From: Halomicroarcula saliterrae
Lineage (GTDB): Archaea; Halobacteriota; Halobacteria; Halobacteriales; Haloarculaceae
Direction of reading: 5' to 3'
Length of the DNA stretch: 64,000 nucleotides
NCBI RefSeq assembly: GCF_031624395.1
Contig: NZ_JAMQON010000001.1
Coordinates: 806,001 to 870,000, forward strand
Shown: positions 1 through 64,000 of the stretch, piece after piece
How positions within the stretch are numbered: the stretch's first letter is position 1
Layout of the letters: each line of letters starts with the position of its first letter
Made by a program: the position numbers and the translations under genes
The notes under the pieces: model-generated
The model's input: only the letters and a program-made list of their open reading frames with translations
Databases searched by the model: none
What the model was told of the DNA's origin: nothing

Positions 1-1052
1 ACATCATCGGCGACGCGCCGGCCGAGCGCTTCGAGCAGGCACTGGAGACGGTGCTTTCCGACGAGAACGTCTCGATGGCCGTCGTCGTCGCCTGCCCGAC
101 CGCCGTGCTCTCCTTCGAGAAGCTCGCGGAGGTCGTCGTCGAGCAGCAACAGGAAAGCGGTCTGCCGGTCGCGACGACGCTGATGGGCGGGAAGTCCGTC
201 GGCGCCGGCCAGGAGATACTCACCGAGGCCGGTATCCCGCAGTACTTCGACCCCGCCCGCGCCGTCGGGAGCCTAGACGCCCTGACCGAGTATCGGAACA
301 TCTCGGAACGCGAGTTCGAGGCGCCCGAGCGCTTCGACGTGGACCGCGACCGCGCCCGGGAGATACTCCAGTCAGCGAGCCGTCGAGAGACGAACCGTCT
401 GGGCGTCGAGGCGATGGACCTGCTCGACGCCTACGGCATCCCGACCCCGCAGGGGGCCGTCGTGGACTCCCCGGGCGAAGCGGCGGCCGTCGCCGAGGAG
501 ATCGGCGAGGAAGTCGTGATGAAAATCGTCAGCCCGGATATCCTCCACAAGTCCGACATCGGCGGCGTGGAGGTCGGCGTCCCGCCCGAGGAGGTCCGGG
601 ACACCTACGAGGACCTCGTCGTCCGCGCGCGGAACTACCAGTCTGACGCCACTATCCTGGGCGTGCAGGTCCAGGAGATGGTCGACCTCGACTCGGGGAC
701 CGAGACCATCCTCGGCATGAACCGGGACCCGCAGTTCGGCCCGCTACTGCTCTTTGGCCTCGGTGGTATTTTCGTGGAGGTGCTCGAAGACACGACCGTC
801 AGGGTCGCACCAGTCAGCGAACCCGAAGCCAGAGAGATGCTCGACGATATCGAATCCGCGCCGCTGCTGCAGGGAGCTCGCGGCCGTGACCCGGTCGACG
901 AGACGGCCCTCGTCGAGACGGTCCAGCGGCTCTCACAGCTCGTCACGGACTTCCCGGCTATCGTCGAACTGGACATCAACCCGCTCGTCGCGACGCCAGA
1001 CGGCGTGCAGGCGGTCGACCTGCGGCTCACGCTCGACCAGGAGGAACTATGA
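1..1052 (+). CDS. acd: Acetate-CoA ligase (ADP-forming), C-terminal part
   Basis: The 3' part of a gene that begins before the window; the frame is open from base 3. The enzyme converts acetyl-CoA, ADP and phosphate to acetate, CoA and ATP in the cytosol. The visible part covers the end of the CoA-ligase subdomain followed by an ATP-grasp domain, with the motifs EEVVMKIVSPDILHKSDIGG and GMNRDPQFGPLLLFGLGGIFVE that are typical of the beta part of the archaeal enzyme. Subunits alpha and beta are therefore fused, as usual in haloarchaea. The stop codon overlaps the start of the next gene by 4 nt, so the two are co-transcribed. The GTG at 51 is internal, not the real start. Confidence 0.9.
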   Translation, partial: IIGDAPAERFEQALETVLSDENVSMAVVVACPTAVLSFEKLAEVVVEQQQESGLPVATTLMGGKSVGAGQEILTEAGIPQYFDPARAVGSLDALTEYRNISEREFEAPERFDVDRDRAREILQSASRRETNRLGVEAMDLLDAYGIPTPQGAVVDSPGEAAAVAEEIGEEVVMKIVSPDILHKSDIGGVEVGVPPEEVRDTYEDLVVRARNYQSDATILGVQVQEMVDLDSGTETILGMNRDPQFGPLLLFGLGGIFVEVLEDTTVRVAPVSEPEAREMLDDIESAPLLQGARGRDPVDETALVETVQRLSQLVTDFPAIVELDINPLVATPDGVQAVDLRLTLDQEEL

Positions 1053-2119
1053 CCGACACGCTACTCGTCACATCAATCGAAGAAGGAATCGGCAAGACAG
1101 CTATCACCCTCGCTCTGGGTAAAGCAGCGAAGGAGGCCGGCAAGACGGTCGGCTACATGAAACCGAAGGGGACCCGGCTCCAGAGCGCGGTCGGGAAGAC
1201 GCGCGACGAGGACCCGATGCTCGCCCGCGAGCTACTCGACCTCGACGCCGAGATGCACGAGATGGAGCCCATCGTCTACTCGCCGACGTTCATCAGCGAG
1301 GCCGTCCGGGGCCGCGAGAACCCGGCCGAGCTTCGCGAGCGGGTCGTCGAGAACTTCGAGGCGCTGTCGGCCGACACCGACCTCATGATGGTCGAGGGCA
1401 GCGACCGGCTCGACACCGGCGGTATCGTCGACCTCACGGACGCCGACATCGCCGAGGCGCTCGACGCCCGCGTGATGCTCGTCTGTGGCTACGGGACGAC
1501 CGGCGACGCGGACAAGGTGCTGGCCGCGGCCGACCAGCTCGGCGACCGCCTCGACGGCGTGCTGTTCAACGGCGTCACCGACTCGGCGATGGACGAACTC
1601 GTCGACGACGTCATGCCGTTCCTGGAGAGCCACGACGTTCCCGTCTACGGCGCGCTGCCGCGGGTTCAGGACCTCGCCGGTATCACCATCGGGGAGCTCG
1701 CCCGGAGCCTCGGTGCGGACGTGCTCACGAACGAGGCGTCGACGGACACCCACATCGAGCGGTTCACCGTCGGCGCGATGGGCGGCAACAAGGCGCTGGA
1801 CCAGTTCCGCCGGACCCGGGACGCCGTGATGGTCAGCGGCGGCGACCGCTCGGAGGTCCAGACCGCCGCGCTGGAGGCGTCGGGTATCAAGGCGCTCCTG
1901 CTCACCGGTGGGTTCCGCCCGGCCAGCGCCGTGCTGGGCCGCGCCGAGGAGGAGAACGTCCCCATCCTGCTCGTCCAGTCGGACACCCGGACCACCATCG
2001 ACCGCGTCGAGGACGTGCTCCACTCCGGCCGGACCCGCGACCCGGACACCGTCACCCGGATGCAGGGGTTGCTCGCCGACGGCGTCGACGTGGATTCGCT
2101 GCTCGGGCTCTCCGAGTAG
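1049..2119 (+). CDS. BioD-like/DRTGG-domain protein (phosphotransacetylase N-terminal family)
   Basis: A 356-residue cytosolic protein. The N-terminus TSIEEGIGKTAITLALGKAA is a P-loop of the deviant Walker A (MinD/BioD) type, and the rest fits the DRTGG domain found ahead of the catalytic domain in long bacterial phosphotransacetylases. The phosphate acetyltransferase catalytic domain is absent, so acetyl transfer should not be assumed. It sits immediately behind acd (ATGA overlap), which suggests a regulatory or accessory role in acetyl-CoA/acetate metabolism. That role is inferred from context only. Confidence 0.8.
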   Translation: MTDTLLVTSIEEGIGKTAITLALGKAAKEAGKTVGYMKPKGTRLQSAVGKTRDEDPMLARELLDLDAEMHEMEPIVYSPTFISEAVRGRENPAELRERVVENFEALSADTDLMMVEGSDRLDTGGIVDLTDADIAEALDARVMLVCGYGTTGDADKVLAAADQLGDRLDGVLFNGVTDSAMDELVDDVMPFLESHDVPVYGALPRVQDLAGITIGELARSLGADVLTNEASTDTHIERFTVGAMGGNKALDQFRRTRDAVMVSGGDRSEVQTAALEASGIKALLLTGGFRPASAVLGRAEEENVPILLVQSDTRTTIDRVEDVLHSGRTRDPDTVTRMQGLLADGVDVDSLLGLSE

Positions 2120-2234
2120 CCACGGTTTCCGCTGCGGTTCCAAGCTGGGAAAACCAGTCACAGCGCCCTCACATCTAGTTATCTCCAGACGAAACGCACC
2201 TCCATCTTTTTAGTGTCTGACGCAGTTTCTCTAC

Positions 2235-2255
2235 ACGGAGCCTATCCGGCTCCGT
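2235..2255. terminator. Hairpin between convergent genes, possible terminator
   Basis: A perfect 8-bp stem (ACGGAGCC / GGCTCCGT) with a 5-nt loop lies between the end of the acd operon and the end of the converging gene downstream. A second small inverted repeat (CGGGGA...TCCCCG) follows. Haloarchaeal termination usually relies on T-runs more than hairpins, so terminator function is only a guess. A T-run (CTTTTTAG) lies about 25 nt upstream. Confidence 0.35.
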
Positions 2256-2309
2256 AGTGTCACACGTTCGGGGACTCCCTTTCCCCGACCGACCCTTTGT
2301 ACGCGTTCG

Positions 2310-2915
2310 TTACGCTTCGCCGATGTACGAACAGAAGAGCAGCCCGTCCGTCTTCAGTTCGTACTCGACGGTCGTCGTCAGGTCGGTGTAGTCGAACGGC
2401 GCCGTGACGAGGTGGTAGCCGTTTGGCGTCTCACGGACGAGTTCCACGGTTGTCTCGGCCGCTAGCCGCTCCCGCAATCGGTCGGCGTCGGCCGCCGACG
2501 CGTCGTCGAGGTCGAAGATGAAATAGCTCTCATCGCTACAGCGGTCGGACTGGAGCACCGATTTGAACTCGCTGTCGACCCGCCGGAACTTCGCGGCCAC
2601 CTCATCGTTACCGTGGAGCCGCATCTCCAGCCAATCGTCCATCCGCCGGCGAAGCTCGAAGGTGGCGCCCAGCGTGTCCCTCGCGTTCACCGAGAGATAG
2701 AGCCGGTACCGCTCTTTGAACCGGCTGACCGCGTGGTCCAGTTGATCGACTTTCCGCCGGAGGTCCGCCGGCCCCTCCACGATCTCACGTATCGTCGGCG
2801 GGTCCCTGTGGCTCGTCTCCGGGTTCTCTTTGCGCCGCGCGATAGCTACCAGGAGGTAGACGCGGTCGGGGCCGAACGAACAGAACGACCGGAGTTCCTC
2901 GACATCGACTGCCAT
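2310..2915 (-). CDS. Conserved haloarchaeal hypothetical protein
   Basis: A 201-residue soluble acidic protein, not assigned to a family. The N-terminal half is helical and rich in Arg/Asp (residues 1-120). The C-terminal half has alternating strand-like segments, with YFIFDLDD near residue 142 and a PNGYHLVTAPFDY stretch near 175. This Asp-x-Asp plus downstream His arrangement recalls primase/polymerase (AEP) folds, but the similarity is weak and no function is claimed. It stands alone between the convergent acd operon and bioB, which points the same way. Confidence 0.7.
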   Translation of the reverse strand: MAVDVEELRSFCSFGPDRVYLLVAIARRKENPETSHRDPPTIREIVEGPADLRRKVDQLDHAVSRFKERYRLYLSVNARDTLGATFELRRRMDDWLEMRLHGNDEVAAKFRRVDSEFKSVLQSDRCSDESYFIFDLDDASAADADRLRERLAAETTVELVRETPNGYHLVTAPFDYTDLTTTVEYELKTDGLLFCSYIGEA

Positions 2916-2982
2916 AGTCGATGGTCCGGTATCACGGTCTTAACGCTGTCGTGGGTTCGACAGCGGCTGACGACAGTTCGTC

Positions 2983-4149
2983 TCAGTCGTCGGACTGGAG
3001 CTCGGACTTGCTCTGGGCGCTACCGGCCGCGGTCTCCGGCGCCGCTGCCTCCTCGCCCCGCTCTTTGACCCGCTCGGGGTCGAACTCGTTGGTGTCGGTG
3101 TTTGGCTCCAGCCCGGCTTCCTCGACGATTTCGATGTCGTCGGCGGGCGACTGGCCCTCCGTCGTCAGATAGTCGCCAGTGAGGATACCGTCGGCGCCCG
3201 CCTCCAGGGCGGCGACCTGTCCGTCCGTGTCGAGGTTGACCTCGCGGCCGCCGGTGAGGCGCACGCGGGCCTCCGGGTGGAGGAGCCGGTAGACCGCGAT
3301 GGTCTTTACCACCTCCTCGGTCGTGATGTCGGGGAGGCCCCGCTCGGCCAGGGGCGTCCCCTCGACGGGGTTGAGGATGTTCACCGGAAGCGAGGAGACG
3401 CCGATGTCCTGTAGCGCCATCGCCGCGTCGACGCGGTCGGTCGGTGACTCGCCCATCCCGAGGATGACGCCGGCACAGAGGTCCATGCCCGCGTCTTTCG
3501 CGACTTCCAGCGTCGCCACGCGGTCCTCGAAGCTGTGGCTCTGGACGATTTCCGGGAAGTACCGCGGGGAGGTCTCGATGTTGTGGTTGTAGTGGTTCAA
3601 CCCCTCGTCGGCCAGAATCGCGGCCTCCTCCTCCGTGAGGATGCCCAGCGAGGCGTCGACCTCTACATCAGTCTCGTCCCGGACCAGCCGGATGGCTTCG
3701 AGTACCTCCTCCCACTCCTCGGGGCGTTGCTCCTTCGAGACGCCCTTCTCGGCGAGGACGATACCGAAGCGCTGTGACCCGTCGCGCTCGGCCCGCTTTG
3801 CGGCCTCCAGAATCTTCTCCGGACCGAGGAAGCCGTAGTTGTCGATGCCGGTGTCGAAGTGGACCGACTGGGCACAGAACCCACAGTCCTCCGCGCAGTT
3901 GCCGGCCTTGGCGTTCACGATGGAACAGGCGTCGACGGTGCCGTCGCCCAGCTGCGAGCGGACGTAGTCCGCGCCCGCGGCCAGGGCGTCGACGGGCTGG
4001 GCGATGAGCGCCAGCCCCTCCCGGCGGCCGAGTCGTTCGCCATCCAGTACGCGTGTGACCGCGTCGTCTACCGTTCGGTTGCCCGTCTCGTAAACCACGT
4101 TCCCACTGTCTGTTGACGGCCCGATAAAGATTCGGGTGCCGGGACTCAC
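2983..4149 (-). CDS. bioB: Biotin synthase
   Basis: A radical-SAM enzyme of 388 residues that inserts sulfur into dethiobiotin. The motif NCAEDCGFCAQS (Cx3Cx2C) binds the 4Fe-4S cluster. YNHNIETSPRYFPE, GMGESPTDRVD and LPVNILNPVEGTPL are standard BioB segments. About 40 extra C-terminal residues are rich in Glu, Ala and Ser, unlike bacterial BioB, and may be a halophilic tail. The first bases overlap the end of the transporter gene upstream by 4 nt, so both belong to one transcript. No other bio genes are in the window. Confidence 0.93.
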   Translation of the reverse strand: MSPGTRIFIGPSTDSGNVVYETGNRTVDDAVTRVLDGERLGRREGLALIAQPVDALAAGADYVRSQLGDGTVDACSIVNAKAGNCAEDCGFCAQSVHFDTGIDNYGFLGPEKILEAAKRAERDGSQRFGIVLAEKGVSKEQRPEEWEEVLEAIRLVRDETDVEVDASLGILTEEEAAILADEGLNHYNHNIETSPRYFPEIVQSHSFEDRVATLEVAKDAGMDLCAGVILGMGESPTDRVDAAMALQDIGVSSLPVNILNPVEGTPLAERGLPDITTEEVVKTIAVYRLLHPEARVRLTGGREVNLDTDGQVAALEAGADGILTGDYLTTEGQSPADDIEIVEEAGLEPNTDTNEFDPERVKERGEEAAAPETAAGSAQSKSELQSDD

Positions 4150-4967
4150 TCCTCCCGGAAATCCCGAGCCGTCGGCCCGCTCCGGACGACGTGCCCGTAC
4201 TTCAGCAGCGACACGAACACCGTGCCGCCGACGGCGTTGCCCACGGTCGAGAGCCCGAGGAAGCGGCCGAACGCCATCGGACCCAGTTCCGGACTGACGA
4301 GCACCCCGGAGGTCACCTCGACCGAGCCGGCGATGCAGTGCGGGAGATGCGCGATGCCGATAGCGGCCGCGATGAGCCAGACGACGAGTAACCGCGCAGT
4401 GGTGCTGTCCGCGCCCGCGACGAGCCAGGAGAGCAGCCCCATCAACCAGCCCGCCAGCACGCCGCCGCCGAGCAGGCCGACTGCCGGCTGGTCCGTGTAC
4501 ACCCGCGCCAGTTCGACGAGCACCGACGGTTCGACGATGCCGATGGTCGGCCCGACCGCGACGATGAGCCCACCGAAGAGGACCGCGCCGACGAGGTTGC
4601 TCACGTAGACGATTATCCAGAGCCGTGTCAGTCGGCGCACGGTCGCCTGACGGTCGAGCACCGGCAACACCGCGAGCGCCGTGTGCTCGGTGAACAGTTC
4701 CGAGCGGCCCAGCACGACGAGGATGAATCCGACCCCGTAGGCGAAAGCGAGCAGCAGCTCCTTCGTCAGTTCACCGGTGCCAGCAACGCCGGCTGTGGTC
4801 AGGAGCACCCCCATCAACAGCGGGCCGAAGCCGATATCCAGCCCCGCGGAGAGCCCGGACAGCGAGAGCCCCGTCGTCGGTCGCTGTAGTTCGCTCAGCC
4901 CTCGCCGTATCTCGATGTCGAGGATGTCCTCGCCCTCGGCCTGTGCCGACTCCGAAGATTCAGCCAC
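4146..4967 (-). CDS. Formate/nitrite transporter (FNT/FocA) family protein
   Basis: A 273-residue integral membrane protein. After a cytosolic acidic N-terminus (about 40 residues) it shows six hydrophobic segments, with the FNT-like features GLDIGFGPLLMGVLL, RSELFTEHTALAVLPVL, SNLVGAVLFGGL and GNAVGGTVFVSLLKYGHV. FNT proteins are pentameric channels for small monocarboxylates or nitrite; the substrate cannot be read from sequence. It is co-transcribed with bioB (4-nt overlap), an unusual pairing that gives no firm clue to the substrate. Confidence 0.85.
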   Translation of the reverse strand: MAESSESAQAEGEDILDIEIRRGLSELQRPTTGLSLSGLSAGLDIGFGPLLMGVLLTTAGVAGTGELTKELLLAFAYGVGFILVVLGRSELFTEHTALAVLPVLDRQATVRRLTRLWIIVYVSNLVGAVLFGGLIVAVGPTIGIVEPSVLVELARVYTDQPAVGLLGGGVLAGWLMGLLSWLVAGADSTTARLLVVWLIAAAIGIAHLPHCIAGSVEVTSGVLVSPELGPMAFGRFLGLSTVGNAVGGTVFVSLLKYGHVVRSGPTARDFREE

Positions 4968-5049
4968 CAGCCCGGCTTGCGCCGCTCGTCGTTTCAGTGT
5001 TGGCCTCTTACCCCCGATAACCCGTGGTTACCCACCGTCACGACCCGCT

Positions 5050-5859
5050 TCAGTAGAGGTCGTCTATGTCCTCGGCCGACTCGGCGTGTTCCCGACTCGG
5101 GAACTCGCCTGACTCCACGGCCTCGACGTAGCCGTCGACGGCCGCCCGGATTTCCCCGCGGACGTCCCCGAACTGTTCGGCGAAGGGCGGCGACGATTCG
5201 GCCAGCCCGACCACGTCGGTAAAGACGAGTACCTGGCCGTCACAGTCGCCGCCGGCACCGATGCCGATGGTCGGGATGTCGAGCGCCTCGGTCACCTGCG
5301 CGGCCAGGTTCGCGGGGACGTGTTCGAGCACGAGCGCGAACGCGCCGGCGTCCTCGTGGGCCCGCGCGAGGTCGAGCAAGGCTTCGGCGTCCTCGCGGTC
5401 GGTCGCCTGTTGTGCGTAGCCGGTCTGGTTGACGCTCTGGGGCGTGAGCCCGAGGTGGGCCATCACGGGAATCCCGAGGTCGGCCAGCCGTTCGGTCAGG
5501 TCGACGGTGTGGGGTCCGGACTCCAGCTTGACGGCGTTGGCTCCCTCCTCTTTGAGCATCCGACCGCAGTTACGGACGCTCTCGGCCTCGTCGGCGCCGA
5601 CCGAGAGAAACGGCATGTCGGCGACGACGAGGGCGTCGTCGGTACCCCGAGCCACCGCGCCGACCCGGGCGGCCATCTCGTCGAGGGTCACGGGAAGCGT
5701 GTCATCGTGGCCCAGCACGGCGTTGCCCATGCTGTCACCGACGAGTACGACGTCCACCCCCGCCTGTTCGACGAGCGCCGCCGTCACCGCGTCGTAGGCC
5801 GTCAGCATCGTGATCTGTTCGTCACCTGCCATCGCCTGCAGGTCCCGGACGGTGGTCAT
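5050..5859 (-). CDS. panB: 3-methyl-2-oxobutanoate hydroxymethyltransferase
   Basis: The first enzyme of pantothenate synthesis: transfers a one-carbon unit from methylene-tetrahydrofolate to 2-oxoisovalerate, giving ketopantoate. It is 269 residues, the usual length. Family motifs are clear: LTAYDAVTAALVEQAGVDVVLVGDSMGNAVLG, ADMPFLSVG, AVKLESG, PVMAHLGLTPQS and PTIGIGAGGDCDGQVLVF. Metal ligands sit in the GDS and GAGGDCDGQ neighbourhoods. It is a single-gene unit; the next gene downstream on this strand lies beyond a non-coding gap. Confidence 0.93.
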   Translation of the reverse strand: MTTVRDLQAMAGDEQITMLTAYDAVTAALVEQAGVDVVLVGDSMGNAVLGHDDTLPVTLDEMAARVGAVARGTDDALVVADMPFLSVGADEAESVRNCGRMLKEEGANAVKLESGPHTVDLTERLADLGIPVMAHLGLTPQSVNQTGYAQQATDREDAEALLDLARAHEDAGAFALVLEHVPANLAAQVTEALDIPTIGIGAGGDCDGQVLVFTDVVGLAESSPPFAEQFGDVRGEIRAAVDGYVEAVESGEFPSREHAESAEDIDDLY

Positions 5860-5884
5860 GTCCGTGGCCGGGCGCCCCGGCGTA

Positions 5885-6106
5885 TTACGTGTTCGGGTCG
5901 CCGTCGAACAGCCCCATGTCTTGGCCGATGCGGTCCGTCAGCGCGTCCAGCACGTCGGGGTCTACCTCGGCGACCGCTTCCCCGTCGTGTAGCTGTTCGT
6001 TGTGTCGGGAGACGGCGGCTTCCACGTCGTCGAACGGGACCTGCGTTCGCGTCTCACACGCCGTACAGACGACCGGTATCTCCGGCCGCTCTTCGTCGGC
6101 AGTCAT
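5885..6106 (-). CDS. Small acidic hypothetical protein with one CxxC
   Basis: A 73-residue acidic protein of unknown function. It begins MTADEERPEIPVVCTACET, with one CTAC pair near residue 15, then a helical HNEQLHDGEAVAEVDPD segment. The single CxxC could make half of a zinc site in a dimer. The ATG at 6106 is chosen because longer versions run into sequence that fits the divergent membrane gene. It lies 25 nt upstream of panB on the same strand, so the two are probably co-transcribed. Confidence 0.7.
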   Translation of the reverse strand: MTADEERPEIPVVCTACETRTQVPFDDVEAAVSRHNEQLHDGEAVAEVDPDVLDALTDRIGQDMGLFDGDPNT

Positions 6107-6184
6107 AGCGCTCGATTGACCACGGGCCGTCAAATAACGCCCGGAACCGCAATCGCCTTGCCACACCGCTTGGAACCCACACCC

Positions 6185-6412
6185 GTGCCAGCAGTCGAGA
6201 AGACCGACCCCGACGGCGTGGACTTCGGCTGGGTGATGCAGGTCACCTTCGTCACGACTATCCTCGCGGGGTCGCCTATCGTGGCCGCAGCCTCCATCTG
6301 GACGACGCTCCCGACGTGGACTGAGCGCGCGATGTTCGCCGTCCGCGTCGGGGCGGTGGTCTGGATTCTGACCGCCACCGCCGTCTACCTCTACGCCCGG
6401 TACCGGCGCTGA
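6185..6412 (+). CDS. Small two-helix membrane protein
   Basis: A 75-residue protein with GTG start, divergent from the small CxxC gene. A short polar N-terminus (EKTDPDGVDFGW) is followed by two transmembrane segments (about residues 16-38 and 50-70) and a basic end, YARYRR. It resembles the short DUF5822-type membrane proteins of haloarchaea; that name is from memory and unchecked. Its last 22 nt overlap the end of the HAD gene on the other strand. Confidence 0.65.
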   Translation: MPAVEKTDPDGVDFGWVMQVTFVTTILAGSPIVAAASIWTTLPTWTERAMFAVRVGAVVWILTATAVYLYARYRR

Positions 6413-6933
6413 TCGAACTCGCTCGCCCACGCGAAGTCGGTTCCGGCCCGCCGCGCCGTCTCAGCGTCCCGCTCTGAGTCACCGACGAAGACCGTCGAGT
6501 CCGGCTCGGCGTCGAGGTCGTCGACGACCGACAACAGCCCTTCGGGGTCCGGCTTTGCCGACCCGACCGTATCGCGACCGACGACAGCGTGGACCGCGCT
6601 CTCTATCTCGTGGACCTCGAGGGCCAGCCGACAGGCCGCTTCCGCGTTCAGCGAGCAGACGCCCACGGGGATATCGTGTGGGAGCCCGTCGGCGAGCGTG
6701 AGCCGCCGCGAGCTGTGGGCGCCCGAGCGCTCGTACTCCGTGATGGTCGCCTCGACGATATCGCGGTGCCCGGTCTCGTCGGAGCGCTGCAGCATGCCCC
6801 ACAGCCCGCCGGTCCCGGTGTCGACGCCGCGCTCTCGGAGGGCCTCCGCGACGGCACTGGTGACCGTCCCCCAGTCGACGTCGAGTTCCACCAGCGTTCC
6901 GTCGAGGTCGTAGACGACTGCGTCGTGGCTCAC
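6391..6933 (-). CDS. HAD-family hydrolase (phosphoglycolate phosphatase-like)
   Basis: A 180-residue cytosolic phosphatase. The GTG start at 6933 puts HAD motif I (VYDLDGTLVEL, catalytic Asp pair) about ten residues in, as expected. Motif III/IV are visible as GSAKPDPEGLL and VFVGDSERDAETARRAGTDFAWAS. The cap domain is short and helical. A longer reading adds about 29 residues with no HAD similarity and is rejected. The substrate is unknown; small sugar or glycolate phosphates are typical. It converges on the small membrane gene, with a 22-nt overlap. Confidence 0.85.
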   Translation of the reverse strand: MSHDAVVYDLDGTLVELDVDWGTVTSAVAEALRERGVDTGTGGLWGMLQRSDETGHRDIVEATITEYERSGAHSSRRLTLADGLPHDIPVGVCSLNAEAACRLALEVHEIESAVHAVVGRDTVGSAKPDPEGLLSVVDDLDAEPDSTVFVGDSERDAETARRAGTDFAWASEFDQRRYRA

Positions 6934-7112
6934 GGACGGCTGTAAGGGGGCGGTCTGCAAATGCGCTTCGCCGAGGGAAGGGCAAGCGGCGTGGACGCTC
7001 CGGAAGACAAACAACGGCAACGCCCCACGACGGTCGCTTTCAGCGACTCGCCGGAATCGTCGGCACGCTCCGCTCGCGAGTGAACGCCGTCTGCGTGGTC
7101 GGGACGGGACCT

Positions 7113-7613
7113 TCAGCTCGTGTCCGCGAGTTCGATATCGAGAAACGCCTCGATGGCGGCGATGGTCGAGCCCTTGACGTTCGCCTGTGTCGCCCGGCCC
7201 TGCTCTACGGCCAGCACGTCGTCTTCGGGGAGCTCCAGTTCGTCGGCCAGCTCGCCCGTCTGGAGCCCGCGGTCCTGTCGGGCCTCCGTGACGCGCGTGC
7301 CGTAGTCGCTGACCAGATAGGGGAGCTGGTCCCCGTCGTAGTCGGCGCCCTCCTCCCAGTGGGAGGTGTCGGTCGACTGCGAGTCCTGTATCTTCGCCGT
7401 GTTCTGTGCCGCGCGCCGCTTTCGTTCTTGCTCGTCAGGAGCGTCGGAACTCGTCGCCTGACTGTTCTCCCCGTGTGTCTGTACACAGTCACTACAGAGT
7501 TCGAGAGTCGCGCCCGCGACGCTGGCGGTCTGTGTGTCGCCACCGTCGGCACCGCAGAGCTCGCAGCTCCCGCCGGCGCTGTCGCCCCCGCTGCCGGTCG
7601 AGTATTTGGCCAT
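7113..7613 (-). CDS. Multiprotein-bridging-factor-type regulator (aMBF1)
   Basis: A 166-residue transcription factor. The N-terminus MAKYSTGSGGD leads into a zinc ribbon (CELCG ... CSDC, near residues 17-42), then a Gln/Ser linker, then a helix-turn-helix of the Cro/Xre type (VTEARQDRGLQTGELADELELPEDDVLAVEQGRA). This order of zinc ribbon then HTH defines archaeal MBF1. The ATG at 7613 is set by the MAKY start; longer readings run through the tRNA-Leu. It is transcribed divergently from tRNA-Leu. Confidence 0.88.
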   Translation of the reverse strand: MAKYSTGSGGDSAGGSCELCGADGGDTQTASVAGATLELCSDCVQTHGENSQATSSDAPDEQERKRRAAQNTAKIQDSQSTDTSHWEEGADYDGDQLPYLVSDYGTRVTEARQDRGLQTGELADELELPEDDVLAVEQGRATQANVKGSTIAAIEAFLDIELADTS

Positions 7614-7719
7614 GCCCCCGGTAGCGGTTTCGTCATATTTGAAACGTCCGATTCGGTGGGATGCCAGTCCCTCTCGCGGCGCGGCGCAAACGAAAGCCCT
7701 TTTATCCGACCGCGGGATA

Positions 7720-7728
7720 CGATTTATT
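7720..7728 (+). promoter_or_regulatory. TATA-like element of tRNA-Leu
   Basis: The sequence GATTTATTG is centred about 22 nt before the mature 5' end of tRNA-Leu, the normal distance for an archaeal TATA box driving a tRNA gene. Assigned by position and composition only. Confidence 0.4.
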
Positions 7729-7745
7729 GCAGCAAGACGCAGTGA

Positions 7746-7806
<61 letters not shown>

Positions 7807-7830
<24 letters not shown>

Positions 7831-8099
7831 TTTTTGCCACGAGCTACTCCGCGAGTGGCAAACTCGTCCAGCGGATTCGAACCAAGCAAGTCGCAGCGGC
7901 CGAGCGGTACGAGGCGCGACGGGAGGAGCGCCTCGGGAGCGAGGTCGACTGTCTTGCTCCGGTTCGAATCCGGTCCCACGCATTTCTACTGAGCGCGAAC
8001 GGACGTGAGCGCTCTGTACATCGAACGGAGCGGATTCGAAGCACGGAACGAGCGAGCGTAGCGAGCGACGTTCAGGCGGTTCGAATCCGGTCCCACGCA
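7807..8099 (+). repeat. Three direct copies of the tRNA-Leu 3' end
   Basis: The T-arm and acceptor 3' strand of tRNA-Leu occur at 7807-7830 (inside the tRNA), 7959-7982 and 8077-8099. Copies 2 and 3 are each followed by a related stretch (TCTACTGAGCGCGAACGGAC versus TCTATCGAGCGCGACCGGAC), so the repeated unit is longer than the tRNA end. Such copies arise when elements integrate at tRNA 3' ends and are later lost. No integrase gene remains in the 120-150 nt between copies. Confidence 0.8.
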
Positions 8100-8185
8100 G
8101 TTCTATCGAGCGCGACCGGACGTGAGGTGTCCATCGTGGACCGCCACGCCGACAACCGCAGACTCAGAAACGATAATTGGAGCAA

Positions 8186-8202
8186 AAACTTTTTAAATTA
8201 AG
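8186..8202 (+). promoter_or_regulatory. Strong TATA-like promoter with no clear gene
   Basis: The run AAAAACTTTTTAAATTA stands out in GC-rich DNA and matches a haloarchaeal TATA/BRE region. About 25 nt downstream a hairpin (GGCACC...GGTGCC, 8222-8237) begins, followed by C-rich runs (CCCCCCACCCCCC). The open frame starting at the ATG at 8220 runs through tRNA-like repeats and is not convincing, so a short RNA is as likely a product as a protein. Confidence 0.3.
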
Positions 8203-8372
8203 ACCACCATCTATCCGACATGGCACCGTTCTGGTGCCACTACCCCCCACCCCCCACCCCCACTTTCAATACTTTACACGTTCCACCAGCGACGCGTCGA
8301 GCGGGGTCAACAGAACGGGAGGGGCGCGATTCGGGCGCAGAGAGACGGTCGCTCACTTCGTTCGCGACAGAG

Positions 8373-8490
8373 TGGAAGGGGCGGGATTCGAACCGGAGCA
8401 AGACTCACTCCGTTCGCCTTCCAGGGCTCGAATCCCGCATGTACCATCGGCTCCTCACGTTCGTTCGATGGAAGGGGCGGGATTCGAACC
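8373..8490 (-). repeat. Two identical tRNA 3'-end copies on the minus strand
   Basis: The same 22 nt, an acceptor 3' strand plus T-loop read on the minus strand, occur at 8373-8394 and 8469-8490. The second belongs to a tRNA-like sequence; the first is a free duplicate. A weaker third copy lies near 8315-8340. This mirrors the tRNA-Leu array 300 nt away. Confidence 0.65.
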
Positions 8491-8571
8491 ACGCGGAGCC
8501 CTGCGAGGGAAACTACCAGGCCGTTTTCTGGCATTTTGGCTGGCAGCGCTCTACCACTGAGCCACCCTTCC
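8469..8571 (-). pseudogene. tRNA-like sequence, possibly intron-containing or decayed
   Basis: On the minus strand an acceptor stem GGAAGGG/CCCTTCC with discriminator A, a D-arm GCTC-AGTGGTA-GAGC and a T-loop TTCGAAT are all present over 103 nt. The T-stem only forms with one bulged T (GCG-T-GG/CCCGC). The anticodon arm cannot be folded into a standard loop: CTGC/GCAG could close it around about 39 nt, which would need an intron, and no loop with T33 is obvious. It could be an odd intron-bearing tRNA, but a broken tRNA is more likely. Confidence 0.35.
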
Positions 8572-8728
8572 GAGCGGGTATCCGTTAGCACGGGTCTGTG
8601 AAATATGTGACGGGGTTGCCCACTCATGGACTGCCCCGGGCCGCGTTCGGAGAGCGGCTGGTCGTCGTCGCGCCCCTACTATAGGTTCAGCAACATTTAT
8701 TTACCGGCTGCGTACGAACCGTTCGGCC

Positions 8729-9049
8729 ATGAGCTACACGCAAGTCAACTACGAGGACGTAGCGCCCGTGGGCGGTGGGATGCATTTCATGCGCGACCCG
8801 CTCGAGTGTACAGAACTGGGCGTCACCATCGTCGAGTGCGAGCCGGGCTGGACCGGCAAGGAACACGACCACGCGGGGAAGAGCCAGGAGGAAGTGTACG
8901 TCCTCGTCGAGGGCGAGGCGACCGTGCAGGTCGGCGGCGACGAGATAGCGATGACGGCCGGCGACGCGCTCAGAATCGACCCGGACGCTCGCCGGCAGAT
9001 CCGAAACGCTGACAGCGAGAGCCTGTTCGTCCTCGTCGGTGCGCCGTAA
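8729..9049 (+). CDS. Cupin-domain protein
   Basis: A 106-residue single-domain cupin. The two cupin motifs are visible: a first strand pair with GKEHDHAGKSQEEVYVLVEG (His, His, Glu as metal ligands, residues about 49-68) and a second with TAGDALRIDPDARRQIRN, where the usual motif-2 His is replaced by Arg. Metal binding may therefore be altered. A TATA-like TTTATTTA lies about 30 nt before the ATG. The substrate is unknown. It is a single gene convergent with sdhA. Confidence 0.85.
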   Translation: MSYTQVNYEDVAPVGGGMHFMRDPLECTELGVTIVECEPGWTGKEHDHAGKSQEEVYVLVEGEATVQVGGDEIAMTAGDALRIDPDARRQIRNADSESLFVLVGAP

Positions 9050-9074
9050 GTCGGGGCGACCGCGATAGAGCGGT

Positions 9075-10901
9075 TCAGTAGCTCCGCTCTTTGGGCTCGT
9101 AGGTCTCCTCTTCGCCTTCGAGGATGACCGGCTTGTAGTACAGCTCCGGCGTGCCGTCCGACCAGGCCAGCATCGTGTGTTTTATCCACTCGTCGTCTTT
9201 GCGCTCCTGGTGTTCCGCGCGCCAGTGGGCGCCCCGGAACTCCTCGCGGGCGAGCGCGCCGAGCGTGATGGCCTCGGCCACGTCCAGGATGTTCCGCGTC
9301 TCGATGGTGTGGATGAGGTCGGTGTTGTAGGTGCGCGACGGGTCGGCCACCGCCACGTTCTCGTACTCCTTGCGGGCCTCGCGGATGTCACGCAGCGCGT
9401 TCTTGACCGCCTCTTCCTCCCGGAAGACGTTGACGTTCTGGGTCATCGTCCGCTGGACGTCGGCGCGGACCTCCGCGTGGTTGATGCCGTCCTCTTCGAG
9501 CAGCGTTTCGATGCGCTCTCGCTCGTTCGAGACGGCGTTCTCGATGACGGCGGTCGGCTCGATAGCCGCCCCGTCGGCGACCACGTCCTCGCTCGAACTG
9601 TCGATAGCGCCGGGTTCGACCGGCGGTTCGACGGCGCCGTCCTCGCTCTTTGCCGAGGGACCGGTGCCGATTTCGGCGGTCTTCATCTCCTTGCCGGCGG
9701 CGTGGTAGCCCGCGCGAGCGCCGAAGACGAGCAGTTCGGGCAGCGCGTTCCCGCCCAGCCGGTTCGCGCCGTGGAGCGAGACACACGCCGTCTCGCCGGC
9801 GGCGTAGAGGCCGCTGATGCAGGTCTCGCCGTTCTCGTCGCACTCGACGCCGCCCATGGCGTAGTGCTGGCCGGGTTTGACCGGCATCGGCTCGTCGAGT
9901 CCGTCGACGCCCTCGAAGTCCTCCGCGAGGTGGAGGATGTTCTCCAGCCGGTCGAGGATGCGCTCCTCGCCCAGATGGCGCATGTCGAGGTCGACGTACT
10001 CGTCCTCGATACCGCGCCCCTCGTTGACCTCCGTCAGCTCGGCCCGGGAGACCACGTCACGGGAGGCGAGTTCGCCGGCGTTGTTGGCGTACCCGTGCTC
10101 GTACATGAACCGCTCCTCGTCGTCGTTGTAGAGGATGCCGCCCTCGCCGCGGACGCCCTCGGAGATGAGCACACCCGTCGACGGGAGCGTCGTCGGGTGG
10201 AACTGAATCATCTCCATGTCCTCCATGGGCGCGCCGGCGCGGTAGGCCATCGCACAGCCGTCGCCGGTGTTGGCGATGGCGTTCGTGGTGTGGTCGAAGG
10301 CCTGCCCCAGTCCGCCGGTCGCCAGGACGACGCCGTTGTTGGCCCGGAAGCCGTGAATCTCGCCGGACTTGATGTCGTAGGCGACACAGCCGTGACACTC
10401 CCGGTCCTCGGGGTCGTCGTGGTCGGTCACCGCGAGGTTGGTGACGTACCACTCGTCGTACACCTCGATGCCGCGCTTGACGGCCTGCTCGTACATCGTG
10501 TGCAGGAGATGGTGACCCGTCTCGGCGCCGGCGTAGGTGGTTCGCGGGAAGGACATCCCGCCGAAGGGGCGCTGGGAGACGCGGCCGTCCTCCTCGCGGG
10601 AGAACGGCAGCCCCCAGTGTTCGAGCTGGATGACTTCCTCGGGCGCCATCTGGGCGAAGGTGTCGACGGCCGGCGCGTCGGCCAGATAGTCCGACCCCTT
10701 CATCGTGTCGTAGGCGTGCAGGTCCCAGGAGTCGCCGTCCCGGAGGGCAGCGTTGATGCCGCCCTCTGCCGCGCCGGTGTGGCTCCGGACCGGATGGAGC
10801 TTGGTCACGAGGGCCACGTCGGCACCCTCCTCGTCCGCTGCGATAGCCGCTCGGAGGCCGGCGCCACCCGCACCGACCACGATAACGTCGTGTTCGTACA
10901 T
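9075..10901 (-). CDS. sdhA: Succinate dehydrogenase flavoprotein subunit
   Basis: The FAD-binding catalytic subunit of complex II (608 residues), oxidising succinate to fumarate. It shows the dinucleotide fold VVGAGGAGLRAAIAADEEG, the covalent-FAD region RSHTGAAEGGINAA (His 42), the substrate loop HPTTLPSTG, and GANRLGGNALPELLVFG near the FAD. An unusual inserted stretch rich in Ser, Asp and Glu lies around residues 405-440. Unlike the common sdhCDBA order, it is separated from sdhB by another gene and has its own AT-rich promoter region (GCTTAAG) upstream, so it is probably transcribed on its own. Confidence 0.93.
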   Translation of the reverse strand: MYEHDVIVVGAGGAGLRAAIAADEEGADVALVTKLHPVRSHTGAAEGGINAALRDGDSWDLHAYDTMKGSDYLADAPAVDTFAQMAPEEVIQLEHWGLPFSREEDGRVSQRPFGGMSFPRTTYAGAETGHHLLHTMYEQAVKRGIEVYDEWYVTNLAVTDHDDPEDRECHGCVAYDIKSGEIHGFRANNGVVLATGGLGQAFDHTTNAIANTGDGCAMAYRAGAPMEDMEMIQFHPTTLPSTGVLISEGVRGEGGILYNDDEERFMYEHGYANNAGELASRDVVSRAELTEVNEGRGIEDEYVDLDMRHLGEERILDRLENILHLAEDFEGVDGLDEPMPVKPGQHYAMGGVECDENGETCISGLYAAGETACVSLHGANRLGGNALPELLVFGARAGYHAAGKEMKTAEIGTGPSAKSEDGAVEPPVEPGAIDSSSEDVVADGAAIEPTAVIENAVSNERERIETLLEEDGINHAEVRADVQRTMTQNVNVFREEEAVKNALRDIREARKEYENVAVADPSRTYNTDLIHTIETRNILDVAEAITLGALAREEFRGAHWRAEHQERKDDEWIKHTMLAWSDGTPELYYKPVILEGEEETYEPKERSY

Positions 10902-11092
10902 TGTGAGAATATCTCTTGGCGTGTGTCGGCGTTAGGAGTAGCCGAACTTAAGCCTCCCTGTTGGTCTATTCCACAGTAGCGTCGGAGACGGACACCGACC
11001 GTCCAACTCGGCCCCGTCGTCGGGAGTCGCCCACTCGGAACGGGGCGACGATAGCTTCCGTCGAGGCTCGAACACCGCGACACCGGAGTGCA

Positions 11093-12124
11093 CTACTCGG
11101 CTCGAATCTCGCCCAGTACTGCATGCGTCCCGCTCAGTATCTCACGTCCCTGTTCCGGAGTGACCGGTGGTGTCGCCGTGGACTCCATGGCGTTCAGGTG
11201 TTGGTCGAGCAGGGTATCGAGCCCGAACGACGCCTCCCCCTGCAGCGTGCGCGCTCCGGACTTCACCACGCCGTACCCGAACTGCGCGATACCGGAGAGA
11301 GCTGTCTGTAGCACCTCCCGCGGACTGTGTTCGCTTTCCTGTCCGACGTGGACGATGGTGTCGCGGAAGATATCCACGACAGCGAGGCGTTCGGTGCCAC
11401 AGATGACGAAGAACCACTCGGAAAGCGGCGCGTCGTACACTATCGACAGTTGCCCCTGGCGCTCGTTGGTCCCCTCGAACGTCGCAGTCACCGACTCCAG
11501 CGGCTGGCCGGGTCCGTCGCTCTCCGTGGCAGTCGCGTTTACCAGTTCGAGACCCCCGATGAACGCGTCTACGAGGTAGAGATGATGCGGTGACTCGTCG
11601 AAAAACAGCCCACCTGGCAGATCCGTATACCAAGACGGTAAATCACGACGTGAGCTGCTGAACTGCACTCCCTTGACGTAGCGAATGTCCCCGAAATCGC
11701 CGTTGTTGACCAGTCGAGCGGCCTTCTGGACGGACCGTGAGTACAGCAGATTGTGTACCATCCCGAACTCCGCCTCGGAGTGTTCCGCTGTGGAGACCAT
11801 TCGCTTTGCCTCTTCCAGCTCGACTGCCATCGGTTTTTCACACAGAACGCTCGTGCCGGCTTCGAGCGCCGGCACGGCGTATTCCGAATGGGTAGGGGGC
11901 GGTGTACAGATAGTGATCAGGTCCGGGTCCGACGCGAGGACCGACTCGAAATCGTCATATGCGTTCTCGACGCCGTGCTCTCTGGCAGTGTCCTCCGCAA
12001 CAGACCGATGCTGGTCGAAGACTGTCGACAGTGAAACGCGTGGGTTCGACTTCAGTACGGGGATGTGTCGGTCGTTGGCGTTTGCGCCACATCCGACGAC
12101 ACCGGCCTCGTAATTAACAGTCAT
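11093..12124 (-). CDS. Gfo/Idh/MocA-family NAD(P)-dependent oxidoreductase
   Basis: A 343-residue protein with N-terminal Rossmann fold and the family signatures CEKPMAVELEEAKRMV (catalytic Lys of the EKP motif, near residue 96) and ICTPPPTHSEYAVPALEAG. The usual GxGxxG is changed to GVVGCGANANDRH. Members oxidise or reduce sugars, inositols or related substrates; this one is not further assignable. It lies between sdhB and sdhA on the same strand, with a TATA-like AATTAAATATCC about 35 nt before its ATG, and so looks like an independent gene inserted between sdh genes. Confidence 0.85.
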   Translation of the reverse strand: MTVNYEAGVVGCGANANDRHIPVLKSNPRVSLSTVFDQHRSVAEDTAREHGVENAYDDFESVLASDPDLITICTPPPTHSEYAVPALEAGTSVLCEKPMAVELEEAKRMVSTAEHSEAEFGMVHNLLYSRSVQKAARLVNNGDFGDIRYVKGVQFSSSRRDLPSWYTDLPGGLFFDESPHHLYLVDAFIGGLELVNATATESDGPGQPLESVTATFEGTNERQGQLSIVYDAPLSEWFFVICGTERLAVVDIFRDTIVHVGQESEHSPREVLQTALSGIAQFGYGVVKSGARTLQGEASFGLDTLLDQHLNAMESTATPPVTPEQGREILSGTHAVLGEIRAE

Positions 12125-12499
12125 CGGTGGCTATCTTAACGGCCGGATATTTAATTTAGCAGTCAGTTATGCGACGAAAGGGGCGGCTAACGTATGAACT
12201 GCCGTAATATTCATACTACCAGTTCGTCAGTGTCACTTGCCCCTCCGAACTGGATTCCGGTCGGGCTGAGCCGGCCGTCCTGAACTATCGACTTCGGGCA
12301 CTTTCTGTAGAAATAGCACATCTCTGCCGGTCGTACCCTCCGAGTTCGTCGAACGGCATCCCAGCCGGCGAACGGAAAACGTACCAGCGTCGGCAAACCC
12401 GACCCATCCGCGTTCGGTGACAGTTCCCGATTTCTCCGTCCGCCACTCCGGTCCGGTTATCGCGTGGCTAGTGGAGAGATTCCAAAGCGGGGGCTACCG
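12125..12499. other. Non-coding gap between sdhB and the oxidoreductase
   Basis: About 375 nt with no convincing gene. The right part is GC-rich and the left part AT-rich, holding the likely promoter of the oxidoreductase gene (GGATATTTAATTTAGC, 12146-12161). An inverted short repeat (TATGAACTGCCG...CATACTACCAGTTCG) near 12193-12225 is imperfect. The sdhCDB transcript must end here. Confidence 0.5.
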
Positions 12500-13384
12500 T
12501 CACCAGAACTTCAGGTTGTTCTTGACCGCTTCGCGTTTGAGCTCCTGAATGTGCTCGGTGAGGGGGATGTCCTTCGGGCACACCTCGGTACAGGAAAACT
12601 GGGTCTGGCACCGCCAGACACCGTGTTCCTGCTCGATGATACGCAGGCGCTCTTGCTTTCGGTCGGCCCCTTCGCGTTCGTCCATCGCGAAGCGGTAGGC
12701 CTTGTTGATGGCCGCGGGACCCAGATACTCGTTGTCGCCGGCGGCGATGTTACAGGAGGACATACAGGCCCCACACCAGATACACCGCGTGGACATCTTC
12801 ACTTTCTCGCGGTTCTCCCGGGACTGACGCTGCTCTTCGAGTTCGTCCTCCGGGAGTTCGTCGGCGTCGAAGTACGGCTCGACGGCGTGCATCTGGTCGT
12901 AGAAGTGCTCCATGTCCACGACGAGGTCCTTGACGACCTCCTGATGGGGGAGCGGTTCGATGCGCACCGGGGATTCGAGGTCCGAGAGCTGGGTCTTACA
13001 GCCCAGCATCTGGCTGCCGTTGACGAAGAGCGCGTCCGACCCACACACGGCCTGCCGGCAGGAGTGCCGGAAGGTCAGCGAGGAGTCGTAGCTGTCCCGG
13101 GCGTAGATGAGCGCGTCGAGGACGGTCATCCCCTTGTGGTACGGGACCCGGAAATCGTCGAAGCGCGGCTCCTGCTTCCCCTCGACCTCGGGGTCGTAGC
13201 GGAACACCTTGAGAAGAACCGTCTCCTCGTCGTCCAGCGTCGCCTCCTCGGTCTCTCGCTGGGCCTGGCGCTCGGCCTCCCGTTCGCGCTTCTGAGCGCG
13301 TCGCCGGGCGCCCGGCGACTCGACTTCCGGTTCCTGTTCCTGTTCTTCGGTCTCCGTCTCCTGTTGTTCTATCTGTGTGCTCAT
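12500..13384 (-). CDS. sdhB: Succinate dehydrogenase iron-sulfur subunit
   Basis: A 294-residue electron-transfer subunit. After an acidic Glu/Gln-rich N-terminal tail (about 45 residues) comes a 2Fe-2S ferredoxin domain (FRHSCRQAVCGSDALFVNG) and a C-terminal domain with cysteine clusters for further Fe-S centres (RCIWCGACMSSCN and FSCTEVCPKDI). The ATG at 13384 is chosen because longer readings enter sdhD. The start overlaps the sdhD stop by 1 nt. It links SdhA to the membrane subunits. Confidence 0.93.
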   Translation of the reverse strand: MSTQIEQQETETEEQEQEPEVESPGARRRAQKREREAERQAQRETEEATLDDEETVLLKVFRYDPEVEGKQEPRFDDFRVPYHKGMTVLDALIYARDSYDSSLTFRHSCRQAVCGSDALFVNGSQMLGCKTQLSDLESPVRIEPLPHQEVVKDLVVDMEHFYDQMHAVEPYFDADELPEDELEEQRQSRENREKVKMSTRCIWCGACMSSCNIAAGDNEYLGPAAINKAYRFAMDEREGADRKQERLRIIEQEHGVWRCQTQFSCTEVCPKDIPLTEHIQELKREAVKNNLKFW

Positions 13385-13749
13385 TATAGGAATCCGTTCA
13401 TGGCGAGCGCGACTCGGGTGCCCTGTGCGACCAGCAGTAGTCCGGCCACGACGAGAACCCACTTGACCGCGCTCTTCTGTGTCCCTTCGATACCCTGGTT
13501 GACGAGCGCGTTGTACACCCCGTTGACGCCGTGGAAGGTGGCGGTGACGAGGAACAGCCACATCGTCGCGAAGTAGCCGACCTGACTCATACGCGCCTGC
13601 GTGCCGGCGAACGTGATGTCGGCCGCGTGGTTCGCAAAGTGCAACAGGAGGAAGTGGAACGCCAGCACGCCGATGAGGAACACCGCTGTCAGCCGCTGGA
13701 GCAGCCAGCGGCGACCGCCCCGCTCGAAGGAGGAGTAGTGTTCCGCCAT
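13384..13749 (-). CDS. sdhD: Succinate dehydrogenase membrane subunit D
   Basis: A 121-residue membrane protein with three transmembrane helices. It has the heme/quinone-region pattern LAFHFLLLHFANH (two His) and TATFHGVNGVYNALVNQ. The ATG at 13749 ([12 protein letters not shown]) is chosen over a longer upstream reading, which overlaps sdhC. It overlaps sdhC and sdhB by 1 nt each, so the three are translationally coupled. It anchors SdhAB to the membrane with SdhC. Confidence 0.88.
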   Translation of the reverse strand: MAEHYSSFERGGRRWLLQRLTAVFLIGVLAFHFLLLHFANHAADITFAGTQARMSQVGYFATMWLFLVTATFHGVNGVYNALVNQGIEGTQKSAVKWVLVVAGLLLVAQGTRVALAMNGFL

Positions 13750-14144
13750 TATACCAGCGGCCCCCCGAGGAAGGTCGGAATGCTCGCGACGACGATGGCG
13801 CCGGTCAGCACCATCGACGCGTAGAAGCTCGTATCCTGTGCCTCCAGCCCGACGCCGAGGTCGACCATCAGCAGCCGGACGCCGTTCAGGATGTGGAACA
13901 CGGCGACGGCCAGCAGACCGACTTCGAGGAATCGGACGACCAGCAGTGCTTCGAGGCCTTGCAGCGTACTCGTGTACAGCTCGGCACCACCCAGCGACGT
14001 GCTCAGCACGGCGATGTGGGTGAACAGATACCCGACGAGCACCCAGCCGGTGAACTTGTGGAATATCCAGGCCCACATGCCGGCCGAGAACTCCCGCCAC
14101 CGTCCGAAGTCCTCGACGGTGCCGCGGTTGTAAGACTGACTCAT
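13749..14144 (-). CDS. sdhC: Succinate dehydrogenase cytochrome b556 subunit C
   Basis: First gene of the sdhCDB unit, 131 residues. Three transmembrane helices and the SdhC signature [19 protein letters not shown] plus [15 protein letters not shown], whose His residues are the likely heme ligands. It forms the quinone-reducing membrane part of complex II with SdhD. It is followed without gap by sdhD and sdhB. Confidence 0.9.
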
Positions 14145-14269
14145 ACAGGTGGCTTAGTCCGGGGACAGATAGTAGTTACTACCGCGTGTGCCCTTCGCCG
14201 GAATCAGGCTCCCCACCCGGTTCCAGCTGGTCGAGTGGGAAATAATGTCCGCCGAAACCGGTCGTCCGT

Positions 14270-15316
14270 TCAGCCCGACCGGGGCTGCTCGGGATGGGCG
14301 CTCCACACTGGCTCTTCGCGGCTTCGTTCGAGCGCCCTGAGGGTCCGCTCGTCCAGATGGACCAGGTGGCAAAGCGGGTTGCCGGGGTAGACGAGGGGGT
14401 TCTCCAGCACCCCGACGAGCAGCCCGGTGAAGGGCGCTCTGACGGTGATGCTGTCGGTCTTGAAGGGATTCGCGATTGTGCAGATGATCTCGTCTTCGTA
14501 CACCAGCCCGCCGCGTTCGTGGTGCATGTCGACCAGCCCCCCGGCGTCGGCCCGTATCCACGTCTTCTCGTCGCTGTTCTCGATAACGGTTCGCCACCCC
14601 GGCCACTGTACCACTTCGGATTCGAGCATGCTGAACTCCGCGAGCACGGACCGAACGCTCTCCAGAGCGCTGTCGATGAACGACCGCTGGAACCGGTGGG
14701 CCTCGCCCATCTCGACGGTTATCGTCGGCGTCCCCGCTCGGCTCGCTTCCCGCCGCAGCGACCCGGACGGCCCCTCCGAGGAGATGATGACGTTCGAGGC
14801 GAACGCCTTGGCGACCCTGGCCACCGGCTCGTCTGCCATGTCGCCCCGGACGTGCAGCGTGTTGGTCCGGCCCCGCGTCGAGGTGTGAAAGTCCAGCCCG
14901 AAATCGCAGGGCGCGATGAAGTTCCGGAAGACGCGGTGGGCCATCCGCTTTGCGCTCGTCGAGTCGGGGTCGCCCGGGAACGACCGGTTGAGGTCCCGGT
15001 CGTAGATGGGGAGGTACCGCTCCTGTGCCAGAAAGGCCGGCACGTTCAACACTGGCAGACAGACGAGCGTCCCCGCGAGCTCGGCGAGGTCCCACTCGTG
15101 AGCGACTTCGCGGACGACCTCGATGCCGTTCAGCTCGTCGCCGTGGGCCGCCGCCGAGAGGAAGCCGGTCGGCCCCGGCCGCTCCCCGTTGACGATGGTC
15201 ACGGGCGTCCGGACCGGGTCACCCATGTAGGTTTCACTCACCGTGTACCGAACGTTCTGCGTCTCTCCCGGGTCCACCCGGCCCCCGTCGTAGGTGAAGG
15301 GCTCGGCCTCGTCCAT
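14270..15316 (-). CDS. Succinylglutamate desuccinylase/aspartoacylase (M14-like) protein
   Basis: A 348-residue zinc-dependent deacylase-like protein. Metal-binding and catalytic features: AAAHGDELNGIEVV (His and Glu ligands), IYDRDLNRSFPG, CDFGLDFHTSTRGRTN (His ligand) and TPTITVEMGEA (catalytic Glu). The C-terminal beta domain (GGLVDMHHERGGLVYEDE) is typical of this AstE/ASPA branch. The ATG at 15316 is placed by a TATA box 25 nt upstream. It is divergent from a RimK-like ligase, a gene pairing that suggests handling of glutamate or N-acyl adducts. Its substrate is unknown. Confidence 0.85.
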   Translation of the reverse strand: MDEAEPFTYDGGRVDPGETQNVRYTVSETYMGDPVRTPVTIVNGERPGPTGFLSAAAHGDELNGIEVVREVAHEWDLAELAGTLVCLPVLNVPAFLAQERYLPIYDRDLNRSFPGDPDSTSAKRMAHRVFRNFIAPCDFGLDFHTSTRGRTNTLHVRGDMADEPVARVAKAFASNVIISSEGPSGSLRREASRAGTPTITVEMGEAHRFQRSFIDSALESVRSVLAEFSMLESEVVQWPGWRTVIENSDEKTWIRADAGGLVDMHHERGGLVYEDEIICTIANPFKTDSITVRAPFTGLLVGVLENPLVYPGNPLCHLVHLDERTLRALERSREEPVWSAHPEQPRSG

Positions 15317-15336
15317 GGTGGTACAAGCGAGACACG

Positions 15337-15349
15337 GTGTATAAATACC
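15337..15349 (-). promoter_or_regulatory. TATA box of the aspartoacylase-like gene
   Basis: Read on the minus strand the sequence GGTATTTATACAC lies 21-33 nt before the ATG at 15316, the spacing of a leaderless haloarchaeal transcript. It lies in the short divergent region shared with the RimK-like gene. Confidence 0.6.
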
Positions 15350-15402
15350 CCCGGACGGCGAACCCGCCAGACCTTTGCTGGCACCGTCGGAACTAGCCGC
15401 CA

Positions 15403-16752
15403 ATGAGTGGCGATATCACCGTCGGCGTTCTCAGCCTCCACTCCAGCAAGGAGACGAAGGCCATTCTCAACGCCGCCGACGAGATGGGGTACGACACAGC
15501 GTGGCTCCGGGAGGAGAACACGACAGTCACAGCCAGAGACGGCCGGATGAAACTGGAGCCGGCGGTAGACGTCGTCGCGAACCGGCTGCTCCTCTCCAGC
15601 GACGAACACCCCATGGAGGGTGTCGGTCTCGCGCTGACGCTCCACAACCTCGGGCCGATGCTGAACGAACCGGTGGCGGCCACGACCGCGCTGCACAAGT
15701 TCGCCAGCGCCGCGGCGCTGGCGGAAGCCGGCGTCCCCATCCCCGACGCGGTCCTCGCGCTGTCTAACGAACGGCTCAACGAGGCCCGGAGCCAGTTCGG
15801 CGAGCGCGCGGTGTACAAGACAGCCATCGGCACTCACGGCGGCGGGACGTGGATGGTCGAACTGGACGACCCGGTCAACGCGCAGGTCGGTGACCGCCAC
15901 GCCTTCTTACAGGAGTTCCTCGACCACGACGAGAACCGCCATCACGACCTCCGGGTCTACGTCGTCGGCAACCGGGTCGTCGCCGCGATGAACCGCTACG
16001 CGCCGGAGGGCGAGTGGCGGACCAACGTCGCGCTGGGCGGGGACGTCGAGGACATGACCGACCGCCTCCCGACCAAGGTCCGCCGGATGGCGCTCGACGC
16101 CGTCGAGGCCATCGGTCTCGATTACGCCGGCGTCGACATCGTTCAGGGCGACGACGGCTACTACGTTCTCGAAGTCAACCCCACGGCGGGCTTTCGCGGC
16201 CTGTTCGAGGCCAGCGGCATCAGCCCGGCGCCCTACATCGCCCAGCGGGCCATCGAACGGGCCGGTGGGAGCGTCCCCGACAGCGAGGTCGACCGGCTGG
16301 CCGACCGACTCGACGACTCCCGACCGGCCGCGACGCCGCCGAAACCACAGCGCAAGCGCGCCGAGAACGTCGTCGTCGGCTACATCGAGGAAGTCGTCGT
16401 CTCCGGGACCCGGGGCAACAAGAGCGTCCTGGCCAAGTCCGACACCGGCGCGACGCGGACCAGCATCGACGCCGAACTCGCCGCCGAAATCGGCACCGGC
16501 CCGATTCTCGATATCGTCAAGATCAAATCCGGGAGCCTCAAGTCCGGGCGCTCCCGGCCGGTCGTCGACCTGGTGGTCGGCCTGGGCGGCACCCAGCACA
16601 CCGTCACGGCAAGCGTCGAGGACCGCTCGCACATGGACTACCCCGTGTTGCTCGGTCGTGACATCCTCAAACACTACCAGGTGGACGTGAACCACCGCGC
16701 CGACGCCGACCACGAGGTCGAGACTGAGGAAGAGGAAGACACCGAAGAGTAA
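15403..16752 (+). CDS. RimK-like ATP-grasp ligase fused to a retropepsin-like zinc-protease domain
   Basis: A 449-residue two-domain protein. Residues 1-300 are a RimK/LysX-type ATP-grasp fold (KTAIGTHGGGTWMVELDD, FLQEFLDHDENRHHDLRVYVVG, GYYVLEVNPTAGFRGLFEASG), a family that adds glutamate or other amino acids to a carboxylate. Residues about 325-440 match the putative ATP-dependent zinc protease family with retropepsin fold (VLAKSDTGATRTSID with the Asp-Thr-Gly triad, DYPVLLGRDILKHYQVDVN). Such fusions occur in haloarchaea; the target is unknown. Divergent from the AstE-like gene. Confidence 0.85.
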   Translation: MSGDITVGVLSLHSSKETKAILNAADEMGYDTAWLREENTTVTARDGRMKLEPAVDVVANRLLLSSDEHPMEGVGLALTLHNLGPMLNEPVAATTALHKFASAAALAEAGVPIPDAVLALSNERLNEARSQFGERAVYKTAIGTHGGGTWMVELDDPVNAQVGDRHAFLQEFLDHDENRHHDLRVYVVGNRVVAAMNRYAPEGEWRTNVALGGDVEDMTDRLPTKVRRMALDAVEAIGLDYAGVDIVQGDDGYYVLEVNPTAGFRGLFEASGISPAPYIAQRAIERAGGSVPDSEVDRLADRLDDSRPAATPPKPQRKRAENVVVGYIEEVVVSGTRGNKSVLAKSDTGATRTSIDAELAAEIGTGPILDIVKIKSGSLKSGRSRPVVDLVVGLGGTQHTVTASVEDRSHMDYPVLLGRDILKHYQVDVNHRADADHEVETEEEEDTEE

Positions 16753-16776
16753 CGGGAAGCCGGTCCCCGAGTTGTC

Positions 16777-17388
16777 TCAGTCGTCCCGGACTTCCGTGAC
16801 GCTCTCGGCGATGTCTTCCTCGGCCCGCCAGAGATACAGTGTCGCGTAGCTGCGGTAAGGCGCCCATCGCTGTGCGTACTCGACCATCTCCGAGCGGTCG
16901 TAGCCGCCGCCGACGACGGTCTCGAACCCCTTGCGGACGCCCAGATCACCGACGGGGAACACGTCCTCGCGGCCGAGCGAGAAGAGCAGTTGCATGTCAG
17001 CGGTCCAATCGCCGACGCCGGTGATGGCCGTCAGCGCCTCGCGAACGCCGTCGTCGTCCATGTCGGCGAAGTAGTCCAGCGAGTAGCCGTGGTCCTCGAA
17101 GGCCTCGGCTACCGCGTTGACGTAGCGGGTCTTCTGGCGGGAGAGGCCGGCGTCGCGGAGCAGCTGGTCGTCGGCCGCACGGACGCCGGCGGGCGTCACC
17201 TCGACGGCCTCGAAGAGGCGGTCGCGGGTGGCCGCGGCCGAGGCCATGGACACCTGCTGTCGGCAGATAGAGACCACGAGCCGCTGGAAGAGGTCTTCTG
17301 CGGGGTCGAGCGTGAGTTCGCCGTGGGCCGCCACCAGCGGCCCGATGTCGGGGTCCTCGCGGAGCGCGTCGTGTGGCGAATCCGTCAT
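16777..17388 (-). CDS. DNA-3-methyladenine glycosylase (AlkA-type HhH-GPD)
   Basis: A 203-residue base-excision-repair enzyme. The helix-hairpin-helix and GPD region read EALTAITGVGDWTADMQLLFSLGREDVFPVGDLG, where the Asp after FPVG is catalytic. SICRQQVSMASAAATRDRLFEA and GLSRQKTRYVNAVAEAF are also family segments. It removes alkylated purines from DNA. It is shorter than bacterial AlkA because the N-terminal beta domain is missing, as in other archaeal members. A single gene, convergent with the RimK-like gene. Confidence 0.88.
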   Translation of the reverse strand: MTDSPHDALREDPDIGPLVAAHGELTLDPAEDLFQRLVVSICRQQVSMASAAATRDRLFEAVEVTPAGVRAADDQLLRDAGLSRQKTRYVNAVAEAFEDHGYSLDYFADMDDDGVREALTAITGVGDWTADMQLLFSLGREDVFPVGDLGVRKGFETVVGGGYDRSEMVEYAQRWAPYRSYATLYLWRAEEDIAESVTEVRDD

Positions 17389-17438
17389 CGCTGTTGGGTA
17401 GCGGGCAGTGACCCAAGAACTTGCTGCTCTCTCGTTCG

Positions 17439-18014
17439 CTACCCGTCCGGGCCGCAGCCGTCGGTGACAGCCGGGGACTGCGCCTCCGTCGGTTCCGCGT
17501 CGGACTCGTCGACCGGACGGGCCGGGTTGCCGACGACGGTCGTCTCCGGTGGCACGTCGTCGACGACGACGGCACCCGCGCCGACGGTCGAGTTCTCGCC
17601 GATGGTGACGGGACCGATGAGCGTGGCGTTGGCCCCGATGGTGACGCCGTCTTCGAGCGTCGGGTGGCGCTTGGTCCGCTGCATCGACTTCCCGCCCAGC
17701 GTCACCCCGTGATAGAGCAACACGTCGTCGCCGATGTCGGCCGTCTCGCCGACGACGGTCGCCATGCCGTGGTCGATGAACAGCCGTTCGCCAACGTCGG
17801 CGCCGGGGTGTATCTCGACGCCGGTGAGAACGCGTCCGAGGTGGGAGACGAGTCGGGCGGCGAACTCGCGGTCACTCGCCCACAGCGCGTGGGCGAGGCG
17901 GTACAGCCAGATAGCGTGCAGGCCGGGGTAAGTGAGGACGACCGCCGCGGCACTGGTCGCTGCGGGGTCCTTGGCCAGTGCCGTGCGGATGTCGTCGCGG
18001 AGTGTATCGAGCAT
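17439..18014 (-). CDS. cysE: Serine O-acetyltransferase
   Basis: The first step of cysteine synthesis: acetyl-CoA plus serine to O-acetylserine. The ATG at 18014 (MLDTLRDDIRTALAKDPAAT) gives 191 residues, close to the short form of the family. The helical N-terminal part is followed by a left-handed beta-helix of hexapeptide repeats (IHPGADVGERLFIDHGMATVVGE). The active-site stretch GVTLGGK and the His residues near FIDHG and LYHG fit. The C-terminal 20 residues are a polar tail. A single gene. Confidence 0.9.
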   Translation of the reverse strand: MLDTLRDDIRTALAKDPAATSAAAVVLTYPGLHAIWLYRLAHALWASDREFAARLVSHLGRVLTGVEIHPGADVGERLFIDHGMATVVGETADIGDDVLLYHGVTLGGKSMQRTKRHPTLEDGVTIGANATLIGPVTIGENSTVGAGAVVVDDVPPETTVVGNPARPVDESDAEPTEAQSPAVTDGCGPDG

Positions 18015-18201
18015 CGTGGAGTCGGTGGTGTGGTCCGAAACTGTGCCATCGCGGGGAGAAAGCTGTGTCTCAACAACAGCGACGTGTCCGTCGGCGTCCC
18101 TGTCTGACGGTTCGAACGGCCGAGAGATGGCACCCACCGTTCATGCGGTACACTCACCGCCGAACGGGCTTAAAACAACGGGACCGCCCCGCCGGTCGGC
18201 G

Positions 18202-18642
18202 TCACTCGATATCTATCTGGTGACCGCTGTCGAGCGGTTCGACTCTGGCGACCGTAATCCGCAACACCCCGTCGTCCATTGTCGCGGTGATGTCTTCCGT
18301 GTCGGCGTCGCCCGGGAGGGTGATTCGGCGCGAGAGCGACTGGTGTGTGCGCTCCTGCTGGATGTAGGTCGCCTCCTCGGTCGTCAGCTCGTCGCGCTGT
18401 TCGGCCTCGATGGCCAGCGTGTTGTCGGTCACGTACACCTCGATGTCGTCCTTGCCGAAGCCGGGCATGTCGACCACGATGACGTACTGGTCGTCGTCTT
18501 CGGCCACGTCGATGCGGGGCTGGTCCATTCCCTGTGACCACGGTTCGAGCCCGGTGCCCCAGCGGTCGGCGGCGGTCTCGAACTGCTTGCTCATCTGTTC
18601 GAACCACGACTCCATGCTGTCGAGTGGGGACTGTCGGTCCAT
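18202..18642 (-). CDS. hsp20: Hsp20/alpha-crystallin small heat-shock protein
   Basis: A 146-residue ATP-independent chaperone. The helical N-terminus (MESWFEQMSKQFETAADRW) leads into an alpha-crystallin domain (about residues 45-135) with DMPGFGKDDIEVYVTDNTLAIEAEQ and the closing LSRRITLPGDAD and GVLRITV segments. The usual C-terminal IxI motif is only weakly present. Haloarchaea carry several copies of this family. A single-gene unit divergent from the hydroxyacyl-CoA dehydrogenase. Confidence 0.9.
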   Translation of the reverse strand: MDRQSPLDSMESWFEQMSKQFETAADRWGTGLEPWSQGMDQPRIDVAEDDDQYVIVVDMPGFGKDDIEVYVTDNTLAIEAEQRDELTTEEATYIQQERTHQSLSRRITLPGDADTEDITATMDDGVLRITVARVEPLDSGHQIDIE

Positions 18643-18843
18643 ACGTCCAGTTGGGCGACTGCGTGTTTAGTTAGGAACCGGGTACGGCCCCAGGGCCGAC
18701 AGCCCGGCAGACGAACAGCTCGGTAAGAGGCTCCTTGTCGGCGCGCTATCGCGCCCTAGCGGCCGTAACGGCGCGATAAACCCGATGGCGGTTGTTCGGG
18801 GAGAGAAACGTTGAAGCGTGGGCCGGCAGTGGGGCTACATGTC

Positions 18844-20808
18844 ATGGATTTCGAGGACATCGAGACGGTCGCGGTGCTCGGCGCGGGCAACATGGGACAC
18901 GGAATCGCCGAAGTCGCCGCGCTGGCGGGCTACGAGGTCCGGATGCGCGACATCAAGGAGGAGTTCGTCCAGAACGGCTACGACAACATCGAATGGTCCC
19001 TGAACAAGCTCGCCGAGAAAGACCAGCTCACACAGGGCGAGGCCGACGACGCGCTGGACCGCATCGAGGCGCTGGTCGACGTCGAGGCGGCCGTCGGTGA
19101 CGCCGACGTCATCATCGAGGCCGTGCCCGAGAAGATGGACATCAAGAAGGACGTCTACACGGACGTCGAACAGCACGCCCCAGCGGACACGCTGTTTGCG
19201 ACCAACACCTCCAGTCTCTCTATCACCGAACTCTCGGAGGTGACCGAGCGGCCCGAGCAGTTCTGCGGCATGCACTTTTTCAACCCGCCGGTCCGGATGC
19301 AGCTCGTCGAGGTCATCACCGGCGCCCACACCAGCGACGAGACGCTCGACACCATCGAGCAGCTGGCCGAGGAGTTCGGCAAGACGCCCGTCCGCGTGCG
19401 CAAGGACTCGCCAGGGTTCATCGTCAATCGTATCCTCGTCCCGCTGATGAACGAGGCCTGCTGGCTGGTCCACGACGACGTGGCGACCATCGCCGAGGTC
19501 GACTCGACGACGAAGTTCGACATGGGACTCCCCATGGGCGCGCTCGAACTCTCGGACCAGGTCGGCAACGACGTGGGGCTGCACGTGCTCGAATACATGC
19601 ACGAGACGCTGGGCGAGGCCTACGACCCCTGCCCGCTACTGGAGGCCAAAGTCGAGGACGAGAAGCTCGGCAAGAAGACCGGCGAGGGCTTCTACGACTA
19701 CGACGACGGCGGCGCCGACATCCCGCGTGACCGGGCCAGCGAGGAGGTCAAACACCGTCTGCTCGCCGTGATGGCCAACGAGACCGGGAAGCTCGTCGAG
19801 AACGACGTGGCCCCGGTCCGCGACATCGACGAGGCCGTGATGCTGGGCGGCGGTTTCCCCGAGGGACCGGCGAAGATGGCCGACAAGGCCGACCTCGACA
19901 CGCTCGTCGAGACGCTCGAAACGGTCCACGACCAGACCGACGAGGAACGCTACGAGGTCGCCGACGGGCTCCGGACCGCGGCGAGCGAGGGCGGCTTCTA
20001 CGGCAGTGACGACGAGAGCGAGGTGAGCTACGACACCATCAACGTCGAGCACCTGGCGGGCGACGTGGGCCACATCGAACTCGACCGGCCCCACCGGATG
20101 AACACCGTCAGCACGGAGATGCTGGACGAACTCGCCGATGCCATCGACAGCCTCAGCGAGGACGACGACGTCCGAGCGCTCCTGCTCACGGGCGCCGGCG
20201 ACCGCGCGTTCTCCGCGGGCGCCGACGTGCAGTCCGCGGCCACGAACGCGACGACGCTCGACGGCGTCGAACTCTCGAAGAAGGGCCAGGAGACCTTCGG
20301 CAAGCTGGAGGAGTGCCCGATGCCCGTCGTCGCCGGCATCGACGGCTACACGCTCGGCGGCGGGATGGAACTCGCGACGGCGGCCGACCTCCGCGTCGCC
20401 TCCGACAGCTCGCAGCTGGGACAGCCCGAGCACAACCTGGGTCTGCTTCCCGGTTGGGGCGGCACCCAGCGCCTCGCCAACATCGTCGGCGAGGGCCGCG
20501 CCAAGGAGATAATCTTCACCGCCGAGCGCTACGACGCCGCCGAGATGGCCGACTACGGTTTCGTCAACGAGGTCACCACCAGCGAGGAGCTGTTCGACAC
20601 CGCGCTGGACCTCGCGAGCGACCTCGCGGCCGGGCCGCCCATCGCGATGGACTTCACCAAGCGCGCGATGCAAGCCGGCCGCGTCGACGAGAAGGCCGGC
20701 CTCGAAGTCGAGTCCCAGGCCTTCGGCCACCTCTTTGCGACGGAGGACCTCATGGAGGGACTCACCGCCTTCACCGAGGACCGCGACCCCGAGTTCGAGG
20801 GGAAGTAG
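18844..20808 (+). CDS. Fused 3-hydroxyacyl-CoA dehydrogenase / enoyl-CoA hydratase
   Basis: A 654-residue bifunctional beta-oxidation enzyme. Residues 1-290 are an NAD-dependent hydroxyacyl-CoA dehydrogenase (VAVLGAGNMGHGIAEVAA, MHFFNPPVRMQLVEVI with catalytic His, DSPGFIVNRILVPLMNEA). About 295-380 is a second C-terminal HADH domain. About 400-654 is a crotonase fold (GDRAFSAGADVQS, GGGMELATAADLRVAS oxyanion region, PEHNLGLLPGWGGTQRL). The domain order is dehydrogenase then hydratase, the reverse of E. coli FadB. The ATG at 18844 is chosen because it directly precedes the Rossmann strand. Confidence 0.92.
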   Translation: MDFEDIETVAVLGAGNMGHGIAEVAALAGYEVRMRDIKEEFVQNGYDNIEWSLNKLAEKDQLTQGEADDALDRIEALVDVEAAVGDADVIIEAVPEKMDIKKDVYTDVEQHAPADTLFATNTSSLSITELSEVTERPEQFCGMHFFNPPVRMQLVEVITGAHTSDETLDTIEQLAEEFGKTPVRVRKDSPGFIVNRILVPLMNEACWLVHDDVATIAEVDSTTKFDMGLPMGALELSDQVGNDVGLHVLEYMHETLGEAYDPCPLLEAKVEDEKLGKKTGEGFYDYDDGGADIPRDRASEEVKHRLLAVMANETGKLVENDVAPVRDIDEAVMLGGGFPEGPAKMADKADLDTLVETLETVHDQTDEERYEVADGLRTAASEGGFYGSDDESEVSYDTINVEHLAGDVGHIELDRPHRMNTVSTEMLDELADAIDSLSEDDDVRALLLTGAGDRAFSAGADVQSAATNATTLDGVELSKKGQETFGKLEECPMPVVAGIDGYTLGGGMELATAADLRVASDSSQLGQPEHNLGLLPGWGGTQRLANIVGEGRAKEIIFTAERYDAAEMADYGFVNEVTTSEELFDTALDLASDLAAGPPIAMDFTKRAMQAGRVDEKAGLEVESQAFGHLFATEDLMEGLTAFTEDRDPEFEGK

Positions 20809-20884
20809 CCAGCTAGTGCCGGCAGTGCGAACCCCCAGACGGGACTCCGTGTCACCGTACCACAGGTAGTGGAGATTTCGATGG

Positions 20885-20895
20885 GGTTAAATTGG
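20885..20895 (+). promoter_or_regulatory. TATA-like element of tRNA-Glu
   Basis: The sequence GGGTTAAATTG is centred about 27 nt before the 5' end of tRNA-Glu, a normal archaeal promoter position. Confidence 0.45.
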
Positions 20896-20917
20896 AGTAC
20901 CCGAAATCCGGAAGTAC

Positions 20918-20992
<75 letters not shown>

Positions 20993-21008
20993 TCCCAATT
21001 CTACCGCC

Positions 21009-21167
21009 GTCTTGCGTTTTTTGAGTCGTGAATAGAGCAATGATAGCCAATGTTTCAGGCCAAGTCAGAAATCAGGATTCAGTCATCCCGGCGCAGTCTT
21101 GCGATTAGCCGCTTTGTCCCACCTACTCGATTCAAAGGACTAGCCAAATACGTCCGAATCGCAAGAC
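21009..21167. repeat. Three GTCTTGCG motifs between tRNA-Glu and integrase
   Basis: The octamer GTCTTGCG occurs at 21009-21016 and 21096-21103 (plus strand) and as its complement at 21160-21167, the last 14 nt before the integrase ATG. The second and third copies extend to GTCTTGCGATT. Their position between attachment site and integrase fits integrase arm-binding sites or operators. The same octamer starts the four long repeats at 32.7-33.1 kb. Confidence 0.6.
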
Positions 21168-21180
21168 GGGGGCGAGTCTA

Positions 21181-22284
21181 ATGGACGAACTCGACGAGCT
21201 CCCCGTCGTAACCGACACGTCGGAAGAGTACCTCAACCAGCGACAATTACTCGACTACCGAGCCGAGCGTGAGGCGTGTCTCGAATGGCTCCTCACCTTC
21301 GGAAAGCGACCAGACGAGGCAGTTGGATACGCAGTGGGTACGGTGAAGCCAGGTGCGTATCGGATGGATCGATTCTATCGGTTCGTGTGGGACCAAGAGG
21401 GCGGGTACACGGTGAACGTCACGCACGATCACGCCGACGCGTGGATGAAGCATCTCGCACGCGGGGACACGGGCGCGACGAACAAGCGGAACTGCCAGAA
21501 AGCGGTCAAGCGACTGTTCAAATGGCGGCACCACGAGCACGGCCGCAGTGAATGGGATCCGGATATCACGTTCGCTGCTGATTCCAGTACGAACCCTCGG
21601 GACTTCCTCACCCGCGAGGAGCGATCTGCGGTGCGCGAGGCCGCGCTCGAATACGGCTCTGTCCCCAACTACAACAACCTCACACCGGCGGAGCGAGACA
21701 GGTGGAAGCAGTACCTTGCTCAGCGGTTCGAGAAACCGAAGTCGGAGATTTCCCCCTCTGATTGGGACCGCGCGAACGGGTGGAAGGTCCCATCGCTTGT
21801 CTGGTCGAGCCTCGATGCCGGGCTTCGACCGGTCGAGGTGGAACGATCGAAAGTCGGGTGGGTAGACACGGACAACGCGGTTCTCCGCATCCCGAAAGAG
21901 GAGAGCGCTAAAAACCGAGACGATTGGGTTGTCGGCCTCCAGTCCCGGACGGCGGAAGCACTCGACAACTGGCTCGCTGAGCGCGAAACGTACCCGGAGT
22001 ACGACGACACGGATTCGATCTGGCTGACCCGGAAATCGAATCCGTACACCACGAAGACACTCCGATACCTGCTGCATCAGCTCTGCGATATCGCTGACAT
22101 CGACACCACTCACCGGCAGATGAGTTGGTACACGATTCGTCACTCCGTCGGGACGTACATGACCCGCGAGGAAGATCTCGCAGCCACTCAGGCACAGCTC
22201 AGACACAAGAGCGCCGAAACGACAATGAAGTACGATCAAGTACCAGTAGAAGATCGTCAAGACGCGTTAGATCGAATGGGTTGA
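21181..22284 (+). CDS. Tyrosine recombinase / integrase
   Basis: A 367-residue XerC/D-like site-specific recombinase. An N-terminal SAM-like DNA-binding domain (about residues 20-115) precedes a catalytic domain with Arg in LDAGLRPVEVERSK, Lys in LTRKSNPYTT, Arg in SWYTIRHSVGTYMTREED, His in LRHKSAETTMKY and the nucleophile Tyr in that last segment. The His of the usual HxxR box is replaced by Tyr (YTIR), as seen in other haloarchaeal integrases. It sits just inside the tRNA-Glu border and so is the likely integrase of the island. Confidence 0.92.
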   Translation: MDELDELPVVTDTSEEYLNQRQLLDYRAEREACLEWLLTFGKRPDEAVGYAVGTVKPGAYRMDRFYRFVWDQEGGYTVNVTHDHADAWMKHLARGDTGATNKRNCQKAVKRLFKWRHHEHGRSEWDPDITFAADSSTNPRDFLTREERSAVREAALEYGSVPNYNNLTPAERDRWKQYLAQRFEKPKSEISPSDWDRANGWKVPSLVWSSLDAGLRPVEVERSKVGWVDTDNAVLRIPKEESAKNRDDWVVGLQSRTAEALDNWLAERETYPEYDDTDSIWLTRKSNPYTTKTLRYLLHQLCDIADIDTTHRQMSWYTIRHSVGTYMTREEDLAATQAQLRHKSAETTMKYDQVPVEDRQDALDRMG

Positions 22285-22343
22285 GCGCAGAAGCTAACGT
22301 AGCGACTACATACATCTCGTCGTATCGCTTCTTCAAATGAGTC

Positions 22344-23462
22344 TCAGAGGATGTCCGCTGCTGACCGCTGGAGCTCTTTAGTTGGATGGACGTATCGAGA
22401 TGCTGAGGACGTACTGTTTTGCCGTAATACTTCCGCGACGATGTCGAGGTCCGTTTTCTCTTCATACGTGTAAGTGCCAAGGGAGTGCCTGAATGAGTAC
22501 CAGCAGAGCTTTCGACCTTGGTGGTTGATTCCGGCTTCCTCGATGAGATTATCGAGGAGATAGTTGAGTGTGTTTGATTTGTATGGGTTACCCTTCCTTG
22601 TGAGCCACATGTGACCGGTATCGTCGTAGTTACTGCTATTGCTCCGTTGCTCAAGCCACGAATCCAGGGCTTGGGCGGCCTGATCCGAAAGATACTGTGT
22701 CCACTCTGTATCGTTTTTGACAGCGTGCTCTGCAGGAATGATAATCTTCTTTCCATCTGCATCGTACCAGTCGACTTTCATCCTATTGATGAGCGCTGGC
22801 CGCCATGCTGCAGACCTTTCAGTTGCGATGAGCGATGGGTATTTCCAATTTTTGTTGACCTTATCCCAATCCGCCGGTTTGACTTCGCTCTTTGGTTTAC
22901 CGATTACCTGAGCGAGATGCCTTCGCCAGCGATCACGCTCATCGGGAGTGAGGTTATTATACATTGGGATCGACTTGTAGGTCAGTGACGTATCCCAAAG
23001 CAACTTGACTTCGGCTTTGGTGAACGGGTCTGCCGCGTTCTTTGCCGGCTCATCGTTGAAAGTAATATCCGGCTCCCAATCAGATCCATTGAATCGGAAC
23101 CAATTGACCAGTGCGTTCGAGATTTTTCGTTTGCTTCCCTCGGCGTATCGATCGCCATCGCGGCGTCGGAACTCGTCGGTGGCAAGGGCTTCGATTACTT
23201 CGTCCGCTTGTTCCGGCGAGATCTCTGTAGAAATCCTGTCGTTTCTCCAGACCCATTCAATAGCTTGCAGTACTCGTGAGACTCGTGTCCCGATTGACTG
23301 TTCAGAGTACCCGATTTCTTTTCGCGGATTCTTCCCTTCTGATTTGAGATACCGCCTGAAATCTTCGAGTGTCGATTCGAAGATGACCTCTTGCCGCTCG
23401 TTTAATTGCGGGAACGACTCCTCTGAGTCATCTGCGGAATAGCTACTCATAGTCGCCACCAT
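22344..23462 (-). CDS. Second tyrosine recombinase, paralog of the neighbouring integrase
   Basis: A 372-residue protein convergent with the first integrase and clearly related to it: both share YNNLTPxERDRW, AQ...KPKSE and LTRKxNPY segments in the same order. Catalytic Arg residues are kept (AWRPALI and YSFRHSLGTY) and the nucleophile Tyr is present (SASRYVHP), but the His of LRHKS is Gln here (LRQNS). It may be a weaker or differently regulated recombinase. MVATMSS or MSSYS (12 nt later) may be the start. Regulatory or invertase roles are possible. Confidence 0.85.
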   Translation of the reverse strand: MVATMSSYSADDSEESFPQLNERQEVIFESTLEDFRRYLKSEGKNPRKEIGYSEQSIGTRVSRVLQAIEWVWRNDRISTEISPEQADEVIEALATDEFRRRDGDRYAEGSKRKISNALVNWFRFNGSDWEPDITFNDEPAKNAADPFTKAEVKLLWDTSLTYKSIPMYNNLTPDERDRWRRHLAQVIGKPKSEVKPADWDKVNKNWKYPSLIATERSAAWRPALINRMKVDWYDADGKKIIIPAEHAVKNDTEWTQYLSDQAAQALDSWLEQRSNSSNYDDTGHMWLTRKGNPYKSNTLNYLLDNLIEEAGINHQGRKLCWYSFRHSLGTYTYEEKTDLDIVAEVLRQNSTSSASRYVHPTKELQRSAADIL

Positions 23463-24004
23463 CCCGCGTGAGCAGCGTTCCTGGTTCTGAGTGTTAGTTG
23501 TCTTGGATTCTGTGTTCTCGAATTTGGCCCTTCGAGACGGTTATCATGTGCCGTGTGGAACGATACGAACATTGACCTACAAAATTAGAGTAACCACTTG
23601 TTTTAAAGGGTTAGTTTGGAGAATTTGATAAATCAACGCAATTGAGTAAGTATTACAAAATATTAGCGGCTGCATTGCAGGGATCGATACTCAGGGAGTA
23701 TGAGTGGATTCGGATCGACATCACCGTCCTATCCCCACTGAAAACACCTATACTAACGACTTCATCGACGACGGCCGCGCCACCAACATCTCCACGACAT
23801 ACTCGAAACCATCGATCCAATACCCACACACCTCCAAAACGCCGGGTACGACCCGGGCCCCCACCAGTAACACCCCACAGACACACATCTCAATTCCGAG
23901 ACGGAATAATTGCGAACACAGCAGCTCAACCTCCATTGACGCCCGGCGTAAGATACCACTCAGAGCGGGTCCCGGCAAAATACAACCAATTACGGACGTA
24001 CCCT
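23463..24004. other. AT-rich stretch without a convincing gene
   Basis: About 540 nt. The first half is AT-rich, for example TTGTTTTAAAGGGTTAGTTTGG near 23600, and could hold the promoter of the second recombinase. The second half contains overlapping open frames on both strands with proline- and threonine-rich or cysteine-rich translations that look random. I see no RNA gene. It may be a decayed coding region. Confidence 0.4.
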
Positions 24005-24208
24005 CTAGCGCAACTGTGACTCACTCTCCCGTCGCTTCCACACCGTCCCTAAGTGGAATGCAAGTGCCACAGCGACCACGAGCCCGACAAGCAGTAGCAC
24101 TGACTGATACGGCTTTGCTGATGCATTGGAGAGCGTTCCGAGCGCACTATACGTAAACATAATCGCGGCACCGACTATAGCGAGGATTTGATACCGAAAC
24201 TCGCTCAT
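24005..24208 (-). CDS. Small membrane protein
   Basis: A 67-residue protein with two hydrophobic helices (about residues 7-28 and 37-55) and a charged C-terminus KRRESESQLR. No family recognised. It has a plausible ATG start (MSEFRYQILAIVG). It is in the variable left part of the island between recombinases and a small two-gene unit, and it may be a holin-like or regulatory membrane peptide, although nothing specific supports that. Confidence 0.5.
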   Translation of the reverse strand: MSEFRYQILAIVGAAIMFTYSALGTLSNASAKPYQSVLLLVGLVVAVALAFHLGTVWKRRESESQLR

Positions 24209-24292
24209 ACCCTATTACTAGACTCCAAGGAATTAGTAGACACGGCCGCTCCAACGACGGAATGAGACGCGACGGGATCCTCAAACTCTCAT

Positions 24293-24499
24293 TCACCGAG
24301 CTTTCGGCGTTTCTGTTGTACTTGCGAGTATAATCTTGTGCTCCTCTAACTGTTCAAGCGCTTTCTCTTTGCGCCAATCGGTGAGTCCCTGCCGGGTAAG
24401 CTGTCGAAGTGCTTCCGAACGGTCGGCAGTCAACTCCGCCTCAATTTCGGACAACGCCTCTTCATCTTCCTCAGGTGTCTGAATCGTACCACACACCAT
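24293..24499 (-). CDS. Small protein with UPF0175-like helices, possible antitoxin
   Basis: A 68-residue acidic protein. The segment EALRQLTRQGLTDWRKEKALEQLEEHKI resembles the start of UPF0175-type antitoxins (helix, then DWR-x-E-A-L-E), but the helix-turn-helix that normally follows is missing, so it may be shortened. It begins 2 nt after the stop of the 120-residue gene upstream and forms an operon with it. A toxin-antitoxin-like role is inferred from size and pairing only. Confidence 0.55.
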   Translation of the reverse strand: MVCGTIQTPEEDEEALSEIEAELTADRSEALRQLTRQGLTDWRKEKALEQLEEHKIILASTTETPKAR

Positions 24500-24501
24500 C
24501 G

Positions 24502-24864
24502 TTACGCCCCGGTAAATTCATTTAGCGAGTGATTCGGAGATTGAGCAGTCCACTTCCCGATTTGAATGAGTTCGAATTGTTCGATCGACCCGTCAAGCGC
24601 ATCATCAAGGTGTGACTGCACGGCTGGTGAGAGCGTATCGACAAGAACCGCCGTGAGTACATGCTGCGTGAGGAAATAACTGCTTGCTAGACTGGTCGGT
24701 GCGACAGCGATGACGTCCGATCCCTCTGCAGCTTCGAGGGTACGTTCAGCGTCCCGATGCTGGTGGACCGTCGCATCAAGCTCCGTAATAGGAAACAATA
24801 CACTCGCATCCCCGTGCGAGATGCTTTCCCCCGCCGATTTGAAATGCCCTTTAGACATAATCAT
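24502..24864 (-). CDS. Hypothetical protein paired with small antitoxin-like gene
   Basis: A 120-residue protein of unknown family. It has a hydrophobic alpha/beta centre (SDVIAVAPTSLASSYFLTQHVLTAVLVDTLS) and a D/E-rich end. The ATG may be at 24864 or two codons later (MSKGHF). The partner gene follows directly. The pattern is compatible with a PIN-like fold that lost clear acidic motifs, but the evidence is thin. An AT-rich TTAATATTG lies just upstream as a possible promoter. Confidence 0.5.
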   Translation of the reverse strand: MIMSKGHFKSAGESISHGDASVLFPITELDATVHQHRDAERTLEAAEGSDVIAVAPTSLASSYFLTQHVLTAVLVDTLSPAVQSHLDDALDGSIEQFELIQIGKWTAQSPNHSLNEFTGA

Positions 24865-25042
24865 TCTACAATATATGCTCAGTGGACATTAATATTGTGG
24901 CGGTAGTCAGTACCCCGGGACACGGCACTGGCATTGACACGAACTCCGACGGCGACAACTACGGCTCCCGATTGAATAGGCGATCTACGCATCCTTGCTG
25001 TGGCAGATCAGATTAGTATCTGAGTGAAGACAGCATTCAATA

Positions 25043-25055
25043 TAAACTTTAAGTA
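25043..25055 (+). promoter_or_regulatory. TATA-like promoter of the MNT/HEPN pair
   Basis: The sequence ATAAACTTTAAGT is centred about 30 nt before the ATG at 25079, compatible with a leaderless or near-leaderless haloarchaeal transcript. Confidence 0.5.
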
Positions 25056-25078
25056 GATAGGCTGACGAACCCTTCACT

Positions 25079-25771
25079 ATGTCGAGCAACACGAATACTA
25101 AGTCCGGGCGCGGGTCGACTGTTCTTCTGGATATCCCGGCTCAAAACCCCGATTTATTCCGAAGTCAAGCAGTACACGACCTCCTCACATTTTTATCACG
25201 CCATCACAGTGATGCGTTCTCCATTACTAAACTCGCTGAGGCTGTGGACTACTCCCAACCCACGATTTCGAAGGCCGTCGATGTCTTAGCGGCAAATGAT
25301 CTCGTCGTCGAACAACGAGACGGTACCACGCGTCTCGTCCACATCAACACGGGCCGGTTGTCCCGGCCGGATGACCCGTTTCTCGACATCCCGCAAGCAG
25401 AATTCTACGAGCCAGTCCGCATTGCCGTCGATGATCTCCTCAACGAACTCGACGATGTCCTCGGCATTGTACTGTACGGCAGTGTCGCCCGCGGCGAAGC
25501 TGACCGGCGGAGTGACATTGACATGTGGGTACTCGTCGAGGACGACCGGATGGCGAACCAACGCACAGCGAACCGCGTCCGGCAAGACCTGGAAGACCGA
25601 GAATTCGACACCGGACGATACGCCTATGAAATCGACGTCGAAGGACTCCCTGCGATACCGAATTACGCGGAAGAGATCAGGACCACGCTTAGTGATGGGC
25701 TCGTCCTCTACGAGACGGAGAAGTTCGACACCGTCAAGCAAATGATTTTCCACGGAGACCTCGATGAGTAA
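25079..25771 (+). CDS. HTH plus MNT-type nucleotidyltransferase (antitoxin)
   Basis: A 230-residue protein. Residues about 30-95 form a winged helix (ITKLAEAVDYSQPTISKAVDVLAANDLVVEQ); residues about 110-225 form a minimal nucleotidyltransferase with GSVARGEADRRSDIDMW (GS at 134-135, Asp 146 and 148 as metal ligands). In HEPN/MNT systems the MNT protein neutralises the HEPN RNase by AMPylation. The stop overlaps the HEPN-like gene by 8 nt. The HTH suggests autoregulation of the operon. Confidence 0.85.
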   Translation: MSSNTNTKSGRGSTVLLDIPAQNPDLFRSQAVHDLLTFLSRHHSDAFSITKLAEAVDYSQPTISKAVDVLAANDLVVEQRDGTTRLVHINTGRLSRPDDPFLDIPQAEFYEPVRIAVDDLLNELDDVLGIVLYGSVARGEADRRSDIDMWVLVEDDRMANQRTANRVRQDLEDREFDTGRYAYEIDVEGLPAIPNYAEEIRTTLSDGLVLYETEKFDTVKQMIFHGDLDE

Positions 25772-26276
25772 CCCTGACCCGACAGCCGTCACGAACGCAC
25801 TTGACGCCGCGATCGACGCGTTCAATGAAGCAGGACACGGCGTCCCAACACGCGAATACGCAATTGAAACTGACGCCGACTGGAAAACCCAACTCACGAA
25901 AGCCTGCCGGCTCCTCGCCGCAATCGATAACCTCGACGGGAACGGGTACTACACCGCTACGATTGAGCTGTGCTTCGGAGCCACGGAACGCTCTGTAGAG
26001 GCGTACGCGTTGGCCGAAGGCGGCGATGAACTCCGAGATTTCCACGACCACACGTACTGCTACGACCGCGCTGCAACACTCGGACTCCTCACTCCCGACA
26101 CTATAGACGACCTGAAACACCTGTACAACACCAACCGGACAGACAGTTACTATGGTGGTCGCTGCCCCACTGCTGAACAAGCTACTGCAATGCGTGCCCT
26201 TTCACACTCGCTCCACACGCACGTCACTAACCAGATCCGCGAAGGCGGCGTCTGCACCTGCGAATTACCTGAGTAA
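25764..26276 (+). CDS. HEPN-like protein (toxin partner of MNT)
   Basis: A 170-residue helical protein translated from an 8-nt overlap with the MNT gene. It is all-alpha, with LYNTNRTDSYYGG near residue 120, matching the R-x4-Y arrangement seen in HEPN proteins whose partner AMPylates the tyrosines, and long helices on either side. HEPN toxins are ribonucleases. The assignment depends on this motif and on the gene order; fold-level confirmation would be by structure prediction. Confidence 0.75.
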   Translation: MSNPDPTAVTNALDAAIDAFNEAGHGVPTREYAIETDADWKTQLTKACRLLAAIDNLDGNGYYTATIELCFGATERSVEAYALAEGGDELRDFHDHTYCYDRAATLGLLTPDTIDDLKHLYNTNRTDSYYGGRCPTAEQATAMRALSHSLHTHVTNQIREGGVCTCELPE

Positions 26277-26574
26277 TTGATCTAATTCATTTGTTTCAGT
26301 TGTAGAGTCTGCGTCAGGTATCAGTGAACTCGGTGAGAGTACTTGGACTATCTGCCATACACTCGACACCTTTTTCAAGTCATTTCTCGGGTGATGCCGC
26401 TGCATGGCTCACTGAGAACGACTCATTCCTATTTTCTAGAACGATTCCTAGACACATCTATAAACTTCACTCATAGTTCACTCTCCTAGCTAATCCTCCG
26501 AAATATTCCCCTAGAGGGCCTCTTAGACCAATTTAGGAGTAACGCTTTTGTGCCCGTAGTGAGGGTGGTTTACT
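26277..26574. other. Non-coding gap after the MNT/HEPN pair
   Basis: About 300 nt, AT-rich and without a usable open frame. A short palindromic cluster (AATATTCCCCTAGAGGGCC, 26501-26519) precedes the next gene by about 55 nt. No RNA gene recognised. Confidence 0.4.
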
Positions 26575-27048
26575 ATGCGTGAGGAGAATACACAGACCGA
26601 CCACCGGGAACTGAGTGATGCGGCAATCAAAGACCGGATGCGACAAGCAACAAACGGAGACAAAGTGCTGTTTAACAACCGGAAACAGCCATTGACCGTT
26701 GTCGAATCCACGGATGACCGAAAAGAGTGGGAGGTGTATTTTACGACGGAGGACGATACGGAAGCCGTAGAACTGTTCACGGCACTGTCAAAGAGCGATC
26801 TTGCATTTGAGGAGGGGGATGAGATTGATGCGTGGGATCCACCCTACGTGGTCAGTGAGATTGTGGAGTGCACTTCTGCTGCGAGTCAAGATTCGAATGC
26901 TCCGCGGCTCACCCTCAAAGGCCCGCAGGGTGGCGAATATGAACTCTGGAACTCATACCGCGGGCCACTCGTCCAGCGAACGTCCGGTGACACCCAAGCT
27001 TGGGGGTTCGGCGAAGCAGTCTCGTGGTTCCAAAATCAAAGCCAGTAA
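26575..27048 (+). CDS. Hypothetical acidic protein
   Basis: A 157-residue soluble protein, family unknown. It is strand-rich with two repeating blocks: KVLFNNRKQPLTVVES...WEVYFTTE and VSEIVECTSA...LTLKGPQGGEYELWNSYRGPLVQ. Both look like small beta-barrel (SH3-like) modules. Start at 26575 (MREENTQTDHREL). It is followed by two small genes on the same strand and probably belongs to one unit with them. Confidence 0.6.
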   Translation: MREENTQTDHRELSDAAIKDRMRQATNGDKVLFNNRKQPLTVVESTDDRKEWEVYFTTEDDTEAVELFTALSKSDLAFEEGDEIDAWDPPYVVSEIVECTSAASQDSNAPRLTLKGPQGGEYELWNSYRGPLVQRTSGDTQAWGFGEAVSWFQNQSQ

Positions 27049-27100
27049 TGATCGCCTCAGTTCAAAACACGATGCACTCGCCGAAGGCGTGTGATACTGC

Positions 27101-27394
27101 ATGGTAGAGAACAATATCAAAGAAATCGACCTGCCTGACTGGTGGGTTAATGATCTAAACCCATTTGATGCCGTCTGTGAGGAGTGCGGTACAACGGCCC
27201 GGTTCGAGACACGCGATAACCGGTCGATAGGGGAAATGTTCCAGCACCGTTGCTATAGCTGCAATACAGGTCGATTTCTAGAATTTGGAAGCCCCACACA
27301 ATTCCGCGTAACAAATCCGAGTCCCGATCCCGACTCACATCCTGCGTCACCAGCAGCTGATCTCAAAATGTACTCTTCTGATGACTCGCACTGA
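27101..27394 (+). CDS. Small zinc-ribbon protein
   Basis: A 97-residue protein with a treble-cysteine layout CEEC...CYSC (near residues 25 and 51) forming a zinc ribbon, then a disordered Pro/Ser/Asp-rich tail. It overlaps the next gene by 14 nt, which suggests coupled translation. The function is unknown. Many short zinc-finger proteins of this kind occur in haloarchaeal islands. Confidence 0.6.
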   Translation: MVENNIKEIDLPDWWVNDLNPFDAVCEECGTTARFETRDNRSIGEMFQHRCYSCNTGRFLEFGSPTQFRVTNPSPDPDSHPASPAADLKMYSSDDSH

Positions 27395-27917
27395 CCATCT
27401 CTCACACCCCTCGGTTGAAATTAAATTACCATTGGATGGCGCGGATCATCGGTTTGGGATCCCCACCGATACAACGCTCTTTTGTTGGCGAGCAATCGCG
27501 CCAGGAATTGGAGACCGACTCGCACCCACTGACACGCCACAAGGGATGACTCAAATGAATCGAGAAGTACAGCTCCGGGAGAACATTTCTTGGTCGGTTT
27601 CTCTCGATGGGCAGGATATCCCGCTTCTCGATGATACACTGTATCGTAACTCGGGGTATCGAGGTATTGCTTGGTGGATTGCCAGTGACGCAGTCGAGTT
27701 GCCTGCTACCCTCACCGTGCGCGTCGAGACAGGCGAGCAACCGACTGTTGATACGGACCCACTGGTCTGCTGGACAGATAACGGGCAACGACTCCCCTGG
27801 AACCAACACATCGAGAGCACGATTGATTTGCAGCCGACAAATGATTCCAGTCACGAATTCGACACTCGTCGTGAGGAACTCTGGAACGAGCACCAGGTGT
27901 ATGAACCGCTTCGATAG
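27381..27917 (+). CDS. Hypothetical protein
   Basis: A 178-residue protein starting in the end of the zinc-ribbon gene. It is rich in beta strands and aromatic residues, with a GIAWWIASDAVELPATLTVRVE segment and conserved-looking RENISWSVSLDGQDIPLLDD. No family recognised. It closes the three-gene plus-strand unit; its downstream neighbour runs in the opposite direction. Confidence 0.55.
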   Translation: MTRTDHLSHPSVEIKLPLDGADHRFGIPTDTTLFCWRAIAPGIGDRLAPTDTPQGMTQMNREVQLRENISWSVSLDGQDIPLLDDTLYRNSGYRGIAWWIASDAVELPATLTVRVETGEQPTVDTDPLVCWTDNGQRLPWNQHIESTIDLQPTNDSSHEFDTRREELWNEHQVYEPLR

Positions 27918-28083
27918 TGATGTGAACTACCTTACTAGTTCACGGCTGACGCCGTTCGCTCCTTGAGGGTAGGAATCCCTGCTTCCACGACGCGCTAAAC
28001 AGAGACAGATGTATCGACAGGGAGTCCAGTCTCCAAATGAATTCGACAGTTCACATGAGTGGCCGCGTGGTAACTACGGACTG

Positions 28084-29430
28084 TTACAACGATACGTCTT
28101 CTTCTATCGTCTCCGCATAGAGCCGGTCAATTGTCGAGTACAGGTCGGGATTTCCAATCGCCCCTTGCGTGATTGCCCGGGCTAGCGCAGCGATGTACGC
28201 GTCGAAGAAACTCTCGTGTGCGTCGATCTCGATGGGGTATTCGCCGCGTAACACGTTCGATTTGTTCCCTGTAATAGAGTAGTTCGTGTCAGCGATCGCT
28301 GGCCGGATTTCAGCTGCTGCATCGGAGAACCGGGTCGCAAACCCATTATAGAACGTGTCGTGGCCAGACGGGGCGTTACGCAGCGTCACAATAAGCGTGT
28401 TATCACGGACTGCCTCGTCTCGGTTCTGGCCTAATCGGTGGACGAACCCGACTCGCGCGTTCGGTTTCGCCGTTTCTGATACCTGGCGTTGCTCGTCGAG
28501 TTTCGTCCACCACTCTTTCGGGAATGACCACGACCAGTCGGATTTCCCTTGCCGGAACGTCCATTGCCGCTGCTCGTCACCTATCGGGAGCGATACAGCA
28601 GCGTACTCAGAAGGTATCTCGGCATCTTCAACAAGCGTCGCATCGTCGAGTGCCTGCGCTAACCGCGTCCCCCACGACGATTCGAACGACGCCCACTCCT
28701 CATCGAACGCGTCCTCCAACTCCGTGATCACATCGTAGTTCTCAATGAACAGTTCCACCATCTCCTGTTGATTCTCCTCGTATTCAGTCATCGTCAACTC
28801 ACTCCGAATCGTGTCAATGAACTCTTTCAACTGCGCCGTCGTCCGCGCCGGGTACTCATCGTAACTCTCCATCAGGAACGACTGCATCTCACCCACCAAC
28901 CATTCCCACGATAAGTGTACGAACTCGTCCGCTTCTGGCGACGACGCATCCTCCGGTGCTAAAAATACGTAATTATGCCCATCACGCGGCACGTCATCTT
29001 TCTCCACCCCAATGCCGTCGAACGATTCAATGTCCACGTAGCGTGGTGTCTGGTCCATTCCCTCTGAAGCATGCACTTTCAATTCGAAGCACAAAAACCA
29101 CTCCTCAGGTACCCACACCAACAGATCCGGCCGTCCTTGCTCAGTCACGACTTCCTGCGCAATATGGATCTCCTCAATCTCAAACCGAGAAAACGCGAAC
29201 TCTAATTCAGACCGGTCAGCTAACGCGGTTAAGACGTGCTCAAGCAGCGCGTGATTCAACCCGTGAGCCTCCTCAGGCGAGAGAAAATGCACGAGGAACT
29301 GCTGCCAATCCCGTTCCTGCCCACCCCGGCCAAGCACCTGCAACGCAGTCGGCGGCGGCTCCGACGCATCCGGCAACGCAGCGATCCGTTGCCGTAATTC
29401 CGCTACCTGACTCGTAATCCTCTTGGCCAT
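28084..29430 (-). CDS. PD-(D/E)XK nuclease-superfamily protein
   Basis: A 448-residue protein. After a helical N-terminus it has a nuclease core with the motif VTEQGRPDLLVWV...WFLCFELKVHASEG (Asp about residue 101, Glu-x-Lys about 114-116), the PD-(D/E)XK signature, followed by DQTPRYVDI. The C-terminal half (about 250-430) is a separate alpha/beta domain with aromatic-rich strands (WTFRQGKSDWSWSFPKEWW). Similar stand-alone nucleases are found in defence islands. No methylase accompanies it, so the target discrimination is unclear. Confidence 0.75.
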   Translation of the reverse strand: MAKRITSQVAELRQRIAALPDASEPPPTALQVLGRGGQERDWQQFLVHFLSPEEAHGLNHALLEHVLTALADRSELEFAFSRFEIEEIHIAQEVVTEQGRPDLLVWVPEEWFLCFELKVHASEGMDQTPRYVDIESFDGIGVEKDDVPRDGHNYVFLAPEDASSPEADEFVHLSWEWLVGEMQSFLMESYDEYPARTTAQLKEFIDTIRSELTMTEYEENQQEMVELFIENYDVITELEDAFDEEWASFESSWGTRLAQALDDATLVEDAEIPSEYAAVSLPIGDEQRQWTFRQGKSDWSWSFPKEWWTKLDEQRQVSETAKPNARVGFVHRLGQNRDEAVRDNTLIVTLRNAPSGHDTFYNGFATRFSDAAAEIRPAIADTNYSITGNKSNVLRGEYPIEIDAHESFFDAYIAALARAITQGAIGNPDLYSTIDRLYAETIEEDVSL

Positions 29431-29641
29431 GGACCATACTCGCCTACGAGAGAAATCAAAGTACCGCCACTCACAAACTAAAATATCTCCGACGGTGCGA
29501 ACAGAGCTAGTTACGATGCGACGAGGGAAAGAGATTTATTCAACATGGGTGCCTGGACAGAATTCTTCCGTATTGTAATTGTATGGCTGAAAAGTCATCA
29601 TTTGCCATAAGTATATCTGCCAGTAACGAGTACACAGTTGT

Positions 29642-29884
29642 GTGAGTTCTGGTAACAATACGGATGCGTACGGGCGAGAGTACCGGAAGGGAGGCGGCGG
29701 CTCCGTAGGCGAGTCAATGCCAGGTACGATCGGCGACTCTGAGGGTGTTCTGCACGATGCCAACGGTTACACGCCGACCAGTACACCTGATATTGAAGTG
29801 CCGGCTGATAACGCAACGGAGACAGAGGAAAAGACGGATACAGGCGGTCTTTCGGTTAAGGAACTCGTCAAACAACGAAGCTGA
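29642..29884 (+). CDS. Possible small disordered protein
   Basis: An 80-residue frame with GTG start. Its Gly/Ser/Thr-rich, acidic composition and end LSVKELVKQRS fit a flexible haloarchaeal peptide. No family or motif is seen. It lies between the nuclease gene and the helicase gene on the helicase strand. Codon choice is acceptable but the gene is uncertain. Confidence 0.35.
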   Translation: MSSGNNTDAYGREYRKGGGGSVGESMPGTIGDSEGVLHDANGYTPTSTPDIEVPADNATETEEKTDTGGLSVKELVKQRS

Positions 29885-30039
29885 GTGTCTGCGAACTGTT
29901 TTCCGAGGCGTGTTCACCTGCTTCAAAACGCTTAGCAAGGATCGGCTGACTCTGATGCATTGTTTTAATTCTGCATTATCAGTGATATCCTATTCTCTTG
30001 ACGAATGAATTATATGTAAGTCCACGTATCTGCTATCTG

Positions 30040-32325
30040 ATGCCGGATATTGATTTGTCGGTGATGGTTCAGGCGTTTTCTGCTCGATACTCACCGTCGC
30101 TCGCTGCGTTCAGCGAGCGACCTGAGAAAGTTGATGTGCTTACCGAAGACGGGGACGCGGTCGATCTTGAGGCGCTTGCTGCTGAATTCAAGCAATTCGG
30201 TGCGTTGCACCGCGGCAACAGCGTCCAGCTTCCACTGCATAAACCAGAGTCGGCAGAGCTCACCGGTGAGTTCGTCTGGTTCACGGAAGAAGACCGTCGG
30301 ACGATTGTCGAGTATCACTGGTCGATGGTGGATCGGGATGATTTCCAATCAGTCCGACAAGCCGGGATGACCGAAATCGGGTGGCGGCTTCGATTCTGGA
30401 CAGATGCATTTGACGTTCCAGCAACCCCGAGTTACATGCCAAGCGGGGATACGCAGGAGGAAGAGTCGGTACTTGAACTCGTCCCGGAGAAACTCACAGC
30501 GGACCATTGGGGCGAACAGCGACGTGACGACTTTTTCACCCACTTGTTAGACTTCGTCACAGCCGAGAAGCAACGTGATCGACGCGACAGCATTGAGAAA
30601 TACCATTCCTTCGATCAGAACGCATACCAATCGAGGGAAGGCGGCGTGCATGATGCCGTGCCGGTATATGAAGACACGGGTGCAGACCCGACGCGGTGGC
30701 ACGTCACTGTCCCTACTGAAGACGATGAGGAAGCCGATCCGACGTATATCTGCGCTGAGACGAATCTGTGGGAAGGCACGGAAATCATGATTGACACGCC
30801 GCCGTGGGCACAATCACCTACTGGCCTCCCCGTCCTCGGGGAAATCGCTGACTCCGGGACACGGGATCTGACGTTCACCATATCCGGAGACGCGGACGAC
30901 CCGAAGGCTGCGACGCGGTCCCTTCGGAATATTTTCGATGACGATGAGTTCGTTATCGGTCTCTATCCGATTTTCAATGCGTTACCGTACGACCGAGAAC
31001 TCGACTGTATCAGTCGCGTCCGAGACACCCCATCGAAGCACGCACCGGTCGCCGGGAACAGTGGTGTATCCTTCACGCCAGGCCGTGGACTCGACACAGA
31101 GTTCCCTGACCTGAACGATTCGCAACGCCGCGCCGCATACCACGGCGTGTGTGCAGATGATATCACACTTATCCACGGCCCGCCCGGCACCGGGAAAACC
31201 AGGACGCTCGTCACGCTCATCAAGGAGCTCGTCGACAGGGGCCACACTGTGTTAGCCTGCGCGCACTCGAATCAAGCCACAGACAACCTTCTGGTCGGCA
31301 CGAGCACGCCAAGCGACCCTGAGGAGGGGTCACTCCACGAAGCCGCAGTTGAGGAGCAACTCACGATTGCTCGGGCAGGGACAGGCAGTACAAACCGTGT
31401 TGTGGAACAGAACTACTTGGGACGGCATCCGAAGCAAGCCGATGTTGTTGGCGCGACGATGTCCGCTGCTGCCGAGTTCGACACGAACGAGTTCGATGTC
31501 GCCATCGTTGACGAAGCCTCCCAAGCATCCATTCCAGCGACGTTCGCCCCGTGGCTCGCCGCAAACCGCATGATCCTCGCCGGTGACCACAAACAACTCC
31601 CTCCGTACGCGAGCGACGAAATGCGAGACCGTGACCTCGAAGTCAGCCTGTACGAACACCTCGTCCACCGGTATGGACAGGACGCCGCACAATTGCTCGA
31701 CACGCAATACCGGATGCACGAAGACATCGCCGCGTTCCCAAGCAAAGCCTTCTACGACGGGCAGGTCAAGACCGTCGACCGACCAAACGATCCGTACACG
31801 CTGTGGGACCTCCCGCCGGTCACCGCACACCACGTCACTGGTGACGAAACACAACGGTACGGGACGTCCTACGCGAACGACGCCGAAGCAGCCCTCATCG
31901 CCCACCACGTCCACGACCTCCGGGATCGAGGCACGCCGTGTAAACACATCGGCGTCATCACCGGATACACCGGGCAAATCCAAACCATTCGGAGCAAACT
32001 CGACGACCTACCAGTCACCACCGATAAAATCGAGATCGACACCGTCGACTCATTCCAAGGCGGCGAACGCACCGTCATCCTCATGTCGTTCGTTCGGTCG
32101 AACGACGCCGGCCGATCCGGCTTCCTCTCACTCCCCGATGTCGGCCCACGCCGACTCAACGTCGCCTTGACACGCGCCAAAAAACGTCTCGTGCTCATCG
32201 GGAATTGGGACACACTCACCGAGCCCGAACCAGCCCGTGACGACTGCAGCGACGTGTACGCCGACCTCCGCAGCTGGCTTATCGAAAACGACTGCTTCGA
32301 AGAACCACCGGCGAAAAAACACTAA
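30040..32325 (+). CDS. UPF1/DNA2-like superfamily 1B helicase
   Basis: About 761 residues. The N-terminal 320 residues are a unique region; residues from about 370 form an SF1B helicase core: Walker A HGPPGTGKTRT, motif Ia CAHSNQATDN, Walker B VDEASQASIPAT, motif III AGDHKQLPPYAS, motif IV QYRMHEDIAAFPS, and motif V/VI DTVDSFQGGERTV...NVALTRAKKRLVLIG. It probably unwinds nucleic acid 5' to 3'. The ATG at 30040 is preferred over a TTG 42 nt earlier. Such helicases are frequent in defence islands. A single gene, followed by a long non-coding stretch. Confidence 0.88.
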   Translation: MPDIDLSVMVQAFSARYSPSLAAFSERPEKVDVLTEDGDAVDLEALAAEFKQFGALHRGNSVQLPLHKPESAELTGEFVWFTEEDRRTIVEYHWSMVDRDDFQSVRQAGMTEIGWRLRFWTDAFDVPATPSYMPSGDTQEEESVLELVPEKLTADHWGEQRRDDFFTHLLDFVTAEKQRDRRDSIEKYHSFDQNAYQSREGGVHDAVPVYEDTGADPTRWHVTVPTEDDEEADPTYICAETNLWEGTEIMIDTPPWAQSPTGLPVLGEIADSGTRDLTFTISGDADDPKAATRSLRNIFDDDEFVIGLYPIFNALPYDRELDCISRVRDTPSKHAPVAGNSGVSFTPGRGLDTEFPDLNDSQRRAAYHGVCADDITLIHGPPGTGKTRTLVTLIKELVDRGHTVLACAHSNQATDNLLVGTSTPSDPEEGSLHEAAVEEQLTIARAGTGSTNRVVEQNYLGRHPKQADVVGATMSAAAEFDTNEFDVAIVDEASQASIPATFAPWLAANRMILAGDHKQLPPYASDEMRDRDLEVSLYEHLVHRYGQDAAQLLDTQYRMHEDIAAFPSKAFYDGQVKTVDRPNDPYTLWDLPPVTAHHVTGDETQRYGTSYANDAEAALIAHHVHDLRDRGTPCKHIGVITGYTGQIQTIRSKLDDLPVTTDKIEIDTVDSFQGGERTVILMSFVRSNDAGRSGFLSLPDVGPRRLNVALTRAKKRLVLIGNWDTLTEPEPARDDCSDVYADLRSWLIENDCFEEPPAKKH

Positions 32326-32671
32326 CTATCCTCGCCTTCACGCTTCAATTTCTAACCATATTACGTCTAAGAATTCTGTGAATTTCGGTGAGGTAGCTCA
32401 TATCTTCCCTCTTTATAATAGCTGAATTGAGGGCACTTATATTGAAATGCTATCGATGAGAATTAATTATTTTTATTTTCTATCATCCAGTATTTTCTGT
32501 TTACGTTTGGCGAGAATACGATTGGGTAAGTGGAGCAGACAGGCAAATAGAGATTGGTATGTCAAGATATTGATTATGAATTAATGGGGCTGAATGTAGA
32601 CCGATTCATGAGCTATCCCCCGATATGAAATACAAATTATGTAAAATTGTGGGCATGGGTGAACGCGATAC

Positions 32672-33131
32672 TATGGACAAACTGTGCCTATTTTCATTGT
32701 ACGGTGCTGTCTTGCGGTTATGGACAGATTGTGGCCTAATTTCTATTGGACTCTATCCTGCTGTTGTCCGATCATTATGGACATTTTGTGAGTGATTTGC
32801 ATTACTAGCCATCTCCAGCAAATAGATAAGATTCTAACATCTAGGAATGACCGTTAATAACTCAGACTGAGATCTCTCAATGTCAATAATAATACTATAT
32901 CTCATGTCTTGCGGTTATGGACAGATTGTGCCCTAATTTACATTGGTCCAAACCCACTCGTTGTCTTGCGGTTATGAACAAATCGTGCCTAGAGTCAATG
33001 TATTATTAACACCGTCTGAAATCACCATCGAACTGGTCGAGGGTCCCTCCACTGAATTTTTGGAGAAATCCCGCCAATTCACCCCTTTGCCGTCTTGCGG
33101 TTATGGACAGACCGTGCCCTGATTTACATTG
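32672..33131 (+). repeat. Family of about 40-nt direct repeats beginning GTCTTGCGGTTATG
   Basis: Four good copies start at 32709, 32906, 32963 and 33092 with the common core GTCTTGCGGTTATGGACAGA, then TTGTGCCCTAATTTACATTG. Two partial copies lie at 32672 (TATGGACAAACTGTGCC) and 32774 (ATTATGGACATTTTGTG). All face the same way. The spacing is irregular (about 57 to 197 nt) and the stretches between are not spacer-like, so it is not a CRISPR array. Similar shortened copies flank the integrase at 21.1 kb. Confidence 0.8.
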
Positions 33132-33237
33132 ATATTATGGCTGTATGACGGGGTGTGTCTCAAGACACTGGTTTTGCTTGCAGCTTTAGAGCGCTTCAGA
33201 AACTGCAAAGTTATATCTAAGAGCGTCGATTGGGGTC

Positions 33238-33284
33238 TAGACCAGTTCTATACCCCCCGAAATTTTCCGAAGGGGGTTGGTCTA
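33238..33284. other. Strong inverted repeat / hairpin
   Basis: A 7-bp outer stem (TAGACCA/TGGTCTA) and a 6-bp inner stem (ACCCCC/GGGGGT) enclose CGAAATTTTCCGA, with a 7-nt bulge on one side. The G-run preceded by CGAA recalls the G-strings of haloarchaeal origin-recognition boxes, but no full box is present. It may be an RNA structure or an origin element. Confidence 0.45.
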
Positions 33285-34057
33285 ATAGATGGCTGAGGAG
33301 GATTTACCTCCCGTGGCATTGGAATCTCAGTTGCCGGATGGGTTACCACTTTCAAGCGCCATGTGGTTAGGCTGGTGTCTGCTTGTATCAGTTTGGTAAG
33401 GGACAGTGCTCACTAGGCACACTGTGGATGCCCGGTACGGTTCTATACATGAGTGGCGGTGAGGCGACAGGAGCTATCGTGGTGGTGTGCCAGTTACTTC
33501 GAAACGAAGGTATTGGTGAGCATTGAGAGTGACTGCTTTTTCTATCAGAATAGTGGTACGAATATGTGTGTGTGTCAGGATTCAACAAGCAGCAAAACAA
33601 TGTGTGGACAAAGACGTCACACTTTCTGCTTGATCGATGCTGCTGGCGCAGGTTTCCTCGAAGACTAGGATTCGATCAACCCTACATGGTATCCCGAGCC
33701 ACAGCCAACTCTAAAGAGACAGGTCGAGGAGAGACTTTGCTTTGCGTCGGCGAGTAGCATCTTGGTGAGGCGGTGTTGCCCTCACTATTTTCGAGGCCCT
33801 GAGCGATCTCCGGGCGCGACTCATTGGTCAACTTGGACATCTCGACATCCCGGTGGTTCTGATACCACCTGTACGCACCACTGACGCTCTCAGTACTGCA
33901 ACCGAGTACTACGAGTATCACGCTATTCAAAACCATCCTGTCTGAGCACGGTTCGCCACAGGGCAGTAGGAAGAATTAAATCGCCTCGCTGAATATGTGT
34001 ATATGAGCAGGTGGCGCACGGATCAATGATCCCTCCTTGAGGGTACTGAGTTCCGTG

Positions 34058-34074
34058 AGGCTACCTGGTAGCCT
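34058..34074. terminator. Short perfect hairpin downstream of the DUF3800 gene
   Basis: AGGCTACC-T-GGTAGCCT forms a near-perfect palindrome 23 nt beyond the stop of the DUF3800 gene, and CCCTCCTTGAGGG just beyond forms another small stem. It is placed where the minus-strand transcript would end. Terminator function is inferred from position only. Confidence 0.3.
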
Positions 34075-34096
34075 TTCCGAGAGCATAATTCTGGAG

Positions 34097-34810
34097 TTAC
34101 TTCTTTGCGAACCGAAGCGGATGCAGCGTTTCGACGGCCGTTTCACAGTCTCCTTTCCGCTGATGCCGAGCCCAACTGTATGCCGCTACATCAGCAACCT
34201 GTAGCCCTGGCGCGTCCTTACTATCACGACTGTCAAATTCAATCGGCGGAATCTCATCCGCAGTACGATCTAACACAGTCGCTACCTTCTCCGCAGGGTT
34301 TTGCCACACCTCAGAATCCAGAACGACGCACATCGAATCAATCGTACTCAGAGCTACGTGCGTCGTCTGAAATACCGGGTTTAGCACGCTGCATAACGCC
34401 AGTGTCTTCAATTCTTGAACAGATTCATCGAAGTTCCCAATCACGTCTGTCAACACGTCATTGCCGATATCCGGGTTCACCGCATGCACTGACAATCGGA
34501 TCGGGTGCGTAATCTCCCACGGCAACCGGGTTTGCTCAATTGTCGGGTCATCATACTCGACTTGATTCAAACACCCAACAGTCGTATTAACAACCGCAAC
34601 CGGTAATGCAGATCCCTTCAGCTCAGACAACGTTCGAGACCCATGCAACGCACTCTCAGCAATCGTTTTCAATTCATCAGCCGTATGCCGTAACACCTCA
34701 TTCGCCCGGCCCCGCTCAGAAAGACACCACGGAGCAGCTACTACATAGTATGACCCGTTTGATGGGTTCCCACTCTCATCAACGTGTACGAACAACGTCC
34801 GAGCCATCAA
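34097..34810 (-). CDS. DUF3800-domain protein
   Basis: A 237-residue protein with RNase H-like fold signature: FVHVDESGNPSNGSYYVVAA at the N-terminus (Asp and Glu of the active site) and DAPGLQVADVAAYSWARH near the end (Asp of the LQxADxxA motif). The DUF3800 family is widespread in phage-defence islands and mobile elements; its biochemical role is not settled but acidic residues point to a metal-dependent nuclease. MMARTL or the next Met may be the start. A single gene next to HNH genes. Confidence 0.82.
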   Translation of the reverse strand: MMARTLFVHVDESGNPSNGSYYVVAAPWCLSERGRANEVLRHTADELKTIAESALHGSRTLSELKGSALPVAVVNTTVGCLNQVEYDDPTIEQTRLPWEITHPIRLSVHAVNPDIGNDVLTDVIGNFDESVQELKTLALCSVLNPVFQTTHVALSTIDSMCVVLDSEVWQNPAEKVATVLDRTADEIPPIEFDSRDSKDAPGLQVADVAAYSWARHQRKGDCETAVETLHPLRFAKK

Positions 34811-34909
34811 ATCAACAGGATACTATCACGCAAACGCTCACGCGATATATTTCATTCCATCACTACCAAGCCGCCCCTGTCACATAACTACGTGGTTAAT
34901 CATAGTCCG

Positions 34910-35134
34910 TGGAACTGTGAATGCGAAGGTTGCGGTGAGCCAGCACACCAGTGAACCAAGGCAACCGTATCTCCACGCCCACCATATTAACGAACTGAGT
35001 GACGGCGGGTCAGACACACGGCAACCGTCGTGGCTCTCTGCCCGAACTGCCACTACACAACCCACCACGGCGTCGATGGTGACGAGTTCAACGACCACTT
35101 ACGCACGAAGATATCGCAACTGGACGACGCGTAA
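34910..35134 (+). pseudogene. Decayed HNH endonuclease fragment
   Basis: Three consecutive frames together spell the end of an HNH nuclease: NCECEGCGEPA (zinc Cys pair), then after a frame change LHAHHINELSDGG (the HH of HNH), then after another LCPNCHYTTHHGVDGDEF...ISQLDDA and a stop. Two frameshifts and an internal TGA mean it cannot be translated intact. The missing N-terminal part would lie upstream but is not recognisable. It faces the intact HNH gene of the RAMP operon. Confidence 0.7.
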
Positions 35135-35151
35135 CCTGACCGCGTGAGAGT

Positions 35152-36117
35152 CTACAGCGCCTTTTCGAGTTCTTCTAACGCCTCGATCGTCTGCTGTAAC
35201 TGCGTTTTCGCATCCGACCACGAGATGTCTTCACCGTCTTCCTCGGTCGGTTCCTGATCGGCCTTGCCGCCATCGCTCAGCACCCCTGCTTCACCGTCAG
35301 CGCCGTCTTCCACTGCGTCGAGTCGCTGCTGCGTCTCGGCACCGTCGTCCCCCTCAGCAGGTGGCATCTCTGTTAGTGAGTCACCATCTTCGACATTGGC
35401 CGACGGTCGCCCGCCTCTGTCATCCAACGCGTTTAGAGGGAATGCGTACGCTCTCGCGCGTTTTTCCTTGTGCCACGTTGTCCGCCCCACCACACCGATC
35501 ACATCAGCGACCTCGTCACGGCTACACCCGCGGTCAAGGGCTTGCCGGACACGTTCGTCCTCAGCACGCTGTAACAGGGTTTGCGGGTCATCAGGAATGC
35601 GGCCGCGAGCAGAGTTCGATATCTGCTCAGTGAGGCCCCACTCACCCGTGTCTGCGTCCTGATCGATGATTTGCCGGTCGCGTCCTTCGACCTTATTGTC
35701 GAGGCCCATCAACACCCACAAGCGCTCCCGGACTGCTGTCACGGAGAGATCCGGCGTGAGTTCGTCCACGATGTCACCTGTTCGGATCGGGCCGTGCTCT
35801 GCTAACACTTGGATGATCTCAGCGTCCTGCGGCAGTAATACCGTCGAGTCCGCTTCAGTAAGCTCGACCGGGACTTCGTCGCCCGATGGCTGGTTATGCA
35901 GCCAGTTATGACAGCGCCGGCATACTGCAGTCAGGTTCCTTAAGTCGTGCTCGTCCATCTCGTCGACATCACGCGTCGCGTGATGGATTTGCAGCGCCGC
36001 CACGCCGCCAGCACCCGGACCGTCCCGGCCACACCACTTGCAGCGATGCCCCGCAGCCGCTAACACGTCCTTCCTCGTCTCCGGATCCACCGTCTCGTTC
36101 GACACATCCTCGGTCAT
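35152..36117 (-). CDS. HNH endonuclease, last gene of the RAMP operon
   Basis: A 321-residue protein. An N-terminal HNH nuclease (RCKWCGRDG, LQIHHATRDVDEMDEHDLRNL, CRRCHNWLH: Cys 26/29, His 45-46, Cys 66/69, His 74) is followed by a winged-helix region (about 95-150, IIQVLAEHGPIRTGDIVDEL), an HTH-like segment (CSRDEVADVIGVVGRTTWHKEKRAR) and a coiled-coil acidic tail ending LQQTIEALEELEKAL. It ends the minus-strand operon with the Cas5- and Cas7-like proteins and is a candidate target-cleaving nuclease of that system. Confidence 0.85.
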   Translation of the reverse strand: MTEDVSNETVDPETRKDVLAAAGHRCKWCGRDGPGAGGVAALQIHHATRDVDEMDEHDLRNLTAVCRRCHNWLHNQPSGDEVPVELTEADSTVLLPQDAEIIQVLAEHGPIRTGDIVDELTPDLSVTAVRERLWVLMGLDNKVEGRDRQIIDQDADTGEWGLTEQISNSARGRIPDDPQTLLQRAEDERVRQALDRGCSRDEVADVIGVVGRTTWHKEKRARAYAFPLNALDDRGGRPSANVEDGDSLTEMPPAEGDDGAETQQRLDAVEDGADGEAGVLSDGGKADQEPTEEDGEDISWSDAKTQLQQTIEALEELEKAL

Positions 36118-36121
36118 GCTC

Positions 36122-36298
36122 TCACCTCTCCGTCGATACTGCGTTCTTGATCTGTCGCCGATACGTCACCGTGATCGAACCGCGTTTGTCGTTGCATTTT
36201 GCGTTCATCAGCCGCTTGTTGGCCCCGCGTCGATACCTGGCGTCTACCTGGTGTATCGCTTCAATACCGCCTGTCCTCGCCACACTACTCGCCGTCAA
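36122..36298 (-). CDS. Possible small basic protein in the RAMP operon
   Basis: A 58-codon frame between the exonuclease and HNH genes, with TTG start at 36298 or GTG at 36283. It is basic and ordered-looking (IEAIHQVDARYRRGANKRL, GSITVTYRRQIKNAV) in contrast to most neighbours. Its stop is 4 nt before the HNH ATG. No family recognised. The region could also be a plain spacer, but this frame has good composition and operon-like spacing. Confidence 0.4.
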   Translation of the reverse strand: MTASSVARTGGIEAIHQVDARYRRGANKRLMNAKCNDKRGSITVTYRRQIKNAVSTER

Positions 36299-36308
36299 CT
36301 CGGCCGCG

Positions 36309-36977
36309 TCACCCGTGACTCGTCGGGGTTAACGATTTCACTTGGAAATCCGATTTACTGCAGTACCGTTCCGCGACGCTGCCAAGTGCTGCCGTTCGAA
36401 GCACGTCCGAGACGTTATGCTGAATCACGTCCACGAACCGTCCTTCATTGAACGCGACCACCGCCTCCTTACTGTCATCGAACGGATCGATCTCTCCGAA
36501 CTCGTCACCGCACAGCACGTCGTATGCTGCCGTGAGACTCGACTGTGACTCCCCATCCACGGTCGTGTTGAACAGTTTCCTAATCACCGGGAAGAGGTCC
36601 GCGTACGGCACGTCGAGGAACGGCCAGTCAAGGCCGTTCGCCGCAAATCGGGTTCGAAGGAACGGTACATCGAAGCCACCATTCCACGTTTCACCATTGT
36701 ACGCGACGAGGAGCACGTTATCATCGTAGAGGCGCATCTGCACGAACTCCGCCACCGCCTCTAACAAGGGGGCTTCCGAGTCGTGGACCGACACAATCAC
36801 GTGTTCCTCAACGCGGTCCTGCACGTCCTCTTCGAGCCCGTCACGGGTTCGCTCGGCCGTCTGGCAGAACACACGCACCCCTAATGGGAGACTGAATCCG
36901 ACCACGGTCACGACATCGTCGACGTCAAACCCGGTCGTCTCGATATCGAATGCGACCTGCTCTAACGCGTCGCTCAC
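36309..36977 (-). CDS. DnaQ/DEDD-type 3'-5' exonuclease
   Basis: A 222-residue RNase H-like nuclease. Exo I is VAFDIETTGFD (Asp 11, Glu 13), Exo II is VAYNGETWNGGFDVPFL, and Exo III is HNVSDVLRTAALG with the Asp after a His. This is the DEDD family, which degrades DNA or RNA from 3' ends. It overlaps the Cas5-like gene by 4 nt (ATGA), so it is part of the RAMP operon and a candidate effector or guide-processing nuclease. Confidence 0.85.
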   Translation of the reverse strand: MSDALEQVAFDIETTGFDVDDVVTVVGFSLPLGVRVFCQTAERTRDGLEEDVQDRVEEHVIVSVHDSEAPLLEAVAEFVQMRLYDDNVLLVAYNGETWNGGFDVPFLRTRFAANGLDWPFLDVPYADLFPVIRKLFNTTVDGESQSSLTAAYDVLCGDEFGEIDPFDDSKEAVVAFNEGRFVDVIQHNVSDVLRTAALGSVAERYCSKSDFQVKSLTPTSHG

Positions 36978-37900
36978 GAGGTTGCACCCCCGACACCGAC
37001 GGCGCGTTCCGGCACGCGATCCCGCTTAGCTGGTCGAAGGCGGAACTCACCGAACCCGTACTTCGCATGCGTCCCCACGCGAAGCACGCCATTCTTGGCC
37101 GTTCGAACCGCGTCGGTCCCCGCGAAATCCACCACTTGCCCGTGATCCACCGTCTCAAGTACGTGCACTTCTTCACCGTTCACGAGCCGGGTTTCCCGGC
37201 GACGCAACTCACCGTCAACACCCCACCACCACGGGACGTCCTGCCCGTCAGCCCCCGGGTACTCACTCTCCAGAACGAATGGCGACACGAGCTCTAAGTT
37301 GAGCGCCGTGTCCTCAACGCGGGAGTAGTCTAATTCATCCAATTCAACGAGCTGCGTGTCTTTCAGGGACAGCTCGCCAAGCCCGTAATTCCTGGCTGCC
37401 CCGACACGCAACCCGTCCAGCACATCATCGTCGAGCGGGAGGACATCGTCGTCGTGCCCGCCGTGTACGTAGCACTGCACGAACCACTGGACTGATCGCT
37501 TCGAATTCCGGACGTTCTCGGGCCGCCCAAACCAGCACCGTGGCGCGAACGCGAGTCGCCCACCATGACTCTGGATATCCGGCACGTTATGCGCGTCCCG
37601 AGGCCGGGAATCCAGCAACCATCGTTGTGCGGCGTCTCTGTACAGGAACAAGTCCGCGTAGTTTTCGACCGCCGGAAGCGACTTCCCAAGCACCCCGGCG
37701 TACCCAACTTCGGAATGCGCAGACGGGTACTCCCCGTACTCGCTCGGGACGAACACTCCGTGACTCACCTGTAACTGCTTGCGAGCCCGGGCGTCGACAC
37801 GACGGGCGAGCGCATTGAACAACGCGTTCCCCGTCACGTGATACGCGTGCCCTTGATAGTCCGACTCCAACTCGAACAGTACCTGCTGTACCTGTGTCAT
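36974..37900 (-). CDS. Cas5-like RAMP protein (HRAMP system)
   Basis: A 308-residue protein. The Met at 37900 (MTQVQQVLFELESDYQGHAYHV) is the start, not the longer frame. Two ferredoxin-like folds are suggested by two glycine-rich loops typical of RAMP proteins: GAARNYGLGELSL (about 167-179) and GTHAKYGFGEFRL near residue 280. RAMP proteins bind guide RNA in class 1 CRISPR effectors. The neighbours (Cas7-like, nucleases, no array) fit the derived haloarchaeal RAMP (HRAMP) system, where the second RAMP is Cas5-like. Confidence 0.75.
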   Translation of the reverse strand: MTQVQQVLFELESDYQGHAYHVTGNALFNALARRVDARARKQLQVSHGVFVPSEYGEYPSAHSEVGYAGVLGKSLPAVENYADLFLYRDAAQRWLLDSRPRDAHNVPDIQSHGGRLAFAPRCWFGRPENVRNSKRSVQWFVQCYVHGGHDDDVLPLDDDVLDGLRVGAARNYGLGELSLKDTQLVELDELDYSRVEDTALNLELVSPFVLESEYPGADGQDVPWWWGVDGELRRRETRLVNGEEVHVLETVDHGQVVDFAGTDAVRTAKNGVLRVGTHAKYGFGEFRLRPAKRDRVPERAVGVGGATS

Positions 37901-37940
37901 GCCTTCACACCCCCTGCGCTTCCAGTGGAGAATATCGGGT

Positions 37941-38780
37941 TCACCGTGCATCACCGTCCCCGTACACTGCGACGTAATCCTCGATGTACGCGAGCGCCGT
38001 CGACCACGACCGGACCCGCCGCAACTGCGCATCCAACCGCCGCCACCGCCGGCAACTCTGATCGAACGGATGCGCCGACAACCTGGACCACGTATCCGCA
38101 AACGACCGTGCCGGACACGACCCCAACGGAGCCGACGGCCGGTCCCCCGGCTCGCCCGTTACGTGCAGCGACATGACCGGCGACCACAGGACAGTTCGAA
38201 ACGGCTCAACTGCGTCGGACCCCCGGGCCGCTGCAGCAGTCCTACCTTCGTCCGGCAGCGGGCCTGACGGCGTCGCCACGAGGTGGAGGTCTGCGAACTC
38301 ATGCCCGGCCCGGTAATTATCCAGCAACGCCGCTACGAGCAGCACGTGGAACCTGAGCGAGGTGTACGGGTAATACACCGACTCATTGTACGCTGCCGCG
38401 GCCTCGCTCGTCAACCACCGCGAATGCAGCACTTCGGGATCCGTCGACAACACCAACCAATCCAGCGGCGCATCGTCCGACGCTCGAATCCGATCAGACG
38501 CTACGGCCGTCCCGCCCGTCACGAGCGACAACCGGCGCGGCGACTGGTGATTCGCCACCGTCTCATCAGGCGCGCCTTTCGGCCGCGACAATCGAGCCGC
38601 ATCCCCATCAGCACCCAACGGCACCGACTCGTTCACCCTGGCGTCGCGGAACACCTCTTGAGCCGCATCATGCGACCGGCCCCGCAACTTATGCACATCA
38701 TGGCGAAACGCCGCGACCATTGGATCCACATCTGACTCAGGCCCCTCGTGCGGCGACTCGAACGGCACGTCCGACGTCAC
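37941..38780 (-). CDS. Conserved unknown protein of the HRAMP operon
   Basis: A 279-residue protein lying between the two RAMP genes, sharing 4 nt with the Cas7-like gene. The N-terminal part is polar. The middle has LDWLVLSTDPEVLHSRWL and hydrophobic YNESVYYPYTSLRFHVLLVAALLDNY, and the C-terminus is Arg-rich and helical (RRWRRLDAQLRRVRSW). No known domain is recognised. The HRAMP description includes one uncharacterised conserved protein with Cas5 and Cas7 homologs, and this is the candidate. It might replace the large or small subunit of class 1 complexes. Confidence 0.7.
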   Translation of the reverse strand: MTSDVPFESPHEGPESDVDPMVAAFRHDVHKLRGRSHDAAQEVFRDARVNESVPLGADGDAARLSRPKGAPDETVANHQSPRRLSLVTGGTAVASDRIRASDDAPLDWLVLSTDPEVLHSRWLTSEAAAAYNESVYYPYTSLRFHVLLVAALLDNYRAGHEFADLHLVATPSGPLPDEGRTAAAARGSDAVEPFRTVLWSPVMSLHVTGEPGDRPSAPLGSCPARSFADTWSRLSAHPFDQSCRRWRRLDAQLRRVRSWSTALAYIEDYVAVYGDGDAR

Positions 38781-39721
38781 GCCGCATCACCACCCGGCAC
38801 CGGCAGGTCACCATCACGACGCGCTGTGCGGGCCTGGAGCGCCTCCACGAACTTGTCCCGACACCGCGTCTGCCACAGCTCATCCTTCCGCTCCATCTCG
38901 TTGGTGGGCGACTTCCGCCGATCATACATATTCGACACCTCATCCTCAGAGTACAGCGGGTTCAGGACCTGTGCGTCGACCATGCCCGCGCCGAAATTCC
39001 TCGCGCCCCCAAGTTGGAAGGCATACTCGTCACTATGCGCATCCAGGAACGCGACAGCTTCCAGCAAGAGCCCGACGAACTCAGGCTTCGTCTCCCGCAA
39101 CGTGAGTTTCCACGTCCCCACGAGATTCCCGACCACGTCCCGCGTCGAGTGCCGCAGCGGCTGCCCACCATCCTCCTCGTTCCTGGATCTGACTTGTGTG
39201 TGCAGCTGGCGATAGTGCGCCTCGGCTTCACCCCTCGTGACATCTACTTGGCTACGGACCGGCGAGAACGACACTGGACGACGAATCAACTTCCCCGGTG
39301 ATCCGCCAAACCCACCGAACAGATCGTACACCACACAGCCAGCATCCACATCGTCCTGGCACGACCCTTTCTCATGATACCCGGATTCCAAATCCCGGTC
39401 GTATACGTCCTCAAGTCTAAAGTTCGCATTCGACTCGCCGGGATGGCACGCAGACGCACCTGCCGCCTGCAAAACCGCCTCGCAGCCATGACGCAGCCAT
39501 CCCGACAGCGCGAACGGGGAAATCTGGCCCGCAATCTGGTTCTGTGGGTCGTCAGCTTCGTAGCGATCCGACGACGCATGATGCCGATCGGTTACAATCC
39601 CATCACCCGGAGCCAGCAGCCCGGCATCGAGGCCAACGTACAGATCAGGGAGCATCAGAGCCTCCTCGACAGGTAGCTCGAACTCAATTGGGAGATCAGA
39701 CGTGTCAAAATCGACCATCAC
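38777..39721 (-). CDS. Cas7-like RAMP protein (HRAMP system)
   Basis: A 314-residue protein. Typical Cas7/Csm3-like features are ISPFALSGWLRHGCEAVLQAAG (about 68-89, the helix after the first strand), a central VYDLFGGFGGSPGKL (about 131-145) that looks like the GDLFGG loop of Csm3/Cmr4, and a C-terminal glycine loop LGGARNFGAGMVDA (about 237-250). Multiple copies would coat a guide RNA. It is 4-nt coupled on both sides within the RAMP operon. Confidence 0.8.
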   Translation of the reverse strand: MMVDFDTSDLPIEFELPVEEALMLPDLYVGLDAGLLAPGDGIVTDRHHASSDRYEADDPQNQIAGQISPFALSGWLRHGCEAVLQAAGASACHPGESNANFRLEDVYDRDLESGYHEKGSCQDDVDAGCVVYDLFGGFGGSPGKLIRRPVSFSPVRSQVDVTRGEAEAHYRQLHTQVRSRNEEDGGQPLRHSTRDVVGNLVGTWKLTLRETKPEFVGLLLEAVAFLDAHSDEYAFQLGGARNFGAGMVDAQVLNPLYSEDEVSNMYDRRKSPTNEMERKDELWQTRCRDKFVEALQARTARRDGDLPVPGGDAA

Positions 39722-39921
39722 GCCTCACCACCCTCAGCCGCAACCAACTCACACGCCGCACACCCTGGTGACGACCACTCACCCGAATCAACACGCAACG
39801 ATTCGCGCGTATGGGCCGGCGACCACGCCACAACCTCAGGGTCAACCACCGTCACCCAATCACGCTGCAAACCCTGGTCAACCACGCGACCAACCCGGCC
39901 CTCAACCACCACTTCACACAC
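39718..39921 (-). CDS. Small protein at the head of the HRAMP operon
   Basis: About 67 residues with a GTG start at 39921, ending PGCAACELVAAEGGEA and sharing ATGA with the Cas7-like gene. It carries one CxxC pair (CAAC) and a RVDSGEW segment. Translational coupling argues that it is real. The frame stays open upstream into sequence that belongs to the opposite helicase, so the exact start is unclear. It may be the fourth component of the RAMP system. Confidence 0.45.
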   Translation of the reverse strand: MCEVVVEGRVGRVVDQGLQRDWVTVVDPEVVAWSPAHTRESLRVDSGEWSSPGCAACELVAAEGGEA

Positions 39922-39976
39922 GCCAAGCGTCGACAAAGAAGAAAGCGACGGTGGATGCCGCGGACACCGCACCTGA

Positions 39977-41839
39977 CGAACGTTCGAACTGTACGAGTGG
40001 CAAAAAGAAGCCGCGACGCAATGGTTCACTGGTGAGAAGACGGATACGGAGCGGGGTATCGCACAGGTAGTGACTGGTGCGGGGAAGACAGTGATGGCGC
40101 TGGAAGTTTTGCGTCAGTGGCTCGCAGATCACCCGGACGGCGTAGCTACAGTTGTCGTTCCGACGAAAGTACTCATGCACCAGTGGCTGGAGGAACTCGT
40201 CGAGACACTCGGTGTCCCGTCCGACGACATCGGATGGCTAGGTGACGGGCACAAGGACGGGTTCGAAGGTGGGTGTCGAGTCCTTGTCTCGATTGTCAAT
40301 TCCGCAGTTAAAGACGACGCACTCTCAGAGACGTTGCAAGCCGCAGGTGTCAGTGAGCATCTCCTCATCGCCGACGAATGTCATCGCTACACTGGCGATA
40401 CGTTCTCGAACGTGTTCGACTGTGACAGGACAGCCAGCTTAGGCCTGTCTGCGACCCCGCTATCCGATCCGACCGCTGACGAGCGCTGTCCGGAAGACGA
40501 GATGCTGGTCGCTAATCTCGGCGAGATCTATTACGAACTGTCGTACGACGAGGGACAACGCCGTGACCTGATACCTGACTTCCGGATTAATTACATCGGG
40601 TTTGACCTCACCGACGCCGAACAGATGGCGTATCAGCGGCTGACCGATGCAGTAGTCGACGCGGTAACGGACATCGAGCGGCAATACCAGAACCGCCTGT
40701 ACGAACTCAGTGGGAGCTTCTCACGGAAACTGCAAGTCATCCGGAACAACGCTGACAGGGCGACGCCGGCGATCTCGGACTACTTCAAATACACGCAGGA
40801 GCGACGGGAACTGGTAGCTGACGCCGTTGCTCGGCAAGCCGTAACGCTGGAACTGCTCTCAGAAAGTGTGGACAACGACCAGAAAGCGATTGTTTTCCAA
40901 GAACGAATCGAGCAGTTAGAGCGGATGGTCGCTCCGAGTGAAACACGGGGCCGTGACGTTCGAACAGGCGAACTCACGGATACGGATGTCGACCGCGCAC
41001 AACTCTACGAGCGATACCCGGCGCTGAAACGAATCGATAAGAAGCTGGAAGAGCTGTTTTTCACTGCGAGTTATCGCCCCGTTATGTACCATTCGGGGCA
41101 TAGGAACAAGGCCTGGAACGATTTCGCTATCGAATGGTTCGGCGACGACGGGTTTGCAAACGTAATGCTGAGCGTCAAGGCGCTAATCGAAGGCGTTGAC
41201 GTCCCATCTGCTGACGTGGGTATCGTACGTGTATCTTCAGGGAGTATCAGACAGCGTATCCAGACGCTCGGCCGTATCCTTCGGACGGGCGAAGACCCGG
41301 ATAAGCAAGCAGAGTTGTTCGTTCTCTATGCGCGAGACACCGTCGATGCGAACATTTTCGAGCGATACGACTGGCGGGAGGAGCTCTCACAGGCAGAGGT
41401 CCGACATCTAACGTGGGAAACTGAAGAAGACGCGATTACCGGGCATCTCAGGCAAGCGACTGACAGCGAAATTCCCGATCCCCCGGCGAGTCAAACGATT
41501 CCAGATCCCGAGGAACTAGCCCAAGGCGACCCGTATCCAGGACCAAGCGACGGGTTCGAATTCAGTGTCGATGCCGAAGGTCGACCGTTCACCAGGAGTC
41601 GAGATGGGCGGAAATTTATCGAATCAGAAAGCTATCGGGACGTCGCCTCGTTCATCCATGCTGAGAAGGGAGGCGGGAGTGTAATCGTTAACAAAGCCAA
41701 TCACGCAGTGACCTTCCTCGGTGAGTCGCTTGTCTTTGTCGGCGTAGTCGAAGACCCAACAGATATCGAATATCAACAGAGCTCTGGTGGTAGCTTGACC
41801 GATGAATCGGATTTCTCCCTTGATGAGATGGGCGGATAG
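39977..41839 (+). pseudogene. SF2 helicase with missing or frameshifted N-terminus
   Basis: The frame from 39977 encodes about 620 residues of a superfamily 2 helicase: LYEWQKEAATQWFTG (Q-like motif), Walker A VVTGAGKTV, DECH box LIADECHRYTGDTF, SATPLSDP, then helicase C motifs (IVFQERIEQLE, IEGVDVPSADVGIVRVSSGS, QRIQTLGRILRTG). There is no start codon between the in-frame TGA at 39974 and the Walker A GTG at 40070, so the 5' end is truncated or frameshifted. The gene abuts the divergent HRAMP operon, and the joint lies near 39.92-39.97 kb. Confidence 0.65.
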
Positions 41840-41909
41840 CATGGAACGTGTAGATTGTAAGCCAATCTTCGAGATTTTGTATAGATAGTAGAGTGCACAC
41901 TACAAGTCT

Positions 41910-43697
41910 CTATATCCTTTTTGCCACAAGTTCAGCGATCTGTTCCGAGAGGAGATCGTTGATCTCTGTCCCGTCTCTCTCGACAAGACGTTCAAGCACC
42001 ATGGCTGTGGTTCCGCTGAGACTGATGGAGAATTCCTCTTCTGTGTCGGGGATCTCCAAGTGTGTGCGAATGGCGTCTTCGACGAAGGCATCTATCGATT
42101 TGTAATCAGCATCTTCTCCACACAGTGCTCTGATAAGTGTTCGCTGTGTCCCTGTGAGTTCAACCCGTACTGCTGTTGTGGACGTGCTCGTTACCGCTGA
42201 GGTTGCAGGGTCGATACCATCGACTGCCTGTTTGAGATGCGCTCCGACCAAACTCGCAACATCGTCGGATTGCTGGTCTGAGATGAGGAAAGCGATTGTA
42301 GAATCGATTTCAACAGTGATGTTCTCGGAGGCACTAGCGTCGGTTGTGTGCCGAGTGTTGTTCGCTGGCGAGTTCTTCTCGGCGTCTTCCGCGTGATGCT
42401 GGTTCGCCCCAACGTCGTTGTGCTCGGTCCGTTCGGAGACGAAGTTCCAGAACGTGTCGGATTCTGCTCTGAGCTCTGCGAGAGCTTCCTCGGGAACGTA
42501 CTGGATCTGTTCGGATGTTTCGTCGGCGGACACCGCGTTCCAGAACGTCTGCAGGTCGAGATCGATTTCGCTACCGGTCGTGCCGACAAGAAGGTAGGGC
42601 CAGGGACGGTCTGGACCGGCTACGCGAACACCATCGTCGTACTCTGCCCACAGGTCCGGTGTGGCGTTCCAATCGCGGACTGTCTGTTCGACAGTAAACG
42701 TGTGAACTCCTGTCTCCGTCTGACTCATGACGATGTCGCCGGTGTTGACGCGATTCCAGAGTGCCTGTTGCTCCTCCGGCATGCCGAGGACGTATCCGGA
42801 GTCCGCGTCAACCCCCTCGATGACGTTGATATTCTCTACCGGTGTTTCTACAGTCCGTGCGACGCCCTGAACGAGGGTGTCGTCGGTTGGCGTTACGACA
42901 AGGACACCGACGTCTGTCTCATCGGTGTGATCGCTCGCCGCGGCTATGTCATTGAGCAGGTCCTTTGCAGTATCGACCCAATCAGGGCTGTGGTTCCGGA
43001 CACCGAGTATGATTCCGTGCCGCGATTTGTTCCTCACGAGGGCATCGTTCGTTTCGAAAAACGTTCGCAAAACCGACTTGGCATCGTGCTGATCATCCAG
43101 ATAGTAGACGGCTTCAGTCGCCCCACCACCGTTATCAGTACTGCCTTGGCCGCTAGTCATAACGAAGCGCCACATACCGTGTTTCCGATCGCTGACGCTT
43201 GATCCGAGAGGCATCTCTGAACTCGGTGTCGGACCATGTTCACGAAGATAGCGAACATTCTTCGTGGTGTCACGGTGTTCGGGCGGCTCTACCTCACTGA
43301 AATTATACTGTGTCGTCTCGGGGTCGATGCCGGCCGCCTCCAAGGCGAGTACGTACGAACCGAACACGAGTTCGTACGTCTCGATGTCATAGTCGCCGTG
43401 ATCAGCGATATGATCACCGGTCGGAGACCGATCAATTTTGGACGCAACACGCTGTAGATCTTCAACCAGCGTCTCCTGATCAACTCCCGGCGGTGAAATG
43501 TCGGCTGCAAGGCCTGCAGCTTCGAGCGCTCCATACCACGTGTCGAACGTCGAGACGTATTCTCTGATAGTCCCTTCACACTCCGCAGGGACAGTCGACA
43601 CGGTGGGCGGGCCTGCCGCTTCTTTGTCCGCAGCTCGCAAATCTGCGATGAGCTGCTCGCGGCTTACACCTGTCATGCCATGCCTGATGTGATACAT
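41910..43697 (-). CDS. Homing-endonuclease-repeat, EVE-like and triple RHH-like protein
   Basis: A 595-residue protein. Two homing-endonuclease-associated repeats (SREQLIADLRAADKEAAGPP near 12-65 and the TLVEDLQRVASKIDRSPTGD copy near 75-125) come first. A region near 300-390 (ALWNRVNTGDIVMSQTETGVHTF...LWAEYDDGVRV...RPWPYLLVG) resembles an EVE/PUA-like reader of modified bases. The last 135 residues hold three strand-helix-helix units (about 460, 510 and 556) like ribbon-helix-helix. The divergent helicase has the same triple tail. A DNA-recognition role is inferred. Confidence 0.7.
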   Translation of the reverse strand: MYHIRHGMTGVSREQLIADLRAADKEAAGPPTVSTVPAECEGTIREYVSTFDTWYGALEAAGLAADISPPGVDQETLVEDLQRVASKIDRSPTGDHIADHGDYDIETYELVFGSYVLALEAAGIDPETTQYNFSEVEPPEHRDTTKNVRYLREHGPTPSSEMPLGSSVSDRKHGMWRFVMTSGQGSTDNGGGATEAVYYLDDQHDAKSVLRTFFETNDALVRNKSRHGIILGVRNHSPDWVDTAKDLLNDIAAASDHTDETDVGVLVVTPTDDTLVQGVARTVETPVENINVIEGVDADSGYVLGMPEEQQALWNRVNTGDIVMSQTETGVHTFTVEQTVRDWNATPDLWAEYDDGVRVAGPDRPWPYLLVGTTGSEIDLDLQTFWNAVSADETSEQIQYVPEEALAELRAESDTFWNFVSERTEHNDVGANQHHAEDAEKNSPANNTRHTTDASASENITVEIDSTIAFLISDQQSDDVASLVGAHLKQAVDGIDPATSAVTSTSTTAVRVELTGTQRTLIRALCGEDADYKSIDAFVEDAIRTHLEIPDTEEEFSISLSGTTAMVLERLVERDGTEINDLLSEQIAELVAKRI

Positions 43698-43852
43698 AGC
43701 CGTAACTATTTTGCTGCGAAATTAGCCGCAAATCGTGTCTTGGCGTACTTACAACTGAAAATTGCGCGGGAAGGTTTTTGTATTGTACTAACATCCTGTC
43801 GAGTAGTCTAAATTAGTGCGGTATACGAAAGCATACGGGACACACTACACAG

Positions 43853-46800
43853 ATGCCAGGTAACGACCCACTTCAGTCACGGGACGATCACACGACACCG
43901 TCCGAACAGTTCAGGAAAGATAGGCTCGAACGTGACGAGATTGACCCGACGACGTATCCGGCACAGGTCGACCGAGCTGCTGCTGATATTCTTCGTGGTA
44001 TCGCTGTCGGAGCAACTGATGACCCGACAGACATCGGTGGGACAATCGATAAGTTCAATTTCGATTCGGCGACGGGCCAATTCTACACTGAAGGGTTGAT
44101 CGAGATCGCTGGTGAGGATTCCCCGCTTGCAGCGAACCTCCGCGAATACGATTATGAGACAATCGGAGACTTGGCGTTCCAGCTCAATTCGCTGCGGCAC
44201 ACGCTCCGCGAGACCGGCAGTTCGATGGATATCGACCGGGCGTTGGAAGCGTTACTCGAAAAGACGGCGGCGGCAGCAATCGAACGAAGCGTCAAGTCGG
44301 GTGGGAACGACGGAGCCGGGCTCCGGGCACTACGCGACACTGACTCTGTGAGCGATCTAACGGCTCGATTGTTTTCCGACCCGCGTGTCGATGCGTATGC
44401 ACAGGCACTCGTCGAGCAAATACCGGCTTCGGACACTGATTCTGCCGAACTGGTCGAGCAATTAGACGAAGCCCGGATGACCACGCCGCTGTGGAATCAT
44501 CAACGAGAGGCGCTGGAGCGATGGCACACCAACCAACAGCGGGGATACGTCGACATGGCGACAGCAACGGGGAAAACAGTGCTTGGGCTCGCAGCAATCG
44601 CATTGCGATACGGGTCGTTACATCCGACAGATACGTCGGAAGCACCGGAACTGAGAGATACTAGTGACATCCCTGCAGCCGCGACTCGCCCTCGCGTACT
44701 GATTGTGGCCGGCACGGAGCTGTTGCTCGGTCAGTGGCGGGCGGAGTTAGACGAACACCTCGATATCCCGCGTGACCGTACCGAACCGGTTTCGGATGAT
44801 GATCGGATGATCGAACTCTCGTGGGGTGATATCGAGTTCAGAACAGCACAGGGACTCCTCGAAACGCCGGAGTTTACCCGGTACGATTTAGTGATTCTCG
44901 ACGAGGCTCACCGGTACTCCAGTGGGAAGACTGATGGGCGCGGATGGGGGGACCTCTTCGAGGACTTGACAGCCGGAGCGGACGCGATTCTGGCGATGTC
45001 CGGGTCCGTCGACAGTGGCTGGACTGGTGACGAGACAGCTGAGAACGCCCTCGAACAACATCTGGATCAGTGTTATAAATTCGACGTCGCAAAAGCCCGC
45101 CGCGAAGGTGTGATCGCCGACTTCACCTGGCAGGTTCGATACTTGCCTGTGACGGGCGACCGCGTGGACCGCCTCGGGAGTCAGACTCGAATCACTTCGG
45201 CGAGCTACGATTCCGAAACCGGAACGATAAACGCTGATCGGCTGAACGTAGACGCGACAAACCTCCCCACGGACATCGTCGATTATAACGACTTGCGATC
45301 GTTCGTGCAATCGAACAACGGAGGCGACCTCAGATCCAGTTCAACACAGTTTGACGCGTTCGCGTCAGCGCTGCTCGCTCGCAAGCCACTCCGGTGGAAC
45401 ACGGCACCCGATTCGGAAGCCATCGCAGCACTCGTCGCTGAACACGCCCCGGCGCAGAAAACTGTCGTCTTGGTCCGGTCGTACGATGCCGCGGCGGAAC
45501 TCCGCTCTATCTTGACAGAGCGACACGGTATCAGCGATGATGCGATCGTGGCGTTTACTGATTCCTCGGAGGACCGCCTGGAGAAAATCGAGCGGTTTAA
45601 CGAGCTTTCGCAGGGGGTCATAATCGGTCCTGGCGATCTCCTCGGGACCGGTGTCGATATGCCGGACGCAGAGGTTGCGGTAAACGTCTCTCGCGGAGGG
45701 GTGAACGCGTCACTCGTCCAGCGCATCGGTCGAGTCCTTCGCAATCCGACAGGGGACAAAGAAGCCACGTTCTATCATTTAGTTGCTCAACCGCTTGAAA
45801 CGGATGCAATAGATACCGTTGAGGATGGTGCGCAGCTGCTCGAACGTGCAGCGGAGTTCCGCGCGTTGGGTGACACCTTCCGCGAAGTGCCGAGCTACAA
45901 GTCACATGATGATGTGGCTTCGACGCTCGTTACCCTGGAGAATGAAGGGGTGAAATTGTTCGAGCGAATCGACGACGAAACTCAGTTAGTGACAGCTGAC
46001 GAGGCGCACGAACACGTCCGCACGCTCCAAGCGATGGTCTACGATGCGGCCGCAAACGCCGACGACCCTACGGCCCGTGATCGACCGGTCCTGGAATCGT
46101 GGGGCGACGCCTCGACGGGAACTGATCAAACCAGTGAGGAAACCTTCCCACAGCGAAATGCAGCGTACGAGCGGTATCGACTCTCACTTGGCCCGTACCG
46201 CGTTGCAAAGGCCGTCGCAACGCAGTACTACGACACGGCCATTGATATTGAGGAACGGGACGGCCGTTACCACGTCGAATTCGAGGATGACGAGTTAGCT
46301 AGCACTGAGTATCACGAAGACTTCGAGCGGTGGCTCAATAGCTATCGGCAGTGGCGGGAACGCTGTGACAATCGTGACGGGAGTGGCGAACCGGGTTCGC
46401 TACCGCAGTACAAGAGTGAGTGGCCAGAGCCGCCAGAAGACAAAGGGGTAATGCTTCCACGTGAGGTCGTTGATGAAATCGGGATTTCGTACGCGGACGC
46501 TGACCCGATTTTCTTCCCATACGTCGATGGTGAGCTGTATGCGTTACCGCTACCAGACGGCCAGTATTTGACTGTCGACGGGATAACCGAAAGCCCCGAC
46601 GGCCCGTCCGAGGAACCGACCGCCGAGGAAGGCGCTGGATACACTATTGACGCGGTCCTGCTGGCCGCTGCCCGAGCACGCGACGAATCTCTCGACGAGA
46701 CCCTCTCACAAGCGGTCACTGGTTTCCTGAAAGAGGCCATTGAGAAGGATAGCATCGCTAGTGAGGCAAGCGAATCCAACTCCCGGGCAGAGGTAGATGT

Positions 46801-47047
46801 CGAACTTTCAGATAGACATGAGCGGTTACTACAGGCGCTGGCTGAAGAAGAACCAGCAATCGATGGAGTCAGTGACTTACTCGATATCGCACTGCGACAA
46901 GAGTTGGAAGAGACCAGTGATGGTGTCACAATATCACTGGACGGTGTGATGATAGCGGCAGTCCGCTCGCAGATTGATGAGGACACATCGGTCGAGGACC
47001 ACGTCACAAAAACACTCACTGACGCATTAGAACGTAATCTGAACTGA
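43853..47047 (+). CDS. Large SF2 helicase with triple RHH-like C-terminal tail
   Basis: A 1064-residue protein. The N-terminal 210 residues are helical. The SF2 core starts with LWNHQREALERWHT (Q-like motif), Walker A ATATGKT (236-242), VILDEAHRYSSG (DEAH), AMSGSVDSGW, then GTGVDMPDAEVAVNVSRGG and QRIGRVLRNPTG (helicase C motifs V and VI). A segment near 870 (LPREVVDEIGISYADADPIFF) recalls AbrB-like strands. The last 135 residues repeat a ribbon-helix-helix-like unit three times (about 930, 981, 1025). It is divergent from the homing-repeat protein. Confidence 0.85.
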   Translation: MPGNDPLQSRDDHTTPSEQFRKDRLERDEIDPTTYPAQVDRAAADILRGIAVGATDDPTDIGGTIDKFNFDSATGQFYTEGLIEIAGEDSPLAANLREYDYETIGDLAFQLNSLRHTLRETGSSMDIDRALEALLEKTAAAAIERSVKSGGNDGAGLRALRDTDSVSDLTARLFSDPRVDAYAQALVEQIPASDTDSAELVEQLDEARMTTPLWNHQREALERWHTNQQRGYVDMATATGKTVLGLAAIALRYGSLHPTDTSEAPELRDTSDIPAAATRPRVLIVAGTELLLGQWRAELDEHLDIPRDRTEPVSDDDRMIELSWGDIEFRTAQGLLETPEFTRYDLVILDEAHRYSSGKTDGRGWGDLFEDLTAGADAILAMSGSVDSGWTGDETAENALEQHLDQCYKFDVAKARREGVIADFTWQVRYLPVTGDRVDRLGSQTRITSASYDSETGTINADRLNVDATNLPTDIVDYNDLRSFVQSNNGGDLRSSSTQFDAFASALLARKPLRWNTAPDSEAIAALVAEHAPAQKTVVLVRSYDAAAELRSILTERHGISDDAIVAFTDSSEDRLEKIERFNELSQGVIIGPGDLLGTGVDMPDAEVAVNVSRGGVNASLVQRIGRVLRNPTGDKEATFYHLVAQPLETDAIDTVEDGAQLLERAAEFRALGDTFREVPSYKSHDDVASTLVTLENEGVKLFERIDDETQLVTADEAHEHVRTLQAMVYDAAANADDPTARDRPVLESWGDASTGTDQTSEETFPQRNAAYERYRLSLGPYRVAKAVATQYYDTAIDIEERDGRYHVEFEDDELASTEYHEDFERWLNSYRQWRERCDNRDGSGEPGSLPQYKSEWPEPPEDKGVMLPREVVDEIGISYADADPIFFPYVDGELYALPLPDGQYLTVDGITESPDGPSEEPTAEEGAGYTIDAVLLAAARARDESLDETLSQAVTGFLKEAIEKDSIASEASESNSRAEVDVELSDRHERLLQALAEEEPAIDGVSDLLDIALRQELEETSDGVTISLDGVMIAAVRSQIDEDTSVEDHVTKTLTDALERNLN

Positions 47048-47100
47048 TTTGCCGACGGTAGAAGCGTCCTCAATCTCGGACAACCTATTGGAATCGTGCA

Positions 47101-48048
47101 TCACACAGTTGCATCCACATCCGTTGTGGCGAGTGCTTGCGCGAGGAGTTCCAAATCATCCTTGTATTCCAGTGTGTCAAGCCACCGCTCTGGTAGCTCG
47201 TCTGCCCCGAACCTTGCACCGGCGATCGCACCTGTGACCGCACCAAGTGTATCTGTATCCCCGCCGCGGTTGACTGACGTGATAATCGCGTCTTCGGCGG
47301 TGTCTGTGGTTAGGGCATCGTACAGCGACGTCTGGAGTGTGTGGACAACGTAGCCCGTATTCTCTAACTGCTTCTCACCGACGAGGTCAGGGACGAGGCG
47401 AATCGTTTCCACGAGCTCGTCCGGGGCATCGCCCTCGATTTGTTCAATTGCATCGCTGAGCGGGTCGTCAAACCCGTTGAGATAGCCAGCTATAGTGTGA
47501 TTGAGGAGTACGCACCCGTACTGACATCGTGGGTCATAGTGCGTGATGGCGGAGGACTGCTTGCTGACGCGTTCGAGTGTTTCCGGGGCGTCGGCGAACG
47601 CGATGGCGTGCGGTGCACACCGCATGATACTGCCGTTCCCGGCGTTAGAACCTTCAGCGCGTCGTTGCCAGACTTCTCGACCAGCGTCACGCCACGACGT
47701 ACCGGATTGGTATTCGCTGATAGCGTCGGCGGTCATCAGGCCGACATCGAACGGCCCATCGTCGTACCAAGCTGCGAAGCGGTCAGCGATATCCTGCCCG
47801 TCGAACGCCGCTTGCTCGGCGAGGCTCCTGGCATTACAGAGTGCGAGGTCAGTGTCGTCGGTCACGGTGCCAGCGGTTTTACCGTGCGTGCCGTGACCGA
47901 CCATGTCGGTGAGCGTGCCGTGCTGTTTCGTGATCTGATTCGGGGAGCGGAACTCAACAGGACGCCCTAACGCGTCCCCACAAGCAAGGCCGAGAAGCGT
48001 TCCTTTCGCAGTATCTGCTGAAACCATTGGATGTTTGTTGTATTGCAT
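47101..48048 (-). CDS. ADP-ribosylglycohydrolase
   Basis: A 315-residue (or 308 from the internal Met MVSADTAKG) protein of the ARH fold. Metal-binding motifs are TVTDDTDLALC near residue 62 and SVNRGGDTDTLGAVTGAIAGA near residue 260, plus GSNAGNGSIMRCAPHA. The enzyme removes ADP-ribose from proteins, DNA or RNA. In a defence island it may reverse ADP-ribosylation by a toxin, or act as an effector. A 16-bp palindrome lies just upstream of the ATG. Convergent with the large helicase. Confidence 0.88.
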   Translation of the reverse strand: MQYNKHPMVSADTAKGTLLGLACGDALGRPVEFRSPNQITKQHGTLTDMVGHGTHGKTAGTVTDDTDLALCNARSLAEQAAFDGQDIADRFAAWYDDGPFDVGLMTADAISEYQSGTSWRDAGREVWQRRAEGSNAGNGSIMRCAPHAIAFADAPETLERVSKQSSAITHYDPRCQYGCVLLNHTIAGYLNGFDDPLSDAIEQIEGDAPDELVETIRLVPDLVGEKQLENTGYVVHTLQTSLYDALTTDTAEDAIITSVNRGGDTDTLGAVTGAIAGARFGADELPERWLDTLEYKDDLELLAQALATTDVDATV

Positions 48049-48055
48049 TGGTGGG

Positions 48056-48071
48056 TACTTGTATACAAGTA
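48056..48071. promoter_or_regulatory. Perfect 16-bp palindrome before the ADP-ribosylglycohydrolase gene
   Basis: TACTTGTATACAAGTA is a perfect palindrome 7 nt before the ATG at 48048. A dimeric repressor (for example one of the HTH or ribbon-helix-helix proteins nearby) could bind here and block initiation. The AT-rich centre may also act as a TATA element. Confidence 0.55.
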
Positions 48072-48247
48072 TGGTAATGGGTCACTCGGCGGAAATCAGC
48101 AATAGTTGTCACAAGGTTGCTGGCTCCTCAAGGAGACGTCGTTAGTATTCGCACCGAGCCAGAGCAGTATTTCAGCGGGTGATGCGCCATATAATCATAC
48201 AGATTGTAAAAAGATTGATTTGAGAAAAGGTTGAAGTTAGGAATCCA

Positions 48248-48556
48248 ATGGGAGAGAACGGTCAAACCAATTTGACTGATTTGACTAAAAATCAAAAGGC
48301 GGTATTGAAAGTGCTAGCAGATGCTGATGGTGAGGCTCTCCGTGGTGTTGAGGTACGTCGTCGGCTGCGAGAAGATTATAATATAGAACTCACAAAGAAC
48401 GGGATGAACTCGGTAATAAGCAGGCGATCAAGGTATCCAAGACATATGACAGATATCGGTTGGGTTGAACAAAGTGAGATTGAGGATAATACTAGACATG
48501 CTTACCATCGGCTCAAGCCGGAATATATCAATACAGTACGCGAGCAGCTCCAGTAA
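48248..48556 (+). CDS. Winged-helix-like small protein
   Basis: A 102-residue protein. The region TKNQKAVLKVLADADGEALRGVEVRRRLREDYN and the following KNGMNSVISRRSRYPRHMTDIGWVEQSE fit a winged helix (recognition helix then wing). Its AT-rich codon usage differs from the rest of the island and suggests recent acquisition. It is 106 nt upstream of the Mrr-type nuclease gene in the same direction and may regulate it. No specific family recognised. Confidence 0.6.
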   Translation: MGENGQTNLTDLTKNQKAVLKVLADADGEALRGVEVRRRLREDYNIELTKNGMNSVISRRSRYPRHMTDIGWVEQSEIEDNTRHAYHRLKPEYINTVREQLQ

Positions 48557-48662
48557 GCTACTTTGTACTATTTAAAATAAGACCGTTTAGAGCAGCTTTG
48601 CAGCTACACTGTACTGCGGAACACTATTTGTGGGTGCAGTATACATTTTAGTTACTTACGAA

Positions 48663-50021
48663 ATGGCTGTTCTCGATGATTTGTCCGGGTTCGAGTTTGA
48701 GGATTTGATGGAGGATGTGTTCCGGAATCTCGGGTATGAGAACGTCCGGCAGGCCGAAAAAACGGCTGATGAAGGCCGTGACGTGTTGATGGAGGAAGTC
48801 GTTGACGGGACGCGCCGAGCGATTGTCGTTGAGTGTAAGCACACAGATACTGTCGGCCGGCCAGTCGTGCAGAAACTGCACTCCGCGATTTCGACGTTCG
48901 ATTTCGACGGGCCCAAACGCGGGATGATCGTGACGACCGGGCGGTGTACTGGCCCGGCTCACGAGTACGTTGAGCGACTCCGGGAGAACGGTGATCCGTA
49001 CCCGATTGAAATTATCGACGGGGAAGCTCTTCGTGACATCGCTGATGATGTCGGTCTGGATTTGTACAACGGCCGCATCGAAATTCTGTGTGACGAGACG
49101 CTTCGACCGTACGACCCGGCCGGGTCATCATCAGCGCCGATCCACCAGGCGTTCCGTGATATCGACAACATAGACGGTGGAGCCGTACCGGATCCGCAGT
49201 CCCATGTCACGTTCCGCCCGACAGTCACAGTCACGGCCGACACGGACGCGGTCTTCAAGACATCTGTCGGTGTTATCCATCGAATTAACGACCGGACGCG
49301 GTTCGTCATTCACGCCGACCGGGGGAATCCCACGATCGCCTCCGAGGATGTCGGTACCTTGGTTGCCGAGAATCGCCATGCAGCGGTCGAACTGACTGAT
49401 GATGAGTTCGAAGACGCGTTCGATGGCGTCGAGCAAAATCGGTTCGGGCAGACACAAACAGAGTACAAAGAGTGGGCCGTCGATCAACTCCGGAGAGTGC
49501 ACACCACAGACGTGACTTACACCGGCGACAACAACGTCACGTACACGAAGACGTGTGAACCGAATCTTTCAGATATCTCTGTGCAATCGATTAACGCTGT
49601 CTACCTCCCCGATGTCAGGCACTCGGTCCAGCTACAGAACTACACGTATCCGTACCAGTACTTCGCTGCCGGTCCGTCACGCGTTACGACCGAGGACGGC
49701 ATCCACCAGTGCGTGCACTGCGAGACAAGTGGAGCAGGGGAACCGTACACGTATTGCTCGAATTGCGGCGCGATAAGCTGCGAGAAGCACATCAAGACTG
49801 AACGACTCGACCAGGAACCGGTGTGTACCGGGTGTGCCGTCACCGAACGGTTCGCGCTGAAAACGAAGTACTTCTACAACGACGAAAATCTCGACGAGTT
49901 CCGCGAAGAATACGGAGAGATGTCGATTCCCGAGAAAGCCATGGAAAACACAATCCTCAGTAGTGCTGTGCTGCTACTGGTCATGGCCTTCGCTGTCGGC
50001 GTTGGTATCGCATTGTTATGA
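48663..50021 (+). CDS. Mrr-type restriction nuclease with zinc ribbon and C-terminal membrane helix
   Basis: A 452-residue protein starting at the ATG before AVLDDLSGFEFEDLMEDVF. The N-terminal Mrr/PD-(D/E)XK domain has GRDVLM (Asp 40) and VVECKH (Glu 57, Lys 59), then QKLHSAISTFDFDGPKRGMIVTTG. A long central domain follows. Near residue 360 is a CxxC-rich zinc ribbon (CVHC, CSNCGAISC, CTGC). The last 20 residues (ILSSAVLLLVMAFAVGVGIALL) form a transmembrane helix. A membrane-anchored Mrr nuclease could guard incoming DNA at the envelope. Confidence 0.82.
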   Translation: MAVLDDLSGFEFEDLMEDVFRNLGYENVRQAEKTADEGRDVLMEEVVDGTRRAIVVECKHTDTVGRPVVQKLHSAISTFDFDGPKRGMIVTTGRCTGPAHEYVERLRENGDPYPIEIIDGEALRDIADDVGLDLYNGRIEILCDETLRPYDPAGSSSAPIHQAFRDIDNIDGGAVPDPQSHVTFRPTVTVTADTDAVFKTSVGVIHRINDRTRFVIHADRGNPTIASEDVGTLVAENRHAAVELTDDEFEDAFDGVEQNRFGQTQTEYKEWAVDQLRRVHTTDVTYTGDNNVTYTKTCEPNLSDISVQSINAVYLPDVRHSVQLQNYTYPYQYFAAGPSRVTTEDGIHQCVHCETSGAGEPYTYCSNCGAISCEKHIKTERLDQEPVCTGCAVTERFALKTKYFYNDENLDEFREEYGEMSIPEKAMENTILSSAVLLLVMAFAVGVGIALL

Positions 50022-50147
50022 CAGCCAGCAGTCCCCCGATCTGGTGTTGGGAATCGGGCGACGGTTTAACAATCAGGTTCGCATGAGTATGGGTATGTTA
50101 GTACAGTTCGTGATTCACGCTGTCAGTTTGCATCGGAACCACTCGTG

Positions 50148-52214
50148 ATGAGCGGGCAGGACAAACTGAGTGGCAGCTTGGTATCAGTCCCATTCGGTCA
50201 ATCTGAAACAGAATCAGCAGTCCGAGACGAATACCGGGAGCTGCGCAACAAGTACGGACCAGAGAACGTACTCGTGTTGACGGGGTCGCCGACGAGCATG
50301 GACTCGTTTGAGGAAGTCCTCGAACCAGAAGTCCCCGGTGCAGGTGTCCCTCGTGTCTCGTCACTCGTGGTGCATGCGACTGACGTGGTCAACGCAGTGA
50401 CTGACGAAGTAATTCTGTCGGATATGTTACGCCGGGAACTCGTACATCGGTTCCTCGCTGACAAGGAATGGGAGTCGGAGTATTTCGAGACCGCGGCTGA
50501 ATTAGATTCCTTTGCCGGAGACGTGGCGCAACTCATGGAGACAGCGACGTGGCAAAGCGCTGCACTCGATACGACACCGGAACTAATCGAGATCGACGAG
50601 ACCATCGCCGAGTTCCAAGCATGGCTCGCTGACCACGGCCACATCGAACGCGGACAGTTGCTGTCGACCGCCATCGAACAGCTCACTGACCCGGAACAGC
50701 GAGATGTCGCGGTTGATGTTGATGCGGTCCTCGCCGTCGAGTTCGAGGAGTTCTTCCCGCTTGATCGACAGTACCTGTCCGCACTGACGACAGATCTTGA
50801 GTTAGTCTGCGTTCGTGAGCGAGCGAGCAGCGTTCGCCGAACTGGCGTAGAGACCGGCCCGGTAACAGACTACGTCTCGCTGACCGACAGTGGTTCCGAG
50901 GCAGAGGCGTCGCCTGCATCGCGGCCGGCGGCGACAGCCCGGTACTTGTCGACCGGTGATGTGCCGGATGACCCGGAGAATGGTGCTGTCACCGTGATGA
51001 GTGCGGAGTCTGGTGATGAGCAGTTTGACCGGATTGCTGATGAGATCGAGCGACTCCGGGAGGTTCACGGGTGGCAGTATGACTCGTTCGCTGTCGCAAC
51101 CGGGCACGGGACTGATGGGGTATCGGACGCGATTCGTGCACTCACGCAGGCAGGTATCCCGACTGAATCGACGACGGTCACCGGGTTCGGTGATGATCCG
51201 GCGATCCGGGAACTGTTGGAAGTCACGCGGTACTACGCTGCTGAAAGTGAGGGTGAGGAGACCCCGTCTGTCGACGAGAGTGAGTTCGATACGGCGCTGC
51301 TGTCGACGATTCGTGCGGAGGAGGACTCGCTTGCGGATGTGTTGCGTCGGTGGGCGACGGCGTCGGGGTTGAAAGATCGGATTGCGACGCGAGCGTCGCC
51401 GCTGGACGCGCGGTCGCAGTTCGGGAACGTCCGACGGGTGTTTTCGATGGCGAAGTTCATCGAGGACACGGAGTTCATCGAGGCGTCGTGGCCCGTATTC
51501 GTGGAGATGCTCGAACGCGCTCACGAACACGCCGAATCGGAAACGCGGACGAGTGCAACGGATCTGGACGGTGGCGTTCGCGTCGACCGGTTAGAATCGC
51601 TGAAGAACGGGTCGTGGCGCGCTGTGTTCGTACCGGATGTCGTCGACCAGGCGTTCCCGGGTGAGCCGTTCCTGACGCGACTATTCCCGCAGGACCGCGT
51701 CGTAGAGATGCCTGATTTTCCCGGTGTAACGGACGTGACGGGGAGTGAGGTCGCGGCGACGTTCCAGACGCAATCGACGGCGTCGAGTGACCCGCTCATG
51801 CAGTATCACGTCGAGCAATCCCGGCGGCGATTGGCGGTCGGTGCGAACGCCGCGTCGGAACGCCTGTATTTCTGCCTATACGACCACGAGAGCAGCGCGC
51901 TAGACGAGAAAGTACAGCCGTCACGGTTCCTCACCGATGCGTATCGGCAGTTGCCGTGGATCCAGGACGAGTCTGATGATGAGATTCGGAGTGAACGGCG
52001 CGCGGAAGAGTTCGTCCTCTCACGAATCGACCGTGCGTTAGCCGACGTGCGGCGAACGCAGAGTCTTGAAATGACAGTGTCTCTCGACGACCTGTCGGGT
52101 GATATCGGTGAGATTCACCGTGTGCTTGACGAGAGTGGCGAACGCGGTGAGGCGATGCGGGAGGCGTTGCAGGCTCGCGTTGACTTTGGGGCCGGGAGGG
52201 TGCGCCGTGAGTGA
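50148..52214 (+). CDS. AddB-like protein (inactivated SF1 helicase fold)
   Basis: A 688-residue protein. No Walker A is present, but a UvrD/AddB-like layout can be seen: an N-terminal VSVPFGQSETESAVRDEYREL, a central DDPENGAVTVMSAESGDEQFDRIADEIERLRE (like motif IV), GVRVDRLESLKNGSWRAVFVPDVVDQAFPG, and SRRRLAVGANAASERLYFCLY (like motif VI). As in AddB/RexB, the fold would lack ATPase activity and act as the scanning partner. It is followed by a Cas4-like gene (8-nt overlap) and an AddA-like gene. Confidence 0.65.
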   Translation: MSGQDKLSGSLVSVPFGQSETESAVRDEYRELRNKYGPENVLVLTGSPTSMDSFEEVLEPEVPGAGVPRVSSLVVHATDVVNAVTDEVILSDMLRRELVHRFLADKEWESEYFETAAELDSFAGDVAQLMETATWQSAALDTTPELIEIDETIAEFQAWLADHGHIERGQLLSTAIEQLTDPEQRDVAVDVDAVLAVEFEEFFPLDRQYLSALTTDLELVCVRERASSVRRTGVETGPVTDYVSLTDSGSEAEASPASRPAATARYLSTGDVPDDPENGAVTVMSAESGDEQFDRIADEIERLREVHGWQYDSFAVATGHGTDGVSDAIRALTQAGIPTESTTVTGFGDDPAIRELLEVTRYYAAESEGEETPSVDESEFDTALLSTIRAEEDSLADVLRRWATASGLKDRIATRASPLDARSQFGNVRRVFSMAKFIEDTEFIEASWPVFVEMLERAHEHAESETRTSATDLDGGVRVDRLESLKNGSWRAVFVPDVVDQAFPGEPFLTRLFPQDRVVEMPDFPGVTDVTGSEVAATFQTQSTASSDPLMQYHVEQSRRRLAVGANAASERLYFCLYDHESSALDEKVQPSRFLTDAYRQLPWIQDESDDEIRSERRAEEFVLSRIDRALADVRRTQSLEMTVSLDDLSGDIGEIHRVLDESGERGEAMREALQARVDFGAGRVRRE

Positions 52215-53115
52215 CGTCGTGTCCGTGTCGCCGACTCGACTCGCAACGTACGCGACGTGTCCGCGCCAATACGAGTACAAGCACGTCCAGAGCGTCTCCT
52301 CGCCCGACGAGACGAAGCTGTATCTCCAACAGGGGAAAGCCTACCACGAAATGATTGAGCGCGTCTGTGACGCCACAGGCCGCGACGATGACCCCGGAGT
52401 CATATACGAGCGAGCGATGGACGTGTTCGATGCGACGTGGACCAAGCACATCGACCCCGAGGACTACGCGTCGAACGCTCACCAAGAGTATCAACGACGG
52501 GAGACCCTTGCTGGCATCAAATCGTTCTTCGACCCGGAGGACGGCGACGGAATCGAACACGCAGAGAAATCGGTGGCGACGGAGAAACGAATCCAGTGTG
52601 AACATGACGGCATCGGACTACACGGGTACACTGACAACGTGCTGCGTGACGGTGACACGCTGCATCTGATTGATTACAAACGGAACGTCAGAGGTGTTCT
52701 CGGGTCTTGGAGTGCTGACCGGCTCGAAGAGCACCTGAACGAGGAAGCCCACGAGGCCCAACGTGTCAAGAACGCGTTCCAGACCGCCACGTACACAGAA
52801 GGCATCAAAGACTCCTCACTGTACGAGCCAGGGATGTCCGTTCGGTTCAGCTTTTACGGGTTGTTGCACTCGACGGAGACAGAAAGCACTCCATCCGGGT
52901 ACACCGTGACGGCGAGTGGCCGACCGCGGGAAACGACCGAAGCGTACGAGGAGTATTACGACACGATTTGGGATCTGATTAGAGCCGCGCACGAAGGTAT
53001 TACAACTGAACGGTTCGCCCCGGACCCGTTTGACCTCATCCAGGCGGAAGCCTGCGACGGTTGTGATTATCAGTCGATGTGTGCGGATTACATCGCTACG
53101 GAGGTTCAGCAATGA
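52207..53115 (+). CDS. Cas4/RecB-like PD-(D/E)XK nuclease
   Basis: A 302-residue protein with a GTG start at 52207 inside the previous gene. The N-terminus (SPTRLATYATCPRQYEYKHVQS) has the CPxxY helix with the first Cys of an Fe-S site. The nuclease motif is LHGYTDNVLRDGDTLHLIDYKRN (Asp, then Asp-x-Lys). Three further Cys (CDGCDYQSMC) lie at the end, completing the 4Fe-4S cluster of the Cas4/AddB type. It overlaps the AddA-like gene by 4 nt. It thus supplies the nuclease that the AddB-like protein lacks. Confidence 0.85.
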   Translation: MSDVVSVSPTRLATYATCPRQYEYKHVQSVSSPDETKLYLQQGKAYHEMIERVCDATGRDDDPGVIYERAMDVFDATWTKHIDPEDYASNAHQEYQRRETLAGIKSFFDPEDGDGIEHAEKSVATEKRIQCEHDGIGLHGYTDNVLRDGDTLHLIDYKRNVRGVLGSWSADRLEEHLNEEAHEAQRVKNAFQTATYTEGIKDSSLYEPGMSVRFSFYGLLHSTETESTPSGYTVTASGRPRETTEAYEEYYDTIWDLIRAAHEGITTERFAPDPFDLIQAEACDGCDYQSMCADYIATEVQQ

Positions 53116-56100
53116 CTGACGGAAATGGAGATCTGCCGGCGTGGCTCCCGACGATAGAGGAGGACGTTGACCCGAAGGACCAGCAAAAGAAGATTATCAG
53201 GTCGGGGGAGTACCCGATGCGGGTGTTGGCGGGTGCGGGGACCGGGAAGACGTTCACGATGGTCCGGAAGATCGAGCACCTCATCGACGAGGAAGGCGTG
53301 TCTCCGGACCGGATTCTCGCGTTGACGTTCACGAACAACGCGGCCGATTCGATGCAGGAAAAACTGCAGGAAAAACTCGGGACCGCCGGGTACGACATTG
53401 ACGCGTACACGTACCACTCGATCTGTAACGCGATCTTGCAGGACTACGCGTACACGGCCGGGATCGACCCGGATTTCGACGTGGCAACGGACGCCGAGAA
53501 GTACGCCGTGGCACTGGAGGTGCTCGACGAAATCGAGTACCGGGCGGTCAAGCCGAACGTCTACGGCCCGAACTCACACGGCAGTGGTGCAGCTGACGCA
53601 CTCACCGGCTTCATCAGCTCGATGAAACGCAGCGGTATCGACCCGGACGCTATCGACGCGTACCTCGGCTCGGCTGAGCGATTGTACGAACTCGCAGACA
53701 TTCCGGAAACCATCGAAGACGCCGCGAGCGACAACCTCGGCGGGCGGTCCGTCTCTACCGTACTCGATGGTCTGCCGGCAGTCAGGGAAGCACTGGTTGA
53801 GGCACGCGAAGCTATCGGCGACGATGGCGTTGAAGCTAGCATATCGGTTTTCCTCGACGGCGCCATCGCAGTGTGTGACTCGCTCATCGCGGCGTCCGAA
53901 GCCGCCGAGTCTGGCGACCGTGACCTGCCGGAGAACGCGCACAAGATTCCGAAGTACCTGTTCGGCGGGTACGCCAGTGGCGCGCCGAAAGGCATCCCGG
54001 AGGTCGGCCTGGAACTCCCCGAGTACCTCGCTGACTTTCTGGATGATTGCCTGCACGCCCGCGACCTTGTCGCCGGGTACGACGCGTACGAACAAGAATT
54101 AGCCGAGCGTGGACTCCTCGATTACGACGACCTCGTCGTCGAGACGGTCAAACTCTTACAAACTGACGCGGTCGACGATATCGCGGGCCGGTGGGACTAC
54201 GTGTTCTGCGACGAGTTCCAGGACACCGACCGGTTACAGTTCGACCTCGTCACGTCCCTCGTCAGCAACGAGAACCTGTTCGTCGTCGGCGACGACGACC
54301 AGGCGATCTACGAGTGGCGCGGCGCGAACGTCGCCAACATCACTGACGAACTCGACGATGAGTTCGGCGACGCGCTTGCGGACGAACCCCTCGAACAGAA
54401 CTTCCGGTCCCGACAACCGATTCTCGACCTCGCCAACGCCGCACTTGGGGAACTCGACGACCGGAAAAGCGACAAGACGCTCACCCGCGTCGACGAGCCG
54501 GACTACGACGGCGACAGCGTCGTCACGGTCGAAGAGGCCGATGACGAATCCGACCGGGCCGACCAGCTCGTCACCGTCGTCCAGAATATGCTGTCAGGAG
54601 CTGCCGGCGAAATCAACCGGGCGTACGACCCCGGCGATATCGCGTTACTCGTTCGGAAGAATAAGCACGCCGAGCCACTTGTCGACCGGTTCGAGGACCT
54701 CGGGATTCCGTACGAAGTAGCCGGCGACTTAGCGACGGATTCAGTCGGTGTCGGCACGGTCATCGCGTACCTCAAAGCACTCGCCCGACCAGAGGACGAC
54801 GAAGTCAGTTGGAACCGCGTGTTGACGATGCGGTACCGCCTCGCTGACGCGGACCTCCGGCACCTCAACACGCGAGACGATGCTCTCGTCACAGCCCTGC
54901 TTGAGGCACCGCTGTCGGAGTTCGAGGAACCGGACCGCGTCGAAACCGCGAGAACCCACGTGTCGCATCTACTGGAGCTTCGGGACAGCGCATCACTTGC
55001 GCGCCTTTACCGCGAACTGACGGACCTGACCGACATCGAGTGGTATCTCAGCGAACAGGACCGTCGGAGTCTTGACCAGTTAGAGGACGTCATCGAACAG
55101 TTCGGTGACGACGCGGTCCAGCCGTCGCTCACCGGGGAGTTCGTCGAGACGCTTCGGCACCACGACGAGGTCTTCGCCGAGAACGGCGGGACGCCGACAG
55201 ACCAGCCGGAGTTAGCTGACGACGCGGTCAACGTCATGACGATCCACAAGAGCAAGGGACTGGACTTCCCGGTCGTCCTGATGCCGCGACTCACGGCCGA
55301 CGAGTGGGGGCCACGTGGCCGCTCGTACGACGCGCTGGAAGCCTCACTGACCGACGGCCCTGAAGCGGCGTTCGCAGAGGACTTGGTCGCCAACGACGCC
55401 CGGGAAACGCGGCGTGTCCTCCACGTCGGCCTGACACGCGCCGAGGACGTACTCGTCCTGCACGGATCGAGCGAAGACGATGACGCGAGTGACGATGAAA
55501 TGGAGGACTTCCTCCGGGAAACACTCACACCGGGACTGCCGTGGGAACCGGACGCCGACCATCTCCCTATCTGGCGGGACATCCAGCACTGTCTCCCGCC
55601 GGAAGCCGCCGACTGGACAGACTCACTTGCTGCGACCGTCATCGGTGACCTCGGTGGAACGGTGACGCACAACGGCGATGCTATTAACACCGAAACAGCC
55701 CGGGAGGAAGTCCTCACACTCGGCACCGACCTGGCAGCAGGAGCCGTGGAACGCACTGCACCGTCTCGACTCACGCTTGAGTCGCTTACCAGCGCGCCCG
55801 ACGTTGCTCCAGAAATCCAGCACAGCTATACGTCGCTCAAATCGTTCGAAGACTGCCCGCGGCAACACTACCTAGACTACGTTGTCAACGCGTTCCGTGA
55901 TTACACTCCGAACGACGAGGAATGGACCGAGACAGACACCGGCCCGTCACAGCAAACCGTCGGGATACTGTTCCACGACACGGCCGAAATCGCGGCCGAC
56001 GAGAACGCGTCGTCACCAGCCGAATGGTACGAGATCTGTGAGCGACTCGCTAATCAAAAGCGGGCCCACGACGCACTCCCCGACGCGAAGGCGTGTATCG

Positions 56101-56549
56101 ATCGGTACTTCGAACTCGAACTCAGCGAGTGGGACGTCGTCGACGCGGAACGCGAGTTCGCCATGGAGATCGACGGTGAGGAAATAGTCGGGTACATCGA
56201 CGCCGTCTACCGCACCCCCGCCGACGAACTCGTCGTTATCGACTACAAAGCCACGCAACGCGAACGAGACATCGAAGCCAATCGGCAGTTACCACTCTAC
56301 CTGCTCGCGTGCCGCGACCTGTACGACGAGCCAATCCATAGCGCCGGGTACGCGTACGTCGGTCCGCTCGGTCCGAAAACCGAGACAAAGATCTTCTCTG
56401 AGAGTGATTTACAGGACGTCAAGGAGGAAATTGAGAAGTTGCTCTCAACGATTAGTAACCTCACATACGACGAGTTCGTCGCTGACGCGCACTGCCAGTG
56501 GTGTACTCACAACGAGCTACCGTGTGCAGCGCCCCTCCCGACAGAATGA
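53112..56549 (+). CDS. UvrD/AddA-like helicase-nuclease
   Basis: An 1145-residue protein. The SF1A helicase core: Walker A LAGAGTGKT (40-47), LALTFTNNAADSMQEKL, VFCDEFQDTDRLQFDLV (motif II), VVGDDDQAIYEWRGAN (III), QNFRSRQPIL (IV), MTIHKSKGLDFPVVLMP (V) and VLHVGLTRAEDVLVLHG (VI). The C-terminal 200 residues hold a PD-(D/E)XK nuclease (FEDCPRQHYLDY, VVIDYKATQRERD, CQWCTHNELPC with Fe-S cysteines). This is the AddA/RecB organisation. The three genes together resemble an archaeal AddAB-like DNA-end resection or restriction machine. Confidence 0.9.
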   Translation: MTDGNGDLPAWLPTIEEDVDPKDQQKKIIRSGEYPMRVLAGAGTGKTFTMVRKIEHLIDEEGVSPDRILALTFTNNAADSMQEKLQEKLGTAGYDIDAYTYHSICNAILQDYAYTAGIDPDFDVATDAEKYAVALEVLDEIEYRAVKPNVYGPNSHGSGAADALTGFISSMKRSGIDPDAIDAYLGSAERLYELADIPETIEDAASDNLGGRSVSTVLDGLPAVREALVEAREAIGDDGVEASISVFLDGAIAVCDSLIAASEAAESGDRDLPENAHKIPKYLFGGYASGAPKGIPEVGLELPEYLADFLDDCLHARDLVAGYDAYEQELAERGLLDYDDLVVETVKLLQTDAVDDIAGRWDYVFCDEFQDTDRLQFDLVTSLVSNENLFVVGDDDQAIYEWRGANVANITDELDDEFGDALADEPLEQNFRSRQPILDLANAALGELDDRKSDKTLTRVDEPDYDGDSVVTVEEADDESDRADQLVTVVQNMLSGAAGEINRAYDPGDIALLVRKNKHAEPLVDRFEDLGIPYEVAGDLATDSVGVGTVIAYLKALARPEDDEVSWNRVLTMRYRLADADLRHLNTRDDALVTALLEAPLSEFEEPDRVETARTHVSHLLELRDSASLARLYRELTDLTDIEWYLSEQDRRSLDQLEDVIEQFGDDAVQPSLTGEFVETLRHHDEVFAENGGTPTDQPELADDAVNVMTIHKSKGLDFPVVLMPRLTADEWGPRGRSYDALEASLTDGPEAAFAEDLVANDARETRRVLHVGLTRAEDVLVLHGSSEDDDASDDEMEDFLRETLTPGLPWEPDADHLPIWRDIQHCLPPEAADWTDSLAATVIGDLGGTVTHNGDAINTETAREEVLTLGTDLAAGAVERTAPSRLTLESLTSAPDVAPEIQHSYTSLKSFEDCPRQHYLDYVVNAFRDYTPNDEEWTETDTGPSQQTVGILFHDTAEIAADENASSPAEWYEICERLANQKRAHDALPDAKACIDRYFELELSEWDVVDAEREFAMEIDGEEIVGYIDAVYRTPADELVVIDYKATQRERDIEANRQLPLYLLACRDLYDEPIHSAGYAYVGPLGPKTETKIFSESDLQDVKEEIEKLLSTISNLTYDEFVADAHCQWCTHNELPCAAPLPTE

Positions 56550-56591
56550 GCAGAGCTAACACTCTTATTATTGGATTTAGAAGAGGCTGGT

Positions 56592-57053
56592 ATGTTTGAA
56601 TCGTCTACTTCCCCGATAACGGTTTTCGAGATTGCTCCGAACGGGAATGGGGGAGATATATTCTGGATTTACGATATAGAGAACCCGGATGAATTTTTCG
56701 CAGGGTGTGAGACAGTAGATGACGCATCAGAACGGTTGATAGAGGCTGATAGAAGCCCTGATGAGCAGATCGAGACATGCGGCTATACCCTCGTTTTGGA
56801 TCACCCTGAGGATCCATCGTCGACCGGTTCACTCACGATTCCAGAGGGGCCGCTCGTTTTTGAGACTGTCAAAAACAATGGTCAACATGAGCGGTACGAG
56901 TTCTACAGAATCGAAGATCCTGAGGATACGTTCGGAGATTCCTATGGAGACACGCAGAGAATGTTTGACTCGATTATGGACGCAGGTATCGAACCAATGT
57001 TAGAGTATGATAACGTTTCACTAACATTCCAGCGGCCATACGGGGCGTTGTAA
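56592..57053 (+). CDS. Hypothetical protein
   Basis: A 153-residue acidic protein of unknown family, starting at the ATG 22 nt after a TATA-like TCTTATTATTGG. It contains FWIYDIENPDEFFAGCETVDDA and a strand-rich remainder, and is AT-richer than its neighbours. It is separated by about 40 nt from the AddA-like gene on the same strand and probably has its own promoter. It converges with the PIN-like gene. Confidence 0.55.
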   Translation: MFESSTSPITVFEIAPNGNGGDIFWIYDIENPDEFFAGCETVDDASERLIEADRSPDEQIETCGYTLVLDHPEDPSSTGSLTIPEGPLVFETVKNNGQHERYEFYRIEDPEDTFGDSYGDTQRMFDSIMDAGIEPMLEYDNVSLTFQRPYGAL

Positions 57054-57077
57054 TTGGCTGTCCCCTAACCAAGTTTA

Positions 57078-58130
57078 CTAACGCAGAGCGTGAGCCTGGA
57101 CAATTGGCTGGTCCCGTTCGAGAATAGCAGCCAACTTCTCACTTCGCGTGTCGATATCGATCTCCTCGTCTTTCCAGTTGCGTTCGCTCTTGCCCTCCCA
57201 CACGCCGTAAAGCGTTGCCCGTGGAAGAACCAGGACACCGAATAGCACGGCGAGTTCGTACAGCAGCGTCGCAATCTCTTCCCATGTCCCGGTCACGCGC
57301 CGTGGGAAATCGATACTGAACTCCACGTGGACGGCCGGAACCTTCCGCACACGGGCTTTGTCGACGAACCCGTAGTCGTTCGAGAAGAGAATTACACCAG
57401 TTGGTTTGTCAGCGTAGTACTCGGCGCAGCCGTCGATAATGTTGGTGTCGCCGGTCCCGGTGGGGATGATGTCGTGTGGCCGGGTTTCTCGTAACCGGCG
57501 GTATTCCCGCAGTCCGAGGCGTGTCTCGCGGTTGTCTTCGGTTGGTTGTCCGGCGAGGCGCTCGTACTCGGAGCCAAACGCATCAGCCAGTGCAGAAGCC
57601 GGCATCGCGTTCTTGCCGTACCGGTAGCTGATACTCAACTCCTTGTCGACGCCTTCGAGCAGTGCGTACCCGTTGACTGGCGCTCGCCCACCTGATTTGG
57701 TGTGTAACACCGGGTCAATGCCGAGGACATCGTGCATCCGCCACGGCAGGAGATTCGTGTCGAAGCCAGCATACCGCGGCGGGTGGCCTTCCTGCAGGTC
57801 CTGGTACCCGTACCGAGTGATGAATTTGTCCAGTTCCTCCCGGTTTTGAATGTCGACGAGCCCGCTGGCAGTGACGGCTTTGACGTACGCCGCTTCGTTC
57901 GGGAGTTCCTTCCGAATTGTCGGGCCGTGTTCCCGTTCGATCTCGTCGAGTGCGTCTTCGTACGTCACTGCACCGGTGGTCATACTGACGGTGCTGTCCG
58001 TCGCGTTGCCGAGGTCGACACGAAACAGCTCGCCGATTTCGTCCGCCGGGTGAACGACCGAGAACGACTCCTCACCGAGTTCGTACAGCCCGTTTAACAG
58101 GAGCATCAAGTCCTCGTGTGCGAGTTCCAT
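57078..58130 (-). CDS. PIN-like nuclease, last gene of the VWA-HEAT-CARF operon
   Basis: A 350-residue protein. The PIN-like pattern is PRYAGFDTNLLPWRM (Asp 124), TGTGDTNIIDGCAEYYADK (Asp 228, 233) and VILFSNDYGFVDKARV (Asp 252), all acidic residues that could bind metal. The N-terminal 100 residues are a separate helical domain and the C-terminus (about 290-350) is another alpha/beta region. PIN proteins are ribonucleases. Its start shares one base with the CARF-like stop. A nuclease partner of the CARF-like sensor is inferred. Confidence 0.75.
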   Translation of the reverse strand: MELAHEDLMLLLNGLYELGEESFSVVHPADEIGELFRVDLGNATDSTVSMTTGAVTYEDALDEIEREHGPTIRKELPNEAAYVKAVTASGLVDIQNREELDKFITRYGYQDLQEGHPPRYAGFDTNLLPWRMHDVLGIDPVLHTKSGGRAPVNGYALLEGVDKELSISYRYGKNAMPASALADAFGSEYERLAGQPTEDNRETRLGLREYRRLRETRPHDIIPTGTGDTNIIDGCAEYYADKPTGVILFSNDYGFVDKARVRKVPAVHVEFSIDFPRRVTGTWEEIATLLYELAVLFGVLVLPRATLYGVWEGKSERNWKDEEIDIDTRSEKLAAILERDQPIVQAHALR

Positions 58131-58621
58131 CAGAGGATCTCCGTGAAGTCGTACAATTTCGCTGCTGTGCGTGGGATCTCGGGGTAGATGCGGCTGAAAT
58201 AATCACTCGATTCTAAGTAGAAGTAGAAAATGTGATTGGCATCGTACGTCATCCCGGCGTTGAACGCGATGACGGACATGAACTTCCGGCCGGGCGTAAC
58301 GTCGACGGCGACGTTCGCAGCTGCGTCGCGTGCCTCGGCGATTGCCTCTCTGAAGTGAGTCGCAATTCCCTGGAAGTCTGTCTCGTGATCGATGTGCCCT
58401 GTCTTGATCGTGGGGCTCTCGACGCCGTACTGCTCCATCAGCGTCCTTGTGAGGACTTTCGTATCGGATAGCGCATCGCCGAGCCCGGGGTTGTCGAGGA
58501 AATACACAGTGTCGGGGACGAACGCGGTGTCCAGTCCGTCCCCGGCACACGCCGCCGCGATCGGATTCACCATCGCCTCGACAGTCGTACTCCCCGAACT
58601 CACCCACACATTATTCATCAT
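58130..58621 (-). CDS. CARF-like nucleotide sensor domain protein
   Basis: A 163-residue Rossmann-like protein. The first strand WVSSGSTTVEAMVNP with a loop, then the signature AVDVTPGRKFMSVIAFNAGM (D-x-T-x-G-x-K, 107-113) is the hallmark of CARF domains (Csm6/Csx1 family), which bind cyclic oligoadenylates. No HEPN effector is fused; the PIN gene follows directly. No Cas10 or other synthase is seen nearby, so the ligand is unknown. Met 1 or Met 2 may be the start. Confidence 0.7.
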   Translation of the reverse strand: MMNNVWVSSGSTTVEAMVNPIAAACAGDGLDTAFVPDTVYFLDNPGLGDALSDTKVLTRTLMEQYGVESPTIKTGHIDHETDFQGIATHFREAIAEARDAAANVAVDVTPGRKFMSVIAFNAGMTYDANHIFYFYLESSDYFSRIYPEIPRTAAKLYDFTEIL

Positions 58622-58663
58622 AACTATGACTCTAGCAGACCATGATAAGCGTTCACCCGCATA

Positions 58664-60451
58664 CTACCCCTCCAGACGCGAGAGCGCCCACGATGCCCGG
58701 GCCCGCACGTCTTTGTCAACATCCTCCTGCAGGCACTTCTGAAGTGCATCTTCGCTGTCCGCGGCGCAGAGATATCCGAGCGCCCAACAGGCGTTCTCCC
58801 GGACGGTCGACTCGTCGTCGGTCAACAATTCGACGAACGTTGGCGTCACGTGCTCGACCGAGGCCGGGAAGTCCTCGGCCACGCGAGCGAGTGTCCCACT
58901 GGCGTTCGTTCGCGTGTACGCATCGTCAACTGTGAGGAGGTCAGCAATGTCGTCAACGAACGGCTCGACAACGTCGGTGTGAATCGCCGAGACCTCGAAG
59001 AGCAACGCGACCCCGTTGTTTCGGAGCCGGGGGTTCTCCACAGTCAGTAGTTGTGCGACGTCATCAACGATATCGACTGCGAGGCCTGGTTCCGTCTCGA
59101 CAGCACTGCCAAGCGCGGCTGTCGCGTATAATCGAACATCGTCTGATTGTGACGCATCCAGGACGACCGTCCCGAGCGGCTCTGCGACCGGCGCAACGGC
59201 CCCGGGGTACTCACTCGCAACATCGGTGAGTGCGGCCACAGCATCGTGAGTCCCGTCAGCATCGTCTTCGATGACAGTCGCTAACCCCGGAACGGCATCG
59301 ACCGCCTCGCTCGGGTCGGCAGTCGCAATGTGGGCGATACACGCGGCTGCTTCACGACGAGCGGCCACGCGGTTCGAATCAAGATACGGTGTGATTTCGC
59401 CCGTCGCCGGCGCGATTGCATCCGGGTTCTGTTCACCAATCGAACTGAGTATCGCTAAGGTATCGTCCGGCGAGATCAGATCGGCGTCGCACAGTAGTGA
59501 CCGGAGAATCGGAATGGCCGGTGTACAGTCTTCGGGACGTGCAACCGCGATCGGCCGGAGCGCCTGCAAAGCTTCCCGCTGCTGGAGAGGTGCCGTCTCT
59601 TCACGGTCTAAGAGCGACAAGACTGCAGAGATACGAACTGCGTTCGGGTTAGCCGCTGCCAACCGACGAAGCAGTACTGCTTCTTCAGTCAACGTCTCCG
59701 CTTGCGTCGTCAACCGCTGCGCTACCTCTGCGGGGATCTCGACAACAGATACCTGTCTGACAGCTTCAATACCGATGATAAATCGGTCCTCACCCGGTGC
59801 GAACGGCGTGCAGCGGACACCGGGCGCTTTCGAGGGGGCTTCGAGTCGCACGGCATCGACCGACATGTCCGATAAAAGTGCCGTGGACTCGCCGTTTGCG
59901 TCGCTGTACGTGAGTTCGAAGGCCTGAGCGTCCCGGTGCTCGGTGAGCCACGACGAGAGGTGCGACTCGTCGACAGGCGTGACGCCAGCAGCGGTCGACA
60001 GCCCTCCGTCAGTGACTGGTTCACGAGCCCATGGCAACGCCGGGTCGATATCACCATGCTCAACGGCTGGAACGAAATCCCACGCGTGGTAGTGCTCCCA
60101 CCCGTCAACGTCGCTCAGGTCGAGATCGTCGACGACAATGTAGTCGTCCGCGTTCGGGTGCAGGTCCGAGATGAGGGCGAGTCGTTCACGACGCAGCGGG
60201 AACTGTTCGTAGTACCCGTCGGGTTGTTTCGTACCGAGCCACTCGTCCCACGGGTCATCGTGGCGACCAACGATATCCACGACGCCAGGAATAGCGGCTT
60301 CCTCCGCGAGGTCTTGGTTCCCGATGGCGTACACCGCGTGGTCAGTCTCGTGCGCGAGGTGACGCACCCACTCAATCGGGACTGCCTCGTGACGCGGGTG
60401 CGGGTTCACGTCGACTGTCCAGTCCCGGTCGAACGCGAAGACCAGCGTCAC
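58664..60451 (-). CDS. HAD-like N-terminus with HEAT-repeat protein
   Basis: A 595-residue protein. The N-terminal FAFDRDWTVDVNPHPRHEAVP (Asp 8 and 10) resembles the nucleophile motif of HAD phosphatases, and DDYIVVDDLDLSDV may be a later motif. From about 270 to the end there are some eight helical HEAT-like repeats (ALQALRPIAVARPEDCTPAIP, ENPRLRNNGVALLFEVSAI, DEDALQKC...ARASWALSRLEG). HEAT solenoids bind proteins or nucleic acids. It shares 4 nt with the VWA gene, so the two are expressed together. Confidence 0.75.
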   Translation of the reverse strand: MTLVFAFDRDWTVDVNPHPRHEAVPIEWVRHLAHETDHAVYAIGNQDLAEEAAIPGVVDIVGRHDDPWDEWLGTKQPDGYYEQFPLRRERLALISDLHPNADDYIVVDDLDLSDVDGWEHYHAWDFVPAVEHGDIDPALPWAREPVTDGGLSTAAGVTPVDESHLSSWLTEHRDAQAFELTYSDANGESTALLSDMSVDAVRLEAPSKAPGVRCTPFAPGEDRFIIGIEAVRQVSVVEIPAEVAQRLTTQAETLTEEAVLLRRLAAANPNAVRISAVLSLLDREETAPLQQREALQALRPIAVARPEDCTPAIPILRSLLCDADLISPDDTLAILSSIGEQNPDAIAPATGEITPYLDSNRVAARREAAACIAHIATADPSEAVDAVPGLATVIEDDADGTHDAVAALTDVASEYPGAVAPVAEPLGTVVLDASQSDDVRLYATAALGSAVETEPGLAVDIVDDVAQLLTVENPRLRNNGVALLFEVSAIHTDVVEPFVDDIADLLTVDDAYTRTNASGTLARVAEDFPASVEHVTPTFVELLTDDESTVRENACWALGYLCAADSEDALQKCLQEDVDKDVRARASWALSRLEG

Positions 60452-62526
60452 TCCGACACCTCCGCCTCCCGTGCTGCCTCTGGCCGGCAGAGCATGTCGA
60501 GTAGGTCCAGTTCCTGTTGCAGCGAGTCGTCACCGACGGCGTCCATCTCAGCGGTGAGGTACCCACGAAGGCCGTCGAACCGCTCTCTGTACTCGTCAGG
60601 CACGACCAGCGGGACGGACTCGCGCTCGTGTTCGCCGCGCTTGTCGGGGAGCAGCCAGTCATCGACGCCCGTCGCGTTGTCAGCCCGGTCGTGAACGTCA
60701 CCGGCCCACGAGCGGAGTTCCCGGGCGTACCGAGCGAGCGCCACAGCCTTGCGGACGCCGTCGTGTCCGAATGACTCGCCGTCGGGCATCGAGACCGAGA
60801 CCCGCTCGGTCTGTTCGGCTCCATCGCGTTCCATCCACGAGGCTTGCAGTTCGAGCGTCGCGTCCGACGCCGTCTTCGTGAGCCGGACGAGCACGACCCC
60901 TCCGCGAGCTTTCCCGTCCTGCTTAGCAGAGGGGAACAGCGTTCCGACGTGCATGAGCTGGTCACTCGCGCCGTCGGCTGATGGGGACCCGTGGACGGCT
61001 TCGACTTCGTACCCCGTCGCGTCCAGTTCCAGGTCGAGGTCGTAGACGAGCGGCGTCACCATGTAGTCGAACTCCTCGCCGAGTCGCTGTTCAAACTCGT
61101 CGGCGGAGTGGATGAAGTAGTGGTTCGCGCCGCGAATCCCCGACACCGTGTCGGCCAGTTCTGCGTTCGCGTCCAGCCCCATACCGATGAACGTCGTGTG
61201 GATACCGTCGACAGCGGCGTCAGCAAACCGTTCGGTTAATTCCGCCGCACCGGTTTCGCCGGTGTTTGGCATCATGTCGGTCATGAAGATGACGCGGCGC
61301 TCGATGCCGTGGCCAGTCGTCCCGTCGGCCAGCATGTCAACGGCGGCCTCGAACCCGTCTTCCATGTTCGTACTCCCGCCAGCCGCAATATCGCGGATGT
61401 GCTGTCGAATCGCGGGCATATCCGTCGCCCCGACATCGCGTAGCGGTTTCGCCACGTGCGCCCGATGATTATAGAGAACGACACCGAGGCGGTCCTCGAC
61501 ATGAAGTTGTTCAGTGAGCGCACACAGCGACTGCGTCGCCGCTTCGAGTTTCGTCTCGTTTCCGCTCTCGGCTTCACGCTGGCGACCTTGCTCGTCGTAG
61601 TAGTACTGGTCGAACGCGCTGGACATCGACCCGGACACATCCAGAACCGCAACGAGGTCGAGTCGCGGCCGTTCGAACTCCTCGACGGAGAGCGTCGAGT
61701 CCAGCCCGACGGAGAGGTACTGTTCGGTCTCGCCGGTGAACGGGTGGTCGCTGACAGCTGCCGCATATCGCGGCGCGAACAGCGAATCCGTCGCAGTCCG
61801 CCCTCCCGTCTCGAAATAGTAGTCGTAGAACAGTCCCTCGTCACTGATAGCTTCGGATTCCGGCGTGTACCCGTTCGATACGTTCTCCCGGAAGCTGGTG
61901 ATGTCCTTCGCACCGCCAGCGGCGAGGCCGACTGTCTCCGGACTCGCCATACTGTTCGCGGGCTCCATGCTCGCATCTGCCTGCATGTTTTCCAGGACTG
62001 GCTCCTCATCACGAGCTAAGTCGCGTTCAGCTACGTGCCGGTCACAGGACCGACACACATAGTCGGGTGTCTCGACCGGCTGGTCGTCTCGCATCGGGAG
62101 CCAGTCGTCAACAGTCGTGGAATCCTCGTTGACGGGCTTGAGCGATGACTTCTCATCGAGGATCCCGAACCGCTTGTCGAGACCAAGTTTCTCGGCTGCT
62201 TCGACGACTGCGGAGCCGGCAGCGTCGATGGCTTGCCCCGCTCGGAGGTGGTCACCACAGTGCGGGCATTCGCGTGCAACTGCTGGATCGGTGTCTACGG
62301 GGTCGGCACCGAGCAGCCCGGTAATCTCGTACGTCTCGCCGGTTTCGAGATGCCACAACGAGTCGCTGTCCGGGGTGGCGAGTATACTGAACTGGTTGCC
62401 TGCCTGGTCGGTGACGAGCAGCCGAAATACCGTCTCGCCGTCGCAGCCGAGTGGTCGTTTGGTGATGAACTCGACAGAGAGGTCGAGGCGTGCGCCGGGT
62501 CGTGCATCCGCGAATATCCCATCCAT
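60448..62526 (-). CDS. VWA-domain protein with N-terminal zinc-ribbon/OB-like region
   Basis: A 692-residue protein with the start at 62526 (MDGIFADARPG). The first 75 residues look like an OB-fold (TGETYEITGLLGADPV) and are followed by a zinc ribbon (CPHCGDHL, CRSCDRH). A von Willebrand factor A domain begins near 285 with the MIDAS DVSGSMS (296-302), and RRVIFMTDMMPNTGETG and GIHTTFIGMG follow. VWA proteins mediate metal-dependent assembly, often with AAA ATPases. An AAA ATPase gene lies divergent at 62.86 kb, a likely partner. Confidence 0.8.
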   Translation of the reverse strand: MDGIFADARPGARLDLSVEFITKRPLGCDGETVFRLLVTDQAGNQFSILATPDSDSLWHLETGETYEITGLLGADPVDTDPAVARECPHCGDHLRAGQAIDAAGSAVVEAAEKLGLDKRFGILDEKSSLKPVNEDSTTVDDWLPMRDDQPVETPDYVCRSCDRHVAERDLARDEEPVLENMQADASMEPANSMASPETVGLAAGGAKDITSFRENVSNGYTPESEAISDEGLFYDYYFETGGRTATDSLFAPRYAAAVSDHPFTGETEQYLSVGLDSTLSVEEFERPRLDLVAVLDVSGSMSSAFDQYYYDEQGRQREAESGNETKLEAATQSLCALTEQLHVEDRLGVVLYNHRAHVAKPLRDVGATDMPAIRQHIRDIAAGGSTNMEDGFEAAVDMLADGTTGHGIERRVIFMTDMMPNTGETGAAELTERFADAAVDGIHTTFIGMGLDANAELADTVSGIRGANHYFIHSADEFEQRLGEEFDYMVTPLVYDLDLELDATGYEVEAVHGSPSADGASDQLMHVGTLFPSAKQDGKARGGVVLVRLTKTASDATLELQASWMERDGAEQTERVSVSMPDGESFGHDGVRKAVALARYARELRSWAGDVHDRADNATGVDDWLLPDKRGEHERESVPLVVPDEYRERFDGLRGYLTAEMDAVGDDSLQQELDLLDMLCRPEAAREAEVSE

Positions 62527-62859
62527 AGTTTGTTGATAGCTGCCGCTCACCCGGGCAGCCAACGGGCCCCTAACCACGATACACGCGCCTCCCAAGCGCG
62601 CCAGCCAATTAGCACCAACGCAGTGGCGCTTTTGTCACACTTACACCCAACATTATGTCTCATGCCGAGATAAATGTTTCGACAGTATGCACTATAAAGT
62701 CGTATTTGAAGCATTAAACTACACTGTTATGATGTTTAATCCCGCAAGATCACTTTTCGAGCCGTTTAGAGTGGTTTCTGGTGGTAAATCAGCGTTGCAA
62801 CGCCGAGTAGACGGGCGTAACAATCATTGGGATGGCGCTCATGGACCAAGCAATAACCT
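62527..62859. other. Divergent intergenic region between the VWA operon and the ATPase gene
   Basis: About 330 nt without a real gene. It is AT-rich near 62650-62750 (TGCACTATAAAGTCG at 62687-62701 and GTTATGATGTTTAATCCC), with the probable promoters for both units. Part of the right side (GGTAAATCAGCGTTGC) has no recognisable motif. The short frame at 62687-62887 is not convincing. Confidence 0.5.
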
Positions 62860-64000
62860 ATGTCTCTCGATGCTGGTGACGCCTTAGTCGAGTCCCTCCA
62901 CGAACACAACCCGTGGTGGGACGACAGGACCGACGCCTTCGACCTTCCTGCCCGGCAGAAAAGCGATTTCTACCATCTCGCACGCCCGGAAGCGTCCGGT
63001 AGCCAATTCGAAGATCAGTCTATCCTCGCACTTGTCGGTCGGCGCGGCGTCGGCAAAACTACGCTTCTCCACCAGTTCATCCACCACCGAATCGAGACTG
63101 GCGCTGCTCCTGAGCAATTTCTGTACCTTCCGTTTGACGCCGATCCACTCTACCAACTCCAGTCGGACGAGCAGCTCGCACGCGCCGTCCGATACTACGA
63201 AAGCCGCGTCTACGGTCGAACACCCAACGACGGGCCACAATTCGTTCTCATCGACGACATCCATCAGATCGAACACGCGAGCAAACCCACGATTGACGGA
63301 TGGGGCACACCCGTCGCCGAACTCATCGAGCAAACCTCGGACCGGCACGTGATTATGACGGCCAGCGCTGAGGTCCAGATCGAACGGGAACTCGCAGATA
63401 CCGAAATTTCTCCGGACGCGTACGACGTACAACCTATTCTTCCCGAGAAATTCCGAGACTACCTGTTCACTCTCTACCCCGACCTCGAAGCCGACGACAA
63501 TCGCGTCAGTCCGAGCTCTATCCGAGCAGGTGAGAACAGCCTCCCGGCAGCGATTGCCAAAGCGGATACAGCGAGCCTCACTGAGGAACTGCGACGCAAG
63601 TACGAGAAAGTCATCGACGCGGAACGCCGGATCCAGTCGCAAGTCGTCGAGTACCTGACGATGGGCGGTATCATCAGTTACGAACACGACGGAGCCGTCG
63701 AATCAGCAAGTGACCTCTCCTCGAAAGATTACGCTCGCCTCCGGGACAACGTCAGGACAGCCCTATATCAGGACGTTCCCGGCTTCGAATCAATTCAAAC
63801 AATTGCTGACCTCGAACGGCTGTGTGCGCTGGCCGCTCGGAACCGCGCCACCGAGTCCTTCCGCTACCAGGAACTCGTCGAACTGTTCGACGTCGACCGC
63901 CGCACAATCGCAGACAGTTACCTCCCCGCACTCAGCGAACTGTACGTCCTCACGGGCGTCACGGAATACGACAACAGTCGCCCGCGCGGCGTCCGACTCT
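62860..64000 (+). CDS. AAA/STAND-type ATPase (partial, runs off the window)
   Basis: The frame starts ATG TCT CTC GAT at 62860 and stays open to the end, 380 codons. The N-terminal NPWWDDRTDAFDLPARQKSDFY is typical of haloarchaeal ATPases that contact a partner protein. Walker A is ALVGRRGVGKTTLLHQFIHH (about 52-71), Walker B QFVLIDDIHQIEHA, sensor-like HVIMTASAEVQIE, then a winged-helix region near the end (RYQELVELFDVDRRTIADSYL). It is divergent from the VWA operon and may power it. Confidence 0.85.
   Translation, partial: MSLDAGDALVESLHEHNPWWDDRTDAFDLPARQKSDFYHLARPEASGSQFEDQSILALVGRRGVGKTTLLHQFIHHRIETGAAPEQFLYLPFDADPLYQLQSDEQLARAVRYYESRVYGRTPNDGPQFVLIDDIHQIEHASKPTIDGWGTPVAELIEQTSDRHVIMTASAEVQIERELADTEISPDAYDVQPILPEKFRDYLFTLYPDLEADDNRVSPSSIRAGENSLPAAIAKADTASLTEELRRKYEKVIDAERRIQSQVVEYLTMGGIISYEHDGAVESASDLSSKDYARLRDNVRTALYQDVPGFESIQTIADLERLCALAARNRATESFRYQELVELFDVDRRTIADSYLPALSELYVLTGVTEYDNSRPRGVRL

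Follow-up and report, generated by a model that had tools for sequence, protein, structure and literature searches.

A gene-free stretch (32326-34096) of the window, that is, of the whole 64,000-nucleotide stretch analysed (contig positions 806001-870000 of the 4.2-Mb genome of Halomicroarcula saliterrae), was found to harbor an array of six directly repeated bipartite sites, comprising four full and two degenerate copies (32662-33132), and, directly 3' of it, a structured element (~33178-33380) with helix covariation. It is about an even proposition that the repeats act as the ordered control region upstream of a structured RNA that haloarchaeal integrative elements carry. Comparison among genomes shows that direct bipartite sites precede the element at conserved spacings in several lineages, that the covarying element, in which a pseudoknot is likely, follows ~113 nt after the last B-box, and that the A-box is also conserved between the tRNA and the genes of related integrases. 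The original prediction, which had described the repeats, overlooked their ATTTACATTG half and the structured element directly downstream.

Organization and specificity of the repeat array

The four full direct copies are 44 nt long and start at 32705, 32902, 32959 and 33088, and the two degenerate copies have a TATGGACA core at 32671 and 32775. Six repeat matches were reached in 0 of 100 shuffles, confirming the four direct and two partial copies that had been predicted for the gene-free stretch. Each copy consists of an A-box, GTCTTGCGRTT, followed 27-28 nt on by a TATA-like B-box, ATTTACATTG, and the octamer GTCTTGCG starts at 32709, 32906, 32963 and 33092 within the full copies. All sites lie on the forward strand, including S1 (degenerate, 32662-32700, with a B-box-like core at 32688-32700 and a spacing to S2 that is kept in other loci), S2 (full, 32709-32749, with the A-box GTCTTGCGGTT at 32709-32719 and the B-box core at 32737-32749), S3 (degenerate, 32766-32805, core at 32793-32805), S4 (full, 32906-32946, A-box at 32906-32916 and core at 32934-32946), S5 (32963-33003, with a full A-box at 32963-32973 and a diverged B-box) and S6 (full, 33092-33132, A-box at 33092-33102 and core at 33120-33132), the site nearest to the RNA and its predicted promoter. 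The spacing of both partial copies is found again in other genomes, which makes them look like genuine positions of the array. The surroundings of the array are AT-rich. An imperfect dyad, TATGGACAnnnTGTGCCTA, occupies the middle of the repeat (32671-32690 and the other copies), a layout that would suit a dimeric DNA-binding protein.

A genome-wide scan had been proposed as the way to tell these repeats from a motif that is common everywhere. The 11-mer GTCTTGCGRTT is rare, with 11 copies in the whole 4.2-Mb genome, of which four belong to the array, two to the tRNA-integrase gap and five to other places, and exact matches to GTCTTGCGGTTATG are confined to the array. The octamer alone is unremarkable: it occurs 7 times in the window against 3.6 expected, a count reached in 8 of 100 shuffles, and is therefore weak evidence by itself. 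Among 146 genomes of the family, a 22-mer search allowing up to 3 mismatches matched the own genome and a single CDS start in G102. Exact repeat patterns gave one match each in 43 GTDB-contig and 19 IMG/VR stretches, which were treated as chance; none of the 43 is titled haloarchaeal.

Conservation of the array geometry

At unrelated loci, repeats precede the element at near-equal offsets, with gaps of ~47, 57, 140, 56 and 116-129 nt, while their sequence is in good part different. Such conservation of geometry while much of the sequence changes points to an ordered protein-DNA complex. De novo search found upstream repeats with matching gaps in the window (47, 57, 140 and 186), L199 (48 and 56), L200 (48 and 55), L201 (47 and 194), L202, L207 (58, 195 and 127) and L245 (104, 140, 55 and 116), and motif search resolved six sites in L245 with gaps of 47, 57, 140, 55 and 116. 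The distance from the last site to the element model ranges from 112 to 114 nt, being 113 nt in the window, L199, L200 and L202 and 112 nt in L245; the weakly scored last site of L208 also falls at 112-114 nt. With a profile made from the window only, seven other loci jointly fit the window template better than random templates (0 of 2000), the fit of any single locus being weak (fractions of 0.016 to 0.29 of random templates) and L180 and L208 misfitting. Moreover, ATTTACATTG, searched with at most one mismatch on the forward strand upstream of the element, was found 8 times in 11 other array-type loci against ~0.7 expected from Markov shuffles, and the B-box takes the form TTTATAACG in the relatives. 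Several of the statistical tests in this study were picked after the data had been seen, and L204.708 was omitted from the neighbour-gene survey, the ATTTACATTG count and the de novo repeat search.

At 21 of the 32 loci, a divergently oriented gene starts ~250 nt upstream of the element, and this gene and other repeats replace the array; L248, L249, L250 and L254, for example, carry three repeats with 32-34-nt spacing before the element. By eye, the divergent gene product is resolvase-like, with a C-terminal helix-turn-helix, and lacks the catalytic beginning that is typical of serine recombinases. Pfam Resolvase matched 1 of 3 members only (E = 0.065), and a profile of the resolvase-like protein matched the canonical serine resolvase of the island (68903-69577, E = 6.1e-41), which supports the kinship of these proteins. 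Tyrosine integrases of clusters 1 and 9, recognized by similarity to the window integrase or by eye, are present in the flanks of at least 14 of the 32 loci. No protein cluster was found next to the element in every array-type locus.

The structured element and its covariation

The region 33243-33373 matches genome G123 with 80% identity (E = 4.9e-25) and G229 weakly, and covariance model R1 was made from these three copies. Searched against 391 genomes of the class, R1 gave 14 genomes at E 1, from which nine places were retained by inspection, and model R2, built from 12 copies, gave 37 places in 28 of the 391 haloarchaeal genomes at E 0.05, of which two are false, as may be some others among the lowest-scoring ones. 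In a sample of the phylum, R3 matched 13 of 374 genomes. Its matches outside the class were dropped, that in G559 lying in a coding sequence and those in G566 and G638 being coding-like by eye. The matches in G409 and G264 were left aside and that in G040 was rejected by eye; the coding-like L258 and L261 were kept in alignment A5 and left out of A6, the neighbour survey and the X-segment test, and A6 also omits L259 and L262, which nearly duplicate L264. Six IMG/VR contigs that were candidates by the loop motif gave no model match.

The element core defined by R2 and R3 (33233-33380, forward strand) contains helices P2 (33248-33254/33282-33288), P3 (33297-33311, with an AUUUA loop) and P4 (33345-33349/33363-33367), all of which carry compensatory changes in alignments A4 and A6. 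In an alignment fitted to the model, covariation reached 0.303 against 0.133 (sd 0.013) in shuffled alignments (0 of 500), with a maximum of 0.100 when slid, and an independent MAFFT alignment gave 0.308 against 0.141, and at most 0.102 when slid. The pairs of P4 vary freely (C-G, U-A, A-U and G-C) around a conserved loop, UUCAAGCGCC, and the loop of P3 is of the AUUYA type in most copies. The GCC of the P4 loop (33358-33360) is able to pair with a downstream GGC (33370-33372); since this pairing hardly varies, a pseudoknot is suggested rather than shown.

The window stretch has no counterpart in Rfam 15, where its best hit is U4atac at E 2.1, far below the cut-off, and 12 other members of the element gave no match at E 0.5. 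The window element does not fold at a lower energy than shuffles do (z = -0.24 and 0.14), so that the case for the element rests on comparison. A literature search, one poor in subscription papers, returned no description of it. Taken together, the element is most likely a previously unrecognised structured RNA of haloarchaeal mobile elements, for which transcription is inferred, and the covarying strand could instead be single-stranded DNA.

Several loci carry the element in unusual settings. L204 has two copies ~120 nt apart. L207 has two copies 4.1 kb apart (5708-5853 and 9845-9991), both with similar neighbour genes (PAS-domain/kinase-like by eye), as if the whole unit had been duplicated. 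The G123 copy lies in ~4 kb without a convincing gene (L178, 12358-16295).

Segments able to form alternative helices

Upstream of P2, many copies contain a segment X, then its complement and then a second copy, X', with examples in G317 (GCGCGGGTTCTA, AGAACCCGCGC and GGCGCGGGTCTA). These segments, which lie at 33178-33188, 33198-33208 and 33240-33250 of the window (forward strand), are able to form mutually exclusive helices, and the match in the window is moderate, with scores of 5 direct and 7 complementary. The X segments differ among loci and agree inside a locus, with own means of 6.70 versus 5.22 for direct and 6.39 versus 5.11 for complementary matches. Permutation of 33 copies never reached the own means (0 of 5000 for direct and for complementary), in a test made less independent by the close relatives among these copies and with many single copies lacking a clear match. 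This arrangement suggests a two-state RNA switch.

The A-box at the integrase border

The island has two convergent tyrosine integrase genes, at 21181-22284 (forward strand; Pfam PF00589, E = 3.3e-15) and 22344-23462 (reverse strand), and the same pair is present in G115 (L202). The 188-bp gap between tRNA-Glu and the first integrase holds an inverted pair of A-boxes ~60 bp apart, with GTCTTGCGATT at 21096-21106 on the forward and 21157-21167 on the reverse strand, both found by exact genome scan. An octamer copy at 21009-21016 (forward strand) continues GTTTTTT, a variant also seen in L289 (GTCTTGCTTTTTT). With five background copies per 4.2 Mb, two copies in 188 bp are unexpected, and judged from these counts it is not by chance that the integrase border has the A-box in common with the array.

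Related integrases of other genomes are 39-62% identical, and between the tRNA and the integrase start codon YTCTTGCGATTC was found twice in L284 and a single time in both L286 and L287; L289 has a variant of it, and the integrase border of L285 lacks it. A border A-box profile was made from five sites at the integrase borders of other genomes, with zero window sequence. Over 31 array sites of seven other loci, this profile matched best exactly 27 nt before the B-box cores, where the mean score was -0.47; the mean for all 61 offsets was -9.01 (sd 2.57). The core positions came partly from motif search and de novo repeats, with a few set by eye. Judged by its best match per upstream region, the profile is clear only for the window (2 of 100 shuffles), L178 (0 of 100) and L208 (0 of 100), followed by L245 (6 of 100) and the remaining eight regions (at least 10 of 100). 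When the own border was compared with the own array at nine loci, an exact string was common to both in the window only, so sharing outside the window emerges only with the profile, and L178 and L199 lack an A-box at their own integrase borders. The prediction that the integrase border and the array hold members of one repeat family is thus supported by the recurrent YTCTTGCGATTC and the profile peak at -27, and extends beyond the genome of the window.

The attachment site attL, at the 3' end of tRNA-Glu (20974-20993, forward strand), has an exact duplicate, attR, beyond the window at 82684-82703, as part of a longer near-identical duplication, which gives an integrative element of ~61.7 kb; inside the window, no tRNA copy of at least 14 nt was found. 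The array lies 12 kb inside the left end of this element, and the idea that the repeats mark an old element end, which had also been considered, finds no support, since the ends are tRNA-Glu duplications. Two further features of the island are a PD-(D/E)XK nuclease (28084-29430, reverse strand) resembling the candidate defence family PDC-S26 and, unusually for an integrative element, a cluster of 21 tRNA genes inside its right end, just before attR (L274 12422-18000, equivalent to ~76.4-82.0 kb in window coordinates, beyond the window).

Possible function and alternative explanations

The B-box ATTTACATTG resembles the haloarchaeal TATA box. S6 may therefore be the promoter of the RNA, with its B-box in the TATA-like role, which would place the RNA start near 33150, just before X. 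A single DNA-binding protein may read the A-boxes at both the array and the border and thereby couple the RNA to expression of the integrase or to excision. Segments X and X' and the complement between them would allow two exclusive folds, acting as a switch for maintenance or immunity of the integrative element. As a more ambitious and tentative proposal, which is doubtful as a whole, the element would represent a new archaeal RNA-switch class, in which a protein bound to the six sites and to the border A-box, encoded by the integrative element and possibly the integrase itself, ties integration or excision to an RNA flipping between folds, the fold state deciding whether the integrative element is silent, replicates or excludes related elements.

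A serious rival, though a rather unlikely one, is that the region is the replication origin of the excised element, where an initiator would use the six sites as iterons and the structured element would be the origin itself, a primer RNA or a single-stranded DNA hairpin origin; the same standing of serious rival applies to single-stranded DNA as the folded strand. The direct repeats have the fixed geometry expected of iterons and lie in AT-rich surroundings, L201 has a ParA upstream (by eye), and primase- or helicase-like genes are present downstream in L250, L256, L259, L262 and L264, the primase-like protein matching PHROG primases. A hairpin origin is also known for haloarchaeal SNJ2, according to the available text (PMC13107129). 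However, a replication gene is not consistently adjacent, so the array lacks the neighbouring initiator gene that iterons should have, and the SNJ2 origin as described there is a short hairpin after the rep gene (PMC13107129). Three DNA queries found no match among PLSDB plasmids, and of eight regions around plasmid homologues of the resolvase-like protein, the RNA model fits one, which lies beside an integrase.

It is unlikely that the A-boxes are the integrase's own sites, with the array serving as a remote part of the recombination or excision machinery or the integrase acting there as a regulator. In four border regions from other genomes, conservation of the A-box goes together with that of the integrase family, and the A-box recurs in arrays, but 12 kb separate the array from attL and 49 kb from attR, and L207 has an array without a cluster 1, 3 or 9 integrase in its flanks. 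The border copies of the A-box adjoin the att core, and the array does not. The predicted arm sites thus retain the motif common to the integrase border and lose the proximity to the ends, and the array is unlikely to consist of arm sites in the strict sense; one protein, with the integrase as a candidate, is possibly common to the array and the border.

It is extremely improbable, and largely refuted, that the array supplies the guides which the neighbouring CRISPR-derived HRAMP-like operon is missing. In favour of this reading, HRAMP is described as array-less in the available texts (PMC8730458, PMC12669027) and the operon is close (34097-39721, reverse strand), but 0 of 40 loci with its Cas7-like gene carry the repeat or the element, and the gaps of the array (47, 57, 140, 57 and 129) are too irregular for the repeat-spacer spacing of a CRISPR array. 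The operon encodes Cas7-like, Cmr3-like/RAMP, HNH, RNase-H-like and DUF3800 proteins, with a weak Cmr3 match, and relatives of its Cas7-like protein (38777-39721) occur in 35 of the 146 family genomes. We take the operon to be HRAMP-like from its gene content and from general descriptions of HRAMP. The best score of the repeat profile at the 40 loci was an unconvincing 20.7 (L045), against at least 31.7 for the window copies and at most 13.9 for reversed sequence. The closest relative, G015, whose Cas7-like protein is 93% identical, shares only 33941-39981, at 86% identity. With no repeat at the Cas7-like loci and conservation in G015 starting at 33941, the array is not part of the operon.

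Comparison with known systems

If the reading as an ordered control region for a structured RNA is true, the element represents an undescribed structured-RNA family in archaeal mobile elements and offers a testable handle on maintenance control in haloarchaeal integrative elements, a poorly known matter. With the origin of the SNJ2 pleolipovirus, as presented in the available description (PMC13107129), it shares a conserved hairpin, a variable upstream binding site and an occurrence in haloarchaeal mobile elements, whereas that origin is a short hairpin downstream of the rep gene, and the description mentions no six-site array. STAXI, a pseudoknot-containing motif that comes in two or three repeats and lies close to genes for integrases and other DNA-handling functions, was found in a survey of bacteria, archaea and metagenomes, according to the text available (PMC2864571). 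The element resembles STAXI in its proximity to integrase genes and in its suggested pseudoknot, and differs from the two or three repeats of STAXI in having several helices and no Rfam match. As for HRAMP, the island also holds an HRAMP-like operon, but the array and the element are absent at other HRAMP-like loci. In the immunity (CI) RNA of phage P4, which integrates, and in RNA II of ColE1, a segment with two alternative partners controls a mobile element. Unlike these RNAs, the element described here is archaeal, has a six-site array upstream and shows no sequence or Rfam link to them, and by analogy it would have in common with them a segment with two alternative partners within a structured RNA.

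Follow-up and report, generated by a model that had tools for sequence, protein, structure and literature searches.

The window, that is, the whole stretch of 64,000 nucleotides of Halomicroarcula saliterrae DNA that was analysed, contains two divergent genes whose products, here called P1 and P2, end in similar tails. The features of this locus and of tailed proteins in other loci are collected in Table 1. A re-check of both open reading frames gave the lengths, strands and divergent gap that were first claimed for them in an earlier note on this DNA. P2 is an SF2 helicase with ResIII (E 1e-11) and Helicase_C (E 1e-8) domains in the Pfam search and with the motifs TATGKT, DEAH and QRIGR. P1 begins with two HNH_repeat (homing endonuclease associated repeat) domains (Pfam search, E 1.3e-20), followed by a middle region, here called the reader, and by the tail. 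Relatives of P1 with the same tail have 46% identity in G265 and about 45% in G342.

Table 1. Positions of features in the window and, with L-numbered locus, of tailed proteins elsewhere
Feature	Position	Strand	Basis or remark
HRAMP-type operon: HNH, RNase H-like, Cas5-like, Cas7-like	35152..39721	-	context, outside the tail pair
SF2 helicase related to PbeA	40070-41839	+	first possible start at Walker A motif
P1, 595 aa	41910..43697	-	ORF; two HNH_repeat domains, middle region, triple RHH tail
P1 tail unit 3, residues 556-595	41913..42032	-	AlphaFold2, unit HMM; ribbon strand unpaired in model
P1 tail unit 2, residues 510-549	42051..42170	-	AlphaFold2 model, unit HMM
P1 tail unit 1, residues 460-495	42213..42320	-	AlphaFold2 model, unit HMM
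P1 middle reader region, residues 131-425	42423..43307	-	common to HNH-ended P1-like proteins
P1 HNH_repeat (PF18780) x2, about residues 12-66 and 74-125	43323..43664	-	Pfam
Divergent intergenic region, 155 nt	43698..43852		P1 and P2 transcribed away from each other
P2, 1064 aa SF2 helicase with triple RHH tail	43853..47047	+	ORF; ResIII, Helicase_C
P2 tail unit 1, residues 930-966	46640..46750	+	AlphaFold2 model, unit HMM
P2 tail unit 2, residues 981-1020	46793..46912	+	AlphaFold2 model, unit HMM
P2 tail unit 3, residues 1025-1064	46925..47044	+	AlphaFold2, unit HMM; ribbon strand unpaired in model
ADP-ribosylglycohydrolase	47101-48048	-	E 4e-75; immediately after P2, convergent
AddB-like, PD-(D/E)XK, UvrD (AddA-like) genes	50145..56549	+	downstream context; UvrD-type matches
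TFB-like proteins with triple RHH tail	L067:6515-7765, L068:11652-12944, L131:10493-11743		divergent from tailed helicase, Haloferax
Tailed family of 572-575 aa	L067:3254-4972, L111:7363-9081, L113:7533-9260
BRCT + triple RHH tail	L112:8510-9382, L114:8422-9222, L115:8709-9914, L116:8530-9507
Bare triple RHH tail protein, no other domain	L121:13280-13726	+	Halorubrum lipolyticum operon, between two tailed proteins

The genomic island and the helicase relatives

The gene pair lies in an island that also holds a Mrr-type nuclease and a VWA protein. The HRAMP-type operon was recognized by Pfam matches to HNH and RNase_H_2 and by a weak Cmr3 match, and its name is given by resemblance. HRAMP is a derived CRISPR-Cas system of haloarchaea, according to PMC8730458, which refers to Makarova et al. 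2019. The operon is 5 kb from P2 in the window; linkage alone ties it to the tail pair, and the two have no domain in common. The Cas7-like gene of such operons occurs in 92 of 387 haloarchaeal genomes, and a P2-family helicase is found at most 40 kb from it in 8 of the 18 genomes with both, against a rough chance expectation of 5%. In the other five tail-pair genomes, no Cas7-like gene was found near the tail pair. The AddAB-like genes of the window match by blastp those directly after P2 in Haloferax, with the caveat that only position and size speak for the name AddB at 50145-52214. The context of an HRAMP-type operon, AddAB-like genes and nucleases points to defence, in which the tail-pair locus would then take part. 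As for a viral origin, no relative of P2 was confirmed in viral contigs.

The helicase core of P2 matches PbeA (E 1e-22). Membership of the PbeABCD/Dnd systems calls for a helicase above the curated cut-off, and P2 falls far below that of the Dnd-type restriction helicase (55 bits against 600 for NCBIfam dnd_restrict TIGR04095). The second SF2 helicase of the island, at 40070-41839, was rejected as a third member of the set because it has no tail and because no possible start precedes its Walker A motif. The N-terminal part that this helicase lacks is present in frame directly upstream, where there is no start codon; only the C-terminal part of a helicase of this type is retained beside P1 and P2 in G265.

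Homology and predicted fold of the tails

Each tail is about 138-141 residues long and is built of three strand-helix-helix units. When three P1 tails were compared with six P2 tails, profile against profile, 122 columns aligned (E 2e-11, 97% probability). The common tail that the earlier note had proposed is real at the level of sequence profiles: the tails of P1 and P2 are homologous. The six units were compared by a single-unit HMM, trained with the window sequences left out and the relatives of P1 and P2 kept in, which found three units and no more in the tail of either protein, in the right order. They are at residues 460-486, 512-548 and 557-592 of P1 and 931-955, 981-1020 and 1025-1063 of P2, and the one match outside the two tails had a negative score. 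Judged singly against the best of about 500 shuffles per protein, the second unit of each protein and the third of P1 scored higher, whereas the first unit of each and the third of P2 are weak. The tail has no family of its own in Pfam, NCBIfam or PADLOC.

Structure prediction by AlphaFold2 gave both tails one fold, three times beta-alpha-alpha, and not the unrelated folds that would have spoken against a common module. The mean pLDDT is 82 for the P2 tail and about 65-87 for most of the P1 tail. Strands 1 and 2 are the only ones assigned in either model, and the third is unpaired within its chain. In fold comparisons, units 1 and 2 superposed on F TraY, with Z 11.1 over 91 residues at 2.1 A for P2 and Z 9.0 over 88 residues at 3.0 A for P1; permuted single-chain Arc also superposed on units 1 and 2 in the P2 comparison. 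Unit 3 matched single protomers instead: CopG (1ea4_E, Z 5.8) and MatP (Z 5.4) for P1, and MatP (Z 4.4) for P2. A PDB profile search with the tail family gave weak matches to RHH (ribbon-helix-helix) antitoxins and NikR (E 0.02-0.6). Pfam RHH_1 was matched in related tails at a best E of 7.8e-6, and just over the cut-off in the 572-aa tailed protein; the P1 tail itself has no Pfam RHH match. The RHH superfamily is characterized by a beta-alpha-alpha unit, two of which make a ribbon and four helices, and both predicted tails have this arrangement. The suggested RHH character of the tails is upheld by these matches to TraY, CopG and MatP and by RHH_1 in related tails. Since the TraY match covers units 1 and 2 and the CopG and MatP matches cover unit 3, each modelled tail is most likely one closed RHH followed by one open half.

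In F plasmid TraY, a single chain folds as an RHH dimer with two halves, and the protein binds oriT DNA (PMC12117103). The tails differ from it by a third half and by acidic ribbons. CopG, Arc and MatP are DNA-binding homodimers in nature and are not known as docking tails of other proteins.

The middle of P1 is a different matter. It had been called EVE-like, a name that was not confirmed: no PF01878/EVE match was found in Pfam, no PDB profile match was significant (UPF0310 protein PH1033 came only at E 1.4), and the model has a pLDDT below 60 there. APOBEC-like fold matches of P1 (Z 5-6) were set aside because they fall in this poorly modelled stretch. The region does recur in P1-like proteins that have no tail, in G200, G390, G349 and a Halobacterium plasmid, where about the first 420 residues are common at 32-36% identity. 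These proteins have an HNH nuclease-like domain at their C-terminus, seen in the alignment and as an HNH_2 match in G200. The tail and the nuclease therefore fill one and the same position behind a common reader.

Linkage of tailed genes and exchange of partners

A survey of 392 haloarchaeal genomes identified P2-family helicases in 43 of them and complete triple tails in about 15, and a second draw of the tail survey gave the same picture. A tailed P2 helicase occurs in six genomes (G000, G265, G342, G320, G126 and G382), and in each of them the locus also codes for one or two additional proteins with the tail. Of the 37 genomes whose P2 relatives are untailed, none encodes a tail at the helicase locus. 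The linkage is significant by Fisher's test (p 1.6e-7), also when the cases are reduced to three independent configurations (p 1e-4), which are few independent events. A seventh tail pair is present on the Haloferax lucentense plasmid pSVX82-3. The pairing of tailed genes thus recurs in other genomes.

The identity of the partner varies. P1 stands beside P2 in three genomes, those of the window, G265 and G342 (Halorientalis sp. LUM.68), and the two are always divergent; in the G265 assembly, the coding sequence of the P2 helicase runs across more than one frame. The divergent partner in Haloferax marisrubri, H. marinum and H. lucentense is a TFB-like protein with TFIIB repeats (E 4e-21), and H. 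marisrubri has a 572-aa protein as a second tailed partner. The locus of H. lucentense reads CoiA-like, TFB-tail, helicase-tail, PD-(D/E)XK (AddB-like), UvrD (AddA-like), AAA ATPase, VWA, MBL. In Halorubrum lipolyticum, three consecutive co-oriented genes code for the tailed helicase, then for a triple tail that stands alone, and then for an HNH_repeat protein that has the tail and a middle region LAGLIDADG-like by eye. Comparison of these loci shows that the tailed partner has been exchanged across haloarchaea while the helicase and its tail stay, and the tail, carried on at least seven different front ends, behaves as a mobile module. In G078, a tailed protein of the 572-575 aa family lies about 3 kb from an HRAMP-type operon.

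In a tree of the tails, they cluster by the type of their carrier and not by locus. The tails have thus become specialised for the proteins that carry them and are no new copies, and the tree gives no support to a recent duplication of the tail within the locus. The bare Halorubrum tail falls with the P1 tails (support 80/81, on a long branch).

Lone tails also exist. They are found on BRCT proteins (four genomes), on another LAGLIDADG-like protein and on a 389-aa protein, and no second tailed protein was found with them. We found no earlier description of a BRCT protein with a triple RHH tail. The neighbours of the BRCT-tail genes include an Eco57I methylase and a SNF2-PLD helicase in L114 and DUF499 and DUF1156 genes in L112.

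Possible function of the triple tail

We lean slightly towards the view that the triple RHH tail serves as a module for docking at the C-terminus, and that unit 3 of P1 and unit 3 of P2 thereby form a complex of reader and helicase. In the docking model, units 1 and 2 would close in cis into one RHH, as in F TraY, and unit 3 would remain a half RHH whose ribbon strand is open and in need of a partner. Pairing of the two third units would then join P1, which resembles a DNA-recognition protein, to P2. P1 would pick the DNA and P2 would move or open it; the last step may fall to nucleases of the island, either AddAB-like or other ones. Across haloarchaea, the common helicase would keep its tail while its recognition subunits are swapped. 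The model predicts specialised halves of a pair, which fits the clustering of tails by carrier type. Physical pairing through unit 3, target recognition by P1 and a part in defence are presumed in this scheme. The earlier note had offered assembly through the tails or binding of a common operator; linkage and partner swapping support the former indirectly, whereas the latter found no support.

The tails could instead pair with themselves, giving separate dimers of P1 and P2 that are adjacent since they serve one pathway and form no complex. The lone BRCT tails point in this direction, as tails for which no tailed partner was detected in the genome may self-pair or do something else, and an odd number of RHH halves suits a homodimer as well as a heterodimer. 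Self-pairing does not account for the fact that a tailed helicase always has a tailed neighbour, nor for the bare tail of Halorubrum, and we regard it as unlikely.

To a similar degree improbable is that the tails are DNA-binding domains by which both proteins bind the same element, an operator or a target, through RHH ribbons. RHH proteins usually bind DNA, and F TraY, the closest fold, does so via its strands (PMC12117103). The 572-aa tailed protein has basic ribbon residues of the kind that DNA binding would use (VQVRVD, LTVRVP). Against this, all nine P1 and P2 tails carry E or D at the last of the positions that would face DNA in the ribbon of unit 2, and no inverted repeat common to the three P1-P2 intergenic regions was found. 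Taken together, these two observations make direct DNA binding by the P1 and P2 tails less likely. The proteins of haloarchaea are generally acidic, and a stand-alone RHH of the window genome also has an EVDVEL ribbon, so the argument from acidic ribbons is only suggestive. A mobile RHH domain fused by chance to P1 and P2, which would then have no role in common, would agree with the seven or more front ends of the tail, but this is very improbable given that complete tails occur in only about 15 of 392 genomes and yet every tailed helicase has a tailed neighbour in its locus.

Docking through a domain common to two proteins has a precedent. The effector-associated domains (EADs) of prokaryotic conflict systems are small non-enzymatic terminal domains on two proteins of adjacent genes, for which a coupling function was proposed (Kaur et al. 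2020, PMC7159879). They are mostly alpha-helical and predicted to pair homotypically, copies in adjacent genes tend to be closest relatives, and direct fusions replace the EAD elsewhere (PMC7159879). The tail pair shares with them the same terminal domain on a core component, P2, and on its adjacent partner, P1, as well as the replacement of the tail by a direct fusion, here of an HNH nuclease to P1-like readers. It differs in that adjacent tails are not each other's closest relatives and cluster by carrier, and in that the domain is a triple RHH on an SF2 helicase in haloarchaea. The statement that no named system has this layout holds against Pfam, NCBIfam and PADLOC, while a terminal adaptor common to the products of adjacent genes follows a known logic, the EAD principle (PMC7159879). 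Modification-dependent restriction, with its reader, motor and nuclease, offers another likeness: in one genome, G200, an HNH-ended P1-like reader sits between a SNF2-PLD helicase and an Eco57I-type methylase. The tail pair differs in that its reader and its motor are two distinct proteins, the tails of which match.

A wider reading, which we advance tentatively and hold to be somewhat less probable than its opposite, is that the tail, with two RHH halves closed in cis and one open, is a standard plug of haloarchaea. One helicase would take interchangeable recognition subunits, namely homing-repeat readers, TFB-like factors and LAGLIDADG-like proteins, in a modular defence architecture not described before. 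If this were true, a fold familiar from gene regulation would have come to serve as a protein plug, by which a common helicase exchanges its DNA-recognition subunits. Complete triple tails would be a searchable signature for further haloarchaeal defence proteins, such as the TFB-tail, BRCT-tail and 572-aa families, and the tails would provide a ready-made docking pair for protein engineering at high salt.

Untailed P2 relatives may have a comparable arrangement with other domains. In five loci, an accessory domain other than the tail is common to the helicase and an adjacent protein: HhH in G380 and G144, an OB-like domain in G272 and on Halorubrum lipolyticum contig 39, and an unnamed stretch in G282. 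Such sharing with a neighbour of the helicase was seen in 5 of 78 gene pairs, versus 8 of 592 neighbouring gene pairs of the same loci (p 0.011, with some loci related), which is only suggestive of domain sharing beyond chance. At L072:6797-12273, HhH (47% identity) forms the end of an untailed P2-family helicase as well as that of the protein encoded divergently beside it, and the two genes adjoin an HRAMP-type operon.
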